A stretch of 64,000 nt of DNA from NCBI GenBank assembly GCA_944470555.2, contig OX104131.1, positions 16,050,515 through 16,114,514 of the forward strand, read 5' to 3'. The position numbers and the translations under genes were made by a program. Numbering within the stretch: the stretch's first letter is position 1; each line of letters starts with the position of its first letter. This document shows, in pieces, positions 1 to 64,000 of the stretch. The stretch is from Heterobilharzia americana (lineage: Eukaryota; Platyhelminthes; Trematoda; Strigeidida; Schistosomatidae). A model generated the notes under the pieces. That model saw only the letters and a list, made by a program, of their open reading frames with translations, did not search any database and was not told the origin of the DNA.

Positions 1-2754
1 ACGTATGCTGATTCACTGTCTACCTTGATTTACAATTTTAACCAGAAAATAGTTACACTAAGCCATGGAGTTATTTTACAAAGTCTCTGACTGTTGACCT
101 CATTCTTATATATAAAAGTGGACTTCCTAGTTGTAGTCTGCAAGTCATGGAAACTGATGTGACCGATGGCTTTTGATGATAGGGCTGGAAATAGACCATG
201 TGGTGCAGATGTATTTATTCTTTATCTTAAATTTACTTGTAACCTAATAGGTGGTTCCCTTGCCTTACCTCTTGTTTTCACTTTCTAAATGTTCAATCAC
301 ATTATTCTTATTTCTTTGTCCATTTCTTGTGTCAGTGTACTTGGTCATCTACCATGTGCATTGAATTAACGTACAGATCGATCAACTGGTAGTTGTGCCA
401 AGTCCTATATTGATCCATTTGAAGAATTCAACAACTTACTGTTTCCCCATAAATTCACTATTGTTGCTGTTACTATGCTGAATAGTTTTGTTTTAAAAGA
501 CGAAACTTTGAATAAATTACTTTAAAAAAATTGAGCAACTAAGTAATTCTCTGCATGTTTCGCCAGCACATAATTTACGGATGACTCTTTCAAAATCGGT
601 ACATGAGAGTTAACATCTGTACTCAATACTTAAGATTTTAGAAGGCTTTCCAAAATTATTGTTTTTCAGAAATCTAAATTTTTTCTTCGAGACAGAAGTT
701 GAAGGTTTCAAACTTAATCAACAAAAGAGATGTTGATAACACGTTCGTCATCTGTAAAATGAATCTAGGTTTACAGAGTATACTATGTGCCTTCAATCAA
801 TGTTATCTTTCGATCAAAGATACCATTTCTTGATGTATTGCTAACAAAAAGAGAAAATCAACCTCTTGAAAAGCTAAATAGAATAAATAGTCAGTCAATC
901 TCCATAGCTGGAATAAAAAAATCTGCTCCACTCTTTTTCATCCCAACTCTAGAAAATTTGCACATTCGATACATGAGAAAGTTTTTTATTAAGAAAGTGA
1001 CTACCTATAAAAATTAGTTGATAAAATATACATCAGTAAACCATCCTTTAAATAAATGCTCGAGTATGCTACCAAATGACAGGAGTAGTTAGAAACCACT
1101 CACGGACCAGATCAGAGTGATTTATATGCCTGACAACTATTTTACTCGTTTCTTGCTGAACTCATCAGCAGCGTACTCGGGGAAATTTGACTCATAGAAC
1201 TAAATTGTTCAGACCAAGTGAATCTGGATAACTACCGTGGATCGACCGACCGACCTGTATAATTTTTAACAGAAACCTTGTTGACACTATAGCTGGACAG
1301 TTGAAAAACTACTCAGGTATCAACAATGTTAACATGAACTGTGCAATTTGCGAACTAATCATACTGTATGTTACAACAGAGAAAAATGTACTGGTTTTAA
1401 TTTTGGTACTCAATCGTGAGATTTTGAAACGACTGATGAAAACCGTTAAATAGAAATTGTATGCACCAGGTCTATGAACCACTTAAACGAGCTGTCTCAA
1501 GCTGTAAAAGATAAAGTGCTGCTACCGATTGCTTCATAGTGCATATGTATAACTTCATCCACTACTATGAAGCTAATTATACAGTCAATTCTCAGAAGCA
1601 GACTGTTCATCATCAACACAAACACTTTCCAACGTAGCACAGTAAAGGTAAGGCTAGATGATTCAAAATTTTCATCTTAAAACACTTGTTGGATGGTCAT
1701 CAAGTAATTTCATTTCATGTACTTTACAGAATACATCAGATACTCCTTAAATATGTGAATAAAAATGTCTATTATACGCTGCATAAGCTTTAGCAATACT
1801 GAACTGGAAACCAGAATTGTGTGTTCTTAATTACCATTCCATTCCTTGCTTAAAGTTATACAGCCAATAGTTCTCGTATTGTTCATCGCTTGTCTTCAAC
1901 ACTCAGTTGTTTTACAACAGTCAATCCTTAACACTGTCAAATATGCTGATCCTTTTTATATGGTTATCATTTCCATATTGTTTCCTTACTTCAATTTCTC
2001 AATGATTACCATGTTATAAGTCACACCGACATCCTTCACTAATATTTGCAGACATTAATTATATTTAAATATGATCGCATCACTTTTGATAATGATATCC
2101 CTTTCAGTCTACTTAAAGTCTGATAAAGACTGTCAGCCGTCAAAAGAAGAGTTATATATTTGAAAGATACAATCGACAGTGAATGGATGACTTTATGAAA
2201 CACGCTGATCGAAAAATGTTATGGAAGAACTTCTCATACTGAAAATTTGCAAATCGCTTAGTTTTGTATGCTATGTGGTGACACCGATCCTGTAAGATGA
2301 GTTTTGTAGACTGACCACTTGGTGGTGTGTTGATCAGTTCGATTACTTCTATGCCGGGTCATTTAAAAAGTCCGTCTTTCATACTCGTGAACACCTTTCG
2401 ATGTGATGTAGTAAATTTTTAAAAGAGACCATTAACAGCTCCATGTTAGCCCACTTAGTTCAAACTAACCACACAATGGATATGATAAGTTCTATTACAT
2501 GAAACCTAAATTTTAACCCCATATTGTACATATTCCTTCATCTGAATAGACAAAAACAGTTTTATCTCATTTGCTTACGCCGTTTCTGTTCCCTTATATG
2601 TATACCGTTTTATTGAAACTAGTAGTCCTCAAGTGATTTCTGTTTCTTTGTAGAATCCCATTCTCATACACAAATATGCACACATACAAACCTTAACAAA
2701 TAAATCCTGACACTATTTCCTACGTTTATGACCGTTAAAAGTATAAAACACGAA
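1..2754. other. No recognised gene; one weak Penelope-like reading frame
   Basis: AT-rich DNA upstream of the first recognised transporter exon. A 76-codon open frame at 787-1017 contains RSKIPFLDVLLTKREN, which resembles the xIPFLDVLVxR stretch near the end of Penelope-type reverse transcriptases. It is too short and isolated for a firm call. Upstream FLVCR exons (helices 1-4) were looked for here and not found. Confidence 0.3.
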
Positions 2755-3460
2755 GTGATTACTGGGTTTTGATCACAAATGTCTTCATAGCATTGCTCGC
2801 GTCTGGTAGAATCACCGTGTGAGTAATGTTGAGGTCAAGCAAGGAGTATTAGTCAAGATATGCAATTCGATTGATGAAGCTGTGAACTTTTATTGGCTGA
2901 GATGGTTTGGACTCATACTGCTCGTACTGAGCCACTCCATACTTTGACATGCAATGCTAGGTCAAGTTGAACTGGGTTAGAAAGGGGTTCAGGGTGACTG
3001 AAACACGAAGTGACGCCAGTCGATGAAGTCTTCTACTGTTGGTCTGAGAAGTGTCTGGAGATGTAAACTGCTTGGTTGGGGTCCACGAGACGAAAGAAAT
3101 CAGTGGTTGGGAAAGTTTGGTGATATGTCTGAAAACTGATCACAGTGGCAGATATGTATTCACTCCTTGATATCTTCTGAAGTTTGAATATTCGAACTTA
3201 CCTTTATCTTCAGATTGATTGTTTTCTCACATAACTGTGCATACTTTGATATCAGTCATTTTTTTCCCGACTGCTTTTTTTACTACTGTGAAGTGTGGCC
3301 ACTTGAAGTGATGCACTTGTGTGTGAGGTTCAAAGTTGATTTTATCATTCAGTCGGGTATTTCCTTGATCCAACCTAATCTGACCTCTGGTTATGTCGAT
3401 GCTTCTCACTCAAATTTCATTATCAGACTGAACGGAATTCATTTTTAGGCTTTGATTACA
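2755..3460 (+). pseudogene. CR1-like non-LTR retrotransposon, degenerate RT C-terminus and 3' UTR
   Basis: With stops and frame changes, the plus strand encodes a tail that recurs elsewhere in the window: FDHKCL..IARV, HRVSNVEV, SIDEAVNFYWLRWFG, MKSSTVGL, LLGWGPRDERNQWLGKFGD, and QWQICIHSL. It corresponds to the LRWLGHVLRM...GWGPRDxRNxW end of schistosome CR1-type elements (family naming from memory). The T-rich sequence after 3180 resembles that after 11090 and is taken as 3' UTR. No intact ORF remains. Confidence 0.7.
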
Positions 3461-3568
3461 ATCACTGATCAGCATAAACGCTAAGTAAAGTTTGCTGTAC
3501 TATTTAATATCCAACATCTGTTACTTTGTTAAACCTAATCGTCTGCAGATTTGTCGGAATACCATATG

Positions 3569-3650
3569 GTCACTGTGGTACACGTAGATCTGGCTGACGA
3601 GTCCCAAACAGGATGAAACACACGTCCTAGACCTCACTGTTATCCTTTAC
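3569..3650 (+). repeat. Alpha-type SINE (family A), 3' fragment
   Basis: Carries the shared body motif CAGCTGACGAGTCC-like followed by AGGATGAAACACACGTCCTAGA. The tRNA-like head is missing. Confidence 0.6.
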
Positions 3651-3865
3651 CACCAGGCAAATGACATTAATATCTCTAAACACTGGAATTCGTGTCTTTA
3701 GTGAAGAAAAATCAATTGGTTCGAACTATCCACTTCTATAAAATCTCTTGTATTGTTATTGACAAGTAGTCTAGAAAAATATGTTCATTTTGCTTCCAAA
3801 CTGTTCCACTTTTTCAGTAGTTTTAACTACTTATTTGTTCTTTTCATTCATTATTATCATTGTAG

Positions 3866-4073
3866 ATTGGTGTAGCTGTTGGCTTTTTAGTACCTCCACT
3901 TATTGTTCCTATGCTACCGTACGTTATCGATGAAACTTCAGGTAACCCAACAAATATACTGGATCCTAGTGTGGATGTGATACAATTGTTCAACAGAATT
4001 AAATATTACACAATGATACAATTATACTTTAGCGCTGCTTTAAATACCCTACCCTTCATCGCGGTCATGTTCT
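3866..4073 (+). CDS. FLVCR: FLVCR-like exon a (helix plus extracellular loop plus helix)
   Basis: The acceptor is TTGTAG before 3866 and the donor is GTGAGT after 4073. It reads in frame from [11 protein letters not shown] through a loop rich in D/N/P to a hydrophobic stretch ending FIAVMF. In vertebrate FLVCR the corresponding stretch is the GxAxGFLLPP helix and the one after it. The exon is 208 nt and leaves one base for the next codon. The loop of about 35 residues between the helices carries [17 protein letters not shown]. Confidence 0.9.
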
Positions 4074-7000
4074 GTGAGTTGACTTTCCCTTGGCATTATA
4101 ATATTCACCTACAATAACAGATATACGAATGTATGCACAATCAAAAGGTGTGGATCTGTGGCTCATCGGTTTAGGGAAATGACTTTCCACCAGTGGGTTG
4201 CAGGTTCAAGTTCTTCTCTACCTACCAAACTTTGGGCAGCTAGGTAATATCATTAGACTTCACACAGTAGGTGTAGATTATTGCCTACTGAAAGAATGTG
4301 GTTGCTGAGTATATTTCATATTTAATAAGTAATGTTTATTCAATTGAACGTCTTGATTTTAATTAGTGGTTTCTAGGGATTTCTTGATTCGAAATTACTT
4401 TTCACCATGGATCAACATGAATTGAAGAATGATTGAAAACACTATTTCGTTCAAGTATAAGATACATTAGTAGTGTGCACCAAAACCCCCTGGGGGGATC
4501 GAGTCCGTGATTATCAGATCTTTTGGTGAGCACATTGTCACCCTACATTTTCTTACTTCTGTCAATTCACGAAATACTGCAAACAGCATAAAATATCATC
4601 TATGAGTATTTGTACCTACATTCGATATGGTCGGTTTCTGTTTAGAACCCCGGGAGATCTATCTAGAAACAGTTTAGCACTAAGCAGTAGATGATGATCA
4701 CACTATATCGCCAATTAAAATAAATGACCATCAAATTTCAATCCACTGGCAGAATGGCAACAGGTGCTGCTGATGATACTCAGTGGTACTGAGCTTGACT
4801 CCTCTAAGGAGTGTAGTTACACATTGCTGATGTATCTCATAGAAAGATAGAACAACTGTCTAATGCTCTAAAGTTTTCAGTTGTTCTCTAGCTACTGACA
4901 GTCTGTAATGAAAATCTGAAATCTGAAGTGTTTAAATATTTACGAGAAACACTGAGTTCCTACATCGATAATCAGTCTTTCATCACTGCAACAATGGAAA
5001 TCAAATACTACTCAAAACCAACACATTTCTGAATATCATCAACCAGAAGATAGGATAGACAATTTGAAAGATTTGTTTCTCAAGGAAATAAATAGGGCTG
5101 ACAAACGACTAATATCAACAAATGAATTTCCGTTTGTAGATTTCGTGAGAATGTATCTATTGATCTCAGGCCGGTATTCATCATGGACTGACATCACTTA
5201 TGAAACCGTTGGAAACCAGGACTTGCCGTTTCGTCCTAGTTTGGGACTCCTCAGCAGTTCATACCCATAATTCTTCCGAGGATCAAACACAGAACCTCCA
5301 GGTTCCACGACCAGCAAGTTACTATTGAGCCACTGGTCAGAATCCAAGGGTACATATTTCCATCAGCTTACGGCATAGCGCGACCTCCATCGAATGCTGT
5401 CGGTGAGTAACTGTCCTCACATCCAACTTGGTGTGCCCCGCTATTCACGATTTTTCATTAAAACTTCGGGAATCCCATATCGAAGCAAGTGAATAGTGGG
5501 CACTGGAGTAATTCAATTTAGAGTTTTCATGGAGATTTAGTCATTGATTCCACGTTGATATTCATCATGAACTGACGACAGTTGGAGATGGATTTCCAAC
5601 TATCAGCAAGGATATTTGGCGCAATAGTTTTCCTCCCTAATCCAAATGAAACTGTTCACCTGTTATGCAATAAAATCGAATGAAGTTTCTAATGTTTGCA
5701 TTCGGCAGCAATGATTGTTTCTAAACTTCAACGGGTAAAAGTTCGGATCACATCTGTAATCATCAGCAACATGTCCACATAAAGTGGAAAGAAGCCAAAC
5801 AACAATACGGAATTCAATGGTGAAAGAAGACAAGATATTAGAAGTCACTGATTATGCAATAAATAAGATAAACCAATTTACCAGTCGTGAAATGGTAAAA
5901 AGTATATCCTGAAGACAGATTAGGACTACTGGTCACTTCTATGTGGTAAAATCACTTCAACTGCTAAGTGAGGTTTGGCGTATTATCCGTACCTCATGGT
6001 AGATAATTCGATGCTATCCACAGAAAATTCTACCGACCATGAATTAAGGAAAATAACCACTTAAATTCAACAATATCTCGTCAGTAATGAAGCTTTCTGT
6101 ATAATGCTCATTAGTGACATGTTTCGAGATGGATATCGCGAAGTTCTTATGAGAAGCCGTGACCTATGGAGCTAGCCAGTTGGAAGTGAAGCGAATGACA
6201 AATTAAGATTGTAGTGTATTGTCTTGCTATATCACGAATTAAAGAAAGTAGGAAATTGTTAACCATTAAAGTTCAACGTACTGGCTGAGTAGTTAATACT
6301 TTCGCCGCGAGACCTGAAGGTCCTAAGTTCAACCCATAGTGATGTCGCGGACGTGTACTCCTGAGGAGCCTCATACTAGGACGAAACAGCTATCCATTGC
6401 CACCAGTGTTTATAAGGTTCTCTAACTGATGTCACCCTGTGATGAATACTACCATGAAACAATAAGTCTAGAGTGCAAATACAAACTTCTCAACTAAAAA
6501 GAACTCACAACCAGTCATAAAGTCATGGAACAGTTAAAGTGAAATAATTCATAACTCCTAAATTAAATTTAGCATACTTAAATAAGATTAACAGAGTTTT
6601 GCTAGTAAAGTTTGACTTTTAAACTAGTTAACTCAAAATTAATCATAATACAGTTAACCAGTATTGATAATTGGAATAAAATCAGGTAATGTAACACTTG
6701 CAGATTAGGTCAGTCACATGTTTTGAAGTGGCATTTATCGGTCTGTTATTCAAACAGTTATTGAATCATCAAAATAGCTTGAAAAACTTCTATGTTGCGA
6801 TTTATGAGACCCTTTGAAATCAAACCTGGGATATTTTGACAACTTTCTAAATACAATAAGGTTCTTTCCAGTGAGACTAATTTAGGTTGTTTCAAGTTTT
6901 GATCAAAATCAAATCATTTTACACCTAATAGAGTTCTGAGAGTCTCACATGTGTTACTGTCAAAGAGAGAGAGTCATAACTTCAAGGGGTATTAAGTAAG

Positions 7001-10000
7001 CATCTACTTGGAGGCACTCAGTTAGTCAGTCAGTATCAACCTGAAACCTTGCATTACGATGTAGCGGTTTGCGTTAATACACTGCACATCACCACATCAA
7101 AACAGAACGCTTCAAGTTGAAGGATAGTGAAATATACGAGAATATAAACGAAATTAGTGGAACGTCATCAAAAGAGCAGAAGAAGAAATGAGACAGCGAT
7201 GACAATTAGTGTGACGATTAAGTTCATGGTTATGTGTGCATACTTCCGCACCAGTGACGTTGATCTTCAGTTATGCGGTAATTCGTCATTATTTAAGAGT
7301 TCAAAAGCGATGAATGTTGTCATAGGTGGGCAGAGGAAGAATGATAAGAATTAGTCTAAGTGTGCATCGCTTCATATTCCTGTGCTCTGAATAACCCAGA
7401 AATTCCAGTTAGAGAAATGTATACGAAGCAGATATTGACAGTTATATGTTGTTGAAGATCTCAGATAGCGACAATGTGTTGGTACTTTCGCACTGTTTTT
7501 ATCAGTTATTCCTATAGTACCCAGTCATGACTTCTATATATCTCGGAGATGTCACTAAAGTAGTATAAGCTTTCCCAAATCAGCTGCCTATAACTTCGTG
7601 GATGGAATTTCCATCTTTACTTAGTTTATATTTACACTTTTCTTGCTAGACGCGTTCACAGATACATTGTACACTGTATTACATGCATATTGGTTAACTT
7701 AACCTCTGAAAGCTGACATGCTTACTGCATTAAGAGTTACCATGCTCCAACAGTGGTTATAAAGTACCTATGATTGAATACTTGTAACTGTAAGATATCT
7801 TCCACTGCCTCTCACAACCGTTAGTTTAGATAAATGGCACTACTTCACAGATTCCAACCTACGTCCTCGACCAAATATCTCAGATATAGCGGGCTAAGGA
7901 GCACCAAATAAGCATTTTCATATGTGTACTAAAATTCCGTCAGACGATATCTTCTCCCACGGACTAAATAATGAACAGCTTGATAGTCTGATATCATAAG
8001 CTTACTGGAAAATAAGAGAAATATGGAACCAGCATTTAAAAATTAACTGCATCATCCACATCATTTTCAAGTCTTCTCTCTCTCTCTGAGACGATACACT
8101 TTTCACTTTCTGTACTGAATTAAACACCTTCTAACTTATATAACCAGTCCGAAATTGTCATCGATAAAAAACGTAAATGTGAGTAAACGGGTAACGAAGC
8201 ACTTAATGTTAGCAAATGGGATATTTTCAGAATATATGGGATACACTTTTTGAATAAGCGTTATAGTATACTGTTCGTTTTTCAAAGATTTAAACCAATA
8301 AGAGGACATCAGTTTTCTTTAGATTGTAACCATGCCTTGCCAATGAGTACTAGCTGGTATACAGGCTGGGTGAAAAAGAAATTCTAACTGGTTAGCTCTT
8401 TACATCAACTGAGGATAATTTCGTTGTTTATCAATAGTTGTAATTTCCTACTGCTCTATTGGATCGAATTGCTCGACCTCTTTAGGCAGATGGATCTTTA
8501 TGCGGATGCCTCGATACCGCCTGGATATTAATCACTATGGAATCTATCTGACGGCTAAAAATGGAAACTAGAACATGCGTTTCGTACCAGTCAGGACTCG
8601 TCAGCTGAATGTAGATGCACCTCAGTAAGTCGGGCGATTCAGCCCAGCACGGCAACGGGAAATTAGGGAAAACATTAATAAACTAAGACTGATACCCGTT
8701 GCACGAGAGGTGGCTCTCATGCCTAGTGGATAACATTTTGGCGGTTGGCACTGGGTTTGAATCTCAGAGGGGACGACAGCTCTCACTGGGGTACCCATAA
8801 ATCCAGCTGACAAGTCCCAAATAGAACGAAATGCACGTTCTGGCTTCCACCGCTGGGCGTCAAATAGCCTACAAAACTAGGACAACTTCGTTTAGCTACC
8901 AGACCATAATTAAAACTCGACCAGTAGATTTTAATCAGCACTTCGAATTCGGTTACTTTAACACACTGGTCACCATTCGGCAATCAGTCCGTGAATAACA
9001 ATAATAGTGAGAAAACCTTCTGAAACGACTCTTAGGCAAAAACTTCCATGGATCGTTGTTCTACTTAGAGCTCAACAGCGTTACAGTTGGAGACCAGTGG
9101 CAAAATATTACTTTTCTCTTTTGTATTTCAAAATGTTTATTACGTCTGGTTAAACTTTGCTTATTTTTTTCTGCTTTTGCTTTCTCTTCTGGCTAATCGA
9201 ATAAATACTTGTCAAGTCTTTCGTGCAAAACCACCAACAGAACCAAGTATAGCTCAGTACAAACGTACAGCCCAACCGGATAGGCATAAAATAAAACTGG
9301 AGGATAAACTAGCCAACATAAAATCGAATGGAGCCCATTCAGCAATTAGTCCGCACGTTAAAAGTAATAATGACAATATTGACAAAGGTAATGTCCATTA
9401 TTGGTCAAGCAGCCTCTAACTTTTTTCTGTAGAATTCTATTTTAAATCACCCGATTCCAGTCATTTCCCAGCTCTCAATTCAAATGCCTATGAGATATCT
9501 TCTATAAACCAGAATGCCAGTGGTGGTGACCGTACGGATAATGATTTTGTTGTCGAAATGGATGATAACAGAAACAGCCATTCTTTTGAATCATTAAGGC
9601 GGGGCGGTAAAGATGCAACGGTCTGGGCTGCCTTGAAACGTTTATTCAGAAATCAATGGTTTGTTTTATTGTTTATAAGCTATGGTAAGCCTTCATCTTT
9701 TTCGTTTGTTTTCCTATCGTTCATTAGTATTAAAAATCTGAAACCTAGATAGTCGGTATGCTATTTATTTCCTAGAGGTTGTAAAGCCACGTTGGAGTGG
9801 ATCTCTAATAGGAGGAGAACAAAACTATGCTGCAGCTCTGCCTGCTCTATTTCAAATCGACATCGAGGATTGAAATACATGTGTAGTGAGGGAGGGGAGA
9901 AATGAATAAAGGGTAACGAGATCTTCAGATCTTTCAGTAATATACGGAATAAAACTATCCGACTGTCAGCCGAGTTACTCAAAGTCTTTAGTCCTGAGTT

Positions 10001-10257
10001 TCTTTGTGCATTCAAATCGGGCAGCCTATGTCCATGCCTAGACGGGTTGTGTTTGAATTTACCTTATTATATTCGAATCGGCTGAAACCCTGAACTTATG
10101 CACCTTGCTTTAAGCTACAAGTTCAATCGTGTCGATGAGAAGTTTACAATCTGAAGAAGAAATATTCAGCTTCTCATTAGACTGAAAAAAGACCCAAGGC
10201 CTAAATGTATCAAAGCTACTTGCCGATTACAACTATCAGTCAGTGTCATTAATATGC

Positions 10258-10302
<45 letters not shown>

Positions 10303-13300
10303 CGCTTGCCTGAAAAATACATGGTCTTCTGAACACCTTGAGCAGAAATCTGTGTATGTTTGATGTGCGTTTTGCTCCTGCCAAATGCAAGATGGTGCTC
10401 CAAGACTGGTCTGTAACGACTTCCACTCTAAGGATAGGGAGTGAAATGGTTGCATGGGTCGACCACTTCACTTACTTGAGGATTTGAATCAGCCCAAACA
10501 GTCTGATTGCCGATGAAATCTTGAATGTGAAAGGCTCACTTGAAATTTGTCAACCCTTGTTAGCTATGGTGCTGGGGGTATACTCAGGTACCGGTTAAAA
10601 TATGAGCATACAGTCCTGCAGTCCACTTTGTCCTGTTATACGACTGTGAGACTTGGCTTCTGAAGGCAGGAAATATAAATATATCATAGGCTTTTGAACA
10701 CAGGCGGGTTCTTAGCCGTACTCACTTAACGCGGAGTCATAGTGTGAGCAATGCAAAGGACAGGTGAAAGATGTTACATAAGACGGACAAGTCGATCAAC
10801 TGAGATGACTAGGACATGTGTTACACATGCTGAGTCCCCACCTATCCCAACGTGCAGTACCAGAGGAAGTTGGGTTGCTTTGGAAGAAAACTCGGGGTGT
10901 CAAAACTAAGATGTGACACCAGTCAATGAAGCCACTAACTTTTGGGTTCAGGGGGGCAGAGAAGGAGTTGAAGACTATCTGGTCGGATCCCCAAGTCGAG
11001 AGGAATCAGTGGCTGAATACTCTTTGTGATATTTCTGAAACTCGGTTACAACGGCTCAGATGTATTCACTCTTTGACGTCTTCTAAAGCTTGAACATTTT
11101 CCCTAACTTTCATTTTCAAACCGTTTCCCTTCCCAGACACCTTTGTCTACTCTGATATCACTCTTGTTCTAACCACTTGTTCTTTATATATTATTTTGAT
11201 GTGTGGCAACTGGAGGTGATGTACTTATATACTATGCTCTATCTTGATTTATATGTGTCTGTCCGCCTTATAATTTAGTTCCTTTTTGTTATGTGTGAAA
11301 CACTTGGTTGGACTAACTTTCATTTGAGAATTCACACCAGCCCATTCATTCAGGAAATCCTATCACTTCCTCAATTTTCGAAGCATAATTTTCTACCCAG
11401 CTCTTAGCCTCTGGGATATCTGAACTCAGTGGGTAACTATTATCAATCCTAAAATGAAGTGACTGCTGGCAAGAAATGGTCTGATTCTTGACTGGTGGTT
11501 AGCGAATTCAATCTTCGCCTCCGTCTACCGAGACGTAAGCAGCTACGCACCAGTAACACCAGTCGTTAAATTTTGTGAATACAACTTATCGACTAGCATA
11601 GAAAATTCTTTTGACTCATCAGTTACTGTTTCTTGGCTCATTAAACTGATGAAAGAGCTTTAATTAGTAATTCACAGAAAAAGAATATGTTCCACCTACC
11701 GAAGTATCAGGCAATCCGAATAAAATGCTTAAATCACATTGCCTGGTCTATGAACCTTTACTTATGAATTTATTAGTCAAAAATGGATGCCTACTTGAAA
11801 TTTACAAATCCCAACAAACCTCCTAACTGAGTTACTTACAGTCCACTGCTCATTAGTGACTTGCTTCGAGATGTGTGCGGAGATTCTAATGGGAAGTCGT
11901 GACCGGTAGGACAAAATAAGTCAAGTGTGGGGACAAACACCCAACGATAGCATTGAATGAATGTAGCGTTATATTGCGAACTGACAGAACTAAGCCACTG
12001 GGTTCTGATCCAGTTGATGAATGGCAGTGTACTCACCGCAAAACCCACAGATCCTGTATATGATCGCTCGTTTAGTCATATATGTGCGTTGCTGTGAAGT
12101 TCCACACTGGGACGAAACAGCTGTTCAGGTTTCCAATGATTCTCTAAGTGATGTCAATTCATGGTGTACACTAACTTGTAATTGAATCTATAAGGAGGAA
12201 ATATGGGATCAAACAATAAAGGGATTTAAAGTAAGAGAGTTGCTAAGCTACTGAGGATTTATGTAAACAAATGAATTATTCGAAGATATCAAAATAATTT
12301 TGATCAGAGTTCAGTAGATAAATACGAAGGATGATGTCATGCAACTAACGCAATATCGATTTATGTCTTTTTGGATTATACGCACACTCTCATATTATCT
12401 GCATATTAATCGTCATACAGAATTCCATAGTTATCACATTCCTCCTTTTTCTCCTTTCATGACTTTCTGCCATTTTTGACTTCATTTTCTCTTATTTCTC
12501 TATCTTGATGCATTACTGCTAGATGTACTGACATAAGGTATGGCAACATGAACCGTTGCGCAGTATTACTGTTACAGCTGTCGCTGCATTTTGTCAACTC
12601 TTTTCTGTCTTTCAGCACACTTTATGTCATATGTTTGAAAATTCAAGTGATTTTATCGTAATATGATGTTGTGTACAGCTGATTCATAGCTGTGATTCGT
12701 CCATCTAACGGAAGGTGGGGCAATGAAAATGACGACAACAACAATAATGGATGAAGAAGGACAAATATGTCGTAAGACATGAAAGGATCAAATATTCATA
12801 CGATAAGAATAATAAGGTCTAGCTTCTAGGCAGTACTTTTGTAACACTGCCACCAATTTTAACGCGAATTCAAATGTGAAGGATAAAGCTGGTGTCATTG
12901 AAATATATACATGTATGTCTGTTCGGTGTCATCCTAGATATCATCATCAGTGCATAGGAACCTTACAAGGAAGCAAATTAGCAGGTTATAAATGAATATA
13001 TTTGTGACATGCTGCCTGGGCTGAGGCCGACCTGAGTGGTCGGTTAGTGAGTGCATTAGTGTATCTTGAACTAGATTGATTGTCGTCTTGCTCTACCTTT
13101 CTGAGAAAGATATGCAACCGGGTCGTTGGTTGACTTTCTTTTTTTCACTCAGTGCGTTAAGGCTGCTTCATTGTGATCTGTTGGCTCTTTTCGTTCGAAT
13201 TAACTAACGGACGTTGATTTGATCTGATCGGTTGACACTTTTGTTTGACTGAATTAAAGAAGATTGTCTTAATCTAATTGACCAAATCTTTTATAATGAA

Positions 13301-16300
13301 GGAGGGATACTTTATGCTGATTGGTTGATATGCCATTGCTGGATGGTTGGTTTTTACTAGATATGCCTTTTCGTATTAACTGGTTAATTGCATACGTTTG
13401 ATTTGGCATCTACTTCAGTTCCTTGTGAAGATCTGATCCATTGATGGTGATGTTAAGCATGATATTGAAACGTTCACCAACTGAAACCCCAGATCAATGA
13501 ACAATTCAATCTAAACATCTACACTCCTACCTATAGATATCCTCTACATTGGCAAATCTGAAATTTAGCATGGTATTAACTTCATTAAAACTCGTGTTGT
13601 ACTATAAATATATAAAAGATATGGAACAACGAGAGTGAAAGATTTCGCAATAGCTCGAGGAAATGTTTTGTTTCAGCAGTAGGCTAAAATAAGGTAAACT
13701 ATTATCTGAGAGGACCAACTGGCAGTCTGAAAATGCGAGTGGTTCAAGTGGTTCAATATTTTGCCCAGTCATCGAACAGTGAAGGATGCCATGCTGTATT
13801 AATATGCCACCGATACTTGTATCACATTTTCTTGGCTACCTTCCTGACAAAGCTCAAGTGATTCTGTTAACATCACGTAATTGTTAGCGATATCGTTCAT
13901 TAACTGACTACATGTATTTTTATTCTACCGTTTCCATTTCGGTGATCTGTTCCTCCGCCAGGTATAATTACTGGTGTTTACTATGCGGTGGGTACGTTGC
14001 TGAACAGTATACTCCTGGAATATTTTACAGTAAGTTGACTGCTTGGATTACTGCTTAAAACACATAATTAGCATTGGTTTAAATAAGAATGATTAGTGCA
14101 TCTAAAGGGTGCTTCTTTGACAACATCATTATAGACAAAGCATTGTGCCAACTATTTTTTATTGGTACTTGTTATTTCCTGTTGCTATACTGAGATGAGT
14201 CGCTCAACCTTTGTCGGCAGATGAGGTTCTGTGTGGATACCCTGATTCTGCCCAGATATTCATTATATTGTAGTCTACCTGGTGTCTAATAGTGGGATCC
14301 AGGATGATTTTGTTTTGTCCTATACGGACTTGTCATCTCAGTGTGCCTGCACCCCAGTGAGTCGGGGATTCTATGCAATGTAGCAACAGGAAATTGCAAG
14401 TACCCATAAATAGTAATAACTGGTACCCCTTGAAAAATAGTTGACCCTTTTGCCCCAATGCCCTAGCGGATAACGCTACGGAATTTGAAGCAATGGGTAC
14501 TGGAAACAGCATCACCGACTGTGGTACAGGTACACCTAGCTGACGAGTTCTAGATGGGATGAAACACATGTCCTGGATTTCACTATTAGCCAATAAGTAG
14601 ACTTCAAGTGCATCAACTCTTTGGGATGATGAATGTTGGCGTGAACCACGTATGCATGTGTACACTGCATAGCTGACACCTTTGTGATGTTAAAATTGGT
14701 AGTTGAGAAACTTTTAGTTACATTTTTAAAAAATTCGATAACATTACCTTAGACGTATCTTATCACATTGATTTTTTGGAACACGAACTTGGTATAATAT
14801 GGACACGAAATGATATACCGTGCAAAACATGGAAGACAGAACAGAAAAAAACCAGAAATGGGTTATTCAGCAACTAGTCGCAAAGATTCACCCAATGAAG
14901 CTTTCGCTAACTTCGTTTTACTTTTCAGTGTTAGAAGAAACAAAAAAGTTTTAGCATGATCGCCACTGGTTTCGTTTGTTATCCATGCCTACAATTTCTA
15001 ATGTATCTGAGTTGCACAGTTTATTTGAACCCATTCACTGAGTTGTAAGGCAATAGTAAATGTTAACCTAACGCTGCTATCCTTCATTCACACAGGACCG
15101 CAGTACATACTGACCACCGCTCTGCTCGTTTCAAACAACAGCAGGGCAAGCGAACGGTGAACGGTGTGGAACCAGCTTAGACAACATGAATAACATTTGT
15201 CGAGGCCAGCGAAGCTGATGCTTCATAATGACCACACTCAATCAATGACTATCTCCATCATGCTGAGGTGTATGGACTGCTTATCATCTGAAAATTAGGC
15301 ACTTTCACTTGTAATTTCTCTCTCCTACATCTAATTAAGCATCATTTTATCTCTTTATACTATCCTCTTGTTAAACTGCTGTTGCATTTCTCTCCGAAAT
15401 TATGCATAGATTTATTTGACATAAGTGTGGAGAACTTTGGCAAACTTTCGCCGTATTGAGAAGGGCATACAGCTGCTACTCTTTGCTTTTAAGGATCAAG
15501 TGATTAATCAGAATGCATCTAGAGAGATACAAGCCATACTGACTTCAAGTTGGTATACATTACGCACTGAAGTCAGCTGGAGAACCAGTGGAAACTTGGG
15601 AGCACTGGAAAGCTGTTCCATCCTAGTACAGGACTCCTTTAGACCATTGCATCCCGAGCAAATGACTCAGTGGTAATGTGCTCGCCATGAAACCTGAAGA
15701 TCTTGGTTTCTATCTTCGTTGGGGTCATGGGTACAGACTGCTGAACATTCCTATTCTAGAACGTAACAGCCGTTCAGTACTTACAGGTTTACAATGATTC
15801 TCCAGCTGATTTCAGTCCGTAATGTATACCAACTTGAGATCAATAATTCCTCTTAAACCCCCAAAATGAAGAAACTAAAGTGGTTTGAGATTCTTTTTGA
15901 ATTGATAAGACCTAAGAATTGGGATGCACTGAATTCAACCAGAGTATTCTGCAGTGTTATACTCTTCGCAAAACCGGATCATTTCGGTTTACTCCGCGGG
16001 AAGAAAGATACGCTTTTAAAGTGCTAACTGATATGCAAGCGATAACTAAGTCACTGTGAAGTCGACCATGGATCTGCGATAATTTGAACTTAACATAATA
16101 CATTTCCAAGTAGAACTTAAGTTAATGAAGACTTCATACTTCTTAACCAAGAACGTGTATCCAAATCAGTTTCCAATATCTTCAGAAGAAACGATCATTT
16201 GATGACGGTTAACCACCACCCAAACATCGAGGTTTTTACATGTCATGCCCAACTGGTTCAAGAATTATGAAGAAATTTGTAGGCTGATGAGATTAGACGT

Positions 16301-19300
16301 GTGATATATTGAGTTTTTTAAGTGGGTCTTCAGCTGTGGTGCTGTTGTTTAAGTATTTAACAACTGTCCATTTTGTCGTGGATTTAAAACCAACCAATAT
16401 ACCACAACACATGCCAGCAGGTAGCTTCAATTACCACCCTATCTCATTAAGTATGGTTCGTAACCAGAGACAAAAACCTGGATGAGACTGCTGAATTTCA
16501 TTAGTGAATTGAAGTGACTTTGATGTATCATTTTAAACTATCCTCTTCCTTGCAAGTTGGTTATTTCTGCATGAGTGACTTTCTACTTTGAATTCCTTTT
16601 TATCTACTACACTGGCTATAAAATTTGTAAATGTTTCACAAAAGCACACAAAAAATATTTTTTAAAAAGATAATCACATACGTTACTGATAGAAATGTAG
16701 AAAAACATATGTAACTGATCAGCTTGGTTGGTGTGTGTTACACATGCATAGTTTCGCCTTTCTCTTCCCGCTAAAGTGATGTGAATTTACCTGTACTTCA
16801 GTGAGTGATACTCTCACTGGACCTCGAGCTCAGTACCCATAGCTTCAAATGCCATAGCATATGAACGTTAAATTGAAGGTATTATTAAATAACAACTGAT
16901 TCTCATTGCACAAGCGTTAGCTGTCATACCCCAGTGGCCTAACGGAGAACGCTTTGGCGTTTGAAGCGATGGGTACATGCCTTGATAACTGAATCGGGTA
17001 CTATCCACCAGCAGATTAGTTTAAGCACTACGTGATTTATCCACCTCATATACACTAAGGATCAAGTGTACTGGAGAAGAATCGCAAACACTTCAACTTG
17101 TCTTACTGGGTGCTTCATGGGTAACTGATTTAATTGGATCTGTATAAGCTTCAAAACCCTTGGAAGACTGGCAATGTTAGATAGTCTAATCATACTGCTT
17201 TGGATATTTTGTTAGCGAAAAACCAGCAGAGCGATACTTCCTGGTACAAATTCCCAGGAATTCTGATGCAGAGCAGTAACTTACGAGGTCAACTAAATTT
17301 AGTGTGATGGTGTGTCCTCCCCATTGAAGGAAAATAATGTTCATGTTATGAAGCGAATTGACATACATTTTGTAGGGTTTGCACCACAGTATTCCAACCC
17401 AATGGCTGAGTCGTAGTATGCTACCCCTGCCCAAGACATGATGGGCATGCTATAGATGCCATATGTGGTAGAAAATATAAACAGGCTAATCCCTAACATG
17501 TAAATGATAGCTAATCAATGGATCTTGAGGTTAGTGGGGATTTTAATTTAGAGGTTGTATTCGTCGCGAACTGACATCAGTTGGAGAACCATCGAAAACC
17601 TGGGACCACTAAACAGCTGTTTCGTCCTAGAATGAGACTTCTCAACAGTTGGCATCCACGATCTGGCCAGAGATCGAACTGAGGATCTTCAGGTGTCACG
17701 GCGAACACGCTAGCAATTCAGCCGTTTGGTCAAAATCCAATGTTAAACAGTTTCCTAGGATAAAAAAGGATGCCCCGTATTCACAGTTTTTCAATGGTTA
17801 TCCAATTGATGTCAGTCCGTGATGAATACTACCTCAAAATTAAAATTTCTGTTAGCCTCAAAATATATTCCTGTATATTTGTAATTGATGACAAGCTTTT
17901 AGATGGATATCTTGAAGTTCTGGCGAAAAACCTTGACCTGTGAGGTCAACCTATCGGGAGGGAAGAGGATGCCAACTGAAGACCTTGATTGATAGTCACA
18001 CTATATTGGGAATTATCAGAAGCTAGAAACTGCGAAACTGTGAAACCTGGTGACTAAATAGTTGATACGTTTGCCTTGAAACCTGTAGGTCCTGAGTAAG
18101 ATTACTAGCCCGGTTGTGGGTGCGTACTACTGAGGAGTCACACTAGGAAGAAATAGCTGTGTAGTGGTTCCTGGTTTCCAATAGTTCTTCAACTCACATC
18201 AATCGACGATGAATACTACCTCAAAACCACTTGATCCCCATACTCACTGGTTCTTTAGCTATTAAAAATCGCTAGTAAAATTTACCTGGAAACTAGTCCT
18301 GTGTAGCTTTATTCAGTGGACCATTTAGGAAACGTGCTGATTCTATATGGAAAGCCTCTAGATGAAAATACCTCACAGACGACTTGCTTTTCATTTTTGG
18401 CAACAGTAATTCAATCTCAGGACAGACTGTCAGCGAAAATCCTACACAAAGTTGACTGTCTTCTGGACAGTATGATCATAAATACTTCACGTCAGATGTG
18501 ATTCACAGCCTGATACTTCATTGCTAGTCTGCGCAGATATCTATGGTAGTATGAAGATGGAGTAGACAAGCGTGGCAGATAAAAACTAAGAAATGTAGCT
18601 TGGTAGCCTCTGTTCCCTCTGCACTTGGACGTTAATCAGTAATGCCAGATATAATATTGGTACTCAGTGACTGCTAAACATCAAGCCATCAGCCAAAATC
18701 ACTATGTTTTGAAGAGTCATATTAACCTGTTAGTCTTACTTCGAATGAGGATCCGTGGTTCTAACTTGTGGAATCTAGGATACGCATTTTATCGTATTTG
18801 AGACTCGTCAGCTGGATGTACATGCACCCCACTGAGACATGAACCCAGTACTCATCGCCCGAAATCCAAAAGCGTTATCCACTAGGCCAGTGGGGTACAA
18901 GAGAGCCAACTAACTAAATGGTTATATAAACATTAAAATAAACAAGATAGCGAATTTAGTGTGTCGTATTTGGCGAACTAGTTCCATGTAAATGTTGCAA
19001 CAAAAAGGAAATATATAAACAGTTGAATAAAAAGTAAAGTATAACTTGAAAATAAAAACAAGACAGAACTCCAATCAGAAGTGCATTAGCTGAAGATGCT
19101 ACACTTTGAAAGAGGACGTAAAGAGAAAAAATCAACGAATAATTGGGAGAGAAATGAAACAAAAATAAAACTTAGAGATTAGTGAATAAGGTTTGCTTAA
19201 GAGGAGTTTACCTAGGATCTGCTATTCATTGTCCCTAACACTAAAACAGGACTCAGGCTAAGAAATGTAGAGTTATATTCATTGTCCAGAGCAGTAGGCG

Positions 19301-22300
19301 CTGATTTTATGCCTTGACACTTTTATACTAATTTAATCAATATACACTCAGTAAAATATTTACACTTAGGACTGTACAACATAGGTGATTGACAAATAGT
19401 TTAAACTCTTTAATTCAATTAGGAGCTAGTGTTTTGTGTGTTTGTATGCTAATTTCACCCTGATCTTCTATCTAACTAACTATGTGACGTTTTTCAGTCT
19501 GTAAATATTGAAATATTGGGTTTCCGCATGACAATACACAGTACTTATTACTATCAACTTTATGTCTATTTAAACTGCACTTGAGCACTAGTCACTTTCT
19601 ATTGGCTGACGTACGCTAAACATGTTATTTTGTACCTACATATATGGATGCACGATATCTCTAACCTGATTTTTTAACTGCCTTATTTAAGTCAGTGAAC
19701 TGCTCAGCCCAATGATCCTTTTCTTAGTCAGGTGCTGAGATGTCCAGAAATTGCGACACAATGCATTGTTTAGTAAACTGTATCTCAGTTTTACCTATCT
19801 GCCTTGGTACTAAGATGAAGCAGCGATAAGTATGTAACAAAGCTGCACATATTCTTCATCCTACAAAGAAATCTGAATACTTAGTTCTCTTTTCTTCCTA
19901 CTGCTATAGGCTACCACCTCACTTACTTGGTAAGTCAAACCAACCTACTCCATCTATGGTAACGACGTGATATTTGATTGGTAATTAGGCGATGACTGCA
20001 TTGAGGCACAGTTCACTCCGTTCAACTATATAACTGTAAAACATTACAATCAAAGGCAAGTAACACCTGAAGGCTCCATGGTTCGCATGACTGTTGCCTT
20101 CATAACACAGGCCGGGTATACTGAAGCCTTCACGCCAGTAAAGTAGATAGCAGTCTTAAAAATTCGGTTGGGAAACGTAAACCAGTTACTGAGATTGTAA
20201 ACTTTCATGTACTCAGATGGTTGGGATACATGTTACATCTACCTAATTACCACCTACCTCGTTGTGGAATGTTAACTGAAGTATGTTTAAGAGAGAAAAG
20301 GGTTGAAGGCAGCCAAACTATAAAATGTCATCAGTCCATTAACTCTCAGATTATTAGTTGGTCTGAATCATGTTGGGGGAATGCAAACTTTCCGGTCAAC
20401 ATTCTTGTGACAGACAAAATCCTTGGTTGAAGAGTCTACGTGATATGGTTGAGGATTGATATAAGTCGCACAAATGCATACACACAATCCTAATTGTCAT
20501 ATGGAGTGTCGTTATTTTCACATTCCTTCTACTTTTTTCTATTATTTTCGATTGCTCTCTTCTTTATTACTCTATCGTAGATCTTGGTATCCTCTACCAC
20601 GATATATTCGGTGTAGCAGTAAGATCTGCAATCATGCCAGGTTACAAGTTGATATTGACTGACCAACTGACTAATCCACTCTACATCATACATTTTTTCA
20701 GCTGTTCCAATTCACAATAGGTTTTCTCTCAGATTCTATATATTCCTTGTTAGTCAATTAGATCATGTGAAATAGGTGAATATTTGAGACTTCTGGTATT
20801 GATGTTAGAAATATTGACAAACTATTGTCAAAATTATGCTGTATTAAAAATGCTCAGCAGTTGGCACATGATTGTTTCTGCAAAAGAAATTTCTAAATGA
20901 ATTATATCCAAAAGAACTACTCTTTTAATTGTGTAGCAGTTTTTATTCTCAGCTGTATCAAACACACCAATAGAGACTAGTAAGACAAAGCACATCGTGA
21001 GAGATATTCACAAAGTGCTCTTCCAGTTGAATTTTTCAGTTGTGTGGTGTAAATACCGTTAATATGGACTGAAATGACCTAATCTGTTAATACGGAAATA
21101 ATTAAGACTTGTTCGCTGCAAAATTAAGCCAATAGTTTCGGAATACCCATGTATTACAAACCGCCTGTCTTGTATCTGTCATATTTTAAAGTTTGCTATC
21201 CAAAGTTGAGTACAGGCTCATAAAGACTAGTATTGTATTCTTACATAGCCTTTAAGTTGAATCCGTTACTTAAGCACCTTTGGCGTGTATCACTTTACGG
21301 AGAAGGTTAAAGCTTGTAGATGAGTCCGATAAGACAGCTGTTGATAACATACAACTGATAATGGTGAAATTACAATAATCTGTTTATTGGTAAACAATTT
21401 CCTGATCTGCATATCATTTATCACGTTTCTACACTTGTCCTCCCCCAAAGTTTTTGTTTTTGTCGCTCTGATAATCATCTTATTGGTGTCTTCTGCATAC
21501 TCTCTAACGTAGCTTCTTTTCACATTGGCATCTGCTTCCGTACTGTCTCCGCTAATCGTTTAAACTAGGCCATTTTTGTTGGTGACCATGTACAGGCCTT
21601 TCAAATTTGGCAGCAATTTTCTTGATACCAGTTTTTCCCCTGTGGCGCTTTGTTGTATACTCCGCTTCATGCACTCTCCTACCTTAAAGGGTTTTCATTT
21701 TTTTATTTTTTATTTAAACGTTCATCAAGTCTACTTTTTGTTTTCCATCGACATTGTGGATAGCTTGTCTTCATTTCGTTCTCAATTCCGTAAGATTCCA
21801 TATTTTCCAACAACCTGTCAAATAACAGCCTGCATCCCTGTCCTTACTTACCGCTCTGGAATCACAAGGGCATCTACTTGACGTGTCATATTGTCTTTAT
21901 CACTAGCAGATAACACTTGTCACTAAACGTCTAAGGAAATCGTTCTACTAAGTTTACCGACCATAGGTCACCGACTAAAATAGTGGTCATGTCCATTCTT
22001 CATTAATTGACACTGTGGACAAGTCAGCGCATACTACTCCACGTCGTATCTCATAACTAGTCAACATACACTTTGCCATCAGACGTCGGAATGCCTCGCA
22101 ACTCCTATGTGTACTAGCTGGTTATTATCATGGATTAAGTCTTGTAGTAAGCATTTCGGAATTTCAGATATATAGTTTCATTCGTCACCTCGCAAAGTCA
22201 GAAAACCGTATGATTTCCCTCTTAATTTTCTTATGTGAAAAGAAATTTCAAATTCATATTTTCCTTTGGCATCCATTCGTCCCGTTCATCAAATAACCTT

Positions 22301-25300
22301 TTTAAAGGGATGATTCACTTTCTGGTTACGCACCATTTTAAAGGGGTTCAGTTGTACGGCATTTACTCCACATTAAATCTCTAGAAACCCAAATACTTCC
22401 TCTGCCACCACATTCTCCTTCCTCGGCATGCGGTCAGTCGTAAAACTAAACTCTTATGGGAGTAAGGACCTTTTCGCCGGTTTCCCGCGCGGTCTTATGC
22501 TGCGTGCAACCACTTTACAGGATTGTGATCCATCTCACTATGAAACAGTTGTCCGAAGAGATATGGTCTCGATTTTTCAAGTGCTTGGACGCTCATCAAG
22601 CGTTATTTTTCGATTGTTGAACATTCCTGTTCAGCAGGTATCAATATACGGGTAGTATACTTGCAAACTCTTGGTTTGTCATAGGATGGGTCCTATTCCA
22701 TAATCACTGACGTCTGCGGAAAAGATGAATGGCTTCCCAGATACCGTAACTCTTGAGTTCATTCACTGGTCATCAAGGGCTCCCAATGCGGTCAGTTTTG
22801 TTCAGCTTGTGGACCCCCACAAAATTTGAATATCCTGACAATTTATACGGCGTAGTTGCTCTTTCACTAAGGCTTTAACTAACCAACTGTAAAAGGCTAC
22901 TTTTCCTAGAAACTCTTAGTTTCCTCTTCAATCTTGGAATCGCAATGTTCTTGATGGTAAGAACCTTTACAAGTAGTGGATTTATCCCCTTATCTGCCGC
23001 GTTACGGCCCAACAACGTATTACTCGTTTTGGTAGCCTGCAACTTCACCTTGTTAATACGAAATTCAAACTGCTTTATGAGTCCTGGAACTGCTTCTGAA
23101 CTTTTTAGATGGTCTTTCCGGAACAAACTTTACACCACAAGGTTATCACCGTACACTTCTAAATCCTCTAAATCATTACTCACTAATGTCATTAGTCGTC
23201 TGCAAGATAAAATGTTATCGGTTTACAATGTTGTTTTTGCCCCATAGTGAAAACTGTATTCTCCCTATAATGGTCTTTTGTCGATAATCGCCAGCAGCTG
23301 TAGCGTAAGTCTAGCAATGTGATCAGGGTGGTTTTCTGCCAGCCGTCTAGTGTCTCGGCCGCCGTTGATATTTCACCTGGTTTCAAATGAGTAATTCTGT
23401 TTAGTTCTATAGAGTGCTCACGAAGCTTATGTTTGGCATCCGAATTTTCCTTTGAGAGCACAGCTGAATTGTATGGACTGCCAGACTTTTCAGTTATACC
23501 ATCCTCTAACGTCTTCTGAACCTATCGTTTTACGTCTATCAAGTAAAGAGAAACATGGAGAGTTAAAAATGTGGTGTATCTGCGATCTTTAGAAGTTTTT
23601 ATCTGTCAACATTTTCCAACGATTCTTCATCTTCCTTGTATTCTGTGGCCAACTAAGTGATGAAAAGTGCTTCTTTCTTCAGTGCCTTTATTATAACACT
23701 TACTTCTACTTTGATACTTTCATTTATGGCCGTTGATCTGTATTTTGCAATTACCTTTCCTTTTTTCCATCAATAACTTCGCTCACCTCGCTGAAAAAAT
23801 CCGCCCCAAGTATGGTTTCGCAAGTCATCAAAACAAATGAGTGGCGAAATTTATGACCATTGATTTCAAAGATACAACTACAAATGCCTACATCTTCCTC
23901 TGTATGTCTGTCCAAGTTCTTAAGTGATTCTGGGCCTGGCCTGGGTCTTTGACATTGCTCCTGCCCTACAAGCGAAATCGCTACCTATGTTTCGATTACA
24001 CAAATCACTTTTCGGTCACGCATTCACCCGAGCATATACACCTGCTTCATCTATGTTAGTTCAACTACTTCAAGTCTAGACGATGAACAAGAATGTGCAT
24101 TGGATATTTTCTACGTCCTTTCTCAGCCCCTCTGTGGAGGAAGCGTGTATCTTTCCTAATGCCAATCGTGTGCAAAGCTGTTATCTACTGCTCTAGGTCT
24201 CCGATTTCTTTCTTCAATGAAATCTTCTGCACTTTAACAACCACTGCTGATGTTGTCCCCGTTAGTTGTAAAGAAACCTTTATCAACTGTCTGAACTTCG
24301 TCTGAGCTGAGTCAACAAGCTTCATCTGTTAAGCAGTGGCAAATGGGACTCCATCTATGTACGATGATCCCAAGCATTTGTGCTCTTCGTCGATGGTGAG
24401 TAATTAGTGGTTAAAAACATTGGTGTCTCATCCCCAGCGTCAGCAGATCTTCATATGCCTCCAACCCGGCACTTCTAAACTCATGCATCCGATTCACCTG
24501 GCTGTCAAACTCCACCAGCAGCTGAGCACGTACAATCCCTAACACTTCATTTCCCTTGTCATCGTTCACCTACTCGTACACTGTCTTTGCGTAGACTCTT
24601 AGAAAAGTCCCATAAACCATCAGTTTCTGCTCTTGCTTCTTGGCCATCAGCAACTATATAGCCCCTTCAAAATCCCTCAAGAACAGCTAGATGTTCCTGT
24701 ACTCCAATGCTGTGGGTATCTTCATTCAAAAGTTTGGCATTGATATCAGTGTACAGAAACCCAATAATACAGCAGGACTACTAACTGAGAAAATATTACT
24801 GGGGATGTTAGAATTCCTATAACTGAAATTAATTTATTCATTGACAAATAATCTCTTTCTATGCATTTCACTCTTCTTGCTTCTTGCGCTTTATATTTTC
24901 GTTCAATATTGCATGTTATTTCGGCCTGACTTTTCATCAATCGGTGGTTACTACTTTCGAAGTTGCCGCATATACTACTTACTAGCATAAGTATAAATAG
25001 CTTTCACTACAAGCATAGTATCATAAAAAGAATGTGTTTTGAGGAAAACGACACTTCATAGAATGATTTAGAGCTTATTTCTTATTTTGATACTTAGTTC
25101 CATTCAACATCCATATTTTTATTGCTAACATATATAAACGGGTTCACTGTGGAAGTACGTTAATATGTGCCCCATGAGTTGAAACATATTTGTTTTCATC
25201 TTGAAAATCTAAAGTATATCACATGGTTATCAATATTGTGGTGTCATCAAAAGGCAACAGTTTTTAGCGTTGTCTTTTAAATTGAAGAAATACTCGCCTT

Positions 25301-28300
25301 ACCGCCTAAACACTGAGAAATGCAAAAGTGAGAAAATATCCATTCGTGCAATGGTATTGTGGATTCGCTTGACTTTCTGTATGTCATTCAACAGTTTACA
25401 TTACGAAATGACTGTCAACTGCTACAATAGTTTTTCTTATAATTAACGATTTTAATTTTAATAATCCAAGCTTCTTCGCTTCCCTCTTTACCTTAATCAA
25501 ACAGGATTCTAGTCAATTCGGATGGGCTGGTTTTACAATGATTGTCGCTGGTATCTTCGGATCTGTATTGGCTGGTGTCATTTTGGATAAGACAAAAAAA
25601 TTCAAGTAATATTTTCTTTTCCCTATTAGTTAACAATTATTACATCGTTTTACTTCATTTCTAGAAGTTTATATTGAATTAAGTTGTGTTTCTCGGGCAT
25701 TTCTTATAAGTCGTAGAGAATATTTGCAACTTCTACTGTAGTTATCTCATTCGCTTTCCTTACTCGACTGAGGACGTTTAAACAACAGGCTGGTTGACTT
25801 TACTAGGCCTTTAGTTCATGAAGTATCATTTGTCCTATTTATTTGTTTTATGGAGAGAAAGCAATCCTATGATCATTGATACTATTTTTAATGATCACAA
25901 TTTATTAATAATTGTTTAACAGTTGATGACAAATATCCCATTATCATACAAGACTAAACTTTCATTTAGTCGGCCATGGACTCGAAACCCGTTGCACGAT
26001 GTGCTTGACCCACTGTCTATAGCACAGATGTGTATGTGGTTGCTGAGAGATTTTCTTTTGCACCATCACTAACTCAAAACGTGTACTGATATTCAAATCA
26101 TAAAATCCAGCACAATCAAAACATAATCATTTTGTTTTCAAGAAGATTAGATGAAAAATGGTAACGGAATATTTTGTGACTCCAGATTTATGTAGTCTGC
26201 TAACAGCTTTCTTTGGGTTATGTAGCGTACTCATTGTGTAACGGGTACAGTTTAATATTATGACACTTTATTTCGTTTTGTTGACTGCTTTCGACTTGGC
26301 TGAAGTCGATCATTTTAGTACAAACGAAACAACAACGGGAATCTACAAGTCGTACTCGCTGCACAAGCGGTGGCTACCACAAATTCCTAAATGAAAGGAA
26401 AATGCTACGATCTGTGAAACGGTCAGCATTCGCTCCGAGGATGTAGAAGGATATTCAGCTGACGAATCCCAAACTGGATGAAATTCAGTCTAGATTTCAC
26501 TGTCATCAACTGATCATCCCTTTTTATCAAAATAAAATGTGGAGCCCATGTAGCAACAGAAAGCAGAAGGATTCGGTTCAAACCAAGCATTAACAGGCCA
26601 TAATAAATCTTATTATTATAGTAAGGTAACGAAAATAATGTTGTTGACCATAATAGTTTAACAAAATGACGATGTATTCTTTCTGCTTGAGAAGTTTCGT
26701 CAGCTCACTTTCTTGATTGTTACGCAATCCTAAAAATAACTTATTATTACCTACTTAAGCATATTTTTAATGACGTGATGTTGATCTCTCAGACATACAT
26801 AGATGGACCCTTTTTCTTGTTGTAGCTGTAATCTGCAGATGCATAACTCCTGGAGACACTTCGTCGAGAAAAGACTTCTCTTACCTAACTTTTCATTTGC
26901 TAACTTTTTAAGACAAGAGCAGAAAAGATTTCTAAAATAATATGTGCATATAAATTCTGCGTGTCATATGCTGTTGTTCTTGTCACACAGAAGATCTACC
27001 ACGGGAAACAGCGAGCATAAAATGATTTAGAGTTTAGAGATAGTATTCATCATGGACTGACATCAGTTGGGCAACCATCGAAATTCTGGAAGCACCGGAC
27101 AGCTGTTTCGTTCTAGTATGGAAAATCTGAAAAATATATTACTGTATAGTGCTCATTAATGACATGTTTTTAGATGGATATCACGTAGCTCTAATGAGAA
27201 GCTGTGATCTATAGGGTCAACCAGTCGGAAGTGAGGCGGATGCTAACTGAAGACCTTTGGTGATAGTCGCGCTCTATTGTGGATTGACAGAAGTTGGAAA
27301 TCGCGAACCACTTAAAACCGACCCAGTGTCTGAGTGGTTGACGTGTTAGCCGTGAAACCTGAAGATCCTGAGTTCAATCCCTGGCCGGATCGTGGGTGCG
27401 TACTGCTGAGAGATCCCATACTAGGACGAAACAGCTGTCTAGTGGTCCCAGGCTTTCGATGGTTCCCCAACTGATGTCAGTCTATGATGAATACTACCTC
27501 TAAATTAAAAATCCCCATCCATCTGAAAAATACATTGCTTTAGAGTTTACTTATTTTTTCAGTAATGACTCCAATTTATATTTTACGCAAATCTTTTGTG
27601 AATAATCAACTTTGTTTTCAACTACACTCCTCACATTTCCATAACTGTCGTTCTTGATGTTGTTTTTATTTCTTGTCTTATTTCTCCTCTACAGACTGGT
27701 CACTTGTACTATCTATATTCTCAGTTTATTATCGATGGGTGCATTCGTTGGATATTGTATCTTCGTTCAATGCCTTTAGTTTTTGTTAGTATGTTCTCCT
27801 TAGGGTAAGTTGTTTTACTATGTTTCAACCTGTTTGCATTGCCCTGTCGATAGATAGTACCGTAATGTGATGATGAGGCTTTTATATCACACTGGACCAA
27901 GCGAGTTTTGCTGGTGGAGGTCATATCATACCGAAAGCAGCTTGTTGGATAGTAGCAAAACAAACTGCACATACGTCATGATGAAAGTCCGAAACAGAAC
28001 TCGTATTGCTGGCTGGACAGCGTGTGATAGTAGTGGAGCGCTTGCAGCAGATGACCATAAGTATCATGCTGATGCTGACTGCCTTATGAAAATGGGCGGA
28101 GAGAAATGGTTTGCCTCCAAAATACCACACTCCTTCCTTACCTGCGGTGCCCGGGTGCCAGCAGCACAAGTGTTTCCTGTCCGACGTTGGCATAAGAAAA
28201 CTTCAATCTAACAATAAATAAAAAAGCGGTGTGTGGCACGCCTTAAACAGAAGTCCCAAGAGCTTTGAGATTACTCAAAACTATTCTCTTTTCCTCTTTC

Positions 28301-31300
28301 AGGTACCTTGCAGAAACAGCTTCCATGGTGTAGGCACCCGGGGATTACTAACCGCCCTCAAGCTTCTCAACTGACCAAATTTTCTCATTCAATTAGTAGC
28401 TACCGTGATCTAGTAGCCTAATGGATAACGCTCCAGCGTTTGAATCTATGGTTGCTACTTTCGGGTTTCAGTGTGCCAACCAGCACTCACTTATTCAGGA
28501 ACAAGTATATCCCGCTCCCTAGTCCCAATCAGGATGTAACTTGCATCCTAGATTTCACTGCCGCCCCGTATCCATCATTATTGTCATCATCGAAAAACGT
28601 TTGCACTATGGCCTAGCATAACTCCAAATTAGACTAGTTCACGTGATGTAGCACACAATGAAAGAGTATTATTGTTTCTGGATTGTACTGTATCACATAA
28701 AAAAATTATTATTCGGAACAAGAATAATTTGAGCTGACAATTGTTTTCAAAAACTTCTTCAGGTTCTACATTCAATGCAGCGAAACCTGTTGTCAGGTCC
28801 TCAAGCAAATCATTACTGACACAGCGAACCAAGGATAGGTCACTTATGAGACCCATTTTAATTTGCATTAATGAGTCCAACTGCCCCTGAGGAGCTAGTT
28901 ACATAGGCTGTACTCAAATTGCTCCGTCCATGCGAGCTAGTGAACATGTGCCATCTTTGTTAGGGAAAAGAATGACGAGGAGCATCAATAGTGCAATCCT
29001 CTCACACCTAGTAGGTACCAGACATCAGCTTAAGGTAGATCACGTCTTTTCTGTGATATGCGATGTCTCTTGTAATCTCCCTAAAGGTGCATGACTTTGC
29101 ATCTTATCCATATCCAAAGCCATAGCGAGCAAATCAAGAAAACTGGACCTGTGTGTTCAAAAGAAATATATGCATCCACTTTGCTTACCTTGGCCTACAA
29201 CAAGGTTGACACTTTCTTTATGAACTTTCCTACCACAAATTTCTCACACCAGACTGATGATAATTCTACTATTCTATCCGATTTGATCTCCATTCACCTG
29301 TTACAGTGACTGTTCCAATATAGTAACAATTGAACATCATGCCTTATTTTGGCTATTGTATTTCACACATTCTCATGGATTTATAACTGTAGAGCCTGAA
29401 GAAGTTAGCAAAAACAGTCGTTCACTCAAGTTACTCTTGTTCTGAATAATCTATGAGGATGTTTAAAAACTTATTAAATGATAATATTTACTGTTTTATT
29501 GGTGTTTTAGTGTTGAGGAACTCAGGACATAATGTTGTTAGGTGGTTGCAAAATTGATTTTATTGTTGATCATACTCTGAGAGAATGGATAAGAATAACA
29601 ACCAATGAACAATGACTGATCTTAACTTCACTGCCTTTTGTTCCCATTCGCTGACGTTTTGACAAAACCACCTGCGCTTTTTTAAGCCCTGTAAATTTTC
29701 CATGTGTTTTGTTAAATACCATAATTATTCATAATGTGGGCTGACGGAATACACCTGATTTCTTGATAATACGATCGGTCGTTAGAATGCAATCACAGGT
29801 TAGGATCAACCAATGCATTCAATGAAGTCCTAAAAGGGGTTATTCACAGTCTGAGTGGCTCATTGACAACGTCTGTGACTATTGTGCTGTGACATGGGTT
29901 TTAATCTCTCAGAAAATAGTCAGTACCCTTAAGGGTGCGGATACACCGTGCTGACAAGTGTCAAGATGGGCGAAACCTCGGTAAAACACAGTTCCCTGTT
30001 GATTTCTTCCGACCATCTAACTTTAAACACTTACATAGTAACTGCTGAAATAAACAATAAGGAATTTTTGTGATGTCAGATCGAAAGGTAGCTTTTGGTA
30101 AAATAAGGAAACTATCAATTGGTTATTTCAGATAAACAGACAAAATCAGCATAGAATCTCGCGCACAAATGCATTGGTTCAGTCTACCACACTTCATAGT
30201 AGTATACAAAGAACAGGTGGATTAAAAGAGAGTAATATAAAAGTAGACAACGTTGTGTGAAAGAACAAACAATTTGACACCAACGGGTTAGTGCGAATAT
30301 TCAAGAAGACATCAATGAGTGAATGTATCTGCACCACTGTGACTAGTTTTCAGTCATTTCACCAATATTCCTCAACTACTCATTCCTATCATCCCGAGGA
30401 CCCCAACCAGGCAGTCTACATCTCTCCACATGACTCAGACCAAAAACCAGGGGTTTTAAGGTCTAGTCCTAAGTCTTAGTCTGACCACCCTGAATCCTCT
30501 TCTAACCCAATCCAATTTCCTCTAGCTTTACTCTATACAAGTGATTATAGGTGACCAAAATAAACGAAACCTCAGCGACAATGACCAAGAGGAGAGACAG
30601 TGAGTCAAAATCAATACAGTAATCAAAGGTTAAAGAGGGTTGATCCTGCAATAATAGACCTATAAAAAAGAAAACAACAGTTAAAACAATTACAGCTTAT
30701 TCATTCCAGAACAAATTCTCGGTATATACTTATGAAAAGTTTGCTTGATTCCCTCCTTTATGAAGTAACGCTGTGGATGATTTCTAAACTTATATCTTAA
30801 GCTCTGCTCACCAATGGTCACAACTAGAGAACAAACGTCTCACCACCAGGGCAAATGTTTTATTCATTTCTCTCAGCAAAACAGCCTTTCGTGTTTGTTC
30901 TTTATTTTTATTTCCATTTTTTATTTCAGCTTCTTTATGACTGGTTACTTAAGTTTGGGTTTTGAATTAGCCGCAGAATTAACATATCCAGAAAGTGAAG
31001 GTTTCTCCTCTGGTCTATTGAACACATCAGCACAGGTAGGCGTTTAAACCCTTTTCAAATTGAATGATAAACTTTATCTAACAAAAAAACAAAACAACAA
31101 CATGCAATCATGAATTTCTTATTATCAGTTTAGCTATCTGAGATGACCGTGGTTATGCAGACTCAATAGTACTACTATTGAGTCGTCGGTTCGAATCCAG
31201 TTGCGACCCAGATTTTCACTTCATCTCTAACCATTACCCGGTATCACGAAATAAATGTTAATACAACTCAACGTATTATACGTTTATTAATTATGCTAAG

Positions 31301-34240
31301 AGTTCTACTCAATATGTCCTGGCTCATGATACTACCCGGTTGTCCAGACCGAAGTAGGTTAGGTTCAGTTTCGATGCATAATTCATTGCTTGAACCCTGA
31401 GTGCTTCAGTCAGTTAATTACATCTCCATCATAACAAATGAGTTATACCTCTTTGGAGCCGAATCAAGCTAATTCTTGGAATAATTCAATTTGAAGGTTT
31501 GTTAGAATTTGTTGGTATTCCTCATTGACTGACATCACTTGGAAGCCACTAAAAACCTAGGAGCACTGAACAACTGTTCAATCTTAGTATGAGACTTGTC
31601 ATGAACGCTCAGCAAGGTTCATACCCCATAGTCATCGGTATTATACGTATTGTATCGACAATAATGATGATGAATATCTCTGAAACTGAATCCTATGATT
31701 CAGTGCATTCCAGCCATATTTTTCTAAATAAATATCGTAAAGCATTCAGTTCATAAACCACATGATCACCAATTCATTATTCGTACGCGCATGAAGTTGT
31801 TTCCTTTATATGATTGATAGATACTGACCTGATTTAATTGATAGTCAGTAAACAGTTTTTCACTCGTAAACATAAGACAAAAAAAGAGCACCAGCGAGAT
31901 CGAGAACTGTAGAAAGCCATAAGAAGAGAAAAATAGAGGGTCAGACAAATAACGAAATATGAATGAAGATAATATGGGGATGCCTGTGTCTGTAAAAATC
32001 AGTTTTGGCTATGGCATGAACCTCAGCTTGAAAGTTTTCACCTATCGGCATAACTTCAGCCAACTTGAGTGATATCACCTTTCGGTATGACTACCTCTAA
32101 CGTTTTTCATCAGTCGTAATCCCACTTAAACCAGCGTGTCACTTCGGTGTAGTTCATGGCTAGGCGTGTGTGATACATATTCAAGCCACCTCAGTCGTTG
32201 AAGTTTTACAATTTCATCAATCAACCTGCCTGTTTTACCTAAAACTCTGTTTAGCCTATATGCTCTCTACATGATACTTCCATTGACCACGATTTATGAT
32301 ACAAAAGTAATGGTAATCGAAGCTGTAGAGTCCAATCACTTTCCACTACTTTATTACCCCTGTTGTACAGTCACATAGTAGGACAGAACTAACTGCTCTA
32401 ATGTACACTTAACCTTCAGTAGGCAAAGGATATCTCCTTATTGTCACAAGTGGCGTCAGTTATAGAAGTCAATCTATTCTTCTGTAACCCTCTTAAGATT
32501 TTTTCCCCCATGAATCCACCAGGGGTGATTCTTCCTACAAAATATGTTAATGTTACTGGCGTATCCAACTGCTTCACTCTGCGTTATGAGATGTGAAGCC
32601 AACGCAGAACAGTCCTCTTGCATTTAATAGGTGAGAAACGCATCACAAATATTCTAAGGTTGTCATTGAAGGTGTTTTGAAGGCTCTGTTTCTCATCTGC
32701 ATTTACATCTAACAAGATCTCTATGTACTCTTAGCAAATTCAGAAGTTTTTTGTCAGATGAGGATAGAAGACCCTTGTAAGTGCATGAATGGCAGTGTGC
32801 AACTTAACAGCAAAGCAGCGTAGAACAGTTAGCTCTTTTCATTGATCCAAGAAATCCTTCCCATAATACTTCATGCACCTACTGCTCGTTAGTCTAAAAA
32901 CGCAACTATCGAAACTAAATAACAGGCCTGTAGGCAATCATCTGAATTTGACCTGATAAACTGGGTACTAATATAAACCTTTCATACACTGAATCCTGAA
33001 CAAACCGGTGCAAGTTAGTTATTTGGATATAATCAGCAGGATGCCCTGAGTTTAAGTTTTACGCTTGTTAATACTTACCAGCAAGGCGTATCTCCAACCT
33101 AGAGAAAACTGATTTCAGGTCTCAGGACTAGACAAGTATGAGATTGGTTGCTCTCTAGTAGTTGATCAATTTAAACCTATGTATGATTACTGAATTGCAC
33201 TTTGTCAACAAGAGTTTATGACTTATTTGACATATTCTGGAAGAACAGATTTTTCATGCTAATCATGATGATGATGAAATATAAAAAAACCGAATCATGA
33301 ATGAGTTTCAAGTATACGGTTGTCAGTGTTACCTGACAAAAAATTCTAAACTTCTCTGAACCAAATAAGAAATTGTTCTCACCTAGTTAGTTACCATAAA
33401 TATAAAATAGATTCCGGTTTTATTTAGTTTATGTGTTTTTTCTAAAGAAAAGATGTTGATACAAATTTTCCGTTTGATTGATTGATCTTTCAACGTTTTA
33501 TTTCGTGTTGCTTTTGACTAGTCAGTTCTTTCTCGATGAATAATAGTGTAATTCATATCAAAGAATGTTTGTTTAGCTGAATGGGAAAAAAGATATCGAA
33601 AGGATACAAGGTCTTTGTCTAATCCGCCTACTTCCACTTTTTCACAATCCTTTATATATTGAGACTGATATTTTTCATTATGATCCAAAGAAAAGTTCTA
33701 TCTCTTTAAAAGCCCACATTTCGTATACATATTAAACGTCAGGTGTGAACGAAGATTTTTTTCATTCAGTAACTTCGCCTAAGATTCTACAGTTACAATA
33801 ATCAACTTTTATCCATATACTGACAGCTAATTTTTACAGTTGATGGATTTTAAAATGGATGAGAAATGATAATTAGATTGATTCCAGTTGGTATAATCAG
33901 TGTGACTATCTGAAATAGCCGTGGTTGACAAAATCGTATTATTCACATTCAATGATGACTGAAGGTGGAATGAAGTTCTGGGTCGAGGTAGAAATCAAAC
34001 CAGCGGTCTGCTATTGATGAATGTCAAATCGTGGTGGTCGGAGGGGGGCAGTTGATATGTTGAATATGAAATGGAAGTCCAGAATGCTTATTCATTGTAA
34101 ATGTTTACAGCATAAGGAAGAAAAATTAAACATAAAGTTCAAGGTTGTACTGTATCTCGTGAGTGATTAGTACAAGGAGAATGACATGAATTCACCGAAA
34201 GGGTACATAACGTGATGAAGAGAATACTACTACTACTACC

Positions 34241-34283
<43 letters not shown>

Positions 34284-37200
34284 GTGATAAGCAAACTGTA
34301 CAGAAATTTTATCAGGACTCTGAAGGTTTATTAGGTTATCAGAAGGAAAACAAAGGAAACTTTTATGTCAAACTTATGCTGCAAAATGAAGAAAAGGGCA
34401 GGAAGAAGATAAAAATGGGAGCGAAAAGTAAAGACAAAGAAATGATATTTGTTCGATGGAAGGTCAAGAGAGAAGTAAGGCTTGAACGTGTCTTCAACGA
34501 GTAGGAAGCTCAAACTTACTTGATCCTGCAAGTCACACTATCGTGAGCAAGCTTAAATCAATTTAATTATAATTTTCTATCTGTTTTATTCACGAATTAT
34601 TAACGAATTTCGCTTATGTAACTATAGAACCTAAAGAGAAGCTATTGGTTGAAAAGAATATTCTACGTTCACATTTGTAGAAGATGCAGTTTTATTTATT
34701 GTAACTCTTGTTTCTTTTTTCTCCTCTTACAAATGATGCCTGATAACAGATATTCGGTCTTATTTTGATACATGTGGCAACTACCTTACGAACACATTAT
34801 GGAGTTCTACCAGGCAATCTATTTCTCACTGCCCTGTTACTGCTTGGATCAATATTAACAGGTGAATAAAAAAAATATGTTTGTAACAGTTGGTAAAAAT
34901 ATTTAATGCACAGTTTTATTTTAGTAAATTGGTTTGTTTTTAGTTGCCATTACTATTATAGGGAGTTAGTTGCTCATTGATTTAATCTCTCGATTCTCAA
35001 CCAGCGGGTGGCGGATTTAAACTTTGCTCCACTAACTGAGGTCTGGACGTCTAGGAAGTACTACTAGTTCTCACACAACAGGTCTGTCTAATTACCTACT
35101 GCACGAACGCGAATGTGATTGCTAAGTGACTTTTGATCCGTGAACTAGATTTTACTCACATGTTAGTGTATATAATCTCCTTTGTTGGATAAAGATGGAC
35201 CAGACAACGTTTTACAGTTTTAACAGTTTGATATAAACAGTTCAACATAAGTATTTATAAATGTAACCAATCATCTAGATTCATCTATCAGTGGTGAGTG
35301 TTTTAAAATATACAGAGATTAATATTGTTCACTGGAGGGTAACCAACTCCTCAGGTGGGACACCAGTTCCAAAGAGGTTGCAGATACGCCTTGCTGACGA
35401 GTGTCAAAAAGCAAGAGGACTGGGTCCGGAGCTTCCTGCTGATTGCTTCGAACCAACTAACGTAAACAGAGATTATTAGCGATGGTGAGAATAACAAAAA
35501 TAATAACTTTGACGGCGTTAACTAAAGTAGTTTTAGTAGAAGTAATGATGATGATAATAAGAAGCTAGATAACACCATGGGAATGTAGACACTTGGATAA
35601 TCAAAGTGGATCAAAAGCTGGAAAAAACGTTGCGTAATACTAAAGGATGAAGTACGTGGAGAAATAAAAAATCAACAAATATAGCAATTATATCAAAGGG
35701 TTTAAGAATAAGAAAGGTATAGAAAACTTCCAGTGATACAGATGGTTTTTAAAGTTTCTGCTGGCCAAAGGAGATAAAGAAATGTACAGACTTCATATTA
35801 TTTGGATTATTTGCTCAAATCCTAGTATGGTCCCAGTATGCGTAAAACGCTTGTTCGAATATCATTCGCAGAATTAGACGGTTTGTGATAAATTATATGG
35901 AATGCCTTGGTCTTATCTACTGATCGGGTACTATTGACCCAATAGGACAAACTTGAGCTTCTTATGGATCCTATTTTTCCTTTTCTCAACCATGGAAGTG
36001 TATACTCAGCAACATGTATTTTAATTTGGCTAGTATTCCGTCCTCATCACGCGTTCTCCATAGGAGCTTTTTGACTTGTAAATACACGTAGAAATAGTGA
36101 AATATGGTCATTCATTATTTGTCTGGGTAAAAACAGGAAATGACCTCATCAAAACCAGTATTGTTCTTAAAACTTTCGTTTTCTGTTGTGGAGTATGGCA
36201 TTCACAGTTACAATCGAATAAAAAGCATAAATTATCACTATCACTGCGGCTTTAGAGTTCTGGCTTAGTAGACGCCATCTGCTGACGCATAACCTCTTTG
36301 AACAATGAACTTTGGTATCATATTATCATATGTTCTGGTACATGTTTGCCCATCAAATCTAACCAGCAGCATTATGTCACTACCGGAGAAACCCAAGATA
36401 AACTTGAAGCAAGATATATGTCCTACTTAAATTACCCTTTCACTTTCTTCAAACTGATTAAGGAAACTTCGTTCACGAAAATTAGGCTGGTTTTTGAGAG
36501 AAATCTCTTTGTATGTACGAAAACAAGCTCTTCGGGCTCCTATGATAAAATATATAAATAAATCCGCATACTTGAGGAGTAATTATTTGACTGGCTTCTA
36601 AGATGAGTAGTCTCTTGATACTGTTATATAGCTTCATTTGATTGCTCAAAAGGAAGTGGAGGTACTGAGAACAAGTGAACCTGACTACAAGGTGAAATTT
36701 CAGAAATTTATTTTTCTATCTCGCTGAGATTTTAACAAACGTGTTGCTGAGCACCTACCGTTTTGACTAGTAAGGATACAAGTGAAGTCAAAACGATATC
36801 CACTTCTGTCACATTTGATTGACAGTGGTCATATAATGGACAAGACTAAAGCATTCAAAATCGTCTGTCACATTCTACAAAACCTTTCGAATAGAATTCG
36901 CACTGGTATTTTACACATAGCTGGGACTATTGGAATTAGAGAAACTAACCCGAGTCTTTTTGTGCAGAAAAAGTTTATGCAGCCCTTTTCTCTTCCTCGG
37001 CCAAAGAAAACCTAATAAATGACTTCAAAGATAAATTCACTTCTCATCCTTTTCCTATTTCTTCACTTCTTCCCCCCCCCCCACACGCTCATTTGCTGAG
37101 ACTGACTATCTACACATTTCATCCTTTAGTATTTCGTGAATTTTATTTTCTAAGCTTTGACCCACATTGCTTGTCTAGATGTTTGCAGTACCGTGCAGTT

Positions 37201-38157
37201 CCTGTTATTTTTATCATCACTGAAATGATAACAGTAGCCATTACTATTTGTTGATATGCTCATACTTTTTTGTTGTTTTACTGGGTCAGACTGTCCGACT
37301 TCTTTTGGCGTATGACCTCCTATGCGGGAACCTCTATATTGCCTAAATATGTATTATGATAATTTACTTGGTTGTGGCTAGCAGAGGAATATAGGGTACT
37401 CTTGTCTATTGTACCTCAGTGGTCTAGTGAATAACGCTTTGGCGTTTGAAGCGATGGGTAAGAGGTTCGTGTCTCAGTGGGAACAATACCACTCACTGTT
37501 GTGCGGGTACGTCCAGCTGACGAGTCCCGAATAGGACGAAGAGAGTATCCTAGATTTCATTGCTATCCACAACCAGGCAAATTTTTATAATTTTTATTTT
37601 TATCTAGATATCTGTTACCTGCATGCCTAATGTCCTACTGACCACAGACTAAAGAATCCACTATGACTAGTTTAATGTTTTATATATGAGAAAATCCATA
37701 CACATTAGCACATGCATATTAGCATTATTAGCATTTCATCGAAGTCACCTTATCGAACAATACATTTTCTGCCACCCGCAATATGGAAGCTCGATGAATA
37801 CCATACAGTTGTCATTCTCACAGCGGGATACAGAACATCTCTATGCCTACTAGTTAAAACATGCCAATTACCGAGGAAGGTCAACATAAAGTGATTTTTA
37901 AGCAGCAACCAGACCAGATGTTCAATCTTGTTTAATTTTTCCTATCATGGTTCCGATATTAGTATAGATCATATTTAAGTAAATCACTACTAATTTGTTG
38001 ATTCATTACAACAGGCGCTTTGTAAACAGAATTTTCTCTTCACTATTGCTACTCGTTAACATATAAACGTTTTCGCTAACCATTCATTGTTATTGTTTTA
38101 CACATCATTTTAGTATCGATCAAAGAGAATCTTCTTCGTCAACAAGCTCATGAGCGA
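3866..38157 (+). CDS. FLVCR: FLVCR-like (SLC49) major facilitator transporter, internal nine-exon part of the gene
   Basis: Vertebrate FLVCR1/2 proteins are 12-helix plasma-membrane carriers linked to haem export and choline/ethanolamine uptake; the substrate here is not deducible. Exons, in order: 3866-4073, 9217-9387, 9433-9684, 13962-14029, 25505-25605, 27695-27804, 30930-31035, 34750-34861, 38114-38157. Together they give about 390 codons, against roughly 530-555 residues in vertebrate proteins. Family signatures seen include [20 protein letters not shown] (compare FKEKPxxPPS), [34 protein letters not shown] followed by TYPESEG, and IFGLILI...[10 protein letters not shown]. The first helices (upstream exons) and the C-terminal exon are not found in the window. 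All junctions are GT/AG and keep frame except in exon 27695-27804, which is one base short. The loop before the second helix bundle is much longer than in vertebrates. Family assignment is strong; functional integrity is uncertain because of the frame break. Confidence 0.9.
4144..4330 (+). repeat. tRNA-headed SINE (family D)
   Basis: A tRNA-like head (GTGGCTCATCGGTTTAGGG and a B-box-like GGTTCAAGTTC) is followed by a tail with TAGGTAATA and ACACAGTAGGTGT, then TTGCCTACTG and GTGGTTGCTGAG. The tail recurs at 34977-35130. Confidence 0.55.
4331..5160. other. Intronic DNA, nothing recognised
   Basis: AT-rich intron sequence between repeats. No splice-bounded open frame with family similarity was seen on either strand. 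Confidence 0.4.
5170..5525 (-). repeat. Foldback tRNA-like repeat (family B), copy 1
   Basis: Begins with the inverted terminal motif ATTCATCATGGACTGACATC, then the TTTCGTCCTAGT box and a reversed tRNA-like module (CCTCCAGGTTCCACG, then TTGAGCCACTGGTCA). The body runs on with the CATAGCGCGACCTCC and GTGCCCCGCTATTCACG motifs. A second short terminal fragment lies at 5555-5612. Confidence 0.65.
6088..6465 (+). repeat. Foldback tRNA-like repeat (family B), copy 2
   Basis: Nearly complete plus-sense copy: GCTCATTAGTGACATG start, a tRNA-like module (GGCTGAGTAGTTAATAC, then GAAGGTCCTAAGTTCAACCC), the ACTAGGACGAAACAGCT box, and the end motif GTGATGAATACTACC. Confidence 0.7.
6466..8425. other. Intronic DNA; a 3'-UTR-like retrotransposon scrap at 7080-7330
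   Basis: The stretch CTTCAAGTTGAAGGATAGTG at 7110-7130 and the sequence after it resemble 45510-45660, the minus-strand 3' region of the CR1-like copy there. It is probably an antisense 3'-UTR fragment. The rest shows nothing I recognise. Confidence 0.35.
8430..8860. repeat. Head-to-head alpha-type SINE pair (family A)
   Basis: A minus-sense fragment (8571-8640, GACTCGTCAGCTGAATG) is followed by a plus-sense copy (8719-8857). The plus copy has the A-box-like GCCTAGTGGATAACA, the B-box-like GGTTTGAATCTC and the body CAGCTGACAAGTCCCAAATA. The flank at 8430-8525 (GGATCGAATTGCTCGACC) recurs beside other copies. Confidence 0.65.
8861..9216. other. Intronic DNA before exon b
   Basis: No repeat or coding feature beyond the T-rich tract leading to the acceptor at 9216. 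Confidence 0.4.
9217..9387 (+). CDS. FLVCR: FLVCR-like exon b (cytoplasmic loop start)
   Basis: The acceptor is GTCAAG before 9217; the two bases TC complete the Phe codon left open by exon a. It starts [10 protein letters not shown], the counterpart of the FKEKPxxPPS loop that follows the sixth helix in vertebrate FLVCR. The rest is hydrophilic, with many K, N, D and H and no membrane segment. The donor GTAATG follows 9387 and opens a 45-base intron. Confidence 0.85.
9388..9432 (+). other. 45-bp mini-intron of the FLVCR-like gene
   Basis: Starts GTAATG and ends TTTTTTCTGTAG. Removing it joins a split Glu codon and keeps the frame. All other introns in the gene are 2-11.5 kb. Confidence 0.8.
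9433..9684 (+). CDS. FLVCR: FLVCR-like exon c (loop end and start of helix 7)
   Basis: The acceptor is TTCTGTAG and the donor GTAAGC. One base from exon b plus AA restores the frame. About 60 Ser/Asn/Asp-rich residues lead into [20 protein letters not shown], which matches the KRLL..xxFVLLxxSYG entry to helix 7 in FLVCR. A clean 83-codon open frame across the exon supports it. Confidence 0.9.
9685..10257. other. Intronic DNA, nothing recognised
   Basis: No family similarity or module seen on either strand. Confidence 0.4.
10258..10294. repeat. (TA)n microsatellite
   Basis: Uninterrupted TA/AT run of about 37 bases directly upstream of the CR1-like fragment. Confidence 0.95.
10330..11290 (+). 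pseudogene. CR1-like non-LTR retrotransposon, RT C-terminal third and 3' UTR
   Basis: The broken plus-strand frames read [52 protein letters not shown], then [12 protein letters not shown] and IPKSRGISG. These are the last part of the RT domain and its C-terminal tail (consensus VLLYGCETWPL, FDHRCLR, GWGPRDxRNxW). There are many stops, so it is not functional. The 3' UTR resembles that at 3190-3330, including GTGTGGCAACTGGAGGTGAT. Confidence 0.75.
11291..11835. other. Intronic DNA, nothing firm
   Basis: A weak tRNA-like stretch near 11490-11570 may be an old SINE remnant; it is not clear enough to name. Confidence 0.3.
11836..12182 (+). repeat. Foldback tRNA-like repeat (family B), copy 3, diverged
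   Basis: CTCATTAGTGACTTG start, AAGTCGTGACCGGTAGG, then the box ACTGGGACGAAACAGCTGTT and the end AAGTGATGTCAATTCATGG. Same order of motifs as copy 2. Confidence 0.6.
12183..13961. other. Intronic DNA; possible retrotransposon UTR scraps
   Basis: 12430-12760 is T/C-rich and resembles the 3' UTR of the CR1-like copies. 13430-13510 has GATATTGAAACGTTCACCAA, a motif seen in untranslated parts of some retroelements. Neither is firm. Confidence 0.25.
13962..14029 (+). CDS. FLVCR: FLVCR-like exon d (helix 7)
   Basis: This is a 68-nt exon with acceptor CCGCCAG and donor GTAAGT. The split Gly codon gives [18 protein letters not shown], then ILLEYFT. It matches the SYGINVGxFYAISTLLNQ helix of the family almost position for position. 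It ends in phase 0. Confidence 0.9.
14030..14605. repeat. Head-to-head alpha-type SINE pair (family A)
   Basis: A minus-sense fragment (14290-14372, ending CACCCCAGTGAGTCGGGG) is followed by a plus-sense copy (14456-14600). The plus copy has CCCTAGCGGATAACGCTACG, GGTACTGG, GTACACCTAGCTGACGAG and CATGTCCTGGATTTCACT. It lies just downstream of exon d. Confidence 0.65.
14606..15554. other. Intronic DNA, nothing recognised
   Basis: No coding or repeat module identified. Confidence 0.35.
15555..15848. repeat. Foldback tRNA-like repeat (family B), copy 4, short form
   Basis: Left terminal arm (CTGAAGTCAGCTGGAGAACC) and right arm (TTCTCCAGCTGATTTCAGTC) are inverted copies. Between them is a plus-sense tRNA-like module (CTCAGTGGTAATGTGCTCG, GAAGATCTTGGTTTC). 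Confidence 0.65.
15849..16789. other. Intronic DNA, nothing recognised
   Basis: No supported feature. Confidence 0.35.
16790..16985. repeat. Head-to-head alpha-type SINE heads (family A)
   Basis: A minus-sense head (16790-16862, GTACCCATAGCTTCAAATGC) faces a plus-sense head (16926-16985, CCCCAGTGGCCTAACGGAGA, then CGCTTTGGCGTTTGAAGCGA). The plus copy stops after the tRNA-like part. Confidence 0.65.
16986..17544. other. Intronic DNA, nothing recognised
   Basis: No supported feature. Confidence 0.35.
17545..18225. repeat. Two adjacent foldback tRNA-like repeats (family B), copies 5 and 6
   Basis: 17545-17852 begins ACTGACATCAGTTGGAGAAC and ends with its inverse (GATGTCAGTCCGTGATG). Its tRNA-like module is reversed (GGCCAGAGATCGAACTGAGG). 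17885-18225 is plus-sense, with TTGCCTTGAAACCTGTAGGT, GTGGGTGCGTACTACTGAGG and the end CGATGAATACTACCTC. They are adjacent and oppositely oriented. Confidence 0.7.
18226..18770. other. Intronic DNA, nothing recognised
   Basis: A 61-codon open frame at 18316-18501 has no recognisable family or flanking splice logic. Confidence 0.35.
18771..18897 (-). repeat. Alpha-type SINE (family A), minus sense
   Basis: GGAATCTAGGATACGCATTT, then GACTCGTCAGCTGGATGTAC, and at the right end the reversed A box GCGTTATCCACTAGGCCAG. Confidence 0.75.
18898..20149. other. Intronic DNA, nothing recognised
   Basis: No supported feature. Confidence 0.35.
20150..20640 (+). pseudogene. CR1-like retrotransposon C-terminal fragment
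   Basis: [20 protein letters not shown], then [16 protein letters not shown], correspond to the LRWLGHVLRMxxHRLPRRAM tail of the RT protein. A diverged end with [10 protein letters not shown] follows. The T/C-rich 3' part after 20510 resembles the other copies' UTR. Confidence 0.65.
20641..21269. other. Intronic DNA, nothing recognised
   Basis: No supported feature. Confidence 0.35.
21270..24740 (-). pseudogene. Ty3/gypsy LTR retrotransposon relic, gag-pol in fragments
   Basis: Read on the minus strand from high to low coordinates, pieces appear in gag-pol order. A gag-like piece is near 24430-24560 ([20 protein letters not shown]). A protease end is near 23750-23870 ([18 protein letters not shown]). 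RT is at 23190-23345 ([20 protein letters not shown]), continuing to the connection domain at 22875-23126 ([20 protein letters not shown], then [19 protein letters not shown]). RNase H is at 22430-22600 ([24 protein letters not shown]). An integrase C-terminal-like end is at 21540-21600 ([17 protein letters not shown]). Frames are broken repeatedly and no LTR pair was found, so this is an old inactive copy antisense to the host gene. Confidence 0.65.
24741..25504. other. Intronic DNA before exon e
   Basis: No supported feature except the T-rich tract before the acceptor. Confidence 0.4.
25505..25605 (+). CDS. FLVCR: FLVCR-like exon e (helix 8 and DK/DR loop)
   Basis: The acceptor is AACAG and the donor GTAATA. 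It reads [20 protein letters not shown], then [11 protein letters not shown], matching the xxGxxGLTIVIAGMLGAVISG stretch and WLDRSKxYK loop of vertebrate FLVCR. It ends with two bases (AA) of a Lys codon. It is separated from the previous exon by an intron of about 11.5 kb that holds the gypsy relic. Confidence 0.9.
25606..26435. other. Intronic DNA, one SINE scrap
   Basis: 26020-26060 (ATGTGGTTGCTGAGAGA) resembles the tail of family D. Nothing else was recognised. Confidence 0.3.
26436..26508 (+). repeat. Alpha-type SINE (family A), 3' fragment
   Basis: TCAGCTGACGAATCCCAAAC, then GGATGAAATTCAGTC and TAGATTTCACTG. Confidence 0.6.
26509..27034. other. Intronic DNA, nothing recognised
   Basis: No supported feature. 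Confidence 0.35.
27035..27510. repeat. Foldback tRNA-like repeat (family B), copy 7, long form with clear terminal inverted repeats
   Basis: The first about 85 bases (TAGTATTCATCATGGACTGA...GTTTCGTTCTAGTATGG) return inverted at 27415-27505. Between them is a complete plus-sense unit from GTGCTCATTAATGACATG, with a tRNA-like module at 27328-27395 (GTCTGAGTGGTTGACGTG, then CCTGAGTTCAATCCC). It lies just upstream of exon f. Confidence 0.75.
27695..27804 (+). CDS. FLVCR: FLVCR-like exon f with a one-base frame break
   Basis: The acceptor is CTCTACAG and the donor GTAAGT. The incoming frame reads [20 protein letters not shown], then CIFVQCL and a TAG at 27777-27779. The frame required by the next exon reads [12 protein letters not shown] and joins [10 protein letters not shown] perfectly. 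Both halves fit the expected helices 9 and 10, so the exon is homologous throughout but 110 nt long where 111 or 108 would keep the frame. The break lies roughly between 27750 and 27779. It may be an assembly indel, since a TTTAGTTTTT run is adjacent, or a real lesion. Confidence 0.8.
27850..28250. other. GC-richer unidentified ORF block
   Basis: Open frames of 114 codons (plus, 27867-28211) and 90 codons (minus, 27921-28193) overlap in a block visibly richer in G+C than the flanking intron. It is followed on the plus strand by AATAAATAAAAAA at 28212-28224. The plus frame is rich in W, C and K and matches no family I know. It could be a retroposed cDNA fragment, a repeat of unknown type or chance. 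Confidence 0.3.
28402..28565 (+). repeat. Alpha-type SINE (family A)
   Basis: Head TAGTAGCCTAATGGATAACG, CTCCAGCGTTTGAATC and a B-box-like GGGTTTCAGTG. The body has TAGTCCCAATCAGGATG and CATCCTAGATTTCACTGCC. Confidence 0.7.
28566..29839. other. Intronic DNA, nothing recognised
   Basis: Several short open frames lack codon or family support. Confidence 0.35.
29840..30020 (+). repeat. tRNA-headed SINE (family C)
   Basis: A degenerate head (GAGTGGCTCATTGACAACG, GGGTTTTAATCTC) is followed by GGTGCGGATACACCGTGCTG and ACAAGTGTCAAGATGGG. The body motif is shared with 35360-35470 and 63300-63380. Confidence 0.55.
30120..30600 (-). pseudogene. CR1-like retrotransposon tail, antisense
   Basis: The minus strand reads [19 protein letters not shown], a stop, then [14 protein letters not shown] and YIHSLMSS. 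Further upstream is [12 protein letters not shown]. The same 3' region recurs at 49272-49590 (GGACAAAGTCAGCGTAGAA-like and GTCAACGAGTGAA-like motifs). Confidence 0.7.
30930..31035 (+). CDS. FLVCR: FLVCR-like exon g (signature helix, TYPESEG)
   Basis: The acceptor is TTATTTCAG and the donor GTAGGC. It encodes [19 protein letters not shown], then [16 protein letters not shown]. This is the most conserved FLVCR signature (vertebrate FFMTGYLPLGFEFAVELTY, then PESEG.SSGLLN.SAQ). The exon is 106 nt: one base completes a Gly codon and 35 codons follow. Confidence 0.95.
31138..31275 (+). repeat. tRNA-headed SINE (family E)
   Basis: GAGATGACCGTGGTTATGCA, then a strong B box GTCGGTTCGAATCCAGTTG, followed by TTTTCACTTCATCTCTAACC. 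Similar tails are at 48660-48720 and 60060-60140. Confidence 0.6.
31505..31655 (-). repeat. Foldback tRNA-like repeat (family B), left end fragment
   Basis: CTCATTGACTGACATCACTT, CCTAGGAGCACTGAACAAC and TCTTAGTATGAGACTTG. Confidence 0.6.
31656..33065. other. Intronic DNA, nothing firm
   Basis: 32240-32900 has mixed composition that could be an antisense retrotransposon remnant. I could not assemble protein motifs from it. Confidence 0.3.
33066..33190. repeat. SINE family C end fragment
   Basis: AGCAAGGCGTATCTCCAACC (inverse of the GATACGCCTTGCTGACGA motif), then CTCAGGACTAGACAAGTATG and GGTTGCTCTCTAGTAGTTGA. The second part recurs at 63470-63525. Confidence 0.5.
33191..33889. other. Intronic DNA, nothing recognised
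   Basis: No supported feature. Confidence 0.35.
33890..34075. repeat. SINE family E, diverged
   Basis: GTGACTATCTGAAATAGCCG and TGGTTGACAAAATCGTATTA, then GGTAGAAATCAAACCAGCGG, a reversed B-box-like element. Confidence 0.45.
34225..34283. repeat. (TAC)n and (AAT)n microsatellite
   Basis: About five TAC units followed by about fourteen AAT units. Confidence 0.95.
34750..34861 (+). CDS. FLVCR: FLVCR-like exon h (last helices)
   Basis: The acceptor is GATAACAG and the donor GTGAAT. It reads [20 protein letters not shown], then [17 protein letters not shown]. It corresponds to the xFGIIFTxxxGxxxxxYGxxPGNIFLxxxLxxGxxLT segment of vertebrate FLVCR. It ends with one base of a split codon. Confidence 0.92.
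34977..35130 (+). repeat. tRNA-headed SINE (family D)
   Basis: GTCTGGACGTCTAGGAAGTA, then CACACAACAGGTCTGTCTAA, TTACCTACTGCACGAACGCG and GTGATTGCTAAGTGAC. Same order as at 4200-4320. Confidence 0.55.
35325..35475 (+). repeat. SINE family C
   Basis: GTGGGACACCAGTTCCAAAG, GCAGATACGCCTTGCTGACG and AGTGTCAAAAAGCAAGAGG, ending GATTGCTTCGAACCAACTAA. Confidence 0.55.
35476..36630. other. Intronic DNA, possible 5' part of a Penelope element
   Basis: Lies directly upstream of a Penelope GIY-YIG end. An 87-codon frame at 36298-36561 has no recognisable motif, and the rest is uninformative. Confidence 0.25.
36640..37020 (+). pseudogene. Penelope-like element, GIY-YIG C-terminal end
   Basis: Plus-strand frames read [47 protein letters not shown], then [16 protein letters not shown] and stops. 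This is the end of the GIY-YIG endonuclease domain of Penelope-like retroelements, whose copies typically read HLVDTGH...AIAIRxxxPxLCxQKxFVxxLxLPW. The 5' YIG part is degenerate. It is sense to the host gene, inside an intron. Confidence 0.75.
37072..37082. repeat. C11 homopolymer
   Basis: Eleven C in a row, just after the Penelope stop codons; a likely length-polymorphic or error-prone site. Confidence 0.9.
37412..37580 (+). repeat. Alpha-type SINE (family A), best full copy
   Basis: tRNA-like head: ACCTCAGTGGTCTAGTGAAT, AACGCTTTGGCGTTTGAAGC, then the B-box region AGAGGTTCGTGTCTCAGTGG. Body: GTCCAGCTGACGAGTCCCGA and AGGACGAAGAG, ending ATCCTAGATTTCATTGCTA. The preceding 37235-37390 matches the flank seen at 47440-47580 in inverse order. 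Confidence 0.8.
37581..38113. other. Intronic DNA before exon i
   Basis: No supported feature. Confidence 0.35.
38114..38157 (+). CDS. FLVCR: FLVCR-like exon i (cytoplasmic tail start)
   Basis: This is a 44-nt exon with acceptor CATTTTAG and donor GTAAGT. It reads [15 protein letters not shown], which aligns with the AFIKADLRRQKANKE tail after the last helix of vertebrate FLVCR. It ends in phase 0, so at least one more exon should follow; none could be identified securely. Confidence 0.8.
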
Positions 38158-38344
38158 GTAAGTTCCATAACATATAGTTGAACTGGACTTAATATGGTTT
38201 CAAGCTAGACCAGAGTAACACAGTAAATGTACTCACTTATCTTAAACTATGGTGAATAAAATCTACAGTTCTCCTATCATTCTGTAACCAAACACTGTCA
38301 GACTGAATAAACATGAAGATATTTGAGAAGGATTCTCTCATACT

Positions 38345-38475
38345 ATAGATGCCTAGTGGAGGTATTTGAAGTGATCTGTCCTGGGTTTGAGTCGCAGTGA
38401 AGTGCAGATACATTCAGGTAAGAAGTCTTAAATAGACTGAATCACGTATCCTGGATTCCACTGCAAGCCACCAAA
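38345..38475 (+). repeat. Alpha-type SINE (family A), diverged
   Basis: ATGCCTAGTGGAGGTATTTG, CCTGGGTTTGAGTCGCAG, then ATCCTGGATTCCACTGC. Confidence 0.65.
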
Positions 38476-39594
38476 CATATTACAACACAAAGAGAAGAAT
38501 TGTGTTTTTCTAAAATTGTAATCTAAATTTTCTTAGCCTTCGTGCGCAGTGACGAATATAACTCACCTATCTAAGTCTTTGAATTATTTAGTTATGCAAC
38601 TTCATGCGCAAACTCTTTTAATAAATTGTTTACCTGTATAAGAATATATAATCATGTATGGAGGAAATACATTTAACTATGTAATGCTTGTTAGCGGTAC
38701 CAAAATTGGATCATTGTAACTTGAAATGTGTAAAATGAAATTCGCAGTAAATAAAACACCTATAAGCTTATTCATAGTTGCATCATCTGCTGTGGTCGAA
38801 TTCGAGAATGACATTGAAATTTCACTAACATCCATCTAATTCCTCTGTCTTAGGTAAATTTGTTTGTAAACACAGATCTCCTTACCAGTTTAATTACTAA
38901 CTTCAATGTTGTGTACCTACACACGAGAAGAACAACAATAGTGTTGGTTAGTTCGACTTCAATCGTTCGGAAGCTGTGACACTTCAACTTGTGTGTTTAG
39001 GTTCCAAGCTTATTAGTACCCTTTATTAGGGTATATCTGCAAACTTTCCCACATCTGCCATGAATTTTAGCTATCTTAGAAATCTCATTAGACAGTTTAG
39101 ACCGATGATCACAGAAATTAAGGATTACTAAAGTGTTTTTGTCCGATAAATTTTAGCCCACTCAAAAATCATTCTTACTTCCATTATGGAATAAATAGTT
39201 GACCATCATTTGAAAAAAAATGCAGCTTCACAACCTCATCAGTCGGTTTGTATCTTTTACTTGAAGTGTTCCGAAATTGTCCAACTTCATTGATCACTTT
39301 TTACCTACCACACAGTTTGATGAAGAGCACTACTGAGCAGTGTTTTCAGCTGCTGATAAACACTTAACTATCGTACAAGTTGACTCGAGAAATAGTATGT
39401 TATGCTAGAAAGACTGTTTAGGGAATCGCTCATCATTTCATAAAAGTGGTGAATGTGAACCAGATAGGTTTTAGTTCCTTACAGTTATCATGAATACATC
39501 TGAAATCTCTTCCTCTCTCTTCTAATCGTCTGCTGCTAGTTTATTGATATATTCACTCAGATATGATTCACATCAGTATTATTGATGGATAGTG
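38476..39594. other. Nothing recognised (intron or downstream of the gene)
   Basis: AT-rich, no supported exon. Confidence 0.35.
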
Positions 39595-40040
39595 ACTAGC
39601 AGTGGAATCCAAAACTTGCGTTTCGCTCTATTTAGGACTCGTCAACTGGATTTACGTGTCTACGAGTGAGTGATGTCTCACACTGACTCAAACCCGCAAC
39701 CGATAGCTTCAAATGTCAGAGCGCTTCTCACTAGGGCACTGAGTCTTGATAGTCACTTCTTGTACAATGAATACAGTTCCGACGTTACTGCATGTAATTT
39801 TCGATCAATTTGATCTAACCAAAGACGGGAAATTGCCAGTAGTAACGTTGGAACTGTATCTGTGGCACAGGGAATGATCATCATGACTCGGTGGCCCAGT
39901 AGGTGAAGCCCTGGCATTTGAAGCGATCGGTTCTTGGTTCGAGTGTTGACGAGAACAACATCACTCACCAAGGTGCAGGTACATCAAGCTGAGTAGTCCA
40001 CAATAGGGTAAGGTGCGCGTCCTAAGTTCTACTACCAGCC
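39595..40040. repeat. Head-to-head alpha-type SINE pair (family A) with a hairpin between
   Basis: Minus copy 39595-39750 (GACTCGTCAACTGGATTTAC; GAGCGCTTCTCACTAGGGC). Plus copy 39885-40040 (GACTCGGTGGCCCAGTAGGT; CTTGGTTCGAGTGTTG). Between them 39774-39804 (CAGTTCCGACGTTACTG) and 39828-39862 (AGTAACGTTGGAACTGT) are inverted repeats. Confidence 0.75.
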
Positions 40041-41009
40041 TATGTCTATCATTAGTACCAGACTGAAAATGTGGGCAATATCGAAGCGTCCAAATGGGAG
40101 CCCATATGCCATTGGCGACTAATCTGTTCAGCTCAGTCAGGCAGAACTGTTAGTGAAAATTTAGTTACATGCGTTCTGGACCTAGGGGAAAATAAACAGT
40201 AAACGGATATGGAAGCTATTAATAATTTTTAGCATAATATCCATACCCTTCGATCATTGATGCCTAGTGTGAGGTGAGTCCCCGGCAAGCAGTCATTTGT
40301 TTCCTAAGTGATACACATCATTGGTTAATGGTTTTCACAGACCGGTTCTATATACTTCTGTGGCTACCAATAACTGTTTATTTCGTCAAAATACCCTACA
40401 AGTATTTTTAGCTAAATCAACAAACAGTTTAATTCACTCTCAGATTACTTTTCTCATCTAAGACCAAGCTGATTGTTTGCTTTCCGGATAAAGGAAGAGA
40501 AACATTAGTAACAGAATTAGCTTGCATATATTTCATGGATTTTCCTCAGATACTTTACAACCTATGGAATATAATGTTTATGATTACAAATAGGGTATAC
40601 AAAGTACTTTTGTACATCGACAAGAATGTTTTGACTAAAATACAAGGTAACAAAGATTTAGGTTTTTCTAAATTGATGAAATTCGATACAGTTGTTAAGG
40701 CTACTCGAAGTTTAGCTAATTATACAATGAGAGAATGAACATTCTAAGCAAAATAGCAGAATAAATAGGAGAACGTTGTACACAAGGCTATTCTAGGGTT
40801 GACAAAAATGACGTCATGGTTAAGTAAGCGTAATAAGAGGTCAGTTGATTTTCAATGTATTGAGTAATAAGATGAATACAACTCAAAAAATGAGAGTAGG
40901 TTTCGTAATAGATTGAAAGAGAAAATGAAAAAACTTAGAGGGTCATGGAATTCTGTAGTTACGAATTAAGGCAATTAATTCAATTTAAAGGTTTATGGGG
41001 ACTAATTGA
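40041..41009. other. Nothing recognised
   Basis: 40070-40150 shares CGAAGCGTCCAAATGGGAGC-type sequence with the flanks of other alpha copies. A 67-codon frame at 40535-40738 is unassigned. Confidence 0.3.
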
Positions 41010-41345
41010 TTTCAAGCTGATAGTTATCATGGACTGACATCAATTGAAATGACATTAGGAACCTGGGAGCACTAAACCGCTGCTTCGTATTGGTATGGAA
41101 CTCCTCAGTAGTGTGCACTCAGGACCTTCAGTTCGTATGGCCAAAACGTTTCCATTGAGCCACTTGGTTGGAATCCAGTGGTCTACATTTTCAACTTCTG
41201 TCACGACATGGAGTGACCTCCTTCCAATGTCATCTTTGCAGATTTGTCCTTAGCTCCATCCGGCGTGCCCCGTCGGTCTCGACTACCCATTGGAACTTCG
41301 CGAATCACCCCTCAAAGTTAATCACCGATAAGCAATAGATTAACT
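41010..41345 (-). repeat. Foldback tRNA-like repeat (family B), copy 8
   Basis: ATCATGGACTGACATCAATT, CCTGGGAGCACTAAACCGCT, reversed tRNA-like module (ATTGAGCCACTTGGTTGGAA), then GGAGTGACCTCCTTCCAATG and GCGTGCCCCGTCGG as in copy 1. Confidence 0.7.
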
Positions 41346-42541
41346 CAAGGCGATTAAATTTACCAAGGTAAAGCAAGATTTACACCAGTTTCCTTCCAGA
41401 AACACAGATCAGATTTGGGTCCTTGAATTGCAAAGCGAAACAGACAGTTTTGGGCTCAAGTTGTTTATCGGTCACTTGGAACGATTTCAATACGTTTGGT
41501 ATGAAATAAATGCAAAGCAATTGCTCCATTTGAACCGTTAAGGTGCCAATCCTTCAGCATGTATTGAGAAACGTGGATAAGAATCCTTCTTTCTGTCCTT
41601 CCAATGTATGCGCTTTTTCACGTACATATGAACTAATAGATACAGTCAGTGATAACGAGAACTGGGAAATTATCCCCTTTGGATAGCCTGGATGTGTAGT
41701 TAGTCTGGTGCACAAGCAGAGATTATCTTGGAGGCTGGATTAGTCCCTTTCAGCGCAATGCTCATTGTGATGATTTTCTTTTCTTTCAAGGCAAATTTGA
41801 GAAAGATGGGTTTATTTTCAACCGTACTATACTAAGTTTTCGTTTCATATCATTGATAAGTACGAAGGGAGAGAAACAGATGGAGCAAAAATTTATTTCA
41901 TTCACGAACATCTTTCTCCATTTAAGATTTGGTTGGATGTCCTTTTCTCTCCTCATGTTTTTTTTATTTTTATCTGATAAGATAAGTAGTCATGTTGACT
42001 AAGATTGTTGTCATCATCATCTTTAACTAAAATGATTTCACTGTAATAAAATTCCCACAGAAGGTGACAGGATATATAACATCTTCTGGTAGGTTGAATT
42101 AAAATGGCTGTAATTGTAATTGCTCTGACTGCTGTACAATATGTTCATTAACTGTCATCTGCCATCTAACAGCATATCTCAGCCTTCCTTGCATTTCCTC
42201 TTTTGTTATCCCATGAGAACTTATGTCGTCTATATCCATGACATTTTTCTGTCAGTGTTGTCATTATTGCTCTGAAGGAATAGTGCTCTTCCATTGTTTG
42301 TGTAATTGTTAATATTGGTCTTGATTTGGCAGCTATGGCCTACATTTTACTTTCTCAGTGTTATAAACATTTAAACATTGAACTGGACATTCTGATCATT
42401 AATGGCAATTCCCAAGATTTATCATTTTGCTTTTTAGGTCAACCCATTTACTCTCATAAACTAACCTTTTAACCAAAACATATAATTTCAAACAGCAGAG
42501 TTCCCTTCATAAATTAGGACAAAGTAAGAAGGATGAGATTT
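41346..42541. other. Nothing firm; possible retroelement remnant
   Basis: 41360-41830 looks like a degenerate coding remnant on the minus strand, but no domain could be named. Confidence 0.25.
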
Positions 42542-42961
42542 GCATAAATAGTGAAATAACATCATCCCATCTCACGAATACTCTTCACCTGCACCCATCA
42601 TGTTCAAAAGTACAATGGTTATAAAGACATAAGATATTTCTAAATTAGGAGATCAATGATAATCCATATCATATGTGAGCGAATTACTCATTGTAACAAA
42701 GCAAAACTCATGATAATTAACTTCCAAATTAAAAATCCCCATTCATCTCAAAAATAAATAAAGAGTTATGCAACAGAAATGAGAGTGAAGCACGATTAAA
42801 TCATAGTCATCATGAGAGTGAGAGATTAACCACACTCTTCTTCTGTATGTAGAGGTCAGGTTGAAAGCGTTTTATAGCAATCCCTTCCACGGAGAGTAGT
42901 AATTCGAACGTTTTCTGCACATCTATTATTCTGAAAGCCCTCGAGGTTGCAACCTGATATC
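42542..42961 (-). repeat. Left arm of a near-perfect 420-bp inverted repeat, carrying a Penelope GIY-YIG end
   Basis: The minus strand encodes the Penelope C-terminus (VATSRAFRIIDVQKT, SVEGIAIKRFQPDLYIQKKS, VVNLSLS, stop at 42810), then about 270 bp of shared 3' sequence. The inverse of this arm is 43179-43598; I counted two differences over about 420 positions. The minus copy continues into the spacer as TITSAIVRHLVDTRYQ. Confidence 0.9.
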
Positions 42962-43178
42962 TTGTATCTACGAGGTGTCTGACGATCGCACTGGTTATGG
43001 TTTTACTTCCTTTCAAGCACAGATTCTTGTGGATATGGGCTGCATAGTGAACTGAATGAACACCCTCCTCTGGGTCGCTTCAATGTACTTGTAGTAGCAA
43101 CTACATATGAATTCATAAATACACTTGGAGATGAAATGAGCAGAATAATTATCCAATTTCGACTGGTTTAGCGAGCAT

Positions 43179-43598
43179 GATATCAGGTTGTAACCTCGAG
43201 GGCTTTCAGAATAATAGATGTGCAGAAAACGTTCGAATTACTACTCTCCGTGGAAGGGATTGCTATAAAACGCTTTCAACCTGACCTCTACATACAGAAG
43301 AAGAGTGTGGTTAATCTCTCACTCTCATGATGACTATGATTTAATCGTGCTTCACTCTCATTTCTGTTGCATAACTCTTTATTTATTTTTGAGATGAATG
43401 GGGATTTTTAATTTGGAAGTTAATTATCATGAGTTTTGCTTTGTTACAATGAGTAATTCGCTCACATATGATATGGATTATCATTGATCTCCTAATTTAG
43501 AAATATCTTATGTCTTTATAACCATTGTACTTTTGAACATGATGGGTGCAGGTGAAGAGTATTCGTGAGATGGGATGATGTTATTTCATTATTTATGC
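43179..43598 (+). repeat. Right arm of the near-perfect 420-bp inverted repeat
   Basis: Same Penelope C-terminus in plus orientation, starting inside the domain at 43179. Spacer to the left arm is 217 bp (42962-43178). Just outside the arms the match falls: about 25 bp with roughly four differences (42518-42541 against 43599-43622), then fades. Confidence 0.9.
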
Positions 43599-44107
43599 GA
43601 ATCCCATCCTTTTTGCTTTGTGCAGAGCTTATAAACCTTTGTTTGTTGTTTTGCTGGACCTTTTTTGGGTCACACGCTGAATATTTTTTGTCTAGCCAAG
43701 GTAAGTTGAAAAGCTGTTGTGTGCAGATGCAGAATATGGGCTCTATAGTGAGATAAAATGTAATTTCATACCAGAGAAGTCTATCCAACATGACACACGC
43801 CGATGGAGTATTATGTTTTCTGAGTGACGTATACAGCCGAAAGTTTCACTCACAATACTAGCAAGGGGGATGACACAACTTTTTGACCTATTTATTATCA
43901 TCTTTTGTTCTATCATTTTATTAGAAGTAGAATTTTCTGTATATTTTGGAATCGCCTCTGAATTATTTCTATTCCTCGTATAAGGCACTGATTCAATGTA
44001 AAAAGATTCAACAATCACCCATTCACTTCACTTACCTAATATTCATCTGTAGGGATGTTAGTGATGCTGCATAGTGGGGAGCAGTGGCATCAAAACTAAG
44101 AATGCCT
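43599..44107. other. Unassigned minus-strand open frames beside the inverted repeat
   Basis: Minus frames at 43516-43791 and 43743-44018 (91 codons each). The first includes AQSKKDGIRINNEITSSHLT and continues from the arm, so it is probably repeat-derived. No known domain. Confidence 0.3.
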
Positions 44108-44260
44108 ATCGTGACTCAGTGGCTTAGTGGTGTTTGAAGCCCCCGGTTCCACCTTCGGTTGTTAGGAGGAATAAAATCACTTACTAGGGAGCAGGTACAT
44201 CTAACTAATGATTTCTAAACAGGCCGAAACGTGCATCTTGGGCCCCTCTGTTAGCCACTA
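44108..44260 (+). repeat. Alpha-type SINE (family A), diverged
   Basis: GTGACTCAGTGGCTTAGTGG, GTTTGAAGCCCCCGGTTCCA, GGAGCAGGTACATCTAACTA, then CGTGCATCTTGG. Confidence 0.65.
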
Positions 44261-45439
44261 TTAGGAAAATTACCATATAATGAATGGTCAGGAAATAACT
44301 AGGTATCCACATACGAGCCCATCTATTAACACAGACAGGTAAATTAATTCAATCTATTATAACAACGGGTAGTTACAAGTATCATAAAATCAAATCAATT
44401 GAAGATTTTACAATAACAGAAATTCATCTGATAAGAGAGATGCCAAGCAGTTCCACAGGTGGATTCACCTTGAGTTTCTATCAAACAGAATAACTGAAAC
44501 TCATCAGCAGTGTGTAATACTTTGAGAAGTACTGATTTTACATAGTTGAAGAAAGTGCCAGTGATAGAAGTGACTTTCTTACTGTGTGATTCATTATTTA
44601 GAAATTAAATGCCTAAATTAGTAAATCAGTGCAGCTAGTTTCTAGTGAACAGAATTCTCTGACTACTTTTTCTACTGTTATGACGAGTAGCATTGCGTTT
44701 TCTTGAAGGTTATCAGATGTTGTCTGCAGGTACTCACCATGTCTTTCACACAAAGTTTTAAAGATCTAGGCTGCGTAACTCTTACGAATGAGAGTTCTAA
44801 GTCACTAGAGTATCTAATTTCAAGCATAATCATCCTTGAGTCTATATGTGGTTATTCTCATAAGGAAATCGTACAGTATAATGCACTGAAGAAAGAGGAA
44901 CATCTTTTTGTCAAGATATTCGATGAGTGGATGAGTGATTGGGTGTGTATGTGAGTGAGTGAGCGCTTCGTAACTTTTCTTTCATCTTCACACTATGTAT
45001 CCGGTTAGATCTTGTTGAACTATTCTAAAATGGGCTGGTTTGATAAACTATAATGACTCAAGCTTTCATTTTAACTGTAGTTATTCCTTCTGTGCATTAA
45101 GAACAGTTCGCTAGTCAAGATGATTTCAGATAGTCTAATTAACAATAGTCACTTTTTTGCCAACAATGGTATACACTTGCTTGAGTGATTTAGTTTTTCT
45201 TAAAAATTCAGATTTTTATACCATCGAAAAGTTACCTTGGACGGTGTGAATATCTGGCATTGATCTAGGAATTCACTTTTTCATTCTCAATAACCTATTT
45301 AATTTTATTTAAATTATAATATGTAGCCAAGAATGTAAATAGTTCTACGCTGGTTTTCTCAATTTGGGAGGATTTTATGACTACCAGAGATCAGTGGTCC
45401 TACATCATCTGCCGAGTAATTTGGTCAGTTTGCATCAAA
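44261..45439. other. Nothing firm; unassigned 83-codon frame
   Basis: Plus frame 44703-44954 includes SFTQSFKDLGCVTLTNESSK. It is unusually long for this base composition but matches nothing I know. Confidence 0.3.
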
Positions 45440-46760
45440 ATGGAACCTGGCAATAATGCATAATGATCCGTGTAGCTTCACATCACATTACGATATCAAG
45501 ATAAAATACTTCAAGTTGAAGGTTAGCGAAATAAGAGCAAGAAAGTAATCAGAAGTAGTGGGAAGTAGTAGAAAGAGTGATAGAAAGATAAGGCAAGAAA
45601 GATACTTGGTATAACGATTAAGATTACTATAATTTGTGCATGACTCTGCATTGCTAACACCGTTAATCAAAAAATATCACCTACAGTCTTCAACAAAAAT
45701 TGAAGTTCTCACTTGGACCCTAAAAATGCAGTCTGCACCCCGTTAAAAGACTCAGACGAACAGTCAAAGACTTCATGAATTGATGTCACGTTCTAGTTTG
45801 ACCGCGTTTAACCATTTTTCCGCCTAAACATACTTTATCTGAGATTGCACGATGGAGTAGATGGTGACTGGGTAAACATAAAACGTGTCCAGATCATCTG
45901 AATAGAAGAAAGTTTACAACCTCATCAGCTGACCCACATCAACCACTTAAAACTATGTGTTTAGCATCTGCGTTAGTAACATGATGACTTCAGAACACCT
46001 GCCCTATACTACGAAGGTGAGAGTTGCACAGCACGAGGGACCTCCTCGTGTCATCCGGCGAAAGTCAGCCTAACCTTTTGCATCCATGCAGGGGTTGTTG
46101 ATCACCGACCTACCAGGGCTGATCTTATCTCTCAAATAAGTGAAGTGGCCAACACAAGCAACAATTTCAATTGCCACCGTTTGACAAAACACAAGTAGAG
46201 ATCAGTCCTGTGGCCACAACTTGCATTTGGGTCATAGGAAACAGGCTCGAAGAATTCTGAAACAGGCAGTCAGTATGTTTAGAAGACTGTATCTTATCAA
46301 CACCTTCACCTAATTGGACTATGTCATCTGCGTACTCTGGTCTACTAAGGAGTCTCCTCTGACCAGGCCCATCCCTGTAAAGTCATATGAGAAGAGAGAG
46401 ATCTGCATAAGTACACGTATGGTAAAATTTAATAAGAATGGAGGGAGTGGACACCACTCAACGTACACAACCATTGTGATATCTCACCAAATGTTACAGC
46501 TTGCCCATATTTGTTCTCTCATACTGGGATGTACTTAGGCTGAACAACTTCTGATAAGAAACTCTCATACCACCTCTTGATCGACGGAGTCGAATACTGA
46601 CTTTAACTCAAGGAATACAGCTAGTGTCATGCACCGATAAGTGTGACTTCACTAAAGAACTCGGTGGAGGGAGAATGTCTGATCGATACACTTATAACCA
46701 CGTCTGTAAACTATCTTATTTTATCGGGTCCACCGTTCACGTACTTCAACTAGGCATCCA
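45440..46760 (-). pseudogene. CR1-like retrotransposon RT with YADD box, antisense and frame-broken
   Basis: On the minus strand, in order: WCPLPPFLLNFTIRVL (RT core, consensus GCPLSPFLFNF), GMGLVRGDSLVD, then after a frame change PEYADDIVQLGEGVDKIQSS, with the catalytic YADD at 46323-46334. Later come SGHVLCLPSHLLHRA, GKMVKRGQTRT and HQFMKSLTV. The 3' UTR extends to about 45480 and resembles 7110-7300. The YADD is intact but the ORF is broken by stops and shifts. It is the longest copy of this family in the window. Confidence 0.75.
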
Positions 46761-47263
46761 ATGTTTATGAAACCTAGAGTCTTAGATACTGTGTTCATTA
46801 GACTGATTCCCTGTGTTTATCACAGAAGGATTTTCATACTCTGTCTAACACAACTTAATCGAACCAATGTAGCTCGACCAAAGTCTTAAAATATCTCTGG
46901 CACTAACCTTTTTGAGCTTACTACCCGTCGATTCATTGTTGTTGATATACATCAATTCTTCTACTTTACAAATAATGGATATATTTAAATTGTGGAACTT
47001 TTCTAGACAGTTCCCTGTTTGATTCAATCAACTATTGCAAACACTGATTCTACGTGGTGTTACTGTATAACACTTTAAACTGCCCATATACGAGATGGAT
47101 CAATAATAATAATGATCGTAAATTGAAAAAAGCACATTGACAAATGAAGATGAAGAGAAGCTGAAGGCTATAAAGAAACGTCACATAGTGTTCAGAACGT
47201 ACACCAAGCTTGAAGGCATTTATAGTATTGAGATAAATTCTGAACCATATAGTAACTAGGTTG
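46761..47263. other. Nothing recognised
   Basis: No supported feature. Confidence 0.35.
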
Positions 47264-47640
47264 ATTGTGGCTAGCAGAACCCAGGACGCGCATTTCGTCC
47301 TATTCGGGACTCTTCAGCTGGATGCGCCTGCACCCTAGTGATGTTGTCACCACCAGGAGTCGAACCTCGGACCCGTCGCTTCAAACGCCAAGGCGTTATC
47401 CACCATGCCACGGAGGAACGATAGCCACCTCTTGTACTATTACTATTTATTGACGTACTGGTTATTCTCCCTAGTTTGTTTCGTTGGATTGAATTGTTCG
47501 ACTGCCAACCAAGTTATCATAATTAACATTCGGGCAATATAGAGGCATCCGCATAGGAGCCTATATGCCGATAGAGGTCGAACAATTCGATCCAACAAAA
47601 CAACGGCGAATAACAAGTATGTCAATAAATAGTAATCTGA
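47264..47640 (-). repeat. Alpha-type SINE (family A), minus sense, with adjoining inverted repeat
   Basis: 47264-47432: GGACGCGCATTTCGTCCTAT, GACTCTTCAGCTGGATGCG, reversed B box GAGTCGAACCTCGG and reversed A box GGCGTTATCCACCATGCC. Next, 47443-47503 and 47573-47637 are inverted repeats (GTTGGATTGAATTGTTCGAC against GTCGAACAATTCGATCCAAC). Confidence 0.8.
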
Positions 47641-47920
47641 ACCACATAGCCTAGAATTTTCAACCAACCGAAAAAACTACTCTTTATTCATTTGTTTATG
47701 TCTGGTTATTATCTATTTGTTCAAATGAATTTTATATCAATCTATGGGTTGCAAACTGATGGTGAATTGTTTAATCGACTGAATAATATGTGTTGAAAAT
47801 TGAGTTAGTTTTCAAAAATATTATTATTGCAAAGAAGTAAGTTTACTCGCTTTGTTTTCCACATAATAAGTACTAGGATGATTGAACAAAGACAGCTTTG
47901 TATATTTTGGTCTGTCATAT

Positions 47921-48215
47921 GGCTAGCAGTGGAATCCAGAACATGTGTTTCGTCCTATTTGGGACTCGTCATTCGGACTTACCTGCATCCCAGTGAGTTG
48001 TGTTGTTCCCGCCGAAACTCAGACCCAGTACTCATCCGATGAAATCCGTGTCATGGATTCCACTACTGGTCACCAAATAGATTACAATGTAATGAATAAC
48101 CTGGGCAGAATTGAGGCATCTATATAAGAGCCCACCTGCCAGCAGATGTCGAGCAATTCGAACCCAGTATAGCAAAAAAGGGTTACAAGTATCAATTAAC
48201 GACAGTGTATGTAGT
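47921..48215 (-). repeat. Alpha-type SINE (family A), minus sense, with body remnant
   Basis: GCAGTGGAATCCAGAACATG, TTTCGTCCTATTTGGGACTC and CTTACCTGCATCCCAGTGAG. 48100-48180 repeats the flank seen after other copies (GAGGCATCTATATAAGAGCC; GTCGAGCAATTCGAACCC). Confidence 0.75.
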
Positions 48216-48284
48216 TTAGTTCTTAAATGAGTTAGTAAAATCATACCGAACTGGATAAACAGTTTTAAAATTTTTAGTTTGGCT

Positions 48285-48425
48285 GTCTGAGATAGCCTCG
48301 GTTTAGTAGCCTTGTATTATTGATTGGAGGTGAAATGAAAATCTGAAACCAGATAGAATTCAAACCACTGCCGTCTCGGTTACTGAACTACTCCTCTACC
48401 ACCTGAGGTATGATACTCAACTGCT
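48285..48425 (-). repeat. tRNA-headed SINE (family E), minus sense
   Basis: CTGTCTGAGATAGCCTCGGT and AATTCAAACCACTGCCGTCT (reversed B box), then TACTCCTCTACCACCTGAGG (reversed A box). Confidence 0.6.
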
Positions 48426-48589
48426 GATCAGATTTTTATTTCACTTCAGTTATCAAAGGTTTTATCCCACTGCCATTCTAACTCATCTCGATTTGTATTG
48501 GGATCAGAATTCCTAATTGGACAGCCAGTGTGAATACGGCAGTCAGGCAAAACTCCTTGGTGAGTGAAGTGGAATTAAGATCTCATTAT

Positions 48590-48722
48590 CAACAGTCGGA
48601 TCTCGTAACTCAGTTGGTAGACCACTAGGTTGGTAACCCAAAGGCTACTGGTTGGAATCCTTTCTCGTCATTAATTTTCACTTCAGCTCCAATCATCACG
48701 CAGTATAAATTTGTAAATCGCA
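48590..48722 (+). repeat. tRNA-headed SINE (family E)
   Basis: TCGTAACTCAGTTGGTAGAC (A box), CTACTGGTTGGAATCCTTTC (B box), then TTTTCACTTCAGCTCCAATC. Confidence 0.6.
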
Positions 48723-48971
48723 GTCAGACCACCTTAGAAATTACAAGAAACATCTTTATAATAAAGTTTTGTACTTCTTCAGTAATAAGGACAACATTAG
48801 TAAGGCCTCTTGATATTCCCAGAAACCAGTGAGATGTCAGTTTAACTTTGATTAAAACCTTCCGAAAAGTTAGGAAAGTGTTTGAAAGATTTCATTGATG
48901 GCCGTCCTCAAGGATATAACTTTGACTGATAATACCAGAATTCAAAAGCTGAATAAACTAATTTCAAAATA

Positions 48972-49150
48972 GTTCTCATCATTTATCGACATCAATCGGA
49001 GAACCAATAAAAGTCTGTCTACACTTCATCCTGATTGAAGGCTCTTCAGCACTGAACATCAGCGAACCCATGAAGACTGGAATTCTCTAACATCAGGTTT
49101 CATGGAGAGCATGTTATCACTTAGTCATTCGTTTGACTCATAAGCCCCAT
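48972..49150 (-). repeat. Foldback tRNA-like repeat (family B), diverged end
   Basis: TCTCATCATTTATCGACATC and ATCGGAGAACCAATAAAAGT, then CATCAGGTTTCATGGAGAGC and ACTTAGTCATTCGTTTGACT. Confidence 0.55.
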
Positions 49151-49271
49151 AATTTCAAATGATCCTTTGTTTGATTTTGCCTCTAATAAAACTGCTCTGA
49201 ATACTTATTAGTTTCCTATAAAGCTGTACGTAGAAAAGTTAGTTAATTCACTTTGTTACTCTAACCTTCAT

Positions 49272-49595
49272 ATGATTGTCACAGACGGACAAAGTCAGCG
49301 TAGAACCAGGCACAGAAGTGAGTTGGTTCGAATTGTCACACTTCATAACAGCATACTAAAAACAAGTGAGTCGAAAACGACTGATATCACAGTAGACAAA
49401 AGTATATATGAAGAGAAAAAACTTGAAAATAGAGTTTAGCTAAGATATTCACACTTAAGAAGAAGTCAACGAGTGAAGACATCTGGGTCGTTGTGATTGA
49501 TTTTCAGTCACGTGAACAAAACTCTTTGACCATTTATTCTTATTATCTCGAGGACCACAGGCAGGCAGTCTACATCTTCCAACATGACGTTAGAT
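49272..49595 (-). pseudogene. CR1-like retrotransposon 3' end, antisense
   Basis: Parallel to 30125-30430: GACGGACAAAGTCAGCGTAG, CGAATTGTCACACTTCATAA, AGAAGTCAACGAGTGAAGAC, TATCTCGAGGACCACAGGCA and GGCAGTCTACATCTTCCA. It carries the tail that encodes LPxWGPRDxR on the minus strand. Confidence 0.65.
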
Positions 49596-49799
49596 TGGTG
49601 GTTGATCACCTTTGAAACTTTTAAATGATTTTTCTGAATTCCTCTATTATGTTTGTTAAAGAATGGTACTGTTTACTGATACCATCACTGTCTTTATATG
49701 GATTAGTTCAGTCCTGTATAATTAGTCCATAATTTGTACAGATGGAATCCATAGTACAATTCCTCTTCATGATGAAGTGGGCATTCTGCTGATAGCCAT

Positions 49800-50370
49800 T
49801 GGGCAAATGATAGATAAAATCAGTGTGGAGATCTACCACGCTCAGCACAAAGAGCAAGATCCACATTTTCAACTCTAATGTCAGTCAAGTAATTGCTTCT
49901 ATGTGATGGTTCAGAGAATTGACGCGTTACGAAAAGCATTTCCAACTGCAGACATACGTCAGCAGCTGCCGCATACGCGCACTCGATACTGAAGATCAGA
50001 TGGCCAGAATGATAAAATTAAGCAAAAAGAAACTCTGGCTGGCTGACAACGAGCCAACCAAGAACCCATCGCCCAACAAGTATAAAGTGGAAGGAAGTGG
50101 AGATGGATTGGATTGGGCATACTCTGAAAAGACTATTCGGGAACATCACGCGTCAGGCCAGGCATTCGAGTGAAACCCCAACGGGAGACCAAAAGTTGGG
50201 CGTCCAAGGGTGACATGGAGGAGATCGTGTGAGGAAGAAATGAAAGCTTCCCGGCAGTCGTGAGGCTAGGTTAAAAAGACACCAGAAAAGAGAGTGAAAT
50301 GGCTACATCTATTGAAGCCCTATGTTCCACTACGAACCCAAGAAACGAGTAATAATAATATAATAATGGT
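49800..50370 (+). pseudogene. RTE-type non-LTR retrotransposon, 3' end
   Basis: The plus strand reads MARMIKLSKKKLWLADNEPT, KNPSPNKYKVEGSGDGLDWA and GRPKVGRPRVTWRRSCEEEM, then KTPEKRVKWLHLLKPYVP. It ends at (TAA)n-like TAATAATAATATAATAATGG, a usual 3' terminus for RTE elements. It is the same subfamily as the large RTE copy at 54903-57362 and is 5'-truncated. Confidence 0.75.
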
Positions 50371-51349
50371 AATGCTAAGTACATTACAATAATTTCAACA
50401 AGCGGCGGTAACTAGTATCAGTTTACATTAGACATCAAGATAAGAGGTGGTTATTCACGCGTAAAACATACCAAACGTGTTTTAACTTTCAACATTGGTA
50501 GGAACATTAAGGATTTGTGGAACTTAGAAATAACGTTTCTTTTATCAGTACACGGCTGTGCCCTCCCTTCATAAACGAATTCAGAACTGTCAGCGATTTC
50601 GTTCAAAAGTATATTCTATTCAGCAGTTCCTAAATTTGGGCGTACTTTTAATGAAATGCAACTCTGAACTTGCAATTATTTTCTGCATTGAGGACCTCCA
50701 CAGACGTTGACGAAGTTACTGGTAAAACATCCCGTCTTCAGTCATGACCTTTGACAGATAACCATTAAACTCAACTCCTTTCTCGATATTCTGTAATTAT
50801 AACTCCACAATGAAGTTTGTCAGAGTAGAACCCATACAATGTCTTCCGTTTGAGTGTCATTTGATATTTTGTTATTTACTATACTCGGTTATCTTCTCAT
50901 CGTTCGACTTCTGATCCCTCTGTGTCTATCGTCTAGTTTCTTTCTACCTTGATGAAGTAATCGAGTGGAAGTGTTTGACAGAATAATACGAGATACGAGA
51001 ACACTACTAACGTAATTAGATGTTTGGATGGGCTACGAATTGCGACTGTTCTTCCTCAGACCTGATAATTCACTCAGCAGCGAAAAACAGAAGACAAATA
51101 TAGGCCTGTGACAGTAAGGAAGACACTTTATTTGACAAAATGCACATCATTCAAACACAGTTTTCTTCAGCCCATTAAGCCATTAAGTCAGAAGTAGGAA
51201 AGAACTGACCAGTGAGGTTTTTCCTGCTAACATAGTGACATGAAACAAGGTTGAAACCCAAAACGTCTACCTTATCGGTTACTGACTTAGAATGTTGATT
51301 TTTATTTAGCCCACTTCCTCTAACTTGATGTACTGATACGAACGAAATA
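50371..51349. other. Unassigned, probably untranslated Penelope sequence
   Basis: No protein motif. 50900-51000 has GATGAAGTAATCGAGTGGAA, a phrase I associate loosely with retroelement UTRs. Confidence 0.25.
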
Positions 51350-52605
51350 GATAATTCCATTTCAGTCTGTCTATTAGAAATTTCACACAATGAAGCAACA
51401 GTATTATTTACTGGATAACGTTTTGGACATAATTTATTGTTCATATTCATATCAGGTAAGTCCACTACTTACAGACAGAGTTTATACGGTCCTAATTTTT
51501 TCTCCTTCTTTGTGATGACAAGGGTAGTAGAATTTTCCATATATCTGGGGTAAGTGCAGAATCATTTCGACTGCATGTATTTAGTGTTGATTCGATAAAC
51601 AAAGATTTGGTTATCAATCTCTCTCTCTCCATACACCCAACTAAGTTACTTTTCAACATTGTCGATCTATCCTATCCTACTGTGTGATTGTGTTCAGTTG
51701 CATGCAGAGCTATGGCCGAGCTTTTTCTAAATTTCTTCTTATTAGGATCTACTAATCCTGACTTAGCTAAGTTTTGTGCTCTGTTATTCTAATTGAAGCT
51801 GGTCGACTACTTTGACCTACGTATTTGACCTCGCAATCATTTCAAGGGATTTGGTAAACCAGATTATTTTAGTTGCATCGATAGGATCTTTTAACCTACA
51901 AAGCTTGTTTCTAAGCGAGTTTGTCGGTTTAAATACCAGTCTGTTTAATCCCAGCATTATTGAGAATTCTTCTTAGTCCTTCTGGGGTACCTTCCTTATA
52001 AGGTAACACAGCAGAGACTTTGAATTCACTCTCAACCCTGTCACCATCATTACTATTAGCAGCAGAATAATTATTAATAACACCTGTATTACTACTACTG
52101 CTAATATTTTTCCTTCGACTTCGCACGAATTTATTTATAAACTTAGGTGGGTTAGTATTGAGATGCAAGGTATTCTTCATATATCTAATTTCTTGTTGTA
52201 GATTTTCTGGCCCACTAGTAAGCATTTTCGCCCTATTACTGAGGCATTTAACTAAGCCTACTTTAACTGAAATGTGGTGGGGGTGGATTCGAAGCCTGAG
52301 TAACGATTCGAATGGGAATGTTTTCTATAGATACCGGTCTCTAAACTTCCGTCTTATGTTCGTATAATTTTGCATTCCACCATTGCTAGCTCAACCTTCA
52401 TATGGATATCAATATGTGAAAAAATTTTACTACGCTTGCCATCACAAAGAAGGAGAGAAAATTGGGACCGTATAAACTCTGTCTGAAAGTAGTGGAGTTG
52501 CCCGGTATGAATATGGATCATAAATTGTATCCAAAACGTTATCGAGTAAATGATACTGTTGCTTCACTATGTGACATTCCTAATAAACAGACTAAAATGG
52601 AATTA
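51350..52605 (-). pseudogene. Penelope-like element 3' half with flanking inverted repeats
   Basis: The minus strand has LVKCLSNRAKMLTSGPENLQ, MKNTLHLNTNPPKFINKFVR and KVSAVLPYKEGTPEGLRRIL, then NNAGIK. After a frame change come DCEVKYVGQSSRPASIRITE, KKFRKSSAIALHATEHNHTV and MLKSNLVGCMEREI. These are the RT thumb, linker and GIY-YIG domain (here Y-V-G; a TGxG-type spacing is not conserved). Segments of about 190 bp at 51350-51540 and 52412-52605 are inverted copies flanking the body, both encoding a KRYxVNxTVASLC phrase. Confidence 0.75.
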
Positions 52606-54199
52606 CTGTCTGCTACTGTGCCTAAGCTTTACTCCTATATTAATAAAATATGATAGCCAACAGCGACACAGGTTCATTCTTGATAATTAATCAATGAATG
52701 AACCATATTGTGCTCATGTTTCACTCTAAAGCAACATGAATAATGATCCAATGAGCTTGTCACAATATTTAGACAGGTATGAAGGTTACACAAAATACAC
52801 CTTACTTTCACTGTAGTACGAAATGATGAGAAATTTAGTTTACTAGCTCCTAGTATCCTGCTCATTTAACCTATTCTATTTCCTAACCTTTAACATGGAT
52901 AATTAAAAAAAGGCACATTGAACAATGGCGATAAAAATTGACTTTATGAAATATGATCATACTATTATATATCTTTATTTATATATTATCTAGATGAATA
53001 AACTGTTAACAAAAGAAGTTACCTAGATATCGTTGGCAATTGAATACGGATAAATATGATTAACAAAAACTGAATACACAAATCTATAGTCAAAGAAATC
53101 ACAAAAGTGCTTTACATCTTCACTGATCTATCTGTATATGTACCAATCTATCTGTTGATGTTAATTTGTGCATATTTTGATCTATATTCATTTAATAAGA
53201 TAAAATCATGCATATAATGTGTGTTTTTATTTTGCACCAAGCTGATGACCAATTCCATGTATATATATGCATATCTAATATCATCTGTACAAATGAGATA
53301 GATTGTCAGTTTTGATTTTCTTGAAACATTACCAAAAAATGTTCTAATTCTTCAATCCTTCATTCTTTTGTTTGTTTGTTAACTTTTTTTAAATGACCTT
53401 TTTTACCATTGGTATCAAATTATCAATATTATTATCATTATTATTATTATTTGATAGCAAATTAATGAATGGAAAAACATTTAATATCTTTTCTTTTCTG
53501 AATCTCATTTCCTTTGTATGAACCTCAAAAAATGTTTTTATACATGCATCTTCTTTTCCTTTTTGCAGATTGGTTAGTTTTCTATTGAAATATTGAACCA
53601 GAGATTTGTTTTAATGTTTCCTGGCAATTACTTTTGTTATGATTACTATTAGTAAACTATATAATTTCATTAATAATACCCTTTCTTTGATGAACGAATA
53701 AATGAATGTTTTGTTTTTAAACAAAAAGTTAACAAACTAACTCACAAGATATAATTTTCTAGAAATCTCTTCATCTCTAACTCTATCCAATAATCTTCTC
53801 TATGATAACTGTAGAGGTTAACGTTTTGATAAAGTCAAAAGATTTGAATTATTTTTCACTTTGATATCTTTTTTTGGAACAGAATGATCACTTGTGACTA
53901 TTGTTTATCATGATAAATTTAACTTTGTTACTGACCAACTTTTCAGAGATTACCTTTGTTTTATTGACATAATGAAGTTGACTAGTTTTGTTTAAGTCAC
54001 TTTGATGAATTCGTATAGTTTAATAAGAAGACCAAGATTATCTGAGAAATGTGACGTATTCGAGCAGTCCATTTCGAACAATTCGACCACACATGTACAT
54101 GTCATGTCATGAAAATAAGGGTGGGGTAAGATAAATAAAGTTAATACAAGATTTGGAAAATATGGTGAGAATAAGGAGGAATAATACATCTTCACACCT
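52606..54199. other. Repeat-poor AT-rich stretch; possible 3' UTR or last-exon region
   Basis: Markedly AT-rich and free of the SINE families seen elsewhere. A good acceptor (TTTCCTTTTTGCAG) at 53555-53568 is followed by ATTGGTTAG. A last FLVCR exon could splice here (Ile-Gly-stop), but I cannot show it. Confidence 0.25.
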
Positions 54200-54740
54200 C
54201 CCCTTGGCATTAAAATCAGATAAAAATTACCAAGGTAGGTATAAAGTAAGGAAAAATTGTTATTGAATGCACGAAGGGAGTTTGAACTTCTGTATAGCTA
54301 AGGCTTCAATGAACCTATGTGTACGGTCTTGACGGCTCCTATAAAATTGTCCAAACACTGTTTTGGGGTCAATCCAGTGGCCTGTTTCCATAATGTGTTT
54401 ACCTATCGACGATGAATTCTGTCTGTCCCCTGTATTCATCGGATTATTTGAATTTAATTGTTTTTCCAGCCATTTAGGAATATCCTCTACCACCCTCAAC
54501 TTCATAGTTCAATTACTCCTCCCAATGTACAAGTCACCACGCACACATATTATCTGGTATACACAGCGGGATGTCATCCAATCTTCTATATTGTGATAAA
54601 GCTTATCTTGAAGTGTAGGTTGCATTTTCTCGATAATAATGAGCTTTGCTGCGTGATGTCTTTACAGTTACTGAGTCAAGTCTTCTTCTTAAGATCATGC
54701 TGTTTGATTCCCCCTCATTGGTAGATGTAAACATCCTTCT
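54200..54740 (-). pseudogene. Penelope-like element, GIY-YIG end
   Basis: The minus strand reads GDLYIGRSN, a stop, TMKLRVVEDIPKWLEKQLNS, SSSIGKHIMETGHWIDPKTV and FIEALAIQKFKLPSC. This is a canonical Penelope GIY-YIG C-terminus (YIGRxxRxxxxRxxEHxPKW, GKHxxETGH, EAxAI). One stop lies inside the GIY-YIG core. It abuts the RTE copy. Confidence 0.8.
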
Positions 54741-54902
54741 TCTGGATAGAATACTGATTAAATCTCACCGTTGAGATGTATTTATCACTACTGACCAACT
54801 TCATAGGATATGTGTTTTCAGTGAGCGTCTGTGTTAGAAATTGGGATTCTTCCAATGTATATGTTGTGCGGATATGTTAATTATATTTTATATTACTTTT
54901 CC

Positions 54903-57362
54903 CTTGCGTTCCTAGTGGAATGTAGGGCTTCAGTAGCACGCCTCCATTTCACTCTGTTCTCTGCTGTCTTTTGAACTTGGCGCCACGAAAGCCCACAAGC
55001 TTTCATTCCTTCTTCACATGACCTCCTCCATGTCACCCTCAGCTGGAACATTCAACTCATCGTTTTCCCTTTGGATTCCACTCGAGGGCCTGGCCTGGCA
55101 CGTGATGTCACCAATCGGCCTTCTCCGTGTATGCCCAGTCTATCACCGCTTTCTTCTACTGCATATTTGTTGAGCGATGGGTTCCCAGTTTCTTCGTTGC
55201 CAGACAACCAAAGTTCTCTGTTGCTTATTCTTACTATTCTGGCCATCTGATCTCCAGCATCGAGTAGGTGTAGGCGGTAGCAGTTGATGAATGTCTGTAG
55301 TTTGTTAGAAATGCTTTTCGTGACGCGCCTGAACTCTTTAGCAGCACTGACTTGATATTGGTGCTAAAAATCTGGATCTTGTTCTTTGCGCTGAGTGCAG
55401 TAGATCCCCACACTGATTTTAGGTTATTGAAAGTCTGTTTCCATTTTTCGATCCTGGCTGCTTTGACATCCTCGTCTGTGCTGTCTATAGTTGAAACGAT
55501 GCTGCCTAGGCACGTGAAAGAGAAAACCTCCTTTAAGTTTATCCCGTTGATGGTGATTGATGCTTGTTGATTGGGTACATTCATCACCTCCGTCTTTACC
55601 ATGTTCACCTGAAGGAAGTCCTGTTTTCGCTGCCACGCCTCTTCTATCAACTTGTTGGTTTTCGCTCGTAGATCTTCACGTTTGTGCGACGTTAGACATA
55701 AATCATCACTGGTGACATCCAAATCATCTTCCTCGGTCTTTTCAGTCGGTCCAGTCAGCGTATGCCCCTCTTCTAGCTCCTCACAGTTTGCTGCATGATC
55801 CAGTCGACTGGAATCAGGAAGGTGATCGGTGATAGATAGTTGGCAGCCTTGTCTTATTCCTGTCTTCACTTCAAAGGCATCACTGAACTCTTCATTGTGG
55901 ATCACTTGGCATGTGGCCTTTCCATATAGCCGTTGAATGAGGTTGATAACGATATGTGGCACTAAAAACGTAGTGTTGAGACAGCTGCCTGCCAAATTAC
56001 TTCTCGGTTGACGCTATTCAAGGCATTTTCAACGTCGATAAAGTTGAGGTAGAGAGTTGACTGCCACTCTATACTCTGTTCTATGATGAAACATAGCGCT
56101 GCAATTTGATCCGTACATGATTTGTTCTTCCTGAAGCCAGTCGGCCGGCCAGCCTGTTCCGGATGTAATTTGGAATGCAGAGGATGATTTAGTCTCCCCA
56201 GTATGATGCAGCATAATATTTTGCTTGGAGCGGACAGCAGCATGATTCCGCCACAGTTCTTGCAAAGGCTTAGGTCGCCCTTCTTTGGGAGTTTGACAAG
56301 GTAGCCCTTCTTCCAATCGCCAGGTACCTTCTTTACCTTCCACACCTTCTGCAGTAGTGATGTGAGCATGTCGGCTGTTGTCTCTGCATCTAATCTCAGT
56401 GTTTCTGGAGGAATTCCATTGGTCCTGCTGCTGTCCCACATTTCAGCAGTTTTATGGTATCCAGGACTTCTGATTTTGTTGGAGGGCTTGTGTTCACTGG
56501 TAGTTCTGTGGCTGCATGTGGTATGTCTGGATGAGTTGCAGGTGGTGGTGGTCGATTCAAGAGCTTTTTGAAGTAGTCAGCCCATCAGCTACTTTGTTAC
56601 TGTGCTTTGATAACTAGCTTTCCTTCACTATCTTTCAATGGTTTCATTTGTGTTGATCTCCTCCCTACCAGATAGTAACCTGGTTATTTGATACAAGATG
56701 TCAGGTCTCTCCCACCAGCAGCCTGTTCTGATTCACTTGCCAGTGTATCGTAGAAAGAAGTGTCTTTTGTCTTTCCGTGCACTATTCTTCACTTCTTTGT
56801 CCAGTGTGTTGTTCTATAAGTTGTACTCAGTTCCTCTTCTCGTTGTCCATCCTTGCTTGCACCGGTTTATCTTCTGCTCCACCATCCTCCTCTCCCTGCT
56901 CTATCACCTTCCATGTATCCATCAACATCCATTCCTCATCTTCCTTCTTCCTTCCTAATACGGTTGTGCAGGTTTCTTTCCACATCTCTTTCAAAGACCT
57001 CCAGTATTCTTCCACACTGGTTTCTTCAGGATGTTGCTCGATATCTCCCATGTTGTCTTGATGGCTGACGTGAAGATGTCCTATGTAGTTTCATCCTTCA
57101 CTTTCTATTCTGGGTATTGAACTTGAACTGTGGTCTATCACCAACTGCTTTGAAGGCTTTCAACTTGATTTGGAAGGTTCCTTGCACTAGATAGTGAGTG
57201 GTGTGAACCTACATCTGCTCCTCTTCTTGACCTTGAGTCAAGTAGGCTGTTTCTCCACTTTCTTCACATTGAGATAAAATCGATCTGATTTTTAGTGTGT
57301 CCTGGTGTCTGGTGAAGTGGATGTCGCTTTTTGCATATCTTGGTTAACTTGTTCACTAGTTA
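54903..57362 (-). pseudogene. RTE-type non-LTR retrotransposon: endonuclease end, RT and C-terminus
   Basis: Minus strand, in order: endonuclease C-terminal piece (LVNKLTKICKKRHPLHQTPG, TKNQIDFI, RRGADVGSHHSL); linker; RT at 56441-55962 (GDWKKGYLVKLPKKGDLS, LHPEQAG, GFRKNKSCTDQIAALCFIIE, LYLNFIDVENALNSVNREVI); a frame change; then LIQRLYGKATCQVIHNEEFS, KTGIRQGCQLS, VTSDDLCLTSH, FSFTCLGSIVSTIDSTDEDV. The C-terminus has NRELWLSGNEETGNPSLNKY. The catalytic FADD is changed to TSDD and the ORF is shifted, so it is inactive. The 3' end is near 54903. Confidence 0.85.
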
Positions 57363-57369
57363 CTAGCTG

Positions 57370-57960
57370 GTCCTGAGCCCGGGTAAAGACGGAAGTTTGG
57401 GCGTAGGTCTGGCAACCTCACCCCTCAAAGCCAATCCAATCGCTAAAGAAACTTCAAAAGACAAACAAAATATAAAAATTAAAACAAAATTATTCCTCGC
57501 TAAAATCGGAGGACGAAATGACGCCAGTTGGTGAAAGCCTTCGGGAAGCCAATTGGCAGATGTGCCTTCTCTCGATGAAAGCGAAAGTAAGGTTGGGGAC
57601 ATGGAATTTCCACACTATGTTTGAACCTACCAAGGGAGCCCAGATTGCAAAGGAGATGAGAAGATATATTATTGAAGTGCTAGGAATCTGCAATAGCAGG
57701 TGGAATAAAAGTGAACTGTCCAAACTGCCAACTGGAGAGTCACTAATCTACTTTGATATCGTCACCCAGACGACAACCACGAGCACACTGAGGGAGTGGT
57801 TATCATGATGTCTCCAAGAACATCGAAGGCTCTCTCTCATGCAGTGGGAACCAATCTCCTTATGCAGCATCAGGATCATGATAGCAAGATTCACCTATAA
57901 AGGAGGAAAGTCATAGTTATACATTGCTAGGCTACGCTAAGCACCTACAAAGCTTGCCTC
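57370..57960 (+). pseudogene. RTE-type 5' UTR and endonuclease N-terminus, inverted relative to the rest
   Basis: The plus strand has a GGTCTGGCAACCTCACCCCT-type 5' end, then KVRLGTWNFHTMFEPTKGAQ, IAKEMRRYIIEVLGICNSRW and KLPTGES, and after stops RIMIARFTYKGGKS. It is the start of an APE-type endonuclease. The expected catalytic Glu of the CETRW box is Asn (CNSRW). It faces away from the RT part, as a 5' inversion would leave it. Confidence 0.85.
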
Positions 57961-58088
57961 TTAGTGAGTATGTGGGTTTGATTACCAACCTAATAATATA
58001 TATGTGCGGACGCTTGACCGATAACCTTCAAATTCCACACCTTGATGGTCGATTAGTTTCTTCATAAATAGGAAAGGTATATTGCAAA

Positions 58089-58091
<3 letters not shown>

Positions 58092-58161
<70 letters not shown>
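58092..58161. repeat. (TA)35 microsatellite
   Basis: A 70-base uninterrupted TA/AT run; open frames across it (LYIYIY) are artefacts. Confidence 0.97.
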
Positions 58162-58163
<2 letters not shown>

Positions 58164-59925
58164 AGGGCTTCAATATATTTAACGACCTTGGCTATTTCCA
58201 GGCCCTAGTAGACTTGAATCCTATCGATTTTTTGTCTTTTCAACCGATCTGGTATTTACATGTTGGTTCAAGGGCTTTCTTCCAAAATCTCTGAACAAAA
58301 TAGGTGGTTGTGACAGGCTTCAAAGATTCAGAGCTTTTATACGGGCTTTTTATACACATCATGACAACTTTATTCCACTCTATGAGACCTCCCTGTTGAA
58401 ATAGTAGTGGACAGTACAGTGGTGTATCTTCAATGATCGATAACGTTTTGCCGGATCGTAAAAACATATTCTTTAGTGATCTTACGCTGAAGTTTGAAGT
58501 AACTGGAATGGAGCTAAAAAGAGGGGAATGATTTACTAACACTTTGGATAGGGGTATTTGATGAATCTTCTCTCCCCTGGTTAAAAAATGCATACTAACC
58601 AGTATTTAGAAAAACATCTTACATAACTTTAGATGTGGAATTCCATTATAGTACGCACTGAGTCTGCAAAAATGCTCACCAACCAGTTGCGTACATTTAA
58701 TCGTTACCAGGGTTTTAACAAACTTCAGAGATTTAGGGCTTTTTTTATGTAAATCATGACATTTTTTCTCCGACAACAACAGGTTAGTCCTTTCAACTTT
58801 TGCTACAGAAAGCGCCTGTTAGCCTTGGAAAGGGGAGACAGTGGCTCGGATTATTTATTGATGTAACGGTTAATTTTCACACGCATCTAACTAAAAAACA
58901 CTAAGAACTGAAAACCTTATATTAGTGACTTCCCAATGATTAACTTCTAACGTTATGCACAAAAAAGGATAAACGAATACACAACAGCGTTTTGCAATAG
59001 ATGAGTTGAGAACAGAACTTTGACTCAGCTGAAAGTATATAATCAGTTGTAAACATAATTACGATTATGGCAATATATTTGCGCTACTATTTACCAACGA
59101 AGTTCCTAAGACTATTATGTTGTATAGAATAGCTGTGGCTATTAATCGTTGCTTTTTTCATTGGAAATACACTTCAGCCATTCTACACCCTCATGCTGTA
59201 GAAGAATCTTAAATACCTTGTTTGGTCTTGTTTGTCGAAATCATAAGAGTGTAGTATACTAGCCTAATTAACCAATCTATACTGTGTTCTAGTTAGGTGA
59301 ATATCATCTGAACTCTTTCAATGCGGACTACTGAAAAGAAGACCAACGGGGTATTTCAACAGAAAATGAGTCACACGTAACAGTCAGCCGCGTTTACAGA
59401 CTTACTTCAGAATTAATTAACTACCACTAAATAATACTGTATGTTATATTCACGATAAATGAGCATCTTGACTCGCTGTACTCTCTCCTCTCAACATCAA
59501 GCTCCGCTCATTGTCCAGAATTCACTCCAATTATGTTTCAGACCTAAGGTAAAGCGATTACTAGAATATGATTAGAGTTTTAGTCTCCATTAGAACTGAC
59601 AGTAATAAAGTAGCAGAATCATTGTATGTTAAATATATGAACTACGGTCAGTAACTTGTGATTTTGTATTATGTACTTTCTCAAAAATACACAGAATGAT
59701 TAAAAAAACGGTCAAAATCTAACCAAAAAATGAAGTGTTTTTTTGCAGTAAAACTAATTTCATTCTACTTTATTTACTGTATTTACTGTACTGTATTTAC
59801 TAGTTCATTCTTTGTTCATGTTGATGTACGATAGTTGAAAAGATGGAATTGTTTACTCGTACCAGTTCACAGTCGTAGTTAAAACCATTTTAGTGTGAAG
59901 CTGAGATTCGTAACACAAAAGGCTA
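58162..59925. other. Mostly unassigned; two related 80-bp segments
   Basis: 58305-58385 and 58695-58770 share CTTCAAAGATT / CTTCAGAGATT, GGGCTTTTT and CATCATGACA / AATCATGACA. A 117-codon minus frame (58240-58593) covers the first and is probably repeat-derived. Confidence 0.35.
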
Positions 59926-59929
59926 ATCA

Positions 59930-60145
59930 TCATTTTGACCATGTGAGGTAGCCGTCATTTTGCAGATTAGTATTTATACTGGGTGGTGGTTGAACGTGAA
60001 ATGGAAATTTGGACATCAGCCGGAAACCGATGGTCGCTGGTTCGAATCCAGTCGTGGTCCAAATCTTCATTTCACCTTCAGTCATCACTCATTATAAAAT
60101 GTTAATTGATGTCAGTTGAAATGAGCCACAGATAAATGAAGTTGA
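59930..60145 (+). repeat. tRNA-headed SINE (family E)
   Basis: CCATGTGAGGTAGCCGTCAT, then CGCTGGTTCGAATCCAGTCG (strong B box) and CTTCATTTCACCTTCAGTCA. Confidence 0.65.
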
Positions 60146-60324
60146 ATTAGATAATTAGTTTTATTCTGATATTGTCGCCATCTTACTAACAGAAGTTATA
60201 GTACTATTTAAAGACACCTGAATCTCAAAGCGTCTACCTTTCAGTGGGCTAACTGAATTCTGAGTTCATGCTTCAATGAATAATGTTGTAATTCAGACTG
60301 TAGATTTGTGGAGATTTATTGATT

Positions 60325-60748
60325 GATTCACCATGAACTGACATCATTTGGCTAAACATTGGAAAACTGAAAGCCCTGTTCAGTGGTTCTCCCACAAATC
60401 TCTAAACTGGATAACTGTCCAGTGTTTTTAAGTTACTTGAGTCTAGATGAGGTTGCCGATGTTCTAAGGAGAAGTTATGACTAGTGGAACGATGGCATGG
60501 ATGAAGGTTGTACTATATCGTGAATTTACAGAAATAGGAAAATATGGGACACCTGATCTAAACTCATTGGCCTTTTATCATAATGCTCACCGTGAAACGT
60601 AAGGTTACTTGGTTTCATCCCTTTTGGGGTCCTGCGTGTGCACTGCTGAAAATTTCCATACTAGAACGAAACAGCTGTTCACTGCTACTAGTTTTTCAAT
60701 GGTTCTCCAAGTGATTTCAATCCGTGATGAATGCTAACTTGAAATAAA
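60325..60748. repeat. Foldback tRNA-like repeat (family B), copy 9
   Basis: Left arm ATTCACCATGAACTGACATC; right arm GTGATTTCAATCCGTGATGA. Between them are AGAAGTTATGACTAGTGG, TGTACTATATCGTGAATTTA, CATAATGCTCACCGTGAAAC and CTAGAACGAAACAGCTGTTC. Confidence 0.7.
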
Positions 60749-61269
60749 GTCGTTCTTAACAATCCAGACATCATCTTCAATAAGCTCTCAGAAGGAATAA
60801 AAGTTGATAAATGATGCCACTTACCGTATCACAGGTAGGATTCCGCCCTTCCTCTATCGAACCGATATTCACTTAATAGCAGCCACTCCTTTCTTTCAAC
60901 ATCACTTGCCCACTAGCTTTACACATCACATTTAGCACCTTAGTAGATAAGAAACTCTTTGGCACTAAGACAATATATCGTCATCAGTCAAAACAGCTTT
61001 CAAAATCTTACTCAATCTCCAGCTTCGATCCCCATATTACTTTGTGTCCTTATTTCCGAGTGATAGCCACCATCAAACTTATCCGAACCCTTCTACCCAT
61101 CCGTCTACAACAACTTACGTTTAAAGACCATTACGGCTTTTTAAGCAACTGATCTCTAACAATCATTTTCTAATCGACGATTTGTTTCGTGTCAAACGAA
61201 GGACAAGTTACCTAGTTTCGTTACTTCCATGTGTATTTAACAAGTTAATTGGTCATGTGGAGACAGTTA
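60749..61269. other. Nothing recognised
   Basis: No supported feature. Confidence 0.35.
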
Positions 61270-61590
61270 TTTCGAGCAAACGACTAAGCAACTGAACCAG
61301 TGTATTACCAAAACACTTACCTTTTTGACTGCGAAAACGGGAGGTGAAATTTATAAAAAGCTCAATTTTGTCGCACCTTGTTGATAGTGGTCACAGAGTG
61401 AGTAGAACGACAAGATTCAAAGCGATTTACCACTTCCCACTAAGTGTTTTCGATGAAGTTTAAACTCACATTTTACACATACTTGAAGCTATAGGAATCT
61501 GAATGGACAGTTCGAAGCTCCGCATTCAGAAGAAATTTCTGAAGCCTTTATCTCTGCCTTCGGCTACAAAGACCTGATGAATGACTTCAT
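61270..61590 (+). pseudogene. Penelope-like element, GIY-YIG end
   Basis: The plus strand reads YLSRTTKQLNQCITKHLPF, SSILSHLVDSGHRVSRTTRF, ILHILEAIGI, LRIQKKFLKPLSLPSATKT, then stops. It is the same subfamily as 36640-37020 (shared HLVDSGH / HLIDSGH and the KPLSLP / QPFSLP end), with in-frame stops. The following T-rich tract at 61620-61640 may be part of its 3' end. Confidence 0.75.
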
Positions 61591-61750
61591 CTATGGATTT
61601 TTAAAATGCTCTTCTTCCCTTTTTATTTTATTTTTTTTTTAACCATTTCACACCTTTCTTATATTCACTTCCAAACTTCATTTATTCACTGCCTTCATCC
61701 TCCAGTGTTAAGTGATCTGACTGATCTTTTTCTTGTTTTGACCTGCTGTA

Positions 61751-61778
61751 TCTGTCTGTCTGTCTGTTTGTCTGTCTA
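61751..61778. repeat. (TCTG)n microsatellite
   Basis: About six to seven TCTG units with one TTTG interruption. Confidence 0.9.
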
Positions 61779-61831
61779 GACATCTGTCTACACTGTCATG
61801 ACATTCTGAACATTCGTATTATCCTTAAGGT

Positions 61832-62272
61832 AGTAATCATCATAGGCTGACGGCAGTTGGAGAACAAATGAAAACCTGGGATCATTGGATAGCTGTTTCG
61901 TTCTAGTAAAGGCTCCGCTTGAACTCTGGACCTTCAGGTTTCATTGTGAACGAGTTTATCATTCAGCCATTGGGTCAAAGTTCAGTCCACTGGTCTCTAC
62001 TTCTGTCACCTTATTATCCTACAGAGTCTTCAGTTGGCATCCGCTTTACTTTCAAATGGTTAACCCCAAAGGTCACAGTATTTCATTTGAACAATAAGAT
62101 ATCCAACTTGATGCATTCAAGTACTGAATCTTAAGTTTGACCACTGGTGGGATAATGGTTGCGTACCGCTGAAGAGTTCCATACTAGGATGAAACAGCTA
62201 TCTAGTCTACCAGGTTTTCTTTGGTCCTATAAATACTGTCAGCCCGTCATGAATAAAACCTCCATAAACTTG
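61832..62272. repeat. Foldback tRNA-like repeat (family B), copy 10
   Basis: Left arm ATCATCATAGGCTGACGGCA; right arm TACTGTCAGCCCGTCATGAA. A reversed tRNA-like module is near 61925-61985 (GACCTTCAGGTTTCATTGTG, CATTCAGCCATTGGGTC), and ACTAGGATGAAACAGCTATC lies near the right end. Confidence 0.7.
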
Positions 62273-62517
62273 AAACTACAGTCATGTTATCCTTAATCCT
62301 AACCACTAGTTATATTATTCTAAGATAAACACTTTGCATCCTTGTTATCATTGACTAAGGAAAGTTATGCAAACTAGAGTGTAAACAAAACTGTTTGTTT
62401 ACATGTCCTGCTGTAAATTAATTACAGGTCAGTCGTAAATCCACCAGCAGCTGGTTGTTAAATTACAGATTAACTGCTGATTGGAATGTCACAAAAATGA
62501 TGTGATATTATATCCGA

Positions 62518-62733
62518 GTGATTGTTGCCTGCAAATACCTGGAAGAAAAGGACGAGTCAAACCAAGAGTTAAAGGGAAATATAACAAACGCCATGAGATC
62601 AACTTTGGACAATTCTAAGTTAGATTATCATGATGCGCTAATTGCCTTCAAGACAAGAAGCCAGTGGATAGTCGTCCACGAAGTATTTGATATGCAAAAT
62701 AAACTAGAAGAACTGCAACAAGGAAAACTTTGA
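62518..62733 (+). other. Unassigned 71-codon open frame, possible exon or pseudogene piece
   Basis: The frame is charged and helix-prone: CKYLEEKDESNQELKGNITN, KLDYHDALIAFKTRSQWIVV, DMQNKLEELQQGKL, stop. Its composition looks like real protein, unlike most short frames here. No splice sites, partner exons or family could be assigned. Confidence 0.35.
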
Positions 62734-63130
62734 TTTAGGGAAGATCATAGCAAATCCGAAGGCTCAGTGGGTCAATATATGCTACAGAGATGTCGCTGAC
62801 AAAGACTGACTGAGATTCAACTAGCTGGAATAAGGGGTACCATGTCAATAAAATACAACATCGGTGAATATTTCCTGTTTTAGATAGAATTTAGTTATTC
62901 AATATTAGTCAAGGTAAAGTGTTGTTCTACACATTTTGTACTATACTGTATGGTTTTTCAATAAGTTTGCTGTTGACCGGATAAAAATAAAACAAATTTT
63001 CTGTGAAAATCCGACAGTTGCTGAAAATTTATGATAACCATGCAAATGGACATACTGGGGGATTTCCTCCTTTACCGGATAGATATCTTGTGTTTCTACT
63101 TTTGTCGTCATCCAAAGATCTAAGTAGTCT

Positions 63131-63152
63131 GCTTACCTTACCTTACCTTACT
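63131..63152. repeat. (CTTAC)n short tandem repeat
   Basis: Four units of CTTAC. Confidence 0.85.
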
Positions 63153-63239
63153 CACTGTTACTTGTCAGGGTATATGTAGCTATCCAAAAGAAGTGAAATT
63201 GGCTGCCCTCCCAATCAGTGTATCTAACCTAGTCCCACA

Positions 63240-63530
63240 GGAAGTCAGTCGCTTCCCGAATGGCTTAGTGGTAACATCGTGTACTAAAATGCTAGGCGAC
63301 GCGGTGGCAGATACGCCTTGCTGACGATCGTCAGTAGACATGAAACCTATGTCCATGAATCTCTGCGGAATTATCCTCGAACAACTAACAACTATCAAAG
63401 CGCACTGAGATGTTGAACCTACTATCTCAACAGCTACATTGTAAAGACGGTCGACAGAATTCAGTCTGCACTCAGGACTAGACAATGTGAAACCGGTTAC
63501 TCTCCCGTGACCAATTAATACTGTTTTCCT
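63240..63530 (+). repeat. tRNA-headed SINE (family C), longest copy
   Basis: Head CCCGAATGGCTTAGTGGTAA, GTGTACTAAAATGCTAGGCG, then GCAGATACGCCTTGCTGACG. Body GAATCTCTGCGGAATTATCC; tail CTCAGGACTAGACAATGTGA. The order agrees with the copies at 29840, 33066 and 35325. Confidence 0.6.
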
Positions 63531-64000
63531 TGATTCTTATAAACATTGGCTTTGTGGAAAACGTTGAATTGTATAGCCACTGATATATATTTTTGTATAA
63601 GCGTTTTTCACATCTACTCACCATAAACTTTGAAATCGTGTCCCGGCTTGAAAAACTTGAAAAAGAAATCTCTTTTACAGTAGACCAAACCTTAAAAGAA
63701 GAACTGCGGAAATCAACATTTTTAACCATATGAATTCCTTGTTACTCTTAACGCAAGGGAAAATGGAATGATGCACTGAATACTTGGAGGCTTATTACTC
63801 AGTTGAGTAAGTAATCAACAACAATTCATAAAATAACTTGAACATTCTCATGAAGTCGGCTATAAAATGCAGTTAATCCCCAGGAAAAGCTTCGCAAGAA
63901 TGTAGCAAATATCTGGAACAATTCAAAAGCTAGTCCGCATATGAAACAAATAACAGAATAACAGCTTGTTAGGAAATTAAAGATAAGAATGAATGCAACA

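Follow-up and report, generated by a model that had tools for sequence, protein, structure and literature searches.

An inverted head-to-head pair of putative Penelope-type 3' ends in Heterobilharzia americana, with an identical core beside a diverged edge that favours later gene conversion between the arms

Analysis of a 64-kb stretch of Heterobilharzia americana DNA (hereafter the window) bore out the near-perfect inverted repeat that had been predicted at 42.5 kb. Positions 42542-42961 and 43179-43598 are inverse copies of each other, differing at exactly two of 420 sites (42551 and 42949) and separated by the expected 217 bp. The drop in similarity just outside these arms was likewise recovered, 42519-42541 pairing with 43599-43621 with four differences in 23 bp (42525, 42528, 42536 and 42541), and counts per 20-bp block beyond this edge, from 42000 to 42519, gave 2-11 matching bases of 20, those within the spacer giving 3-8 of 20. 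At the inner edge the pairing extends three bases further with one difference (42962). The full arms, edges included, are 42519-42964 and 43176-43621, each of 446 bp with 211 bp between them, and carry seven differences, of which six are transitions. An unbroken run of 397 identical bases (42552-42948, partner 43192-43588) forms the core; on its outer side five of 33 sites differ (42519-42551 versus 43589-43621), and on its inner side there are two differences in 16 bp. Of the 22 inverted pairs (60 bp or more) that were listed in the window, this one is the longest and the most alike, the runners-up being 196 bp at 83% and 185 bp at 88%. The features of the locus are as follows.

42519-42964, minus strand: left arm, 3' end of a putative Penelope-type copy (last ~49 codons and ~290 bp after the stop)
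43176-43621, plus strand: right arm, putative inverted partial copy of the left copy's 3' end, head-to-head with it
42965-43175, minus strand: spacer, probable upstream coding continuation of the left copy as far as 43129 (P0002 match)
42552-42948: identical core, left half, proposed conversion tract
43192-43588: identical core, right half
42519-42551: outer diverged edge, five differences in 33, partner 43589-43621
42810-43079, minus strand: 89-codon open frame ending at the putative Penelope-type stop, C-terminal part P0002-like
43381-43430, plus strand: 50-bp post-stop piece of the right arm matching the edge of a dispersed repeat; mirror 42710-42759

P0002, a 215-aa unnamed Heterobilharzia protein carrying a YIG motif, matched the minus strand at 43129-43067 and then at 43055-42813 (E = 1.5e-8). 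The two matching pieces of the left copy are separated by one frameshift and contain no stop, and YIE stands in the left copy at the position corresponding to the YIG of P0002. Because the match runs through both segments, most of the spacer would belong to the left copy, and the left arm together with the spacer as far as 43129 is, judged from these alignments, a single copy of a putative Penelope-type 3' coding end. That the spacer, to at least 43129, apparently continues the coding sequence of the left copy upstream is a point missed by the original prediction. The 49 codons of the right arm share 98% protein identity with those of the left arm, whereas P0002 itself matches the right arm weakly (E = 0.19). 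The copies lie head-to-head with their 3' ends outward, and each continues for ~290 bp past the stop, in agreement with the earlier statement that ~270 bp of every 420-bp arm follow the stop of the coding piece common to both arms. The further argument that the unit could for this reason not be two independent insertions is not supported, as a retroelement 3' end would normally carry post-stop sequence, which two copies made from it would have in common anyway. The locus would then consist of a 5'-truncated Penelope-type 3' end beside a shorter inverted copy of the same end, and the outer limit of the arms would correspond to the 3' end of the element.

The name Penelope and the GIY-YIG label of the coding piece are assigned from sequence motifs, which, together with the homology to unnamed Heterobilharzia proteins, suggest a Penelope-type GIY-YIG element. 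Protein relatives, all from H. americana and none bearing the name Penelope, were obtained in two of three query searches; the search with the 89-aa frame gave no homologue. A GIY-YIG domain was not found with Pfam, a PDB search for GIY-YIG gave nothing credible, structure models of P0002 and of two window frames (mean pLDDT 34) gave no confirmation of GIY-YIG, and the viral contigs searched held no relative of P0002. Direct terminal repeats of at least 25 bp were absent from 40000-46000, the terminal repeat being present here as the inverted 446-bp copy, and the interval 39651-47279 gave no hammerhead ribozyme match with an E value of 1 or below. A hammerhead motif has been reported for part of the Penelope class and not for every member, and its absence is not taken as excluding this assignment. 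In the window as a whole, ten type I hammerhead matches were observed, two of them below the Rfam gathering score and eight at or above it (3588-3632, 8801-8845, 14534-14578, 18773-18817, 37511-37555, 39607-39651, 47279-47323 and 47934-47978). These hammerheads and the H. americana protein relatives are in keeping with a schistosome host.

The seven differences are distributed very unevenly. When they were placed at random over 446 bp, a clean run of 397 bp arose in none of 200,000 trials and in one of 1,000,000 in a second run, and in five of 1,000,000 when the last 3 bp were dropped. The outer 33 bp hold five differences versus one in the next 410 (Fisher p ~1e-5, with the edge chosen after the data had been seen). 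The divergence of this outer edge (5/33) is near the level of another inverted pair at 51 kb (12%), and at the divergence of that pair (23/185) a stretch of 397 clean bases would have a probability of ~1e-23. Only the outer edge is robustly diverged; at the inner edge the evidence is slight, with two differences of which one lies within the last three bases. Because the identical core adjoins a diverged outer edge, a single recent snap-back with evenly spread mutations afterwards is disfavoured, and the first of the two alternatives offered in the original prediction, homogenisation of an older inverted pair, gains support. On the simplest reading, favoured by this arrangement of differences, the inverted pair would be older and its core the product of a later overwriting, for which a third copy could have been the donor.

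A single recent event could still have made both arms by snap-back or two-strand priming, with the edge derived from a slightly different template or from pre-existing homology. It is consistent with the two differences in 420 bp and with a left copy that shows one frameshift and no stop in its matched coding sequence and so need not be old; furthermore, two-strand extension (PMC11167929) and self-priming (PMC3846280) are described for Penelope-type elements in the excerpts of these reports. However, the outer edge is diverged although 397 bp are identical, so that a template change within the last 33 bp enters as an extra assumption, and the 51-kb pair has diverged by 12%; we therefore hold a single recent event to be possible and rather unlikely. 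An artefact of assembly or polishing, in which mis-mapped reads equalised the arms or a chimeric read was incorporated, is very improbable: over-polishing of near-identical arms could yield exactly identical 397 bp, but an adaptor chimera would not account for a 211-bp spacer between non-matching flanks or for the diverged edge, and polishing would, by reasoning, hardly erase a divergence of ~12%.

Head-to-head insertion, drift and later conversion between the arms together form the explanation that we prefer, with moderate confidence in the whole. A Penelope-like retroelement would have left a 5'-truncated copy of its own 3' end, to which a second, shorter 3'-end copy would have been attached head-to-head in the opposite orientation, possibly with both target strands priming reverse transcription or, alternatively, with the first cDNA folding back and priming on itself. 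The two 3' ends would have drifted apart by roughly 10-15% after insertion, and gene conversion would later have replaced ~400 bp of one arm with the sequence of the other, sparing the diverged outer edge. Either priming route could fit the anatomy of the locus. Inverted pLTRs of Penelope elements, most commonly head-to-head, are described in rotifers, with self-priming as the proposed origin (PMC3846280, in extract), and a Penelope-type protein is reported to cut both strands of its target in vitro and to extend them (PMC11167929, likewise in extract).

Candidate marks of the insertion were also scored, and the outcome for target-site duplication counts against the preferred explanation. The match between the flanks at 42 kb was no significant target-site duplication, being equalled by 6.6% of 2000 shuffles and by 17% of 3000 random pairs, nor was that at 51 kb, equalled by 23% of shuffles. 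The junction palindrome at 43178-43185 was rejected as a mark of self-priming since its score was equalled by 28% of 500 random places, and GATATC, present at both junctions, was rejected with 36 occurrences in the window.

Compared with known systems, the locus most resembles Penelope of Adineta vaga, for which the extract of PMC3846280 describes truncated elements accompanied by an inverted copy of their terminus (most often head-to-head), suggests self-priming and mentions small RNAs against the elements. In contrast to that description, the inverted segment here includes the last ~49 codons, there is neither a direct repeat of at least 25 bp in 40000-46000 nor a significant target-site duplication, and the arms are mostly identical beside a diverged edge. 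For the Penelope/Poseidon element PAc of Anolis carolinensis, a protein of the same class acts on both strands of a target, cleaving and extending them, which offers one route to head-to-head copies, whereas the pLTRs in the excerpted description are tandem and direct, with no inverted copies in that portion (PMC11167929). Sj-penelope1 of schistosomes belongs to the same element class and is likened by class, not by sequence (PMC3409120, in part). The arms of sex-chromosome palindromes are similarly kept alike by gene conversion, but those structures are large in the excerpted account (PMC7023750), whereas the present one is a single 0.4-kb retroelement end. The inverted head-to-head form is thus already known for Penelope elements, and an identical core beside a diverged edge is less ordinary; the literature examined, represented by extracts, held no description of arm conversion in Penelope copies or of the present locus. 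The locus offers a concrete case of head-to-head insertion of a putative Penelope-type element, and probably also of short-range conversion between inverted arms, in a parasite genome.

The inverted form does not look unique to 42.5 kb. At 51 kb, inverted arms of 185 bp (51352-51536 and 52421-52605; 23 differences, 12%; 88% alike) stand on either side of another putative Penelope-type coding piece, which shares 70% identity with Heterobilharzia protein P0001 over 86 residues. P0001 and P0002 match each other over 35 residues (14 identical), and a search of the 51-kb locus with P0002 gave no match. The 51-kb locus (51352-52605) appears similar in plan to the 42.5-kb pair. An 18-bp near-palindrome lies beside the inner junction of the 51-kb pair (52399-52416), its score being equalled by 3% of 500 random places. 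In a similar but more diverged arrangement, a third Penelope-type C-terminal piece (61139-61568) is surrounded by two copies of a dispersed repeat in opposite orientation (60226-60747 and 61819-62336; score 88 versus at most 47 in 60 shuffles). Within 600 bp, an inverted partner was found for four of the nine Penelope-type pieces tested in the window (two of the nine being weak in their protein match, E = 0.06 and 0.24), at scores that no more than 3.3% of 300 random window positions attained; the other five had no inverted partner in their flanks. The binomial probability of such recurrence is 1.4e-4, with the threshold set afterwards and the pieces treated as independent, and when the flanks were widened to 1000 bp the null fractions for the four were 0.007-0.053. 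The case at 28 kb, among these four, differs in kind and is not a terminal copy: there, an internal Penelope-type coding piece lies inverted (28708-28767, 29391-29450) downstream of the 3' coding end of the same copy.

This density of Penelope-type pieces, nine tested in 64 kb, speaks for a further alternative, in which two members of one family inserted separately, side by side and in opposite orientation, and were homogenised later. The right arm, however, starts at 43176, only ~46 bp from where recognisable left-copy sequence ends (43129), and a similar plan occurs again at 51 kb, and we consider separate insertions improbable.

The RNA of the plus strand from 42519 to 43621 is predicted to fold into one hairpin (-836 kcal/mol, a value given without a shuffle control at that length), in line with the long hairpin originally proposed. 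In Schistosoma japonicum, siRNAs of both senses from Sj-penelope1 are enriched in SjAgo2 libraries, as stated in the extract of PMC3409120, and because of this enrichment the idea that such a hairpin would be a source of siRNAs is reasonable. If small RNAs do arise from the locus, it would link an insertion habit to double-stranded RNA feeding the element's own silencing. A broader proposal, which we put forward as decidedly speculative and doubtful, is that schistosome Penelopes often insert head-to-head and so seed hairpins, some of which would be kept perfectly paired by arm conversion and become lasting sources of Ago2-bound siRNAs silencing the family. G.U pairing on the plus strand is kept by five of the six transitions at the locus, versus 49 of 100 transitions when six further inverted pairs from the window were scored; selection for hairpin pairing was dropped as a candidate, six transitions being too few for any claim.

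The 50-bp post-stop piece at 43381-43430 is 82.7% identical to 27484-27535 (E = 2e-8), at the edge of a dispersed repeat. This repeat, which contains inverted sub-repeats, was observed at 17500-18250, at 27001-27560 and elsewhere, and it is the edge of one such copy that matches the piece inside the 42.5-kb arms.
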